35,372 nt of DNA from Streptobacillus notomytis. GTDB taxonomy: Bacteria; Fusobacteriota; Fusobacteriia; Fusobacteriales; Leptotrichiaceae. The notes under the pieces are model-generated. The model ran no database searches. It was not told where the DNA came from and saw nothing but the letters and a program-made list of their open reading frames with translations. Where the stretch lies: contig LJRV01000487.1 in the NCBI GenBank assembly GCA_001612575.1, positions 1 through 35,372 of the forward strand, given 5' to 3'. Below are positions 1 through 35,372 of this stretch, piece by piece (the stretch's first letter is position 1; each line of letters begins with the position of its first letter). The position numbers and the translations under genes were made by a program.

Positions 1-417
1 TTTTAGTCCTAATCCTAAATAATGTTCTTGTAGTTTAACATTTAGTCTTTTTTTTAAATTTACATTACTGGATAAATATCTTGTAGCTAATTCTAAATCT
101 CTAACCGTGGCGTTGTATTTTGGAATATACAAACCTTGATCACCAAAATTAGGTTGTTGATTCCCAATACCACTATTATTACCATTATTTCCATTGCCAG
201 TATTTCCTGCATTACCCTTTTTTTCATAATCATTGTATTTTTTGCTTTTAAATAAATCTATTATTGGAGGGATTTCTCTACTTACATTTTCTAATCCATC
301 AACTCCAAATGTTGCATCAACACCAAAAGTTACTTCTCCACTTATATTACTTTTTTCTTCATCTGAATAAGAAAGAAAAGATAGTAATAGTAAAAATAAT
401 ACCTTTTTCTGTTTCAT
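1..417 (-). CDS. Secreted, probable outer-membrane protein (3' end outside window)
   Basis: 139 codons are visible from the ATG at 417 and the frame stays open to the left edge, so the C-terminus is missing. The N-terminus is a signal peptide (MKQKKVLFLLLLSFLSYSDEE). A short exported segment follows, then a Gly/Asn-rich low-complexity linker at about residues 70-89, and then a basic-hydrophobic segment. The layout resembles other exported barrel proteins in this window (20457-21455, 23174-25228), but the part that would show a beta-barrel is absent, so the outer-membrane assignment is inference. The Shine-Dalgarno at this ATG is modest (AAAAAGG, 4 nt away). A much stronger AAGGAGG lies upstream at about 446-452, in front of a different, out-of-frame ATG (see findings). 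A good promoter lies at 485-513. Confidence 0.6.
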   Translation of the reverse strand, partial: MKQKKVLFLLLLSFLSYSDEEKSNISGEVTFGVDATFGVDGLENVSREIPPIIDLFKSKKYNDYEKKGNAGNTGNGNNGNNSGIGNQQPNFGDQGLYIPKYNATVRDLELATRYLSSNVNLKKRLNVKLQEHYLGLGLK

Positions 418-484
418 AATACCTTTTTATGATAAAAATCATAGTCCTCCTTTTTAATACATTACCACAATTTTACCCCTAAGT

Positions 485-513
485 ATTATATATTAAATAA
501 AAAAATTTTACAA
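485..513 (-). promoter_or_regulatory. Sigma-70 promoter for the 1-417 gene
   Basis: On the minus strand TTGTAA (508-513) and a perfect TATAAT (485-490) are separated by 17 bp. They sit just past the lrgB terminator hairpin and upstream of the start at 417. Confidence 0.65.
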
Positions 514-519
514 ATATAA

Positions 520-547
520 AAAATAGATAACTAAAGCTATCTATTTT
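520..547 (-). terminator. Probable terminator of the symporter-lrgAB operon
   Basis: A 10-bp inverted repeat (AAAATAGATA at 520-529, TATCTATTTT at 538-547) overlaps the lrgB stop codon. It is followed on the minus strand by a T-rich stretch. The stem is AT-rich, so strength is uncertain. Confidence 0.55.
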
Positions 548-1245
548 AATAAAATTAATATAGTATACACTAACGGAGCAAGTATTACAGTAAACATTCC
601 TGTGATTATTATTGCAAGTCCTGACATAGATCCTTGAACCTCTCCTAATTCAACTGCTTTACTTGTACCTATAGCATGCGATGTTGTCCCAAGCGATATT
701 CCCTGAGCAATAGGGTGATCTATTTTAAACCATTTAAAAATTAATTCCCCAAATATCGCCCCTATATTCCCACATATTATTACAGAAATTACTGTAACTG
801 AAGGAAGTCCCTTTATCTTTTCACTAACTCCTATCGCAATAGCTGTTGTAATTGATTTTGGAAGTATTGATGCAACTATTTTTTCTTCCATATTTAAGAC
901 TATCATTATTAATCCAAGAATAATTAATAAAAATAAGGTGCTTATTCCTATACCTAATAATATTTCTTTATAGTATCTCTTTAATATATAAATGTTCTTA
1001 TAAAGTGGAACTGCTAATGCAACCGTTGCAGGTACTATCATTCTATTAAAGATTTCACTTCCTTTATAGTAATTTTCATATGGTATATCTAATAAATTCA
1101 AAAAAAGAATAATAAAAATTATCGAAAAAATAGTTGGATTTAAAATAGATGATTTAAATCTAACTGAAAGCATCTTAAAGAAAATAAAAGAGGCTATAGT
1201 TAAAAACATCCCAAATAACGGATCATTTGTTACTTCAAAAAACAT
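541..1245 (-). CDS. lrgB: LrgB/CidB family membrane protein
   Basis: 234 residues, the usual LrgB/CidB length, with about six to seven hydrophobic segments spread over the whole chain. Family-typical stretches are present: a central region ending in the 'LPKSITTAIAIGVSEKIKG' helix, and a C-terminal 'GTTSHAIGTSKAVELGE' glycine/serine-rich helix. The family works with LrgA in murein-hydrolase control and in pyruvate or other small-metabolite movement across the cytoplasmic membrane; the exact substrate varies between bacteria. It directly follows lrgA: the lrgA stop overlaps this start by one base (1245). It is the last gene of a five-gene minus-strand operon and ends at a hairpin. Confidence 0.9.
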   Translation of the reverse strand: MFFEVTNDPLFGMFLTIASFIFFKMLSVRFKSSILNPTIFSIIFIILFLNLLDIPYENYYKGSEIFNRMIVPATVALAVPLYKNIYILKRYYKEILLGIGISTLFLLIILGLIMIVLNMEEKIVASILPKSITTAIAIGVSEKIKGLPSVTVISVIICGNIGAIFGELIFKWFKIDHPIAQGISLGTTSHAIGTSKAVELGEVQGSMSGLAIIITGMFTVILAPLVYTILILLK

Positions 1246-1598
1246 TATTTTTTATCCCCCTTTGATATTAAGTATTGTGTAAATTTACCAACTATTACTA
1301 ATGAAAGTAATGTTGTAAATAAACATATTAATAATATACTTACCCATATTTCTTGTACATGCTTAAAGCTAATCATTATACCAACACCAGCTGGAATAAA
1401 TAATATTGCTAAATTATCGATTAAAAATTTTGATGTTGTTTCAACATTTTCAAGTTTAACTAACTTAAATTGTAAAGCCAAGAAAAAAATAATTAATCCA
1501 ATTACCGATCCTGGTATAGGTAAATTTATTATTTTACTTAAACTTTGACCAATGAATGAGAAAAATAATATGTACAAAAGTTCAATTATTATTTTCAT
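1245..1598 (-). CDS. lrgA: LrgA/CidA family holin-like protein
   Basis: 117 residues with four hydrophobic segments, matching the small holin-like LrgA/CidA family. Visible family features are the N-terminal 'LPIPGSVIGLIIFFLAL' helix and the central 'NLAILFIPAGVGIM' helix, followed by a basic tail (ISKGDKK). It pairs with the adjoining lrgB, the standard genetic arrangement. It lies 3 bp downstream of a stand-alone CheY-like receiver gene. In Firmicutes lrgAB is usually controlled by LytS/LytR, but no LytTR-type regulator or sensor kinase is seen in this operon. Confidence 0.9.
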   Translation of the reverse strand: MKIIIELLYILFFSFIGQSLSKIINLPIPGSVIGLIIFFLALQFKLVKLENVETTSKFLIDNLAILFIPAGVGIMISFKHVQEIWVSILLICLFTTLLSLVIVGKFTQYLISKGDKK

Positions 1599-1601
1599 TT
1601 C

Positions 1602-1973
1602 CTACCTCATTTCCTCTAACAATTCATTAAGACCTGAAATCAACTCTAATTTTGTAAATGGTTTTGATATAAGTGCCTTGGCTCCAGCCTTTTTAGCTAA
1701 TTTTTGATAATAAGGAATGAATAACATAGAAGAACAAATAGCAATATTTGCATTAGGATTCATTTCCATAATTTTTGCAGTTGCTTCAAGACCATTTAAT
1801 CTTGGCATATTTATATCCATAATTACTATAGTTGGATTTATTTCTAAAAACATATCTATGCTCTCTATACCATCTTTTGCCTCAAATACTTCAAAAAATG
1901 AAGATTCAAGTATTTCTCTAATATTTCCTCTAATATATGGATTATCATCTACCACCAAAGCTATTTTTTTCAA
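1602..1973 (-). CDS. Stand-alone CheY-like response-regulator receiver
   Basis: A single receiver domain with no output domain. In numbering from the upstream GTG (1982), the acidic pair is D12/D13 (VVDDN), the phosphoacceptor is D56 (VIMDINMP), the switch Ser is in 'ICSS' and the conserved Lys is K107 (LISKPF). A GTG at 1982 would give 126 residues. I prefer the TTG at 1973 because the AGAGGTGA Shine-Dalgarno overlaps the GTG and is properly spaced from the TTG; the product is then 123 residues beginning MKKIALVVDDN. No histidine kinase is in the window. The gene lies between the HAD phosphatase and lrgA, so it probably signals by protein-protein contact with an unknown partner. Confidence 0.88.
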   Translation of the reverse strand: MKKIALVVDDNPYIRGNIREILESSFFEVFEAKDGIESIDMFLEINPTIVIMDINMPRLNGLEATAKIMEMNPNANIAICSSMLFIPYYQKLAKKAGAKALISKPFTKLELISGLNELLEEMR

Positions 1974-1984
1974 ACAAATCACCT

Positions 1985-2794
1985 CTATATTCCAAATATT
2001 TCTTCTATTTTCTTAGCTTCTCCATCATTATCATTTGTATCTATAACCTCAAGTTCAGGAGCCATTTCTTTTAGTAAATAAATGGCATTTCCCATTAAAA
2101 ATCCTTTACCTACCTCTTTTAACATCTCATAATCATTTAAAGAATCTCCAAAAGCAATAGTTTCAGATAATTTTATACCATCTTTTTCTAATACAAACTT
2201 AGCTGCCTCTGCCTTATTTGTTTCCTTATTAAAGATCTCAAGACAAGTATTTCCAACAAAAACTACATTTAAATCATCATCTATTTCTTCTAATATCTTT
2301 TCCCTTAATTTTAATAAACTTTCATGTTTACCAATAAAATGCATTTTATTAAATGTTTTAGATATAAATTCCTCTTCAGATACAGTATTAGGAAAATATG
2401 GTTTATCTGGTCTTTCTTTTCTATAATATTCTTCTGCTTTTTTATCAGTTACAAGCCATATATTTCTAAAATATCCATTGATTAATAATTCTTCTCCACA
2501 TGCCTTATAATCTAAAGAAGCTATTTTTCTTACTGTTTCAAGACTTAATGTATTATTATATATCTCATTTCCATCTTCATCTAATATTCTTGTTCCATTT
2601 ACAGTAATTAAAGGTATTTTAACTCCTATAGAATCTGCTATTTCTTTAGTTGATTCATATAATCTTCCTGTTGCAATATAGAACTTATATCCCTTCTCAA
2701 CAAACTTTTTTATAACTTTCTTACTGTATTCACTTACTTTATGATTACTATTTAATAACGTGCCATCAAGATCAGTTACTACTGCCTTATACAT
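1985..2794 (-). CDS. Cof-type HAD-superfamily phosphatase
   Basis: 269 residues, typical of the Cof/YidA (HAD-IIB) group. Motif I is at the N-terminus (VVTDLDGTLL, nucleophile D8 and acid D10). The motif II Thr is in 'FYIATGR', a conserved Lys lies before the C-terminal part, and motif III/IV is 'IAFGDSLNDYEML'. The cap domain lies in the middle. These enzymes dephosphorylate sugar phosphates, flavin precursors and similar small phosphates in the cytoplasm; the substrate cannot be read from sequence. The start overlaps the end of the symporter gene by 8 bp, which implies translational coupling. Confidence 0.9.
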   Translation of the reverse strand: MYKAVVTDLDGTLLNSNHKVSEYSKKVIKKFVEKGYKFYIATGRLYESTKEIADSIGVKIPLITVNGTRILDEDGNEIYNNTLSLETVRKIASLDYKACGEELLINGYFRNIWLVTDKKAEEYYRKERPDKPYFPNTVSEEEFISKTFNKMHFIGKHESLLKLREKILEEIDDDLNVVFVGNTCLEIFNKETNKAEAAKFVLEKDGIKLSETIAFGDSLNDYEMLKEVGKGFLMGNAIYLLKEMAPELEVIDTNDNDGEAKKIEEIFGI

Positions 2795-4025
2795 TTTTTT
2801 CTCCTTTTTTTAATAACCAATTTTTACCTTCTACCATTCTTGCCACAAGCATTGAAGCAACTGTATCTCCAGCTGCATTTATCATAGTTGCAGGAGGATC
2901 TATTAAATATCCTATAGTTGCTATTATAGGGAAGGCTTCAGGTGGAAATCCATAAATTGATACTATTAACATCTCACCTATTAAACCACCACCAGGAATT
3001 CCTGACATTACAACTCCACCTGCTATAGATAATAATATTGCTGTAAGATATGTACTTATGCCTGTAAATGGTATATTAAATACACCAAATAGGAAAGATA
3101 TTTTTAATATAGACCCTAGTACTGATCCGTCCATATGTGCTGTTGCTCCTATTGGTAAAACAATATCAGATACATCTTTAGGTACACCAATTTTTTCACA
3201 TGCCTCTATATTTACAGGTAATGTTGCAATAGAACTTTGAGTAGCAAGTGCTGTAACTGCTGGAGATAGAACATATTTTAAAGATTTAACTCCTTCTTTC
3301 CCACCAGCTATATATGCATATATAGGGAAAAACATTAAAATATATAGTATACATAATGGGTAGTAAATTAACATTGCTTTAGTATATGAACCTATCAGTT
3401 CTTGTCCATATTCTCCAACTAATGCTGCAAAATATGCCCCAAGTCCTATAGGAGCATAATACATTATATACCCTATCATTTTAAGTAATGTCTTAGATAA
3501 AGCATCTAGAAATTCTGATATTATTTTCCCAGGCTTTCCTATTGCATTAACACAAAATCCAAAAAATATTGTAAATATTATTAATGGTAGCATATTTTTT
3601 CTTGAAATTAATTCTGTAAAGTCTGTAACTGTAAATGTTTTTACTATTTGATCTCCTGTAGAGATAGATTTAAGTTTAGCAACTTCATTAACAACTATAC
3701 TTATACCCTCTGCTGGTGGAAACCTCTTAACAACCAAAAGTATTATAACAGAAGCTATTAATCCTGTAATTACAAAGACAACCAATATAGAGCTAATAAT
3801 TTTTCCAAGTCTTCTCATATTACTCATACTAGATATTGAAGATGCTATAGTCGCAAATACTAATGGTACTACTATAGTAAACATTAAATTGATAAATAAA
3901 TCTCCAAAAGGTTTTAAAACTATAGCTTTCTCTCCAAACATAGCTCCAATTAAAGAACCAATTATTATAGATAAGATTAAAATAATAGAAAATCTATACG
4001 ATTTCCAAAAGCTCTTTTTCTCCAT
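2787..4025 (-). CDS. Dicarboxylate/amino acid:cation symporter (DAACS family)
   Basis: 412 residues with about eight long hydrophobic segments. DAACS signatures are present: a serine-rich reentrant loop variant 'ATQSSIATLPVNIEACEKIG', the 'VLPIGATAHMDGS' motif (NMDGT in GltP) and a C-terminal 'IDPPATMINAAGD' segment equivalent to the substrate/cation-binding TM8. It should import glutamate, aspartate, a C4-dicarboxylate or a neutral amino acid using Na+ or H+. The altered motifs make the exact substrate uncertain. It is the first gene of the operon, with an AGGAGG ribosome binding site and its own promoter at 4059-4088. Confidence 0.88.
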   Translation of the reverse strand: MEKKSFWKSYRFSIILILSIIIGSLIGAMFGEKAIVLKPFGDLFINLMFTIVVPLVFATIASSISSMSNMRRLGKIISSILVVFVITGLIASVIILLVVKRFPPAEGISIVVNEVAKLKSISTGDQIVKTFTVTDFTELISRKNMLPLIIFTIFFGFCVNAIGKPGKIISEFLDALSKTLLKMIGYIMYYAPIGLGAYFAALVGEYGQELIGSYTKAMLIYYPLCILYILMFFPIYAYIAGGKEGVKSLKYVLSPAVTALATQSSIATLPVNIEACEKIGVPKDVSDIVLPIGATAHMDGSVLGSILKISFLFGVFNIPFTGISTYLTAILLSIAGGVVMSGIPGGGLIGEMLIVSIYGFPPEAFPIIATIGYLIDPPATMINAAGDTVASMLVARMVEGKNWLLKKGEKNV

Positions 4026-4058
4026 TCATTCCTCCTAAATAAAATCTTTTAATACCTA

Positions 4059-4088
4059 ATTATACATCTTTTCAAATGAGAAAATCAA
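4059..4088 (-). promoter_or_regulatory. Sigma-70 promoter of the symporter-lrgAB operon
   Basis: On the minus strand TTGATT (4083-4088) and a perfect TATAAT (4059-4064) have an 18-bp spacer, about 35 nt upstream of the symporter start. Confidence 0.65.
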
Positions 4089-4430
4089 TTGATATTTTTA
4101 GCTTTTATTGATATTATTTTTATATTTACAGATTTAATTCAATTATTCAAAAAACATTTTTTTTAAAAAATTTAACAATATATTTATAGACAGATATATT
4201 CATAAAAATAATTCAATCGATATAAAATATTTAAGAAAATAAGTTTGTGACAATTTCTTAATTTGGAATATAAATATATTTTATTATTTCAAAAAATTAC
4301 GGATATAACTTTACAATATTTACTGTATACCTACATTTAAAAACATTTGCAATTACAAAAATTTTTTTTACGATTGATATATTTTTAAACGCAAAGTAAA
4401 CTATTAATATCAAAATATAAAGGAATTAAT
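4089..4430. other. AT-rich intergenic stretch without a recognisable gene
   Basis: About 340 bases between the divergent symporter promoter and the broken small gene at 4431. I see no convincing coding frame, RNA gene or strong inverted repeat. A plus-strand promoter for the decayed genes must lie here if they are transcribed, but the AT bias makes any -10 assignment arbitrary. Confidence 0.5.
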
Positions 4431-4867
4431 ATATTAAAATTCAAGAAATCAATCGCATTATTACTATTATTAGGAACATCTATTAATGCCGTAGCAAACA
4501 CAACAAACTTTAAAGTTGAAGAATATAGGGAAAGTGATACTAGTATAAAAAATGATAACGAAGAATATAAAGCAAATGGTATTAATATAAAAAATGATAA
4601 CAAAGAAAAAATTGAAGATAAAAATGTCGTTTCTCTTGCTCCAGCTATAATTACAGGTGTTGCTACTGCAGTAACTGCACCTGTAATTATCACTGCTATT
4701 GTTGTAACTACTGCTGTAGCAGAGGCATATCTTTAAATGAACATAAAAATAATGATAGACCCTCTACTGAAGAAAAACATGAAAATTCTGAAGCAAGGTG
4801 TCAAAAAGACCAAGGTGGAGAAAAAAATGGTAGTTATGTTTCAACTAATAAAAAAAGAAATAAATAA
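4431..4867 (+). pseudogene. Decayed small secreted-protein gene (lost start and frameshift)
   Basis: From 4434 a frame encodes a signal peptide (LKFKKSIALLLLLGTSINAVA), then a charged region with an imperfect internal repeat (IKNDNEEYK / IKNDNKEKI), then a Gly/Ala/Val/Thr-rich hydrophobic segment ('APAIITGVATAVTAPVI'), stopping at 4734-4736. No ATG/GTG/TTG is in frame between the upstream stop (4386) and the signal peptide. Where one is expected, 8 nt after an AAAGGA Shine-Dalgarno, the codon is ATA (4431). After the stop, the frame shifted by two bases continues with a hydrophilic tail beginning SLNEHKNNDRPS and ending at 4865-4867. Removing one TA pair near 4727-4730 would join the two parts. 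Family not recognised. It could instead be a short protein using a rare ATA start. Confidence 0.5.
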
Positions 4868-4892
4868 AAATTATTAAAAAAAGATAAATAAT

Positions 4893-5423
4893 ATGAGATT
4901 TATTGATGAATTTAAAGACACTTTAATTGAGGTGTATAATAATGATGACTATAGTAAATTTTGTGTAGGATATATTATTGCAGAAGATGAAGAAAACATC
5001 CTAGTTAAAGAAATAAGTTCAATGGGCTTTGAAATTGGAATGACTGTATCTTTAAAGAAAAACATTAACAAAATACAGAAAAATACTAAATATTTAAAAG
5101 AACTAGAGGTTTTAATTAAATAAAATAGTAAAGAAAATATTTTAAATAGCTATATTTTCAAAAAAACTGATTTTAAAATAGAGGTTAATGATAATATTTT
5201 AGATTTAACTTTACATGAAATTATGAATAAAAATATTATATGCTCTATAACAAATATTTTTGATGATGATAAAACTTTTGGGTTTATATCAAATATTAAT
5301 GATAAGTATATAACTTTAGTGTATAAAAATGAAACTTCAATAATAAAAAAAGATGACATAAGATACATTGACATTGAAGACTTATCACTTAAAAGAAATT
5401 ATTTAATTGATACAAAAAATTAG
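4893..5423 (+). pseudogene. Two-domain small protein interrupted by an in-frame TAA
   Basis: The frame opening at ATG 4893 encodes 76 residues to a TAA at 5121-5123. The same frame then stays open for another 99 codons to the TAG at 5421-5423, with no frameshift. Both halves look like protein and like each other: 'FCVGYIIAEDEENILVKEIS' and 'IICSITNIFDDDKTFGFIS', each followed by a short strand and a Lys-rich 'kkninKI' / 'KKDDIRYI' segment, suggesting a duplicated small beta-rich domain (about residues 20-65 and 115-165). The second half could be re-initiated at ATG 5223, but no good ribosome binding site precedes it. No family recognised. It lies 25 bp after another decayed gene. Confidence 0.55.
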
Positions 5424-5543
5424 GAGTATTTTTACACTACTTTTTTATATTTCATAAAAAGTGTTAAAAAATATACAGGTTGTATTTACTATACCTATAT
5501 GATATAAGTTACGAAAGGCTTTAAAAAAAATCAAGTTCAAATA

Positions 5544-5571
5544 TTGACAAATCAAAAAAACGAATTATACT
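5544..5571 (+). promoter_or_regulatory. Sigma-70 promoter of the PTS operon
   Basis: A consensus TTGACA (5544-5549) and TATACT (5566-5571) with a 16-bp spacer, about 65 nt before the IIB start. Confidence 0.75.
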
Positions 5572-5589
5572 TTGTTTAAGTAGTAGAAG

Positions 5590-5601
5590 TGGTCTGCACC
5601 T
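5590..5601 (+). promoter_or_regulatory. Putative GntR/HutC-type operator (PTS operon)
   Basis: TGGTCTGCACCT, an imperfect dyad starting about 12 nt downstream of the expected transcription start. It resembles the TGGTnTAnACCA sites of NagR/AgaR/DasR-like repressors and shares 8 of 12 positions with the site at 8210-8221, which sits similarly relative to its promoter. The repressor is not encoded in the window. Confidence 0.45.
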
Positions 5602-5634
5602 TATACATATAATAATTTTTTAAGGAGGAATAAT

Positions 5635-6108
5635 ATGCCAAATATTTTAGCTGCCAGAATAGATAACAGACTTATTCATGGACAAGTTGGTATGACTTGG
5701 GCTAACAGCTTACAAGCAAATTTAATTTTAGTTGCAAATGATGAAGTTTCAACAAATACCGTGCAACAATCTTTAATGGATATGGTAGTTCCAGAAGGAA
5801 TACAAACTAGGTATTTCTCAATAGAAAAAACTGCTGCAATAATACACAAGGCTTCACCAAGCCAAAAAATCTTACTAGTTTGTAAAACACCTCAAGATGT
5901 GTTAAGGCTTACTGAGCTAGGTTTAAAACTTGATGAATGGATAGTTGGAAATATGCATTTTTCAGAAGGTAAAACTCAAGTATCACCTACAGTGTTTGTA
6001 GATAATAATGATATAGAAGTTATCAAAAAAATATCAAATTACGGTATAAAACTTACAATTAAGGGAGTACCAACAGATAAAGGTCAAGAATTAATTAATT
6101 TATTATAG
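5635..6108 (+). CDS. PTS system mannose-family IIB component
   Basis: 157 residues, the normal length of a free-standing mannose/sorbose-family EIIB. The N-terminal signature 'ARIDNRLIHGQVGMTW' contains the phosphorylated histidine, H15. This cytoplasmic subunit receives phosphate from IIA and passes it to sugar entering through IIC/IID. It is the first gene of a IIB-IIC-IID-IIA operon, preceded by an AAGGAGG ribosome binding site, a near-consensus promoter and an operator-like dyad. With AgaS, GH112 phosphorylase and LacD downstream, the likely substrate is N-acetylgalactosamine or galactosamine (AgaV-like role). A GAG-derived disaccharide, as carried by some streptococcal mannose-family PTS, is an alternative. 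Confidence 0.92.
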   Translation: MPNILAARIDNRLIHGQVGMTWANSLQANLILVANDEVSTNTVQQSLMDMVVPEGIQTRYFSIEKTAAIIHKASPSQKILLVCKTPQDVLRLTELGLKLDEWIVGNMHFSEGKTQVSPTVFVDNNDIEVIKKISNYGIKLTIKGVPTDKGQELINLL

Positions 6109-6126
6109 TAAAGGAGAGGAATCTTT

Positions 6127-6894
6127 ATGTTATTAAAAGCAATTTTAATCGCTATTTGGGCTGGATTTGCTGGAATTGAACAATTTGATGGACTTCAAAC
6201 TTTCCACAGACCAATATTTGCAGGATTAGTCATAGGATTAATTTTAGGCGATGTTAAAACAGGATTAATGGTAGGAGGAAGCTTAGAACTTGTTTGGATG
6301 GGACTAGTTCCACTTGCAGGTGCTCAACCACCTAACATAGTAGTTGGTGGGATTTTCGGAGTTTCATTAGCACTATTATCAGGATTACAACCTCAAGAGG
6401 CGATAGGAATAGTATTCCCACTTGCAGTTATTGGACAAATTATAGTTACATTAATGTTCTCTTTATATTCAGGAATGATGAAACTTGGAGATAAAGCTGC
6501 AGAAGAAGCTAATCCTGCTGGTGTTAATAGATTAGTATACATTCAATTATTAATTAGATTTATACTATTTGGTGGTGTTACTTTCTTATTTGTATATTTC
6601 GGTGGAGATACAATAAAAATTTTACTAGATAAATTACCTCAAAATATAATAGATGGATTTGGTACAGCTGGTAAAATGATGCCTGCAATAGGATTTGCAC
6701 TATTATTAAACATTATGTTAAAAAAAGAATACTTTGCTTTCTTAATTGCTGGATTTGTTGCTACAGCTTATTTAAATTTAGATTTAGTAGCTGTTACACT
6801 AATTGCAATATCAATTGCCTTATATGATTATTATTCAAATTCTTCTAAAACAGTAGAAGTTATAAGAAATGAGGAGGAAGAAAATGGAATCTAA
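6127..6894 (+). CDS. PTS system mannose-family IIC component
   Basis: 255 residues, mostly hydrophobic, of the sorbose/mannose EIIC family. Family features include an N-terminal 'AIWAGFAGIEQFDGLQTFHR' stretch and a GLILGD...GGSLELVWMG segment with glycine-rich translocation motifs ('GAQPPNIVVGG'). It forms the membrane channel together with IID. The ribosome binding site AAAGGAGAGG lies upstream. Its 3' end overlaps the IID start by 11 bp. Its short acidic C-terminus (RNEEEENGI) is encoded by the same bases that form the GAGGAGG ribosome binding site for IID. Confidence 0.92.
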   Translation: MLLKAILIAIWAGFAGIEQFDGLQTFHRPIFAGLVIGLILGDVKTGLMVGGSLELVWMGLVPLAGAQPPNIVVGGIFGVSLALLSGLQPQEAIGIVFPLAVIGQIIVTLMFSLYSGMMKLGDKAAEEANPAGVNRLVYIQLLIRFILFGGVTFLFVYFGGDTIKILLDKLPQNIIDGFGTAGKMMPAIGFALLLNIMLKKEYFAFLIAGFVATAYLNLDLVAVTLIAISIALYDYYSNSSKTVEVIRNEEEENGI

Positions 6895-7696
6895 TAAATA
6901 CGTGGATCAAAAAGTTAATAAAGTTATTACGCCTAGTATATTAAACAAGGTTGCCCTTCGTTCTTTCTTTTGTCAAGGAGCATTTAACATGGAAAGAATG
7001 CAAGCTGCAGGTTGGCTATATTCATTAAATCCTGCATTAAAAGAAATTCATACTAATAAAAAAGATTTATCTAAATCAATGAAAATGCATATGGAATTTC
7101 TTAACACTCACCCATTATTAATCACTTTCATTTTAGGATTAGTAGTTGCAATGGAAGAAAACAAAGAAGATATAGATACTATTAGAGCAATCAAAGTTTC
7201 TACAATGGGACCTTTAGGAGGAATAGGAGATTCATTATTCTGGTTAACATTTTTATCTATTTCAGCTGGACTTGGAGCATCATTTGCTCTACAAGGTTCT
7301 ATAGTTGGACCAATAATATTCTTCATCTTATTTAACGCAATGCAATTTATTTTAAAATTTGGATTAATGCATTATGGATACAAAACTGGTGTTAAATCAA
7401 TATCTACGTTAAAGGCTAACACTCAAAAGTTTACTAAATCAATTACTATCTTAGGATTAACTGTAGTAGGTTCTATGATAGCTCAATTTATCAATCTAAC
7501 AACTAAAATTGTTATACCTGCTGGACAAGCTAGTGTTAATTTACAAGAAAGTTTTGATAAAGTTATGCCTAGATTATTACCAGTTGGTTATACTTTCTTA
7601 ATGTTATACTTATTAAGAAAGAAAGTTTCTCCACTTAATTTAGTTATTTTAACTTTAATATTAGGTATACTTGGAACTTTAATAGGGATAATATAG
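6884..7696 (+). CDS. PTS system mannose-family IID component
   Basis: 270 residues from the ATG at 6884, which follows GAGGAGG with suitable spacing. A more upstream in-frame ATG at 6869 would put the ribosome binding site inside the coding region and is less likely. EIID signatures are present: 'LRSFFCQGAFNMERMQAAGW' variants near the N-terminus, 'HPLLITFILGLVVAMEE', and the highly conserved 'MGPLGGIGDSLFWLT' motif. It pairs with IIC in the cytoplasmic membrane. The stop TAG is immediately followed by the IIA start at 7697. Confidence 0.92.
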   Translation: MESNKYVDQKVNKVITPSILNKVALRSFFCQGAFNMERMQAAGWLYSLNPALKEIHTNKKDLSKSMKMHMEFLNTHPLLITFILGLVVAMEENKEDIDTIRAIKVSTMGPLGGIGDSLFWLTFLSISAGLGASFALQGSIVGPIIFFILFNAMQFILKFGLMHYGYKTGVKSISTLKANTQKFTKSITILGLTVVGSMIAQFINLTTKIVIPAGQASVNLQESFDKVMPRLLPVGYTFLMLYLLRKKVSPLNLVILTLILGILGTLIGII

Positions 7697-8122
7697 ATGA
7701 TTAAAATATTAATAACTGGACATGGAAAAATTTCTTCTGGCATACTTTCATCAGTAGAATTAATATATGGTGTTGCCGAAAATCTAATATCCATAGATTT
7801 TACTCAGGATATAACTCCAGAAATGTTAGAAGAAAAAATAGAAAAAGAAATACTTTCATCTTGTGAAGGTGTTTTAATACTAACAGATATTGCTGGGGGA
7901 ACTCCATTTAAGGTTGCCTCAATTCTTACCTTAAAACATGAAAATGTTAAAGTAATAGGTGGTATGAACTTACCTATGTTACTTGAGGTTTTATCTGAAA
8001 GAGATTATTCTACAACTGAAAAACTGTATCATTTTGCATTAGAGATTGGTAAAGAAGAAATAAAAGGTTTTGAACTTAAAATAAGAGAAACATCATCAGA
8101 TGATTTTGAGGATGGAATATAG
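7697..8122 (+). CDS. PTS system mannose-family IIA component
   Basis: 141 residues, EIIA-Man fold. The phosphoacceptor is H9 in 'ILITGHGKISSGIL', and the 'ILTDIAGGTPFKVAS' motif is typical of the family. It takes phosphate from HPr and hands it to the IIB protein. It starts on the base after the IID stop, without a strong ribosome binding site, so it probably depends on coupled translation. It is the last gene of the operon and is followed by a strong rho-independent terminator. Confidence 0.92.
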   Translation: MIKILITGHGKISSGILSSVELIYGVAENLISIDFTQDITPEMLEEKIEKEILSSCEGVLILTDIAGGTPFKVASILTLKHENVKVIGGMNLPMLLEVLSERDYSTTEKLYHFALEIGKEEIKGFELKIRETSSDDFEDGI

Positions 8123-8127
8123 ATTAC

Positions 8128-8163
8128 AAAGTGATTTTAGGACTTCCCTAAGATCACTTTTTA
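8128..8163 (+). terminator. Rho-independent terminator of the PTS operon
   Basis: A 14-bp stem with one G-T pair (AAAGTGATTTTAGG at 8128-8141, CCTAAGATCACTTT at 8147-8160), a 5-base loop and a run of Ts. Confidence 0.85.
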
Positions 8164-8166
8164 ATA

Positions 8167-8194
8167 TTGACTTTTATAATTTTCAAAGTATAAT
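8167..8194 (+). promoter_or_regulatory. Sigma-70 promoter of the agaS-GH112-ABC operon
   Basis: TTGACT (8167-8172) and a perfect TATAAT (8189-8194) with a 16-bp spacer, directly after the PTS terminator. Confidence 0.75.
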
Positions 8195-8208
8195 ATACTA
8201 TATCAAAA

Positions 8209-8224
8209 TTGGTTAGAACCAGTT
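8209..8224 (+). promoter_or_regulatory. Putative GntR/HutC-type operator (agaS operon)
   Basis: The core TGGTTAGAACCA (8210-8221) is a perfect dyad apart from its two central bases. It begins about 8-9 nt after the expected transcription start, where a bound repressor would block elongation. It fits the TGGT-n4-ACCA form used by amino-sugar regulators of the HutC subfamily and resembles the site at 5590-5601. Confidence 0.55.
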
Positions 8225-8244
8225 AATATGAAGAGGTGAATTAA

Positions 8245-9399
8245 ATGAATTATTTAGGAATTTGTGAACATGTTTTAAAAGAGACAAATTCATACAACAC
8301 AGCAAAAGAAATCCATACTCAAACTGAAATATGGACTAAGACTGTAGACTATTTTGAAGAAAATCAAGAAAAGATTACTACATTTTTAAATAAGATTGGT
8401 AAAGACGTTCAAGTAATTTTCACAGGAGCAGGAACTTCAGAATATGTAGGAAATATTTTAGCTCCTATGTTAAATTCTATGCAAGAAGGTGATTTTTTAT
8501 CTATAGCTACTACAGATATAGTTAATAATCCACTTCATTACTTAAAAAAAGATAAAAAAATATTATTAGTATCTTTTGCAAGATCTGGAAATTCTCCAGA
8601 ATCTGTAGCAACAATAAAACTAGTAAATAGTTTAGTAAAAGAAGTATATCATTTATTTATCACATGTAACCCTGAAGGAGAGTTAGCTTTAATGTCTACT
8701 ACTACAGAATACAAAGATAATACTTTAATGCTTCTAATGCCAGAAGGAAGTAATGATAAAGGTTTTGCTATGACTTCAAGCTTTTCAAGCATGTTAATGA
8801 CCGCTATGCTTATCTTCTATAACAAAACAAATACTAAAAATATGAGAGAGGTAATATCTTTAGTTGAAAAAGAAAGAGATCTAAAGCTTGAAAGTATAAA
8901 AGCTATTGCAAATGAAAATCAAGATAGAATAATTATACTTGGTGATGGAGCATTTAAAGGTCTTGCAGAGGAATTAACTCTTAAAGTAATGGAACTTACA
9001 GCTGGTAAAGTTGTTGCTAAAAGTGATACTACTTTAGGATTTAGACATGGTCCTAAATCTGTGATTAATAAAAATACTATAGTATTTTTACTATTATCTA
9101 GTGAAAAGCATTCAGTAAAATATGCCTTAGATATATTAGCTGAAATGAAATCAGAAAATGTTGCAGATAATATAGTTACATATTCATTAAAAGATTGTGA
9201 TAAGGTTAAAGAAGCAACTAAAGTAATAATAACACCTAATGTTGAAATTAATTTAGAAAAAGCAATATTTACTTACCTAATTTATGGTCAAATGTATGCT
9301 TTCTTTAAATCACAACATTTCAATTTAACTACGGATAACCCATTTCCCAGTGGTGAAGTAAATAGGGTGGTTAAAAAATTCCAAATATATGAATTTTAG
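8245..9399 (+). CDS. agaS: AgaS-family sugar isomerase/deaminase (SIS domains)
   Basis: 384 residues, the usual AgaS length, with two SIS domains. The first carries 'TGAGTSEYVGN' (residues 60-70) and 'FARSGNSPES' (111-120). The second carries 'GDGAFKGLAEE' and 'LGFRHGPKSVIN', which binds the sugar phosphate. AgaS proteins convert galactosamine-6-phosphate to tagatose-6-phosphate with release of ammonia. Adjacent PTS genes, GH112 phosphorylase and LacD support this over a GlmS- or FrlB-like role. It has its own promoter, an operator-like dyad and a GAGGTG ribosome binding site. No N-acetylgalactosamine-6-phosphate deacetylase (AgaA/NagA) is in the window, so deacetylation must be encoded elsewhere if GalNAc is the substrate. 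Confidence 0.88.
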   Translation: MNYLGICEHVLKETNSYNTAKEIHTQTEIWTKTVDYFEENQEKITTFLNKIGKDVQVIFTGAGTSEYVGNILAPMLNSMQEGDFLSIATTDIVNNPLHYLKKDKKILLVSFARSGNSPESVATIKLVNSLVKEVYHLFITCNPEGELALMSTTTEYKDNTLMLLMPEGSNDKGFAMTSSFSSMLMTAMLIFYNKTNTKNMREVISLVEKERDLKLESIKAIANENQDRIIILGDGAFKGLAEELTLKVMELTAGKVVAKSDTTLGFRHGPKSVINKNTIVFLLLSSEKHSVKYALDILAEMKSENVADNIVTYSLKDCDKVKEATKVIITPNVEINLEKAIFTYLIYGQMYAFFKSQHFNLTTDNPFPSGEVNRVVKKFQIYEF

Positions 9400-9407
9400 G
9401 AGAAAAA

Positions 9408-11531
9408 ATGAGTAGAGTTACATTACCTATAGAAAAAGGTTGCGAAGACTTAGTTTTAGAATTAATAAAACTATGGGGAGCTGATGCTATTAGAAATAGC
9501 GATGGAACAAAATTAAATGAATTTTTTGAAAATCTTGATGTTAAAGTTTATTCTACATATTTCCCTGCAAGAGAAGATCAAAAATGGCCTAGAAAAAATC
9601 TAGAAGAAATACAACATCAAGCATTAATATCTGAAAGATACACAGCCTTTGATAATACTTTAGAAATAGATCCTATGGCTGGATATTACAAAGAACAATT
9701 AGAAATTGATGAAAAAACTACTGATTATTGGCAGGTTTTTGACAGAACTACTGGTAACTTAGTTCCTAAAAAAGATTGGAAATTTAATGGTAATACTGTA
9801 ATTATACAAAACACTAAAAAATTTCATGAATATACAGTTAACTTTTTTGCAAAACAAACTTGGGATACTACCCATATGTATAATCATATGACTAATAATT
9901 GGATTGGTGATAAATCCATACCATATGATGCAGTATTTGATAAAACAAGAGAACATATATATGCTCATTTAAAGAAATGGTGTAAAAAAAATACTAATGT
10001 TAATGTAGTTAGATTTACAACTTTCTTTTATCACTTTACTATTATGTATAATCAACATGCAATGCAAAAATTTGGAGATTGGTTTGGTTATTCAGCATCT
10101 GTTTCTCCTAAAATGTTTGAAAAATTCAAAGAAGATAAAGGATATGATATATCTCTTGAGGATATTATTGATCAATGTTATTATAACAACCAATTCAGAA
10201 ATCCTAGTAAAGTATTCTTAGATTATATAGACTTTATACAAAAATTTGTTTCAACTCTTGCAAAAGTATGTGTAGACATAGTTCATGAATATGGTAAAGA
10301 AGCCATAATGTTTGTAGGAGATAACTGGATAGGTACTGAACCTTATGGAAAATATTTTAAAAATATTGGTCTTGATGGTGTTGCTGGTTCTGCTGAATGT
10401 GGTGTAGATATTAGAATGGTTTCTGATATGGAAAATATTAGAATAAAAGAAATTAGATTCTTGCCTTATCTATTTCCAGATACATTCCACTCAGGAAACT
10501 CTCCTCATTTAGAATGGGAGTATAACTGGATGAGATCAAGAAGGGCTATACTTACTAAAAAAGTTGATAGAATAGGATTTGGTGGATATTTATCTCTAGC
10601 TGCTAAATTCCCTTTATTTATAGATAGTGTTACAAAATCAACTAGAGAATTTAGAGAAATACATGAAAAAACAGCAAATGAGGAATGTATTAAACCTAAT
10701 TTTAAAATTGGAATATTAAATTCTTGGGGGAAAATAAAATCATGGCAATCAAATAGAACTGGACATGCTACAGGTAATAAGGAAAATATTTCTTATATAG
10801 GTGTGCTTGAAGCATTATCAGGACTGCCATATAACATAGAATTTATTAATTTTGATGACATAAAAAATCTTGATAAATTATCTGAGTTTAAAATAATAAT
10901 TAATGTTGGTGAGGCAAATACTTCATTTTCAGGTGGCGAAAATTGGTTAGATGAAAAAGTTCTTACTGCAATAAGAGAATTTGTTTCAAAAGGAAATGGA
11001 TTCATAGGAATAGGTGATCCAAGTGCTGCATTTGGAAATGGAACATATTTCCAATTACAAGATGTATTAGGTGTAGATAAAGAAATTGGAAATACTTTAC
11101 AATTTTCAAGATATATGGAAGAAATCAAAGACAAACACATTGTATTTGAAAAAATTCAAGGTAAAATATTTATAGGTAATAGACATAAATATATTTACTC
11201 TACTAATGAAAATTTAGAAATACTTCAATTAAACAAAGAATTTGGTGTTGAAGCAAGTATAAATAAGTATGGTAAAGGAATGGGAGTTTATTTACAAGGT
11301 CTTCCCTATAGTATAGAAAATACTCGTTTCATATACAATATTATTAGATATATAACTAATGATATTAATAATAGGTATATTAGTGATAATAGTTATGTTG
11401 AGACATATGAATTTGATAAATATATTGCCATTGTTAATAATAGTGATAAAAATATTGAAACTAATATATCTTATTTAGGAGATATAAAGTTAGAAAAATA
11501 TGAATTAAAATGGATTAAGAAAAATATTTAG
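9408..11531 (+). CDS. gnpA: GH112 1,3-beta-galactosyl-N-acetylhexosamine phosphorylase
   Basis: 707 residues, close to family length. It opens with the typical 'GCEDLVLELIKLWGADAIRN' segment. The catalytic TIM barrel includes 'VGDNWIGTEPYG', where D305 is in the position of the proposed general acid of GH112 enzymes. A beta-galactosidase-trimerisation-like Rossmann domain follows, with 'GKGNGFIGIGDPSAAFG'-type glycine motifs at about 525-545, and then a small C-terminal beta domain. The enzyme cleaves galacto-N-biose or lacto-N-biose with phosphate to Gal-1-phosphate and GalNAc or GlcNAc. There is no signal peptide, so it is cytoplasmic and needs the following ABC importer. The AgaS and tagatose context favours galacto-N-biose (mucin core 1), but specificity cannot be read from sequence. 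Confidence 0.9.
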   Translation: MSRVTLPIEKGCEDLVLELIKLWGADAIRNSDGTKLNEFFENLDVKVYSTYFPAREDQKWPRKNLEEIQHQALISERYTAFDNTLEIDPMAGYYKEQLEIDEKTTDYWQVFDRTTGNLVPKKDWKFNGNTVIIQNTKKFHEYTVNFFAKQTWDTTHMYNHMTNNWIGDKSIPYDAVFDKTREHIYAHLKKWCKKNTNVNVVRFTTFFYHFTIMYNQHAMQKFGDWFGYSASVSPKMFEKFKEDKGYDISLEDIIDQCYYNNQFRNPSKVFLDYIDFIQKFVSTLAKVCVDIVHEYGKEAIMFVGDNWIGTEPYGKYFKNIGLDGVAGSAECGVDIRMVSDMENIRIKEIRFLPYLFPDTFHSGNSPHLEWEYNWMRSRRAILTKKVDRIGFGGYLSLAAKFPLFIDSVTKSTREFREIHEKTANEECIKPNFKIGILNSWGKIKSWQSNRTGHATGNKENISYIGVLEALSGLPYNIEFINFDDIKNLDKLSEFKIIINVGEANTSFSGGENWLDEKVLTAIREFVSKGNGFIGIGDPSAAFGNGTYFQLQDVLGVDKEIGNTLQFSRYMEEIKDKHIVFEKIQGKIFIGNRHKYIYSTNENLEILQLNKEFGVEASINKYGKGMGVYLQGLPYSIENTRFIYNIIRYITNDINNRYISDNSYVETYEFDKYIAIVNNSDKNIETNISYLGDIKLEKYELKWIKKNI

Positions 11532-11541
11532 GAGGTATAAG

Positions 11542-12870
11542 ATGAAAAAGTTCTTTAAATTAGCATTTTTTGCTATTTTAACATTTTTTGCAATAGCTTC
11601 ATGTGGAGCTAAATCAGAGAAAAAAACGACAGAAGGAGAAAAAATTACTTTAAAATTTGCTGCCCTTGAAAATGCATACGGTGAAAAGATGTGGCCAGCT
11701 ATTATAGAAGCATATAAAAAAGTAAATCCTAATGTTGAAATTGAGTTAAATCAATCAAAGGATATAGAAGCTACATTACCTGGATTATTCCAAGCTGAAG
11801 ATTATCCAGATGTAGTTATGTTAGCTCTAAGTAGAAAAGCAGGAATACCTGAAAATTTTGTTAAAGAGCAAGCATTAGCTGAATTAACTTCTATCTTGGA
11901 TATGAAAATTCCTGGAGAAGATATCACTGTTAAAGCTAAATTAACTGATGGTGCAGTAGGAAATAATCAAACTAATCCTTACTTAAATGGAAAAACATAT
12001 TTAATGCCTATGTTTAATTCACCTACTGGATTATTCTTTAATAAAGGTTTATTTGAAGAAAAAGGTTGGAAAGTTCCTACAACATGGGATGAAATGTTTG
12101 AACTTGCTAAAATTACAAAAGATGAAGGAATTTCATTATTAACTTATCCTACAACAGGATATTTAGACTCATTCTTACCACCAATTTTAGCATCTAAAGG
12201 TGGTCCTGAATTTTTAAATAAGGCTATGAGTTATGAAAAAGGTATATGGAATTCTAAAAAAATGAACGAAGTATTTAAAGTTTTAGATGAAGTAGTTAAA
12301 AATATACATCCTACTACAGTTGCAAATTCAAATAATGAAGGATTTACTAAAAATCAGCAATTAGTTATTGATAATAAAGCCTTATTTATGCCTAATGGTA
12401 CTTGGATAGTTGGAGAAATGGCAGCAACTACTCCTAAAGATTTCAAATGGGGTATGACAGCTTATCCAGCATTTGAAAAAAATGGAAAACAATATGCTGT
12501 TAATTTCTTTGAACATATTTGGGTTCCAGCATCAGCTAAAAATATTGAAGCTGCAAAAGAATTTATAGCTTTCCTATACTCTGATGTAGCAGCTAAAATC
12601 TTTGCTGAAAAAGGTGCAGTTCAACCTATTAAAAATTATCCTTTTGATATGTTAAGTGCTGAAAATCAACTGTTCTATGAAACATTCAAAAATGGTGCTA
12701 ACCCTCTAGCTGGAGGATTTGCAGCAACTACTCCAGTAGAAGGTGTAGATATTATTGGAACAGTTTATGGAACTATAAACTCAGTGGTAAATAAAACTAA
12801 ATCTGTTGAAGAATGGCAAGCTGACATAATTAAAACAGCAGACATTTTAAGAGAGCATGTAATTAAATAA
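11542..12870 (+). CDS. ABC sugar-binding lipoprotein (CUT1, GNB/LNB-type inferred)
   Basis: 442 residues, the usual length for a family 1 extracellular solute-binding protein. The N-terminal signal ends in a lipobox with C21 (FFAIASCGAKSE), so the mature protein is lipid-anchored. The fold signatures are 'LKFAALENAYGEKMWPAII' near the start, 'GLFFNKGLFEEKGWKVPTTW' in the hinge region and a C-terminal 'PIKNYP' segment. It follows the GH112 gene by 10 bp and precedes two permeases. The likely ligand is galacto-N-biose, lacto-N-biose or a related host disaccharide, inferred from context. An intercistronic hairpin at 12884-12908 could raise its level relative to the permeases. Confidence 0.87.
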   Translation: MKKFFKLAFFAILTFFAIASCGAKSEKKTTEGEKITLKFAALENAYGEKMWPAIIEAYKKVNPNVEIELNQSKDIEATLPGLFQAEDYPDVVMLALSRKAGIPENFVKEQALAELTSILDMKIPGEDITVKAKLTDGAVGNNQTNPYLNGKTYLMPMFNSPTGLFFNKGLFEEKGWKVPTTWDEMFELAKITKDEGISLLTYPTTGYLDSFLPPILASKGGPEFLNKAMSYEKGIWNSKKMNEVFKVLDEVVKNIHPTTVANSNNEGFTKNQQLVIDNKALFMPNGTWIVGEMAATTPKDFKWGMTAYPAFEKNGKQYAVNFFEHIWVPASAKNIEAAKEFIAFLYSDVAAKIFAEKGAVQPIKNYPFDMLSAENQLFYETFKNGANPLAGGFAATTPVEGVDIIGTVYGTINSVVNKTKSVEEWQADIIKTADILREHVIK

Positions 12871-12883
12871 TAATACTAAAGCT

Positions 12884-12908
12884 TTACAGAGAGATTAACT
12901 CTCTGTAA
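12884..12908 (+). terminator. Intercistronic hairpin after the binding-protein gene
   Basis: A perfect 10-bp stem (TTACAGAGAG / CTCTCTGTAA) with loop ATTAA, lying between the binding-protein gene and its permeases, with no long T tract. It probably acts as an RNA stabiliser or partial attenuator. Confidence 0.6.
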
Positions 12909-12932
12909 TGTCTTATTAAAGAGGAGAAATTA

Positions 12933-13829
12933 ATGAGGAAAAGGCAAAATTATTCAAGAAATTTATTTATATTCTTTTCATTAGCTCCTGCTATGATTTT
13001 ATATATATTATTTAAAATTATTCCAACACTACAAGTATTTAGAATGGCTCTGTTTAAAACTAGTGCATTGTCTAAAAATCCAAAATTTGTTGGATTAAAT
13101 AACTTTAAAATACTATTTAATGATACAAGATTCATTAAAACATTTCAAAATACTATACTTTTAATAGTTATTGTTACTATAGTTACACTTACAATAGCAG
13201 TAATTTTTGCAGCAATACTTGTTACAGAAAAAATTAAAGGTGCAGGCTTATTTAGAGTCATTTTCTATATACCCAATATATTATCTATAGTAGTAGTTTC
13301 AGGAATTTTTTCAGCTATATATGATCCAGGTCGTGGTTTAATAGATAGTATATTAATAATGTTTAGAATTAAACCTCCTCAGTTTGGTTGGCTTGGAGAT
13401 CAAAATATAGTTATTTATTCTATAGCCTTTGCCCTTATATGGCAAGCTATAGGTTATTACATGGTAATGTATATGGCAGCTATGTCAGCTATACCAAATA
13501 GTATTTATGAGGCAGCTGATATTGATGGGGCTGGAAAAATTACTAAATTTTTTAAAATTACTTTACCCCTAGTTTGGTTAAATATTAGAACTACTTTAGC
13601 TTTTTTCATAATAAGTACAATAAATCTAAGCTTTCTACTAGTTGTACCTTTAACTGGTGGAGGTCCTGATGGAGCAACAGAAGTATTCCTAAGCTATATG
13701 TATTCTCAAGCATATACAAACCAAAGTTATGGATATGGTATGACTATAGGTGTTATCGTATTCTTATTCTCATTTGCTTTATCCGGAATAATAAATGTAG
13801 TTACTAATAGAGAAATCTTACAATATTAG
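12933..13829 (+). CDS. ABC sugar permease, MalF/UgpA type
   Basis: 298 residues with six hydrophobic segments. The cytoplasmic EAA loop that docks the ATPase is 'EAADIDGAGKITKFFKITLP', a strong match to the CUT1 permease consensus. It has a GAGGAG ribosome binding site and is followed 10 bp later by the second permease. It forms a heterodimeric channel with 13840-14724 for the ligand of the 11542-12870 lipoprotein. No ATP-binding subunit lies in this operon. Confidence 0.92.
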   Translation: MRKRQNYSRNLFIFFSLAPAMILYILFKIIPTLQVFRMALFKTSALSKNPKFVGLNNFKILFNDTRFIKTFQNTILLIVIVTIVTLTIAVIFAAILVTEKIKGAGLFRVIFYIPNILSIVVVSGIFSAIYDPGRGLIDSILIMFRIKPPQFGWLGDQNIVIYSIAFALIWQAIGYYMVMYMAAMSAIPNSIYEAADIDGAGKITKFFKITLPLVWLNIRTTLAFFIISTINLSFLLVVPLTGGGPDGATEVFLSYMYSQAYTNQSYGYGMTIGVIVFLFSFALSGIINVVTNREILQY

Positions 13830-13839
13830 GAGGTAATAT

Positions 13840-14724
13840 ATGAAGAAAAAAGGAATAAGTACTGAAACACTTTATAAGCTATTTATATATCTAGCATTAA
13901 TTACTTTTGCTATATCAATAATAACTCCTGTTTCATGGGTATTTTTAGCCTCTTTAAAACAAAATTCAGAATTTGCAGGCTCTCCATGGAAATTACCCTT
14001 AGGCTTTTATTATATGAACTTTATAGATGCTTTCATAAATGCAAAAATGGGAGATTATTTATTCAATTCTATTTATGTTACTGCACTTGCACTAATATTA
14101 TTAATAATAGTAGCTCTTCCAGCTTCATACGTTCTTGCTAGAATGGAATTTAAAGGAAGAAAGTTTTTAACTACTTTTATGAAGGCTGGATTATTTATCA
14201 ATGTAAATTACATAGTTATACCTATATTTTTAATGTTACTTGATGGAGATAAATTTTTAAGAAAAAGTGAAATTATTAAAAAATCATTACTTTTAGATAA
14301 TGTAACTATACTTGCAATAATATATATGTCTACTGCCCTACCATTTACTATATATTTATTAACAAACTTCTTTCAATCAATTTCTAAAACATATGAAGAA
14401 GCTGCATATATTGATGGTGCTGGATATTTTACAACCATGATTAAAGTAATAGCTCCTATGGCAAGACCTAGTATAATTACAGTAATATTATTTAATTTCC
14501 TAGCATTCTGGAATGAATATATTATTGCACTAACATTACTACCTGGAACACAAAAAACATTGCCCGTAGGACTAATGACATTAATGGCTGCAAGTAGGGG
14601 AGCTGCAAATTATGGAAGACTTTATGCAGGTATGGTAATAGTAATGTTGCCAACATTAATACTATATATTATAGTTCAACAAAAACTTACAGAGGGTATG
14701 AGTGCTGGTGGAAGTAAAGAATAG
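13840..14724 (+). CDS. ABC sugar permease, MalG/UgpE type
   Basis: 294 residues with six membrane segments. The EAA motif is 'EEAAYIDGAGYFTTMIKVIA', and the C-terminal part ends with a helix and 'LTEGMSAGGSKE', the ending usual in MalG-type permeases. It is preceded by a TTAGGAGG ribosome binding site. It is the partner of the permease just upstream. A shared UgpC/MsmK-type ATPase must energise the pair; one candidate is the gene cut by the right edge of this window. Confidence 0.92.
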   Translation: MKKKGISTETLYKLFIYLALITFAISIITPVSWVFLASLKQNSEFAGSPWKLPLGFYYMNFIDAFINAKMGDYLFNSIYVTALALILLIIVALPASYVLARMEFKGRKFLTTFMKAGLFINVNYIVIPIFLMLLDGDKFLRKSEIIKKSLLLDNVTILAIIYMSTALPFTIYLLTNFFQSISKTYEEAAYIDGAGYFTTMIKVIAPMARPSIITVILFNFLAFWNEYIIALTLLPGTQKTLPVGLMTLMAASRGAANYGRLYAGMVIVMLPTLILYIIVQQKLTEGMSAGGSKE

Positions 14725-14732
14725 GAGAGTTT

Positions 14733-14900
14733 ATGAATAAATATTTAAAAACTTCATTTTATTTAATAGCATTTTTTTTATTTTTAAAATTAATAATAGA
14801 TGGTCAAAAAAAGGTTAGTATACAAAATTTAGGAATTATGTTAATTGGATTATTTGGTTTAATAGGACTTTTATATATATACAATAGAGAAAATAAATAA
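14733..14900 (+). CDS. Small two-helix membrane protein, DUF6903-like
   Basis: 55 residues from the ATG at 14733, preceded by AGGAG and lying 8 bp after the permease stop. Two hydrophobic helices (about residues 8-23 and 33-49) flank a polar turn 'DGQKKVSIQNLGIML', and the protein ends in 'LLYIYNRENK'. From memory this matches a family of about 55-residue proteins of unknown function (DUF6903) found at the end of carbohydrate ABC operons. It could be an accessory subunit or stabiliser of the permease pair; that is inference. A bidirectional terminator starts 1 bp after its stop. Confidence 0.7.
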   Translation: MNKYLKTSFYLIAFFLFLKLIIDGQKKVSIQNLGIMLIGLFGLIGLLYIYNRENK

Positions 14901-14901
14901 A

Positions 14902-14919
14902 AAAGGGCTTTAGCCCTTT
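14902..14919. terminator. Bidirectional rho-independent terminator
   Basis: The stem AAAGGGCT (14902-14909) / AGCCCTTT (14912-14919) separates the convergent ABC operon and lacD. It overlaps the lacD stop codon. T-rich sequence follows on the plus strand and A/T-rich sequence on the other. Confidence 0.75.
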
Positions 14920-15892
14920 ATTTAGTTAATTTTAATCTCCAGTCACTAGCAGTTCTATTTAAAACTTCATCAAGTGATGTTATTTTTTCTTTACCTTCAG
15001 TTTGTAACCAGTTAATTCCTGTTTCTCTTCCTTCTAAGCTGTAAGGTTTAATAGCATCAGCCCAAGTAGCTCTTCCACATAATACCCCATTAAATGTTGA
15101 TCCAGCTTCTTTAGCTAATTCTAATGATTTTTTGAATAAGTCCATGCTTACTCCACCTGATAAGAATATGAATGGTAATGAAGTAGCTTCTGATTGCTCT
15201 TTGTAAAATGCCATTGCTTCTTCTTTAGTGTATACCCATTCTTCTCCGTAACCTTCAACATAGTTCATGTCTACTGGAATTTCCATTTTTAATACTGTTA
15301 CATTGTATCTTTCTTTTGAAAATTCTTTCATCATATCTATTACTTTACGAGGTCTAACTTTAGCGAATTCTTTACCAGTTTTTCCTGCTTCATCATAAGA
15401 AACTAATTCTAAGTATAATGGTATATCTTCTCCTAAACACTCAGAACCTAATCTTTCTATAAATATATGTTTAGCTTCATTTATAGCCTTATCATCATCA
15501 ATATCATAGTAAAGTAAGAATTTAATTGCATCAGCACCTTGTTCTTTTAATCTTTTTACTGACCAATCTTCTAACAAGTCTGGTAATCTACCTTTCTTAG
15601 TAGCATCATAACCTGTTTTTTCATATGCTAATAATAATCCTGCATCTGTTGCTCTTACTTTTGATGCTGGTAATCCAAATTCTGGATCTAATAAAATAGA
15701 TGAAGCATATTTAGTTAATTCATATGAAACTAAACTTTTAAAATCCTCAATTTTTTCAGTAGTTGCTTCTGAATAAGCTCCTATCATTTTTTTAATAGAA
15801 CCTCTTTGGTCTATTGCTAAAGCACCTATTATCCCCTCTTTATTAGAAAGTCTTTCCATAGATGCGTAAACATTTTCAGAAATTTTTCTCAT
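14918..15892 (-). CDS. lacD: Tagatose-1,6-bisphosphate aldolase LacD
   Basis: 324 residues, matching LacD/class I tagatose-bisphosphate aldolases. Family marks include 'GALAIDQRGSIKKMIGAYS' near the N-terminus, 'ASSILLDPEFGLPA', the Schiff-base region 'NVTVLKMEIPVDMNYVEG' with a Lys, and 'PFIFLSGGVSMDLF' near the phosphate site. It splits tagatose-1,6-bisphosphate into DHAP and glyceraldehyde-3-phosphate. I place the start at 15892, behind a GGTGG ribosome binding site. An in-frame ATG at 15928 overlaps the TATAAT box and would not be transcribed. It completes the AgaS route if a tagatose-6-phosphate kinase (LacC) exists elsewhere; none is in the window. Confidence 0.93.
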   Translation of the reverse strand: MRKISENVYASMERLSNKEGIIGALAIDQRGSIKKMIGAYSEATTEKIEDFKSLVSYELTKYASSILLDPEFGLPASKVRATDAGLLLAYEKTGYDATKKGRLPDLLEDWSVKRLKEQGADAIKFLLYYDIDDDKAINEAKHIFIERLGSECLGEDIPLYLELVSYDEAGKTGKEFAKVRPRKVIDMMKEFSKERYNVTVLKMEIPVDMNYVEGYGEEWVYTKEEAMAFYKEQSEATSLPFIFLSGGVSMDLFKKSLELAKEAGSTFNGVLCGRATWADAIKPYSLEGRETGINWLQTEGKEKITSLDEVLNRTASDWRLKLTK

Positions 15893-15926
15893 AATGTGAA
15901 ATCCACCTTTCAATTTTATACACTTC

Positions 15927-15932
15927 ATTATA
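15927..15932 (-). promoter_or_regulatory. -10 box of the lacD promoter
   Basis: A perfect TATAAT on the minus strand, preceded by a poor -35 (TAGAAA-like, 18 bp away). It lies 34 nt upstream of the chosen lacD start. Confidence 0.5.
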
Positions 15933-15974
15933 CTATATTTAAGATATTTTTTCTACTTTTTTATTAAACTATTT

Positions 15975-17132
15975 TCACAACATTGTTCCTTCTGAAAGAA
16001 TATCTACATACTTTTTATAAACATATTGTCTATATCTTTTTTTATCTTTTACAAGTTCTAATATTTCCATATCCACTAAATTTTCTAAAAGCTTATTGAC
16101 AGTCGGTTTACTAACATTAACTATTTTTCTTATATCCTCTGATTCTACAAAGGGGTGTTTCAATAGATATTCATATACTAAAACAAGATTTGTATAATTT
16201 GAAAAACTACGAATTTTCTCCATATCTTTCTCTTTAAGTTCAATAATCTTTTGAATTGACATTATTGCATCCTTAGATATTTCACAAATTCCGTTTATGA
16301 AAAATTTAATCCATTCCTTAAATTTACCATTAATACGAACTTTATTAAGAAGTTCATAATATCTATTCCTGTTCTTTTTGAAAAAATAACTCAAATAAAG
16401 AACAGGATACTCAATTAAACCTTTTTCTCTTAAATACAATGTTATCAGTAATCTCCCAACTCTTCCATTACCATCTAAAAATGGGTGTATAGTCTCAAAT
16501 TGATCGTGAATTAAAGCTATTTTTATTAAGTTTAAGATATCACTATCTTTGTTCATATATTTTTCTAAGTCACTTAAACAAATATCCATTTCACTCGGTG
16601 CAGGTGGAATAAAACTTGCATTTTTTAAGATTGAACCTGCATATCCAATAGAGTTTTGTGATTTTCTAAATTAGCCAGGACTCTTTTCTTCTCCTCTAAC
16701 ATTAGATAAAAGTATAGAATGAGTTTCTTTAATTAATCTCATGCATAATGGTAGTTCATTAAGTCTTTTAAATGCATAATTAGTTGCTTTTATATAGTTT
16801 ACGATTTCTTCAATGTCTCTTATATTCTCACCTGTCCTATCTTTTTGAAGTACATCAACAAGAGAAGCTTGTGTCCCCTCTATTTGAGAACTTATAACAG
16901 CCTCTTTTTGAACATACATAGATACAAAAAGGTCAATATCTGGCAGTGTTATTGCCATACCATCTAATCTCCCTAGTAATAAATGTGCTTTATTAATTAA
17001 AATACTTATTTCACTATCAAAATTTAATTTTATATCATTTAAATTATGTGAAACAAAACATTCATAATCACTTTGTATCCTTTTTAATTGTCCTGCTCTA
17101 TTATTTTCTAATTTCAAAATATCACATCCCAA
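15975..17132 (-). pseudogene. Fic/DOC-family AMP-transferase gene split by an in-frame TAA
   Basis: One continuous minus-strand frame of 385 codons, normal Fic length, interrupted only by TAA at 16671-16673 (codon 154). It falls where related proteins have Glu in 'PGEFRxSQN'; the sequence reads PG-stop-FRKSQNSIG, so a single GAA-to-TAA change explains it. The N-terminal part carries the self-inhibitory S-x-x-x-E-G motif (SSQIEGTQ, residues 81-88). The C-terminal part carries the catalytic HPFLDGNGRVGR loop (H at composite residue 216) and a winged-helix-like 'VSKPTVNKLLENL' segment. The 5' start is TTG at 17132 or TTG at 17117; no ATG is in frame. A fragment starting at ATG 16589 would keep the active site without the inhibitory helix. 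It is probably inactive as a full-length product. Confidence 0.85.
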
Positions 17133-17298
17133 ATCAAATTTATTTTACTTATATTAACCTTAAATTTTCTAAGTAAAATTTTCGGCTATTTATTTTACTA
17201 AAAAATAGTTTTCTATCTTCAATAATTTATTTCTAATTACCTCAAATTTTTACTATATATTCTGCTTTATTTCTCACTTTTTTGTTAAACATATCAAC

Positions 17299-17327
17299 TT
17301 GAAAAAAAAAAGCATTAGTGCTATAAT
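17299..17327 (+). promoter_or_regulatory. Sigma-70 promoter of pgk
   Basis: TTGAAA (17299-17304) and a perfect TATAAT (17322-17327) with a 17-bp spacer, about 35 nt upstream of the pgk ATG. Confidence 0.75.
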
Positions 17328-17362
17328 TAACTTGTAAAATATAATTTTTTAAGGAGAAGAAC

Positions 17363-18583
17363 ATGGCAAAAAAAACTTTGAAAGACTTAGAAGTAAAAGG
17401 TAAAAAAGTATTAGTACGTGTTGATTTCAACGTACCTATTAAAGAGGGAATTATTAAAGATGATAATAGAATTAAAGCTGCATTACCTACATTAAACTAT
17501 ATTTTAGATAATGGTGGAAAAGTAATAGCTTTCTCTCACTTAGGAAGAATTAAAGCAGAAGAAGATAAAGCTGCAAAATCTTTAGCACCTGTTGCAAAAA
17601 GATTAGAAGAACTATTATGTAAGCCTGTTAAATTCATCCCTGCTACAAAAGGTGCTGAACTTGAATTAGCTGTTGCTGAACTTAAAGAAGGCGAAATCTT
17701 AATGTTTGAAAACACTCGTTTTGAAGATGTTGAAAACGGTGAAGTAGTTAAAAAAGAATCTAAAAATAATGCTGAACTTGGAAAATACTGGGCTTCTCTT
17801 GGAGATATATTCGTAAATGATGCATTCGGTACTGCTCATAGAGCTCATGCATCAAATGTTGGAATTTCATCTAACATAGCTGATTCTGCTGCTGGGTTCT
17901 TAATGCAAAAAGAAATAGAATTTATAGGCGGAGCAGTAGATGAACCAAAAAGACCATTTGTTGCTATATTAGGTGGAGCTAAAGTTAGTGATAAAATAGG
18001 TGTAATTGAAAACCTATTAGATAAAGCTGATAAAGTAATTATCGGTGGTGGAATGATGTTTACATTCTTAAAAGCATTAGGAAAAAATACAGGTAAATCA
18101 TTATTAGAAGAAGATAAAGTTGAACTTGCTAAACAATTAATAGAAAAAGCTGGAAATAAATTAATATTACCTATAGATACAGTAGTTGCTAAAGAATTTA
18201 ACAATGATGTAGAACACCATGTAATTAGCGTAGATGAAGTTAAAGATGATGAAATGGGACTTGATATAGGACCAGCATCAATAGAATTATTTGCTAAAGA
18301 ATTAGAAGGAGCTAAAACTGTAGTATGGAACGGACCTATGGGAGTATTTGAAATGTCTAACTATGCTAAAGGAACTATAGGAGTTTGTGAAGCTATAGCT
18401 AATTTAAACGATGCTATTACAGTAATAGGTGGAGGAGATTCTGCTGCTGCTATACAACTTGGATATGCTGAAAGATTCTCACATATTTCAACTGGTGGAG
18501 GAGCATCACTTGAATACTTAGAAGGTAAAGTTTTACCAGGAGTAGATGCAATAGCAGATAAAAAATGTTCTTGTAATCATTAA
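17363..18583 (+). CDS. pgk: Phosphoglycerate kinase
   Basis: 406 residues (family usually 390-415). The two-domain enzyme transfers phosphate between 1,3-bisphosphoglycerate and ADP in glycolysis. Visible signatures: '[16 protein letters not shown]' and 'AFSHLGRIK' in the 3-phosphoglycerate-binding N-domain, '[15 protein letters not shown]', '[17 protein letters not shown]' and the nucleotide-binding C-terminal '[13 protein letters not shown]' and '[15 protein letters not shown]'. The C-terminus is an unusual short Cys-rich tail (KKCSCNH). It has an AAGGAGAAG ribosome binding site, its own promoter and terminator, and is not organised with gap or tpi here. Confidence 0.97.
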
Positions 18584-18586
18584 TAC

Positions 18587-18611
18587 AAATGCACCTTAGG
18601 GTGCATTTTTT
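18587..18611 (+). terminator. Rho-independent terminator of pgk
   Basis: A 9-bp stem (AAATGCACC at 18587-18595, GGTGCATTT at 18600-18608) followed by further Ts; era starts 15 bp later. Confidence 0.85.
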
Positions 18612-18625
18612 AGAGAGGGGATAAA

Positions 18626-19525
18626 ATGAAATCAGGATTTATTTCTATAGTTGGTAGACCTAATGTAGGTAAATCAACTTTGATTAATAAATTAATAGAT
18701 GAAAAAGTGGCTATAGTTTCAGATAAAGCTGGAACTACAAGAGATCAAATAAGAGGAATAGTTAATAAGGGAGATAACCAATATATATTCATAGATACTC
18801 CAGGTATACATAAACCTAAACATTTACTTGGAGAATATATGACAAATATTGCTATAGAATCCTTAAATGAATGTGACCTTATACTTTTCTTACTTGACGG
18901 AACTAAAGAAATTAGTACAGGAGATATTTTTGTTAATGAAAATATTAAAAGTTCTAAAACTCCAACTTATATAATAATCAATAAAATAGATCAAATGAGT
19001 GATGAAGATTTAAATAACAAAGTAGAGGAAATAAAGGAAAAATTAGGGGAATTTGAGGGTATAATTACTATGTCTGCTGGTTATGGTATAGGTGTACATA
19101 AGATATTTGAAGTATGTGAAAAATATCTATCTAATGATATATGGTTCTATCCTGAAGATTACTATACTGATATTTCAGTTAATAAGATAGTTATAGAAAC
19201 TATTAGAGAGAAAATATTGCAAAAGACTAAAGATGAAATACCACATTCAGTTGCACTTGAGATAATAAATATAGAATCTACTGATAGTAAAAGACGTTAT
19301 GATATTAATATATATGTTGAAAGAGATAGCCAAAAGGGAATAATAATAGGAAATGGTGGTAGACTTTTAAAAGAAATAGGTATAGAATCTAGACGTGAAA
19401 TTGAAGCATTAACTGATTTAAAAATTAATCTTAAATTATGGGTTAAAGTAAGTAAAAAATGGAGAAAAAATGAAAAAATGCTTAATGAACTAGGTTATGA
19501 TATAAAGAAGTTTAAAAGGAGATAG
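18626..19525 (+). CDS. era: GTPase Era
   Basis: 299 residues, the standard Era length. The GTPase domain has G1 'GRPNVGKSTL' (residues 9-18), a switch I Thr in 'GTTRDQIRG', G3 'DTPGIHKPKH' and G4 'INKIDQM'. The C-terminal KH RNA-binding domain has 'GIIIGNGGRLLKEIG' and ends with 'LWVKVSKKWRKN...ELGYD'. Era helps assemble the 30S ribosomal subunit by binding the 3' end of 16S rRNA. An AGAGGGG ribosome binding site precedes it. It is followed after 2 bp by the ADP-ribosylglycohydrolase-like gene, with which it must share a transcript. Confidence 0.97.
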   Translation: MKSGFISIVGRPNVGKSTLINKLIDEKVAIVSDKAGTTRDQIRGIVNKGDNQYIFIDTPGIHKPKHLLGEYMTNIAIESLNECDLILFLLDGTKEISTGDIFVNENIKSSKTPTYIIINKIDQMSDEDLNNKVEEIKEKLGEFEGIITMSAGYGIGVHKIFEVCEKYLSNDIWFYPEDYYTDISVNKIVIETIREKILQKTKDEIPHSVALEIINIESTDSKRRYDINIYVERDSQKGIIIGNGGRLLKEIGIESRREIEALTDLKINLKLWVKVSKKWRKNEKMLNELGYDIKKFKRR

Positions 19526-19527
19526 TT

Positions 19528-20436
19528 ATGTTAGGAGCAATAATAGGTGATATAATTAATTTTAAAAAAATCTCTAAATCTACTTTAATGTCTATAGAAA
19601 TCACAAAAGCTTTAATAAATGGATATGGAAATGAACAATCAACTGAAAAAGAAATAATGAAGATTATATCTAAAGATTTTATGCCATATGGAGTTTCTGC
19701 TTGTGCATGGTTGTATAACAATTTAAGAGATGTAGAAAATTATGCAGAACTTGTAGCTAAAACAATTAGTGATAATACTGATACTATTAAAGAAGCTAAG
19801 GCAATAGCTTCATCAATTTTTTTAGCAAGAATGGGAGCTAATAAAGAATATATAAAAGAGTATGTTAAAGATACATATGATCTATTTATATCATTTGAGG
19901 ATACTTTAAATCAAGATAACTCTTCTATAGTTATATCTGAAGCTTATTACGGAATTAATGATACTCTATGTAAGGAAGCGTTAAATCATTTAGATAAATC
20001 TAGTCTAGATTTCTTAGATTACTATAACAAAACTTTATCTAATCTACGTAATGAAAGAATTTCTATGATGAATAAAATATTAGATCATAAGCCATATTTT
20101 GATAAAAAAGAAATAGTTAGATGGTTGCCTACTAATAATAGGAAAACTCCTGAATTCTTTGCTGATTATGGACAAGAAGTTAATGATTTGATAAAAGTGA
20201 TACATAGTCCATATTTCACAGATTTTAAATACGTGGATACAATACGTAGACTTAAAATCACATCATTTAAAGAAGCTATTCCTACTGCAAATATGTTAGG
20301 TTTAAGGGCTATGCTTACAAGTATTACTAGACGTGAAAGATTTGGTGTTGGAACTATTAGTAGAGCTATTGTTGATGGTCTAATTTCAGAATTACTTGAA
20401 AGATATAAAGAAATATTAAATGATAAAAATGTATAA
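19528..20436 (+). CDS. ADP-ribosylglycohydrolase-like pseudoenzyme with C-terminal DUF6508-like domain
   Basis: 302 residues. The N-terminus 'MLGAIIGDIINF' is the classical start of DraG/ARH-type ADP-ribosylglycohydrolases. Residues 83-112 (TIKEAKAIASSIFLARMG) and 138-157 (SEAYYGINDTLCKEALNHLD) align by eye with the helices that flank the second metal site in those enzymes. Yet the metal-ligand motifs are gone: no T-D-D-S/T segment follows the N-terminus, and the GGD-S/T-D-T motif expected near residues 128-135 is replaced by 'NQDNSSIVI'. Residues about 205-298, ending 'ITRRERFGVGTISRAIVDGL', look like DUF6508. I infer a catalytically dead ARH scaffold joined to DUF6508. It lies 2 bp after era and before a strong terminator. 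Confidence 0.65.
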   Translation: MLGAIIGDIINFKKISKSTLMSIEITKALINGYGNEQSTEKEIMKIISKDFMPYGVSACAWLYNNLRDVENYAELVAKTISDNTDTIKEAKAIASSIFLARMGANKEYIKEYVKDTYDLFISFEDTLNQDNSSIVISEAYYGINDTLCKEALNHLDKSSLDFLDYYNKTLSNLRNERISMMNKILDHKPYFDKKEIVRWLPTNNRKTPEFFADYGQEVNDLIKVIHSPYFTDFKYVDTIRRLKITSFKEAIPTANMLGLRAMLTSITRRERFGVGTISRAIVDGLISELLERYKEILNDKNV

Positions 20437-20458
20437 AAATCCACCTAGGTGGATTTTT
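20435..20458. terminator. Bidirectional rho-independent terminator
   Basis: A perfect palindrome with 12-base arms (AAAAATCCACCT / AGGTGGATTTTT) between the convergent genes ending at 20436 and 20457; it overlaps both stop codons. Confidence 0.85.
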
Positions 20459-21455
20459 ACCATTTATACACTACTCCTCCTTTAGCATAAGGTGTAGTTG
20501 ATTCATATTTTTTACTCTTAAACTTATTCTTAAATCCTATTCCTCCATTAAATGATAACCCATTATTAATATAATAATCTGCTTTTAAATTTGTATTTAA
20601 ATTTGTTTCAAGTTTATCTACACTTAATAAAACCCTAGGAATTATTAATAGTTCTCTATTTACTCTAATTTTTAATTGATTATCAGTTTCAAACCTTAAT
20701 GAAGCAGAAGATTTTCTAACATCAACTATATCAAAATTCATTTTATTTATCATAACTCCCAATTCATTATATGTACTAAATTTAACCTTAGTATTTATAG
20801 TAACATCTACCTTACTTCCAAGCCTTACATCTGTTTCTATCATGTTCCTTTTAAACATATCTTCATTAACTAATTTCTGAGTATTTACATTAACATTAAC
20901 TCCAGCCTTACATGTTAAACTAAGATTCTTATTGAAATTATAAGAAACATACATTTCTCCATCTCCTAAACGCATACCATCAGACCAAAAATTAATATTA
21001 CCTATTTTAACATCAGGTGTGAATATTCTTTTATATAAAATATGTCCACCAACAGTTGTGGAATATAATTTACCCTCATTAGCATATTTAACTTCTAATT
21101 CTGGTCCATATTTTCCACCAAATTTATATAAAACTCCTAAATTACCATACTTTTTAAAATTTGTTCTAGCCATTAATTCTGTGTTTTCAGCATCAAAATA
21201 AACTTGTTTTGCACTCCCTTTATATCCATAACCTACTTTAGCACCCAAAGTCATAATTTCATAAACTTCTGCTCTAACTCCTAAATTATGTTCAAATAAA
21301 ATATTTGCCTCATCTTCTTTTTTCAGTTCACTAGAAACTGTCAGATTAGTTTCAACTTCTCCACCAAATGGTTTAGAATTTTTAAAATCAAATATTATAT
21401 CACTTGCAAAAATTGTAAGTGGAGAAATAATAATTAATAATACCCTTTTTTTCAT
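20457..21455 (-). CDS. Beta-barrel outer-membrane protein
   Basis: 332 residues with an N-terminal signal peptide (KKRVLLIIISPLTIFASD). The mature chain alternates polar and aromatic/aliphatic residues in many short amphipathic strands, and ends in '...YAKGGVVYKW', a C-terminal aromatic residue typical of barrels inserted by BamA. No plug, peptidase or adhesin domain is visible. It may be a small porin-like or structural barrel; no specific family is recognised. The gene lies downstream of the B3/B4 gene but a strong terminator at 21487-21520 separates them, so expression is probably independent. I see no clear promoter in the 65-bp gap. Confidence 0.7.
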   Translation of the reverse strand: MKKRVLLIIISPLTIFASDIIFDFKNSKPFGGEVETNLTVSSELKKEDEANILFEHNLGVRAEVYEIMTLGAKVGYGYKGSAKQVYFDAENTELMARTNFKKYGNLGVLYKFGGKYGPELEVKYANEGKLYSTTVGGHILYKRIFTPDVKIGNINFWSDGMRLGDGEMYVSYNFNKNLSLTCKAGVNVNVNTQKLVNEDMFKRNMIETDVRLGSKVDVTINTKVKFSTYNELGVMINKMNFDIVDVRKSSASLRFETDNQLKIRVNRELLIIPRVLLSVDKLETNLNTNLKADYYINNGLSFNGGIGFKNKFKSKKYESTTPYAKGGVVYKW

Positions 21456-21486
21456 ACCTTTTCTCCTTTACACCTAAAGTAAAAAT

Positions 21487-21520
21487 ATTTAAAGTCTCTT
21501 AATATTAAGAGACTTTAAAT
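21487..21520 (-). terminator. Rho-independent terminator after the B3/B4 gene
   Basis: A perfect inverted repeat with 17-base arms (ATTTAAAGTCTCTTAAT / ATTAAGAGACTTTAAAT). On the minus strand it is followed by ATTTTTAC. It begins at the base after the B3/B4 stop. Confidence 0.85.
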
Positions 21521-22219
21521 TTAATTTATTTCTCTGTTATCTTTATCTAATACAAATATCTTAGTCTTTGCCATTAAGTATTTTTGTATATTTTCAGAGA
21601 TTTCATTTAAGGCTTCATTTAATTCTTCTTCTCTTTCATTATCTATAAGTTCAATAATTAAAAAAGCATTTTTAGTCTTATCTGTTATCATAGTTCTTTT
21701 ACCATCTCTCCAGTTAAAACATCTACAAACTGCTCCCATATCATCTCTATAACATAATTCTCCTGCTAAAGTAGGATTATTTTTATCTTCTCCAATTAAA
21801 TAGAACTCATCATTTCCTTCAGTTATACCAAGTCTTAATGTTCCTTTAAAAGTATCACTATCTTCTGCACCACATGGCATAGCATATTTAAGTGAAATAG
21901 TATTATATATGTCTACAAGAGGATTAATACTAGAAACTTCATTTCCTTTTTCCACTCTTTTAAGTAATGCTTCTATAGAAGATCTAACACCTTTTTTAGT
22001 CTTAAATTTTTGATATGCTTCTCTCCAAATAGAAATAATAGGATTTTCACTAAAATTATCCTTAATAAAATATTTTTTAGCTTTTTCATTAGCTGATCTA
22101 AGTTCTTCCTTTATTTCTTCTGAACTTTCTCCATCATTATTCATATTTTCTATTAAAACTATACCTAGCTTTGAATTTGGAAAAATCTCCCAGTAGCTTT
22201 CTTCTGCTATAAATTTCAT
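21521..22219 (-). CDS. B3/B4 (tRNA-binding) domain protein
   Basis: 232 residues, the length of stand-alone proteins related to the B3/B4 domain of phenylalanyl-tRNA synthetase beta chain. Typical features are 'IISIWREAYQKFKTKKGVRS' (about 64-84), 'INPLVDIYNTISLKYAMPCG' and 'GELCYRDDMGAVCRCFNWRDG' towards the C-terminus. The B3/B4 fold takes part in substrate or tRNA editing in the synthetase; the free-standing proteins have no settled function. Start and OsmC stop share one base (22219), so the genes are translationally coupled. Transcription ends at the 34-base hairpin just downstream. Confidence 0.8.
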   Translation of the reverse strand: MKFIAEESYWEIFPNSKLGIVLIENMNNDGESSEEIKEELRSANEKAKKYFIKDNFSENPIISIWREAYQKFKTKKGVRSSIEALLKRVEKGNEVSSINPLVDIYNTISLKYAMPCGAEDSDTFKGTLRLGITEGNDEFYLIGEDKNNPTLAGELCYRDDMGAVCRCFNWRDGKRTMITDKTKNAFLIIELIDNEREEELNEALNEISENIQKYLMAKTKIFVLDKDNREIN

Positions 22220-22587
22220 TATATTCCCCTAATATTTTTTATTACCTTAACTTCTTTTGAAAGCATTTTATGAACTGTACATTTTTCAGCAACAAAAGCA
22301 AGTATTCTTTCTATTTCAGCCTCACTTACCTCTGTATCTAATTTAATGTCCATTTCAATATTCATTCCATCAATTCTCGATTCAACTTCAACATTAACAT
22401 CTAATTGCATAGTAAAAAAATATGACCTAATTACCATTATTATACAACCAATTAATGCCGAATTTAAAACTCCCACTGGACTTGTTCCTATCGGATCTTT
22501 ACTATTATAGTCCATATTATACACACTACCATTAGTTTCTGTAGTAACTTCAAAACCCTTAATACTTTTTCCTTTTGTAACGTACAT
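22219..22587 (-). CDS. OsmC/Ohr family protein
   Basis: 122 residues, short for the family (usually 130-145). Two cysteines occupy the usual positions of the peroxidatic pair: C48 in 'LIGCIIMVIRSYF' at the start of the central helix and C103 in 'AEKCTVHKMLS'. 'DPIGTSPVGVLNSAL' is the family's substrate-pocket loop. OsmC/Ohr enzymes reduce organic hydroperoxides with thiols in the cytoplasm. This more divergent member could also have a different thiol role. It lies between the lipoprotein gene and the B3/B4 gene in one short operon. Confidence 0.82.
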   Translation of the reverse strand: MYVTKGKSIKGFEVTTETNGSVYNMDYNSKDPIGTSPVGVLNSALIGCIIMVIRSYFFTMQLDVNVEVESRIDGMNIEMDIKLDTEVSEAEIERILAFVAEKCTVHKMLSKEVKVIKNIRGI

Positions 22588-22605
22588 TTTCCCTCCTAAT
22601 TTATT

Positions 22606-23097
22606 TTATTTATCAAATTCTTTTTGAATTAACAAGAACAAATAATTATACAAGTCTATATTATATATAGGGATTAATTTTGTATATTTCTTTGAAAATT
22701 TAAAATCAAGTGCTAATACATCTAAAAGTCCCAAGCCCTCTTCTTTTCTATATTGCTCACTAACTAATAATTTTACTTCAACCCCATCTCCTCTTGGAGT
22801 AAGTATTACATCAATAATACTATTTTTATAATCTCTATGACCTATAAGCACATTAAAAATTTCATCACTAGTTTGTACTTCTGAATAACCTTTAATAAAT
22901 CCATTCTCTAAATCAGCTGAAAGAATAGTGTATTCTCTATTAGCCACCATATTCCTTGCAGCATAGAAAACATCTTTCATAGGTTTTTTATACACCCTAG
23001 TTGTCATTACCCTTATATCCTCTGAACTAATATTTGGTGCTGTACTACATGAAATAACTAATATTAAAATTAATAAAAATCCAAATATCTTTTTCAT
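22606..23097 (-). CDS. Uncharacterised lipoprotein
   Basis: 163 residues. The N-terminus is a lipoprotein signal with lipobox cysteine C17 (LILVISCSTAP). The mature part is mixed alpha/beta: 'DVFYAARNMVANREYTILSA' resembles the start of many small envelope lipoproteins where a helix is followed by antiparallel strands ('GFIKGYSEVQ', 'DVILTPRGDGVEVKLLV'). No family is recognised with confidence. It is the first gene of the lipoprotein-OsmC-B3/B4 operon, with an AGGAGG ribosome binding site. Confidence 0.65.
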   Translation of the reverse strand: MKKIFGFLLILILVISCSTAPNISSEDIRVMTTRVYKKPMKDVFYAARNMVANREYTILSADLENGFIKGYSEVQTSDEIFNVLIGHRDYKNSIIDVILTPRGDGVEVKLLVSEQYRKEEGLGLLDVLALDFKFSKKYTKLIPIYNIDLYNYLFLLIQKEFDK

Positions 23098-23114
23098 CTT
23101 TGCCTCCTATATAT

Positions 23115-23120
23115 ATTATA
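23115..23120 (-). promoter_or_regulatory. -10 box upstream of the lipoprotein gene
   Basis: A perfect TATAAT on the minus strand 17 nt before the start codon, just downstream of the GAG-operon terminator. No good -35 is visible. Confidence 0.45.
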
Positions 23121-23145
23121 CCCTAATTATATGTAAAATAAAAGA

Positions 23146-23167
23146 GAGAGTAAATATATTTACTCTC
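23146..23167 (-). terminator. Terminator of the glycosaminoglycan operon
   Basis: A perfect inverted repeat with 11-base arms (GAGAGTAAATA / TATTTACTCTC), 7 bp past the stop of the 684-residue barrel gene. On the minus strand it runs into CTTTTATTTTAC. Confidence 0.75.
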
Positions 23168-23173
23168 ATATAA

Positions 23174-25228
23174 CTACCATGTATATCTAAGATTTAATCC
23201 TACTCTTCCCTCAAAATTTCTAAATCTGAACTTTTTATTATGCTCAGTATTTTTAACAGCTTCTTGATATACTTTGAGCTTATTACTTCTTTCTGGGCTG
23301 CCCATATTTTGAGCGTCTAAATCTGCTTTCTTTTCTTTTAACTCTTTTGCATATGAAGCTGTGTTATACTTATATCTTCTAAAATCAAGTATTCCTTCTA
23401 TATAAGGTATCATTTGTAATTTTCCCTCTAATTTTCTAATAACCAATGAAAATTTAGGATTCATTCTATATGAATGTACTGCATTTATAGTACTTGTTTT
23501 TTTAATATAGTTATCTAAATTTGTATATTTTTTATCTTTATACTTACCAGAACCATAATTTTTTATAAACTCTGAGAATATTTTATAATTTTCTTGATCA
23601 AGTAAGTTATATCCATAAGTATTATTTAAATTGAGTACTGTAGTAATATCTTTGGTAGATGAATGTCTTAATTCTAAGTTTAATTTAGATAGTACAGAAT
23701 TTGCTATATTACTTTCATCCTTTTCTTTATCTTTATATAGATTATAGTACTGCAATTCTCCAAATAATGAAGTTTTTAAGCTTCCATAAGTATTTTCATG
23801 CTTAATATTAGAACTTAAAAGGAAAATATTAGATAATCTTCCATTTTTTTTAGATGCTACAGTATCAAAATCTACATAATTGTATAAATTTAATTTTAAA
23901 TCTATATTATTATTATCTAAATTATATTTTTTCTCATTAGAAATCACAGCAAAAATTCTATTATTTACTTTTTTATCATATTTCATAACATATCTTAGAT
24001 CTAAAGAAGCATTTAAATCATTATATTTATGCCATAGACTTGGACCCATTAAGATCTCATGAGTATTCATATATTCCGTTTTATTTTTTATTTTATCTGT
24101 AATCAATGTGTATCTAACATCAAATTTCTTACCAAGTTTATTATTTGAATCAATTAAACTTGTTCCTGTAATAAAAGTATTTTTAAATTCTTTTATTGAA
24201 GAATCATGCTTAATTTTCAGTTTATTTTCAATATTTGAAATTATCTTTAAGTTCTTTTTATAGTATTCTACATTAAGTTTTACATCAGGTTTATGTTCAT
24301 AATCTCCACCCTTATATGCCTTAATTATAGCTTCATAATTTATCCTTGAACTTATATTAAAATTATTTATATTATTCTTATACTCATTTGATGATACAAA
24401 TTTAAAATCATTTATTTTAGATAATTTTTTAGCCTCAAATAAAATAGAGTTTTCAAGATTTTCTTTAACAGATAATTTTGTTGATATACTATATTTTGAC
24501 CTTATACCTCCAAATCCATCTACATTCTTTTTATCTATAGTGTATGTATTCTCAGTCTTTAAAAAGCTTTTTCTTGAAATCCTACCTAAGGTTATAGCAA
24601 AGGCTTCATATTTATGTGTTCCAAGCTTCATATTATCACTAGTATATATAGATCCTAGAATTAAATTAACTTTTCTATTAACCCTACCATTTAAAACAGC
24701 AGAAATTATTGTATTTTTATCAACTTCTAAGCTATATCCACTTTCTTTTAGATTACTTTTCTTATTCCTAGCCTTATTATGAGCATTTATAGCCTCTTCA
24801 AATACCTTTTTACTTTCCTCTTTTTTAGATTTAGACTTACCATCTTCCATTACATTTTTAGTTTTAATGTATCCTTTTTTATGACCTACTGTTAAAATTA
24901 AATCAAAATCATTGTTTAATGGGGCATCTAATCTTGCTCCAAAATAGTAGTTTTCATAATTATTATTTGGCTTATTTTCCTCTTTTTTATTCTGTGTATC
25001 AACCCCACCGAAAATAAAGAGATTTTTGTTGTTATAAAAATACATTCCACCATCTAAAACAATATTAGTTGATCTCATTAAAGGCTTTCCTATATTCTTA
25101 GTCCTAACCCCCTTAGTGTCGTATTCAATTTCTCTTAATTTATGTGAATATTTTAAATCACTACTTAAAAATCCACTACTTTGTGATAATATTCCTAATA
25201 CCAATAAAAAATATATCTTCTTTTTCAT
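23174..25228 (-). CDS. Large beta-barrel outer-membrane protein of the GAG operon
   Basis: 684 residues. A signal peptide (KKKIYFLLVLGILSQSSGF) is followed by a long chain of short amphipathic strands separated by Lys/Asn-rich loops, ending '...FEGRVGLNLRYTW', the aromatic C-terminus of outer-membrane barrels. Lysine-rich loops (about residues 130-160 and 620-660) could attract anionic polymer. I recognise no TonB box, plug or SusC/SusD relation. The gene starts 11 bp after the GH88 hydrolase stop on the same strand, and the only terminator in view follows it, so it is the last gene of the GAG operon. An obvious hypothesis is an outer-membrane channel for hyaluronan/chondroitin fragments; that is inference from position. 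Confidence 0.72.
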   Translation of the reverse strand: MKKKIYFLLVLGILSQSSGFLSSDLKYSHKLREIEYDTKGVRTKNIGKPLMRSTNIVLDGGMYFYNNKNLFIFGGVDTQNKKEENKPNNNYENYYFGARLDAPLNNDFDLILTVGHKKGYIKTKNVMEDGKSKSKKEESKKVFEEAINAHNKARNKKSNLKESGYSLEVDKNTIISAVLNGRVNRKVNLILGSIYTSDNMKLGTHKYEAFAITLGRISRKSFLKTENTYTIDKKNVDGFGGIRSKYSISTKLSVKENLENSILFEAKKLSKINDFKFVSSNEYKNNINNFNISSRINYEAIIKAYKGGDYEHKPDVKLNVEYYKKNLKIISNIENKLKIKHDSSIKEFKNTFITGTSLIDSNNKLGKKFDVRYTLITDKIKNKTEYMNTHEILMGPSLWHKYNDLNASLDLRYVMKYDKKVNNRIFAVISNEKKYNLDNNNIDLKLNLYNYVDFDTVASKKNGRLSNIFLLSSNIKHENTYGSLKTSLFGELQYYNLYKDKEKDESNIANSVLSKLNLELRHSSTKDITTVLNLNNTYGYNLLDQENYKIFSEFIKNYGSGKYKDKKYTNLDNYIKKTSTINAVHSYRMNPKFSLVIRKLEGKLQMIPYIEGILDFRRYKYNTASYAKELKEKKADLDAQNMGSPERSNKLKVYQEAVKNTEHNKKFRFRNFEGRVGLNLRYTW

Positions 25229-25239
25229 ATTTTATCTCC

Positions 25240-26424
25240 TTACCAATAAATATTCCATTCTGGTTTTAAGAATCTAATTAGAGCTTCCATATAAAAATAA
25301 TCTCCCCATATACAACTTTCTCCTACTCCAATATTATGAGGCTTTGAATAAACTGATTCTTTTAATAAAGCATTTGAATTCATATCTTTAGTTGTATATT
25401 TTTCTATTAATGCCTTCATCATTGCCATTGCAGCATTATAGTAAAGGGACTTATCAGGATCATCATCTGATAAATGTTTATGCATTTCTAAAATACCACA
25501 AATAGCTATGGCTGATGAAGAACTATCTCTTTCTTCCATATCTTCAGGTTTAAAATCCATATCCCAATAACATACATTATCAACAGGTAATTTATTTAAA
25601 AAAGTATTAGTTACTTTCTTATACATATCTATGAATTTCTTATCTCCTAAATATTTATGTGCTAAGGCAAATCCATATATTCCCCATGCTTGTCCCCTTG
25701 CCCAAGTTGAATCATCTGATCTACCCTGTGCCGTAACACCCTTTAAAGGTTTACCTGTTTCTGTGTCAAAATAGAAAGTATGAAAAGTTGTTCCATTGTC
25801 CCTGATTATAACCTTAGAAACTGTTTCTAAATGTTTAGTTGCAACCTCCCTATACTTACTATCTCCCGTAACATCACTTGCCCAGAATAATAGAGGTACA
25901 TTTAAATTACAGTCTATAATTAATCTATAATCTTCTGGTTTATCTAACACTCCCCAAGCTTGAATAAATTCTCCTTTTTCCCTATATCTTCTCATTAGAA
26001 CATCAGCAGCTTTAATTGCTGTTGATTTTGCAACATCAGAATTAGTTATTTTGTAATTTGCTACAACTGATGGAATATATAAAAATCCTAAATCATGATG
26101 ATCTACTGATATATTATTATCTATTCTCTCTTTGTATGTCTTTAACTGATAATCTGCAATTTTCTTATACTTTTCCTCTAATGTAATTTCATATGCTAGC
26201 CATAATATACCTGTCCAAAATCCACTAGTCCAATCATCCCATTCCCCACCATTTAATATGCCAGGATAAATATTATTAACACTTGATGGCCTAGGGAAAG
26301 TATTTATAAATACATTACTATTTTGATCAACCTTTGTTAATGCTTCATGTAATCCTCTATAAATTATTTCATTTTTTAATTCAATTTTTTTAAATTTTTC
26401 TCTTACTTCCTTAAATAATTCCAT
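25240..26424 (-). CDS. ugl: GH88 unsaturated glucuronyl hydrolase
   Basis: 394 residues, the GH88 length. The (alpha/alpha)6-barrel signatures include 'GGEWDDWTSGFWTGILWLAY' near residue 60, 'DHHDLGF' (D111) and 'IIDCNLNVPLLFW' (D171). These aspartates are 60 apart, close to the spacing of the two essential Asp residues of characterised Bacillus UGL. 'GRSDDSTWARGQAWGIYGFA' follows. The enzyme hydrates and releases the 4,5-unsaturated uronic acid from disaccharides made by GAG lyases. It has no signal peptide, so it acts in the cytoplasm after ABC import. It sits 13 bp after the sulfatase gene. Confidence 0.93.
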   Translation of the reverse strand: MELFKEVREKFKKIELKNEIIYRGLHEALTKVDQNSNVFINTFPRPSSVNNIYPGILNGGEWDDWTSGFWTGILWLAYEITLEEKYKKIADYQLKTYKERIDNNISVDHHDLGFLYIPSVVANYKITNSDVAKSTAIKAADVLMRRYREKGEFIQAWGVLDKPEDYRLIIDCNLNVPLLFWASDVTGDSKYREVATKHLETVSKVIIRDNGTTFHTFYFDTETGKPLKGVTAQGRSDDSTWARGQAWGIYGFALAHKYLGDKKFIDMYKKVTNTFLNKLPVDNVCYWDMDFKPEDMEERDSSSSAIAICGILEMHKHLSDDDPDKSLYYNAAMAMMKALIEKYTTKDMNSNALLKESVYSKPHNIGVGESCIWGDYFYMEALIRFLKPEWNIYW

Positions 26425-26437
26425 AAAATCTCCTTAT

Positions 26438-27841
26438 TTAAAATCCGTCATTATGTTCTTTTAACCATTTTTGTAAAATAGTATTTAATTCATTTGCAAT
26501 TTTATCTTCACTAATATTTTTAATAATTTTAGGATTAAGTTGATAAATATCTTTTATATTATCATATAGTAAAGTTTCTATTTCTCTACCTGGCTCATAT
26601 CCCTTATTAATTACAAAAGTATGTTCTCTACTTTTAACTGCACGCCAACCAAAATCAAGGTTATTTAAGTTCTCTTTTTTAAATTTCTCTATAGCCTTTA
26701 TTTGCCCAGGATATGCTGCCATTATTGCAACATTTTCTAAATCTTCTTCTAAATTAACTATTACTTCTTTTAAATCTTTTCCTTCAACAGTTTTTGGTAT
26801 TTTTAAATCTAATAATGATAATAAGGTTGGCATTATATCTACCCCACTTAATACACTATCAGTAATTCCTTTATTATCACCAAACTTAATCATAAATGGA
26901 ACTCCTATAGATTCTTCATACCACACATGTTTACTCCATAACCCATGAGAACATAACATTTCTCCATGATCTGCTGTAAGAACTATTATACTATTTTCAT
27001 ATAGATTATTTTCTTTCAAATACTCTACTATTCTACCAAGATTTTCATCTATACCACTTATTGCAGCATAATACTTTCTTAATGCATCCTGAAATTCTTC
27101 TTCTGTAAAATTAAGAGCCTCTGGCATAGATTCTGTATGATCTATAACATTTTCTAATATTACATTATCACTTACTCTTAATTTTTTTCCTTTATAAAGA
27201 TTAACATATTTTTCAGGAACTAAATCAAGTGGAGTATGAGGTGGATTCCATGATAAAAATAGAGCAAATGGTTTTTCTTTATTTTTATCTAAAAATTCTA
27301 TTGCTTTATCTGTTTCATGCTCAACTGACCATTTATCTATTTCTATCATATTATGACTATTTTCCCAATAATGTGGTTTTAAATGATTATCATATGCTCC
27401 ATATGAATACCAATAATCTATACCATGTCTTTTTTTACCAGGTGGAGTATAAGCGTCCCAATTTCTTGCACCTGATTTTGGTTTTTCTTCAACATTTTCT
27501 TCTGGGTTATCTAAATGCCATTTACCTATATATCCAATATAGTAATCATTTTCTTTTAATACATCTGTTATTGTTATTGATTCTTCTTTTAACCATACAT
27601 CATAAAGACCTGTTTTACAGTTAGTCCATACCCCATGAGTTGCTGGATATGTACCTGTAAGTATACTTGCTCTACTTGGAGAACATAAAGGTCCTGTACT
27701 CACAGCATTAGTAAAAACTAATGAATCATTAGAAAATTTATCTATATTAGGTGTAATTACATCTTCTACTCCTACAAAACCTGCTGCATTTCTTCTCCAT
27801 TGATCTGCAAAAAGAAAGATTAAGTTATATTTCTTATTCAT
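26438..27841 (-). CDS. Type I sulfatase (formylglycine-dependent, Cys type)
   Basis: 467 residues, arylsulfatase/iduronate-sulfatase-like. The maturation motif is 'GPLCSPSRASILTG' with C53, the residue converted to formylglycine. The N-terminal metal site is 'FLFADQWRRNAAG' (D13, Q14). The second metal set lies in 'VLTADHGEMLCSHGLWSKH', and 'PFALFLSWNPPHTPLD' is also typical. No signal peptide is present, so desulfation is expected in the cytoplasm, on imported sulfated disaccharides. It needs a maturase (anSME or FGE), which is not in the window. Position specificity (for example GalNAc-4S, GalNAc-6S or 2-O) cannot be assigned here. Confidence 0.92.
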   Translation of the reverse strand: MNKKYNLIFLFADQWRRNAAGFVGVEDVITPNIDKFSNDSLVFTNAVSTGPLCSPSRASILTGTYPATHGVWTNCKTGLYDVWLKEESITITDVLKENDYYIGYIGKWHLDNPEENVEEKPKSGARNWDAYTPPGKKRHGIDYWYSYGAYDNHLKPHYWENSHNMIEIDKWSVEHETDKAIEFLDKNKEKPFALFLSWNPPHTPLDLVPEKYVNLYKGKKLRVSDNVILENVIDHTESMPEALNFTEEEFQDALRKYYAAISGIDENLGRIVEYLKENNLYENSIIVLTADHGEMLCSHGLWSKHVWYEESIGVPFMIKFGDNKGITDSVLSGVDIMPTLLSLLDLKIPKTVEGKDLKEVIVNLEEDLENVAIMAAYPGQIKAIEKFKKENLNNLDFGWRAVKSREHTFVINKGYEPGREIETLLYDNIKDIYQLNPKIIKNISEDKIANELNTILQKWLKEHNDGF

Positions 27842-27853
27842 AAATATTCCTAT

Positions 27854-30073
27854 CTATTTTTTTATTAAATTTATTGTCTTACTCATACCATTCTTATCTA
27901 ATTTAACAGTTATTATAGTCTTATTATTTTTATTTACCACCAAAGCATCATTACTTACATAGTTACCATCAAGCATTATTTTAGCTTCTAATAATTTGTG
28001 ATTAGGATCTGCTATAGTTAAGCTAACATTTGAACCATTTACTTTTCTAATTAATGATATAGCATCATTTATTTCTATTCCGTCAAAACACAATTTATCT
28101 GACCTCCAAGAATTAATTGCTAATATATTATCTTTTCCTATAATATGTGCAATATCATCTAATCTCTTTATTGAAATTCCTTTTACTTCCTTATCAGAAA
28201 CAGCATAGGCATAACTACCATTTTTAGGATTATTTCCATGCTTAATTATTAATTCTACAAATTCCTTGGTAATAGGATTTTCTTTTTTACCACCTATTTC
28301 TTTAAAACTTCCTGTTCTTTTAACTATATATTTTTCTATTTTAGTTCCCATTAAAGGTGTGTATACTATTTTTTTAGCACTCATGTTATTAATTCTATTA
28401 TCAACAACAGTTATTATATCCCCATCACTACTTTTAATATTTGAACCAAGTGCAACCATAATTCCATCTAATAATAGATAACTTTTCTTAGCTTCTGTTA
28501 AATTATTCCAAGAAATAAAATCCATTCCTATAAAGGCTTCTTTCCCATTTCCTGCTCCACCAACCCATGTTTTAGGACTTAAGTATTTAGGATGTCTTCT
28601 CTCACCACTTGATATTACCCTATCATTTGTACTTTCTGTAGTACCTGATAGTCTAAGTGGATTAACAGTTGGGAAATAATCTACAAAATCAGAAGAATTT
28701 TCAGTGTATATATATGTCATACCATCTCCTGTATACCAACCTTTTAAATTCTCTTTATTCATAGTCTCATAATTTGCTATCCTATTTGAATGCATAGATA
28801 TGACAAATTTCATATTATTTTCTCCTATGCCCACTGCTCTATCCATATACGAGAATACTTTAGTACCCTTAACGTCTAAAGGTTTAATATTCTTATCTTT
28901 TACTATCTCATTTAAAATATTTGCTATTACTAAATTATTAACACTATCAGGCATATATTCTAAATTATTATCTAATATAGCTTTTTTAACTATAGATTCA
29001 ATCTTATTTTTATACTCCCCTTTTGCACCACGTGAAATTAAGGCAAGTGAATTAATAATAGGTCTAGCTCTCACTAAATCATTTGAATCATCTCTACTTA
29101 TAGACCTACCATTAACAGAATCATTAATTCCACCATTAATTAATAAATAAGAATAACCATTTAATATTACATCATAAATATTAATAATACTTGGATTATC
29201 TATTTCAAATGAAGTATTTCCTGTTAAGTATATAAACTGAGAAAGACCATTTAATAATACCTGTCCATAAGTCCCACTATATGCTACATTTTCATGTTGA
29301 ATAAATGAATGATCTTTATAAAACCCATCCCCTTTTTCAACGTATTCTCCAACTACAGCAACTGAATTTATAGCTCTTTTAATTTCTGAAGCATTTCCTT
29401 CTAATATACCTCTACCATAAGTTACTAAGGCTGTATCCATTCTATTTCCACCCTTTGAAACTCTCTTATTAGGACTCGTTGAAGTTTTTGCTGAAGATGA
29501 TGCTCCAGAAAATTCTGGATCTGGTTGGAAATAATATGAAGCTTTTAAAAGATTATCAGCAATTTCTTTTTCTACTATTCCTTCTCCCATAATTAATATT
29601 TCATTTAATGTCTTAGGTATACCAATTTCCCATTCCCACCAATTTCCTTTTTCCATAGCTCCTTTTACATAACCATTTTGTGATATTATTTCAAGAGCAA
29701 TATTGATAATTTCTTTTACTTCCTTATCTTTATAAACCTTAGTATCTGGTGTAAGATATGCTTTTATCAAAGTTTGTATATCTTTTAAAGATTTTAGTAA
29801 ATGAGGTCCACTACTCATATCCTGATAATCTTTAAACACATAATTTTGTGTTTCATAAACTCTAACTTTATTTAAAATATCTTCTGAACTTTTATTTAAT
29901 TTTTCTATATTCTTTTCTTTATTTTCTTTAGATACCTCTTTTAAAGAAATATTATACGGTACATTTAATAAAAACTCTTTCCACTTTAACTTCATAGTTT
30001 CTATTTCTTTATTTTGATTATTAAAACTTAAAATCCCTACAATTAGAGTTAAAAATACTATTATTTTTTTCAT
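27854..30073 (-). CDS. PL8 hyaluronate/chondroitin lyase, secreted
   Basis: 739 residues with a non-lipoprotein signal peptide (MKKIIVFLTLIVGILSF), so it is exported past the inner membrane. PL8 residues are all present: the aromatic patch W145/W146, catalytic N210 (GGNRMDTA), H260 and Y269 (QHENVAYSGTYG). The N-H and H-Y spacings (50 and 9) equal those of pneumococcal hyaluronate lyase. The 'MHSNRIANYETMNKENLKGW' and 'YTGDGMTYIY' stretches and a C-terminal beta domain follow. It cleaves hyaluronan and possibly chondroitin by beta-elimination to unsaturated disaccharides. It lacks the long N-terminal carbohydrate-binding modules of Gram-positive enzymes. It overlaps the preceding lyase gene by 4 bp. 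Confidence 0.95.
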   Translation of the reverse strand: MKKIIVFLTLIVGILSFNNQNKEIETMKLKWKEFLLNVPYNISLKEVSKENKEKNIEKLNKSSEDILNKVRVYETQNYVFKDYQDMSSGPHLLKSLKDIQTLIKAYLTPDTKVYKDKEVKEIINIALEIISQNGYVKGAMEKGNWWEWEIGIPKTLNEILIMGEGIVEKEIADNLLKASYYFQPDPEFSGASSSAKTSTSPNKRVSKGGNRMDTALVTYGRGILEGNASEIKRAINSVAVVGEYVEKGDGFYKDHSFIQHENVAYSGTYGQVLLNGLSQFIYLTGNTSFEIDNPSIINIYDVILNGYSYLLINGGINDSVNGRSISRDDSNDLVRARPIINSLALISRGAKGEYKNKIESIVKKAILDNNLEYMPDSVNNLVIANILNEIVKDKNIKPLDVKGTKVFSYMDRAVGIGENNMKFVISMHSNRIANYETMNKENLKGWYTGDGMTYIYTENSSDFVDYFPTVNPLRLSGTTESTNDRVISSGERRHPKYLSPKTWVGGAGNGKEAFIGMDFISWNNLTEAKKSYLLLDGIMVALGSNIKSSDGDIITVVDNRINNMSAKKIVYTPLMGTKIEKYIVKRTGSFKEIGGKKENPITKEFVELIIKHGNNPKNGSYAYAVSDKEVKGISIKRLDDIAHIIGKDNILAINSWRSDKLCFDGIEINDAISLIRKVNGSNVSLTIADPNHKLLEAKIMLDGNYVSNDALVVNKNNKTIITVKLDKNGMSKTINLIKK

Positions 30074-31866
30074 TTTACAACCACCTTAAAATTTTTATAT
30101 AAAGGATCATTTTTAATATATATGACATTTTGTTCTTCTATGTTATCTTCATTTTTACAAAAAATCATATATTTTTTATCTCCAGAAGTAATTTTACAAA
30201 AATATCCTCTATTATTGCAATATATTTCTTCAAATTGTATATTCTTATTTAATATTTTATGAACTATCTGAATACTATCTTTAAAATTATATTCAAGCAT
30301 AACGAATTTACTTTTTTCTTTTTCATTATACCTACTACTATATATTCCCTCATTCATTGTATATTTCCCTACATTAAAGTATATACACTTATTAAGTAAA
30401 AGACTTTCTTTTCCTTCATCTATTTCTAATTTAGGATGAAAATGATAATACATTTTCAAATTATGTTTACCTTTAGAATATATCCTATTTATTATTATTA
30501 CATTATCCTCACAAAGTATGAATTTTCTTTCAATATATGCATTACTTTCTATATCAAATACATTCATTTTAATGCAAATAACACCCTTATCTTCTACTCT
30601 ATCTATAGGACTTATTAAAGGATATTTACCCACATATTCCCATGAATTTTTAACATTTAAAAATTCTTTATTATCAAGAACTAGTGTATTATGAGCAGCA
30701 GCACTCTTTAAATATCTTCTATACTCATTGTCTAAATATGTATATCTTCCATTATCAACTAACATTTCTACTTCATTAAAATAGTTAAAATGGAATAAAT
30801 CAACATGTAAATGACCAGAGCTCATATTAGTTAGATAACTACTAAAAGAATAGTTATTATTTATAAGGTGATAATATCCACTCTCTTTTAATAAGTATTC
30901 TCTTTTTTTATTTGTAGCTTTTTCTAATATATATCCATTAACATAATCTCCAGCAAACATATATGAGTTTTCTTTTAAACTATATTTTCCCTTTATTTTT
31001 AACACTGCATTTGCCATAGCTAAGATATCTTCAACATTATCATCATCACTATCTCCAAAATTTATTTGTTTAAAATTTGGATAATGTAATTTTTCTGCTG
31101 ATTTAAGCATCTTCTTTAAATATTTAGTAAATAGATTACATTTAATATTAAGATTTTTTTCTATCATTACTACCCATACAGTATAAATTAACATCTGATA
31201 ATGATATGTCATTGATTTTTCTATATGTAATCCATCATTATCTATCTGTGTCTCAAGCTGAATTTTCATATACTTTTTTGCTTTTTTATAATACACCTTA
31301 TTATACATCAGTGCAAAGGTATATACTCCAGCCATTTGTATATACCCCCAATTACTATGATAATATTTTTCTAAGAATGAATTAAATATGTATATACAGG
31401 TCTTATCCAAATGATCTATTATACAATTTTCTTCATTTTTAGTAATATATTTTAATTCCTTTAAGTATATTAAAGCTCTAAGTATATTTATTATTCTTAT
31501 CCCACTATCTAAAGTTCTTGTACTTAACTCATATTTTAAGTCCTTATGGGTATTAATAAAATCAAAAATTATTTCTTTTATTTTAAGTAAATACTTTTCT
31601 TCTTTATTTTTTTCATAAGCTAGAAATAGGGGATCAAAATAGTTCATTCTACTTCTCATAAATATCCATTCTTCATCATCATTTACTAACTCATTCCAAT
31701 CTTTAGGAATAGTAAAATATTGTGAAGTTCTTTCCATGTCCCATGGATGAATGAATATTAGTTTATTTTCTAATATATTTTCTGCCTGCTCTAATTGCAT
31801 ATCTACATTAAAATTATGTAATACATAATTAAAATTCTTTCTAAAGTTAAACACAGTATCCTCCAT
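30070..31866 (-). CDS. Heparinase II/III-family lyase, cytoplasmic
   Basis: 598 residues. The N-terminal alpha-toroid (about 1-310) shows 'LSTRTLDSGIRIINILRAL' and 'YYHSNWGYIQMAGVYTFALM', typical of Hepar_II_III_N. The C-terminal beta-sandwich has 'SSGHLHVDLFHF' (about 345-356) and 'YLKSAAAHNTLVLDN' (about 385-400), positions of the catalytic/metal His residues in PL12/PL21-like enzymes. There is no signal peptide, so it likely acts on imported oligosaccharides rather than polymer. Exact polysaccharide lyase family and substrate (heparan, hyaluronan or chondroitin oligomers) are undetermined. It is downstream of the binding-protein gene across a strong hairpin. Confidence 0.85.
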   Translation of the reverse strand: MEDTVFNFRKNFNYVLHNFNVDMQLEQAENILENKLIFIHPWDMERTSQYFTIPKDWNELVNDDEEWIFMRSRMNYFDPLFLAYEKNKEEKYLLKIKEIIFDFINTHKDLKYELSTRTLDSGIRIINILRALIYLKELKYITKNEENCIIDHLDKTCIYIFNSFLEKYYHSNWGYIQMAGVYTFALMYNKVYYKKAKKYMKIQLETQIDNDGLHIEKSMTYHYQMLIYTVWVVMIEKNLNIKCNLFTKYLKKMLKSAEKLHYPNFKQINFGDSDDDNVEDILAMANAVLKIKGKYSLKENSYMFAGDYVNGYILEKATNKKREYLLKESGYYHLINNNYSFSSYLTNMSSGHLHVDLFHFNYFNEVEMLVDNGRYTYLDNEYRRYLKSAAAHNTLVLDNKEFLNVKNSWEYVGKYPLISPIDRVEDKGVICIKMNVFDIESNAYIERKFILCEDNVIIINRIYSKGKHNLKMYYHFHPKLEIDEGKESLLLNKCIYFNVGKYTMNEGIYSSRYNEKEKSKFVMLEYNFKDSIQIVHKILNKNIQFEEIYCNNRGYFCKITSGDKKYMIFCKNEDNIEEQNVIYIKNDPLYKNFKVVVK

Positions 31867-31874
31867 TGTTTAAC

Positions 31875-31900
31875 TAAAGGGAGAATTTCTTCTCCCTTTA
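31875..31900 (-). terminator. Intercistronic hairpin after the GAG binding-protein gene
   Basis: Perfect 11-base arms (TAAAGGGAGAA / TTCTCCCTTTA) with a 4-base loop, 9 bp past the stop of the binding-protein gene. The downstream T tract is short, so it is likely a partial terminator or mRNA-end stabiliser that raises transporter over lyase transcripts. Confidence 0.65.
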
Positions 31901-31909
31901 TTATTTATA

Positions 31910-33427
31910 TTATCTATTAAAGTTTTTGAATGCTTCATTTTGAATTTTTTCAGCTGTAGATAATCCTAAATCTTGTAATCTCTTAATATACATGTCCCAT
32001 TCCTTATCTATATTTCCAGAACCTAAAATCCATTGTTGTGCTTTTTCTTCAACAACTGCTCTTAAAGCTGTATCTATAGAAACAAATTCTTTTGATTTTT
32101 CTTTAGTGTATTTAAGTATTGGTAACTCATCTAATACTACATCATTATCCATATAGTATTTAAATCCTTCTTTAGCAATTTGAGATGCCCAACCTAACTC
32201 ATATTGTGCATCTTGGAATGCTCCCAGTCTATATTGAGCTCCAACTTCTCTTAATACTGCTAAAGGAGTTTTTCCGTCAGGATTTTTAAGTACTTTATCT
32301 GTAAATACTGGTTTACCATCAACTAATGTATATTCTGATCCTTCTATACCAAAGTTCCATAATCTTCTACCTTCAATTGAATACCAATAATCAAAATATT
32401 TAATTAATGAAACTGGATCTTTAGCATCCTTAGATATTCCCCAACCACCTAAATATGTAGTTCTAGCATGTCTTGTTTTACTATTTCCATTTAATTCATA
32501 AGGAAGAACTAATCTAAAGTTAAATCCAGGTATTTTATCTGCTAAACTTCCATTATATGAACTAGTTGAAGCTATCCAGTCATCTGTTGCTCCACCTAAG
32601 TTATTTGATAATAAGTAATCTCTACTTTCTAATCCTCTTGTAAATATTTCCTCATCTATTAATCCTTCTTTATACCATTTAGATAATTCTTTAATAGCAT
32701 GTTTAAATGAATCTTGTGAAGGTCCATATTTAACAACACCGTTTTCTTCATACCATATAGGTGATGCTTTAAATAGATCAACTAATGAAGTTAAAACCTT
32801 TCTAACATTATTAGCTCTTACAAACAATGGAACTTCATCTTTTTTACCATTTCCATTTGGATCCTTTTCTCTAAATGCTTTTAGTGTAGTATATAGTTCA
32901 TCTACTGTTCTTGGTTCTTTTAATCCTAATTTATCTAACCAATCCTGTCTAATGAAATATCCTTGAGAAACTTTTAAATTAAAGTAATCATAATAATTAG
33001 GAATCATATATATATGTCCATCAATTGCAACTGCATCCTTCTTATATCTAGGATTTTCTTCAAAGAATTTCTTTAAATTTGGTGCATGTTTATCTATTAA
33101 ATCTTCTAATGGTATTAATCCACCTTCTATACCTAAGTTTTCTAAATCAGATGATAATTCATATGAGATAATATCAGGTAATTTATTCTCTGTAAGCATT
33201 AAGTTATATGCTTGAATTTGATCTGTTTGATTTTGAGAAGCAACATTTACTAATTTAATATTAGTATCTTGCTCAGCTTTTGCAAATACAGGTAATTTAG
33301 GGTCTAATGCTTTACCTAAATGCATTGCAAATATTGTTGTTTCTTTTGGTCCTGTCATAGTTTCATCTTTTTTTCCACAACTTACTACTACTAATCCTAA
33401 AAGTCCCAATGCTAATAATTTTTTCAT
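31910..33427 (-). CDS. ABC solute-binding lipoprotein for GAG oligosaccharides (LplA-like)
   Basis: 505 residues, the long type of family 1 binding protein that pairs with LplB/LplC-type permeases. The lipobox cysteine is C17 (GLVVVSCGKKDE). Signatures include 'DIISYELSSDLENLGIEGGL', 'GYFIRQDWLDKLGLKEP' and a Ca-binding-like loop 'DPNGNGKKDEVP' near residue 190. In this operon it should capture unsaturated hyaluronan/chondroitin disaccharides; from memory, a Streptobacillus moniliformis protein of this type (Smon0123) has been shown to do so. Specificity here is inferred from context. Confidence 0.9.
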   Translation of the reverse strand: MKKLLALGLLGLVVVSCGKKDETMTGPKETTIFAMHLGKALDPKLPVFAKAEQDTNIKLVNVASQNQTDQIQAYNLMLTENKLPDIISYELSSDLENLGIEGGLIPLEDLIDKHAPNLKKFFEENPRYKKDAVAIDGHIYMIPNYYDYFNLKVSQGYFIRQDWLDKLGLKEPRTVDELYTTLKAFREKDPNGNGKKDEVPLFVRANNVRKVLTSLVDLFKASPIWYEENGVVKYGPSQDSFKHAIKELSKWYKEGLIDEEIFTRGLESRDYLLSNNLGGATDDWIASTSSYNGSLADKIPGFNFRLVLPYELNGNSKTRHARTTYLGGWGISKDAKDPVSLIKYFDYWYSIEGRRLWNFGIEGSEYTLVDGKPVFTDKVLKNPDGKTPLAVLREVGAQYRLGAFQDAQYELGWASQIAKEGFKYYMDNDVVLDELPILKYTKEKSKEFVSIDTALRAVVEEKAQQWILGSGNIDKEWDMYIKRLQDLGLSTAEKIQNEAFKNFNR

Positions 33428-33457
33428 AATTTCCTCTCCTTTTATATATTTTGTTAA

Positions 33458-34336
33458 TTATCCTTTTACTGCCCCTAATGTTACCCCTTTTCTAAAGAAT
33501 CTTTGTATAAATGGGTATGCAATTAACATAGGTAATATTGAAATTACTATTATTGCATATATTATTGATTGTGGTGATGTTAAGCTCTCTGGTGTAATTA
33601 ACTGTGCTGCTTCACCACTAGACATCTTATCTACTATTAATTTTTTTACAAATACCTGTAAAGGTGCTTTTGCATCATCTCTTAAAAGTATCATAGTCCA
33701 AAAATATCCATTCCAACGAGATATTGCATAAAACAATGAAACGGTTGTAATTGCTGATGTTGATAATGGTAAATATATATTAGTCATTATCCTAAATTGA
33801 CTTGCACCATCTATTCTTGCTGATTCCTCTAAAGATCTAGGTACACTTTCAAAGAAAGATTTTAGTATTATTACATTAAATGTATTAATTGCAAATCCTA
33901 CTATCACTCCTGTATAACTATTTATCATACCCAAATCTCTAAAATTTAAATACTTAGGTATTATGCCAGGATCAAACCACATAGTTATTATTACAAGCAT
34001 TATTATTGCTTTTCTAAACTTTAAATCTGGTTTAGATAATACATATGCCCCACTAATAGTAAATAGCATATTAACAAATGTTCCTACTACGGTTATAAAG
34101 ATTGTATTTGCATAAGCTCTCCATATCCCTGTTGTCTTAAAAGCTGCAATAAAAGATGATAACGTAAATCCTTTAGGAAATAGCGTAACTTGCCCTGTTT
34201 CTAGTAAAAATGGATTACTAAAAGATGCAGAAAATACATATACTATTGGATATAGGAAAATAATGGCAAAAACTGTTAATAAAAAGTAGTTTATTACATT
34301 AAAAACTTTTTCATCTGTACTCATTCTTATTTTCAT
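33458..34336 (-). CDS. ABC permease, LplC type (GAG importer)
   Basis: 292 residues with six hydrophobic segments. The ATPase-docking EAA loop is 'EESARIDGASQFRIMTNIYL', and the protein ends '...PFIQRFFRKGVTLGAVKG', a signature C-terminus of LplC/YtcP-type permeases. It forms the channel with 34346-35242. It is spaced 9 bp from its partner and 30 bp from the binding-protein gene, all on one transcript. Confidence 0.93.
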   Translation of the reverse strand: MKIRMSTDEKVFNVINYFLLTVFAIIFLYPIVYVFSASFSNPFLLETGQVTLFPKGFTLSSFIAAFKTTGIWRAYANTIFITVVGTFVNMLFTISGAYVLSKPDLKFRKAIIMLVIITMWFDPGIIPKYLNFRDLGMINSYTGVIVGFAINTFNVIILKSFFESVPRSLEESARIDGASQFRIMTNIYLPLSTSAITTVSLFYAISRWNGYFWTMILLRDDAKAPLQVFVKKLIVDKMSSGEAAQLITPESLTSPQSIIYAIIVISILPMLIAYPFIQRFFRKGVTLGAVKG

Positions 34337-34345
34337 CTATATCAC

Positions 34346-35242
34346 CTACCATATTCCTAAATTTGCTACTTTTTTGCTTATAGTATTTGCTGTGTATACT
34401 AAAAGCATAGCTATTATTGCATTAAATAATCCTACTGCTGTTGCTAAACCAAAATCTTGATTAATTACTCCAGTTCTGTAAACATAAGTACTTATTACAT
34501 CGGCTGTTTCATAAGTAGCTGGTTGATAAAGTAATAATACTGTTTCAAATGCTACACTCAACATAGAACCTATTTTTAAAATTAACATTACTACTATAGT
34601 TGGCATTATACTTGGTATAGTAATATTTATTAATTGTTGTAATTTTGTTGCTCCATCAATTTTTGCTGCCTCATAAAGTTGTTCATCTACTGCAGTTAGA
34701 GCTGCTATGTATATGATTGCATTAAATCCTGTATTCTTCCATGAATTTAATCCAACAAATATTCCTCTAAAAAATTCTGGTTTAATCAAGAAATATATTT
34801 TTTCAAATCCAAGTTTTTGTAATATTATATTTATTACTCCTGTATTTGGTGATAACATATTTATTGTTATACCTGCTGCAATAACAATAGCTATAAAATA
34901 TGGTATAAATGAAGCCGTTTGTACAAAAGCTTTAAAAATCTTATTCCTAACTTCATTTAACATAAGTGCTATTAATATAGCTAAAGGAAATTCTATTAAT
35001 AGTGAATATATATTTAACATAAGAGTATTTTTTAAAGTTCTATAAAACTCTGGTGATGTTAAAAACATTCTAAAATGTTTTAGTCCTACCCACGGACTAC
35101 TGGCTATTCCTTTAAATACACTGTAATCTTTAAACGCTATTAATAATCCATACATAGGTTTAAACATAAATAATACATACCAAATAATAAACGGTAGCAT
35201 TATTAAATACAGCGATATCTGATCTCTATTAAATTTTTTCAT
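34346..35242 (-). CDS. ABC permease, LplB type (GAG importer)
   Basis: 298 residues with six membrane segments. The N-terminus shows the usual 'YLIMLPFIIWYVLFMFKPMYG' helix, the EAA loop reads 'YEAAKIDGATKLQQLINITI', and the protein ends 'TISKKVANLGIW', typical of LplB/YteP permeases. The ribosome binding site AGGTGA precedes it. It follows the ATPase gene by 9 bp. Confidence 0.93.
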   Translation of the reverse strand: MKKFNRDQISLYLIMLPFIIWYVLFMFKPMYGLLIAFKDYSVFKGIASSPWVGLKHFRMFLTSPEFYRTLKNTLMLNIYSLLIEFPLAILIALMLNEVRNKIFKAFVQTASFIPYFIAIVIAAGITINMLSPNTGVINIILQKLGFEKIYFLIKPEFFRGIFVGLNSWKNTGFNAIIYIAALTAVDEQLYEAAKIDGATKLQQLINITIPSIMPTIVVMLILKIGSMLSVAFETVLLLYQPATYETADVISTYVYRTGVINQDFGLATAVGLFNAIIAMLLVYTANTISKKVANLGIW

Positions 35243-35251
35243 TTATTTCAC

Positions 35252-35372
35252 CTACAAACTTATGTTTTCTTCTGTTTCTATATCAAATATATGTGCCTTA
35301 CTTGTATCAAAGTAAAATCTCTCTGTACCTTGCTTCCTTCTTTCTATTAATCCATCTACATTCATTCTACAT
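35252..35372 (-). CDS. 3' end of an ABC sugar ATPase (UgpC/MsmK type), partial
   Basis: Forty codons are visible, with the stop TAG at 35252-35254; the rest lies beyond the right edge. The peptide ends '...FYFDTSKAHIFDIETEENISL', which fits the C-terminal regulatory OB-fold tail of UgpC/MsmK-type ATPases (the usual 'HFFD-ET' ending). Position before two permeases supports this. Nucleotide-binding motifs are not in view. It may also energise the ATPase-less importer at 11542-14724. Confidence 0.7.
   Translation of the reverse strand, partial: CRMNVDGLIERRKQGTERFYFDTSKAHIFDIETEENISL

Follow-up and report, generated by a model that had tools for sequence, protein, structure and literature searches.

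How host glycosaminoglycan (GAG) sugars cross the outer membrane of Streptobacillus is the question that this locus raises. GAG degradation, expression of the responsible gene cluster and import of disaccharides across the inner membrane have been demonstrated, halo assays suggest extracellular lyase activity, and the disaccharides are described as reaching the periplasm in Streptobacillus "by an unknown channel/transporter" (PMC5430744). The window analysed here, a 35,372-nucleotide stretch of Streptobacillus notomytis DNA, corresponds in equal gene order to Smon0121–Smon0128 of the S. moniliformis GAG cluster Smon0115–Smon0128 (Oiki et al. 2017, PMC5430744). Smon0128 appears in that paper only as a "hypothetical protein," and no later work naming it was found in a literature search; here a barrel fold and a role are proposed for it. 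The first-pass annotation had called its orthologue in the window unrecognised, which stands for the outer-membrane family, not previously described, but not for the gene itself, already listed as Smon0128.

The last gene of the GAG operon

The features of the operon, all on the minus strand, are as follows.

23126–23154 (−): promoter-like site of the next transcription unit (TTTACT-17-TATAAT), −10 box in four of four species
23146–23167 (−): intrinsic-terminator-like 9-bp hairpin closing the operon, then TCTTTTATTT; kept in three of four species
23174–25228 (−): predicted outer-membrane beta-barrel gene, 684 amino acids, Smon0128 orthologue; signal peptide, about 26 predicted strands, C-terminal ...GRVGLNLRYTW
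25229–25242 (−): GH88 stop codon TAA merging into the ribosome-binding site (RBS) of the barrel gene (TAAGGAG; TTGGTAAGGAG), identical in four of four species
25240–26424 (−): GH88 unsaturated glucuronyl hydrolase, Smon0127 orthologue, without signal peptide
26438–27841 (−): sulfatase, Smon0126 orthologue, without signal peptide
27854–30073 (−): PL8 hyaluronate/chondroitin lyase, Smon0125 orthologue, signal peptide present
30070–31866 (−): heparinase II/III (PL12 in PMC5430744), Smon0124 orthologue, without signal peptide
31875–31900 (−): conserved 11-bp hairpin within the operon, at the binding protein/heparinase junction, without a clean U-run (T-run) downstream
31910–33427 (−): GAG-disaccharide binding lipoprotein, Smon0123 orthologue, PDB 5XS8 family
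33458–34336 (−): ABC permease, Smon0122 orthologue
34346–35242 (−): ABC permease, Smon0121 orthologue

The minus-strand order is thus two ABC permeases, binding protein, heparinase II/III, PL8, sulfatase and GH88, with the barrel gene last. The barrel open reading frame is unbroken from its ATG at 25228 and is separated from the end of GH88 by 11 nt (GGAGATAAAAT), confirming the spacing first reported. This gap, together with the conserved stop/RBS overlap, leaves no space for a promoter between the two genes, which speaks against the separate promoter at 25228–25240 that had been named as a possible refutation of the proposal. Just 3′ of the barrel-gene stop lies the terminator-like hairpin with its T-rich tail (lost in genome G003), followed by the next unit's own TATAAT, in support of the barrel gene as the last of the operon. 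That this is the operon's only clear terminator holds with a qualification, given the second hairpin at 31875–31900. The latter is near-identical in four species and perhaps serves differential expression inside the operon.

Among the cluster proteins read, export signals were found only in the binding protein (as a lipoprotein), one PL8 and the barrel protein. GH88, the sulfatase, the heparinase and the Smon0117-type PL8 have none, so GAG substrate must cross both membranes. That the heparinase and one PL8 enzyme of the two lack signal peptides is consistent with uptake of pieces longer than disaccharides, and the substrate may possibly enter in such lengths. In genome G001 the binding protein matches PDB 5XS8 (Smon0123 as published for S. 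moniliformis) without a difference; G001 is thus either this species or, by the present data, not distinguishable from it. The binding protein of the window also matches 5XS8, less closely, and is 92.5% identical to that of G001, which makes the window another Streptobacillus.

Three further loci in the window were noted. A probable second locus for host glycans lies close to the GAG operon, at 5635–14724 and 14918–15928, with genes for a lacto-N-biose/galacto-N-biose phosphorylase, an ABC importer, a mannose-type PTS, a SIS-domain protein and a DeoC/LacD aldolase. A Fic-family gene at 15975–17132 appears to lie in two open reading frames (Fic_N, 16671–17132; Fic plus TrmB-like, 15975–16589), possibly split by a frameshift. 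A second exported protein, of 332 amino acids with terminal ...YKW and no Pfam match, is encoded at 20457–21455 by a fast-evolving gene (dN/dS 0.44) present at the same place in G001. As a GAG porin it is disfavoured, since neither G002 nor G003 showed a counterpart downstream of the B3/4 gene.

Predicted fold and export of the barrel protein

The protein starts with a Sec signal peptide, read by eye (MKKKIYFLLVLGIL), and ends in GRVGLNLRYTW, an aromatic beta-signal. The terminal tryptophan is found in all orthologues and intact paralogues. Two AlphaFold2 models were obtained, both of them barrels. The better one, built from 15 family members, had a mean pLDDT of 72, with values mostly of 80–95 over residues 170–540; residues 1–95, the first strands and several loops were of low confidence, and a plug or gate may lie within these N-terminal 95 or so residues or the loops. 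Read as alternating strands, the model contains 26, an even number as for an antiparallel barrel, with outer loops of 16.8 residues on average against 2.2 for the periplasmic turns and large helical outer loops at 118–172, 541–583 and 620–667. The in/out hydrophobic alternation of the strands exceeded that of 2000 of 2000 within-strand shuffles.

In a Foldseek search of the PDB, all 50 listed matches were outer-membrane barrels or translocons, and LptD, the Mtr barrel and the large SlpA/SDBC barrels were the closest folds among them. As TM-scores among the listed matches were at most 0.37, at 5–10% identity, only the barrel class can be assigned and not a specific channel family. A viral fold library gave generic matches only. 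Taken from the models, the fold matches and strand amphipathicity, membership of the outer-membrane beta-barrel class is very probable; the claim of an exported barrel-like protein is upheld, and a non-barrel fold was not seen.

Large barrels of secretion systems also occur among the listed matches, and the PL8 lyase has a signal peptide and, by the halo assays (PMC5430744), apparently acts outside the cell. The barrel might then be a pore that secretes this lyase and not an import channel, which we consider highly improbable: the cluster has no secretion-system partner gene, and neither sequence nor domain searches connected the protein with known secretion barrels.

Comparison with known outer-membrane importers

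Searches of Pfam, NCBIfam and PHROGs gave no significant match to the barrel protein, and neither did the PDB by sequence or by profile. There was likewise no match in phage and plasmid records, contigs of 84,980 species or viral contigs, collections from which relatives of the genus may be absent. Plug and TonB_C domains were not detected in any of four Streptobacillus genomes, control genomes being positive; with no Pfam match and no plug domain in the protein itself, membership of the SusC/TonB family was rejected, in agreement with the original reading, and energised SusCD-type import looks unavailable to the genus. Bacteroides SusC/SusD TonB-dependent GAG importers likewise move glycans over the outer membrane and are encoded in a GAG locus, whereas the Streptobacillus cluster has no detected plug domain or SusD-type gene.

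The KdgM/KdgN oligogalacturonate porins offer a functional parallel, being dedicated channels for acidic uronate oligosaccharides that feed an ABC importer. The KdgM domain (PF06178) was found neither in the barrel protein nor in the four genomes of the genus, again with positive controls, and this membership was also rejected; the protein differs further in its approximately 26 strands, the KdgM barrel being smaller. Membership of LptD was rejected as well, since the barrel protein has no Pfam LptD/OstA match, although PF04453 was found nowhere in the genus, so that the LptD of the genus itself was not located. The autotransporter domain PF03797 gave no match in the barrel protein.

Orthologues and paralogues

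Orthologues with 60–73% protein identity lie directly after GH88 in all four Streptobacillus genomes, bearing out the expected conservation beside GH88/PL8 genes. Among 98 Fusobacteriota genomes searched by profile, Streptobacillus alone had the family, apart from weak Sneathia-like matches and one marginal match with a wider profile. Each Streptobacillus genome has several members. Branches B–F are not located near GAG genes: B adjoins a PpiD-like gene, C follows a lipoprotein gene, and D, E and F are found at other sites. The GAG members (branch A) form one clade with 100/100 support and a long stem, with B as sister (96/98). The Sneathia-like protein, which like B is encoded next to a PpiD-like gene, has weak profile similarity over its C-terminal 59 residues only, which tentatively suggests an older origin of the family. 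Like branches B–F, these ppiD-linked proteins belong to the same family, are not GAG-linked and are less basic. The barrel type is therefore not GAG-specific; only branch A is. Homologues found mostly away from GAG genes had been named as evidence against the proposal, which describes the other family members but not branch A, beside GAG genes in four of four genomes.

A multi-copy family with members at unrelated sites could also have placed a general outer-membrane protein behind GH88 by chance, with no role in GAG use. Branch A does evolve fast (72% amino acid identity against 91% for GH88), and its dN/dS of 0.26 indicates purifying selection, compared with 0.05–0.19 for the enzyme and transporter genes of the operon. 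Chance insertion is nevertheless quite improbable in our view, given the retention of site and stop/RBS overlap in four of four species, the single clade with its long stem, the charge shift of this branch and the analogous exported gene at the equal position in another genus (both below).

Two further observations concern single family members. The G002 orthologue (L012 10051–12333) has about 40 extra residues resembling the neighbouring stretch, query residues 343–382 being matched twice; judged from the sequence, this looks like a duplicated beta-hairpin. Paralogue B is present in G001 as one full-length gene and at least eight partial copies at several sites, with 93–99.8% DNA identity. 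Copies in G001 C1 are as follows.

L014: 9567–11735 and 15367–17425
L015: 8964–9799
L050: 4130–5443
L051: 4533–5780
L052: 3377–4027
L053: 3438–3979

All partial copies lack the first 96 or so nt (start and signal peptide) and the last 12 or so nt. Such a layout is that of silent cassettes for gene conversion and points to possible antigenic variation in S. moniliformis; no literature report of this was found. B copies also form the ends of several contigs in the draft genomes G000 and G002.

Charge of the outer loops and lumen

Net charge was +22 to +52 for GAG members against −2 to +35 for paralogues, and among the family members read the GAG member was the most basic per 100 residues in each genome. 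A one-sided rank test on basicity gave p = 0.004, to be read in the light of the four orthologues sharing one ancestor and forming one lineage, so that the comparison does not amount to four independent tests. The difference is due to the outer loops, whose column charge was +10 to +28 in the GAG branch but only −10 to 0 in B and C, and the lysine-rich loops described at the outset are thereby substantiated. Lumen charge of the GAG branch overlapped or fell below that of branch C. A basic lumen, which had been expected as support, was accordingly rejected as a distinguishing mark, branch C paralogues being equally or more positive.

A charge excess seated in the loops and not the lumen would also suit a surface docking protein or adhesin, whose lysine-rich loops would keep GAG chains close to the lyase or attach to host matrix, with small sugars entering through another porin. 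The large helical outer loops are in keeping with this, as are the big autotransporters adjoining PL8 in other fusobacterial GAG clusters. The barrel is much bigger than an anchor requires, however, the operon partners are cytosolic catabolic enzymes and importers and not adhesins, and the four loci share no other dedicated outer-membrane gene; we regard docking without import as unlikely.

Other fusobacterial GAG clusters

In the sister-genus genome G009, an exported protein with net charge +20 and ending in ...MEYKW (L086:2061–3395) is encoded directly after GH88. No homology between this protein and the barrel protein was detected. Autotransporter-domain proteins are encoded beside PL8 in several fusobacterial genomes, and an OmpG-like porin in G035. 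It seems that each lineage recruited its own outer-membrane part for the GAG cluster. Proteins of 1319–1497 amino acids lie beside PL8 in three such clusters (L087 13114–17445, L089 10918–14877 and L093 11204–15697); their autotransporter domain is internal and is followed by at least 350 residues ending in an aromatic residue.

Proposed role in GAG import

The barrel gene is the only barrel gene common to the four GAG loci, and a role of its product in the GAG pathway is likely. Pore function, substrate and direction are inferred. On balance we favour a dedicated channel for GAG oligosaccharides, with or without a docking function. Hyaluronan and chondroitin sulfate, or fragments from the exported PL8 lyase, would be drawn to the lysine-rich outer loops and would diffuse through the barrel of about 26 strands without TonB. 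A binding protein of the Smon0123 type would then capture the sugars in the periplasm and deliver them to the ABC permease, and cytoplasmic GH88, sulfatase, heparinase and the second PL8 would complete the breakdown. With no TonB C-terminal domain, plug or KdgM domain in four genomes, passive entry through the barrel is the simplest route. Disaccharides could use a general porin instead.

A more specific and less probable reading is that a very wide plug-less barrel, recruited from a Streptobacillus surface-protein family, needs neither TonB nor a SusD-like lid to import GAG oligosaccharides or even longer chains, its electrostatic collar of loops concentrating the anionic polymer. It would then be a TonB-free counterpart of SusCD import.

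The protein is thus the best candidate for the outer-membrane gate of host GAG sugars, a well-supported candidate and not a demonstrated new type of porin. The inner-membrane half of Streptobacillus GAG import has been solved structurally and biochemically, the outer-membrane half being the published gap; one concrete gene can now be named for this step, in a genus with no detectable TonB route. If the proposal is true, it would add a route independent of TonB by which a diderm pathogen, the rat-bite-fever bacterium, feeds on host extracellular matrix.
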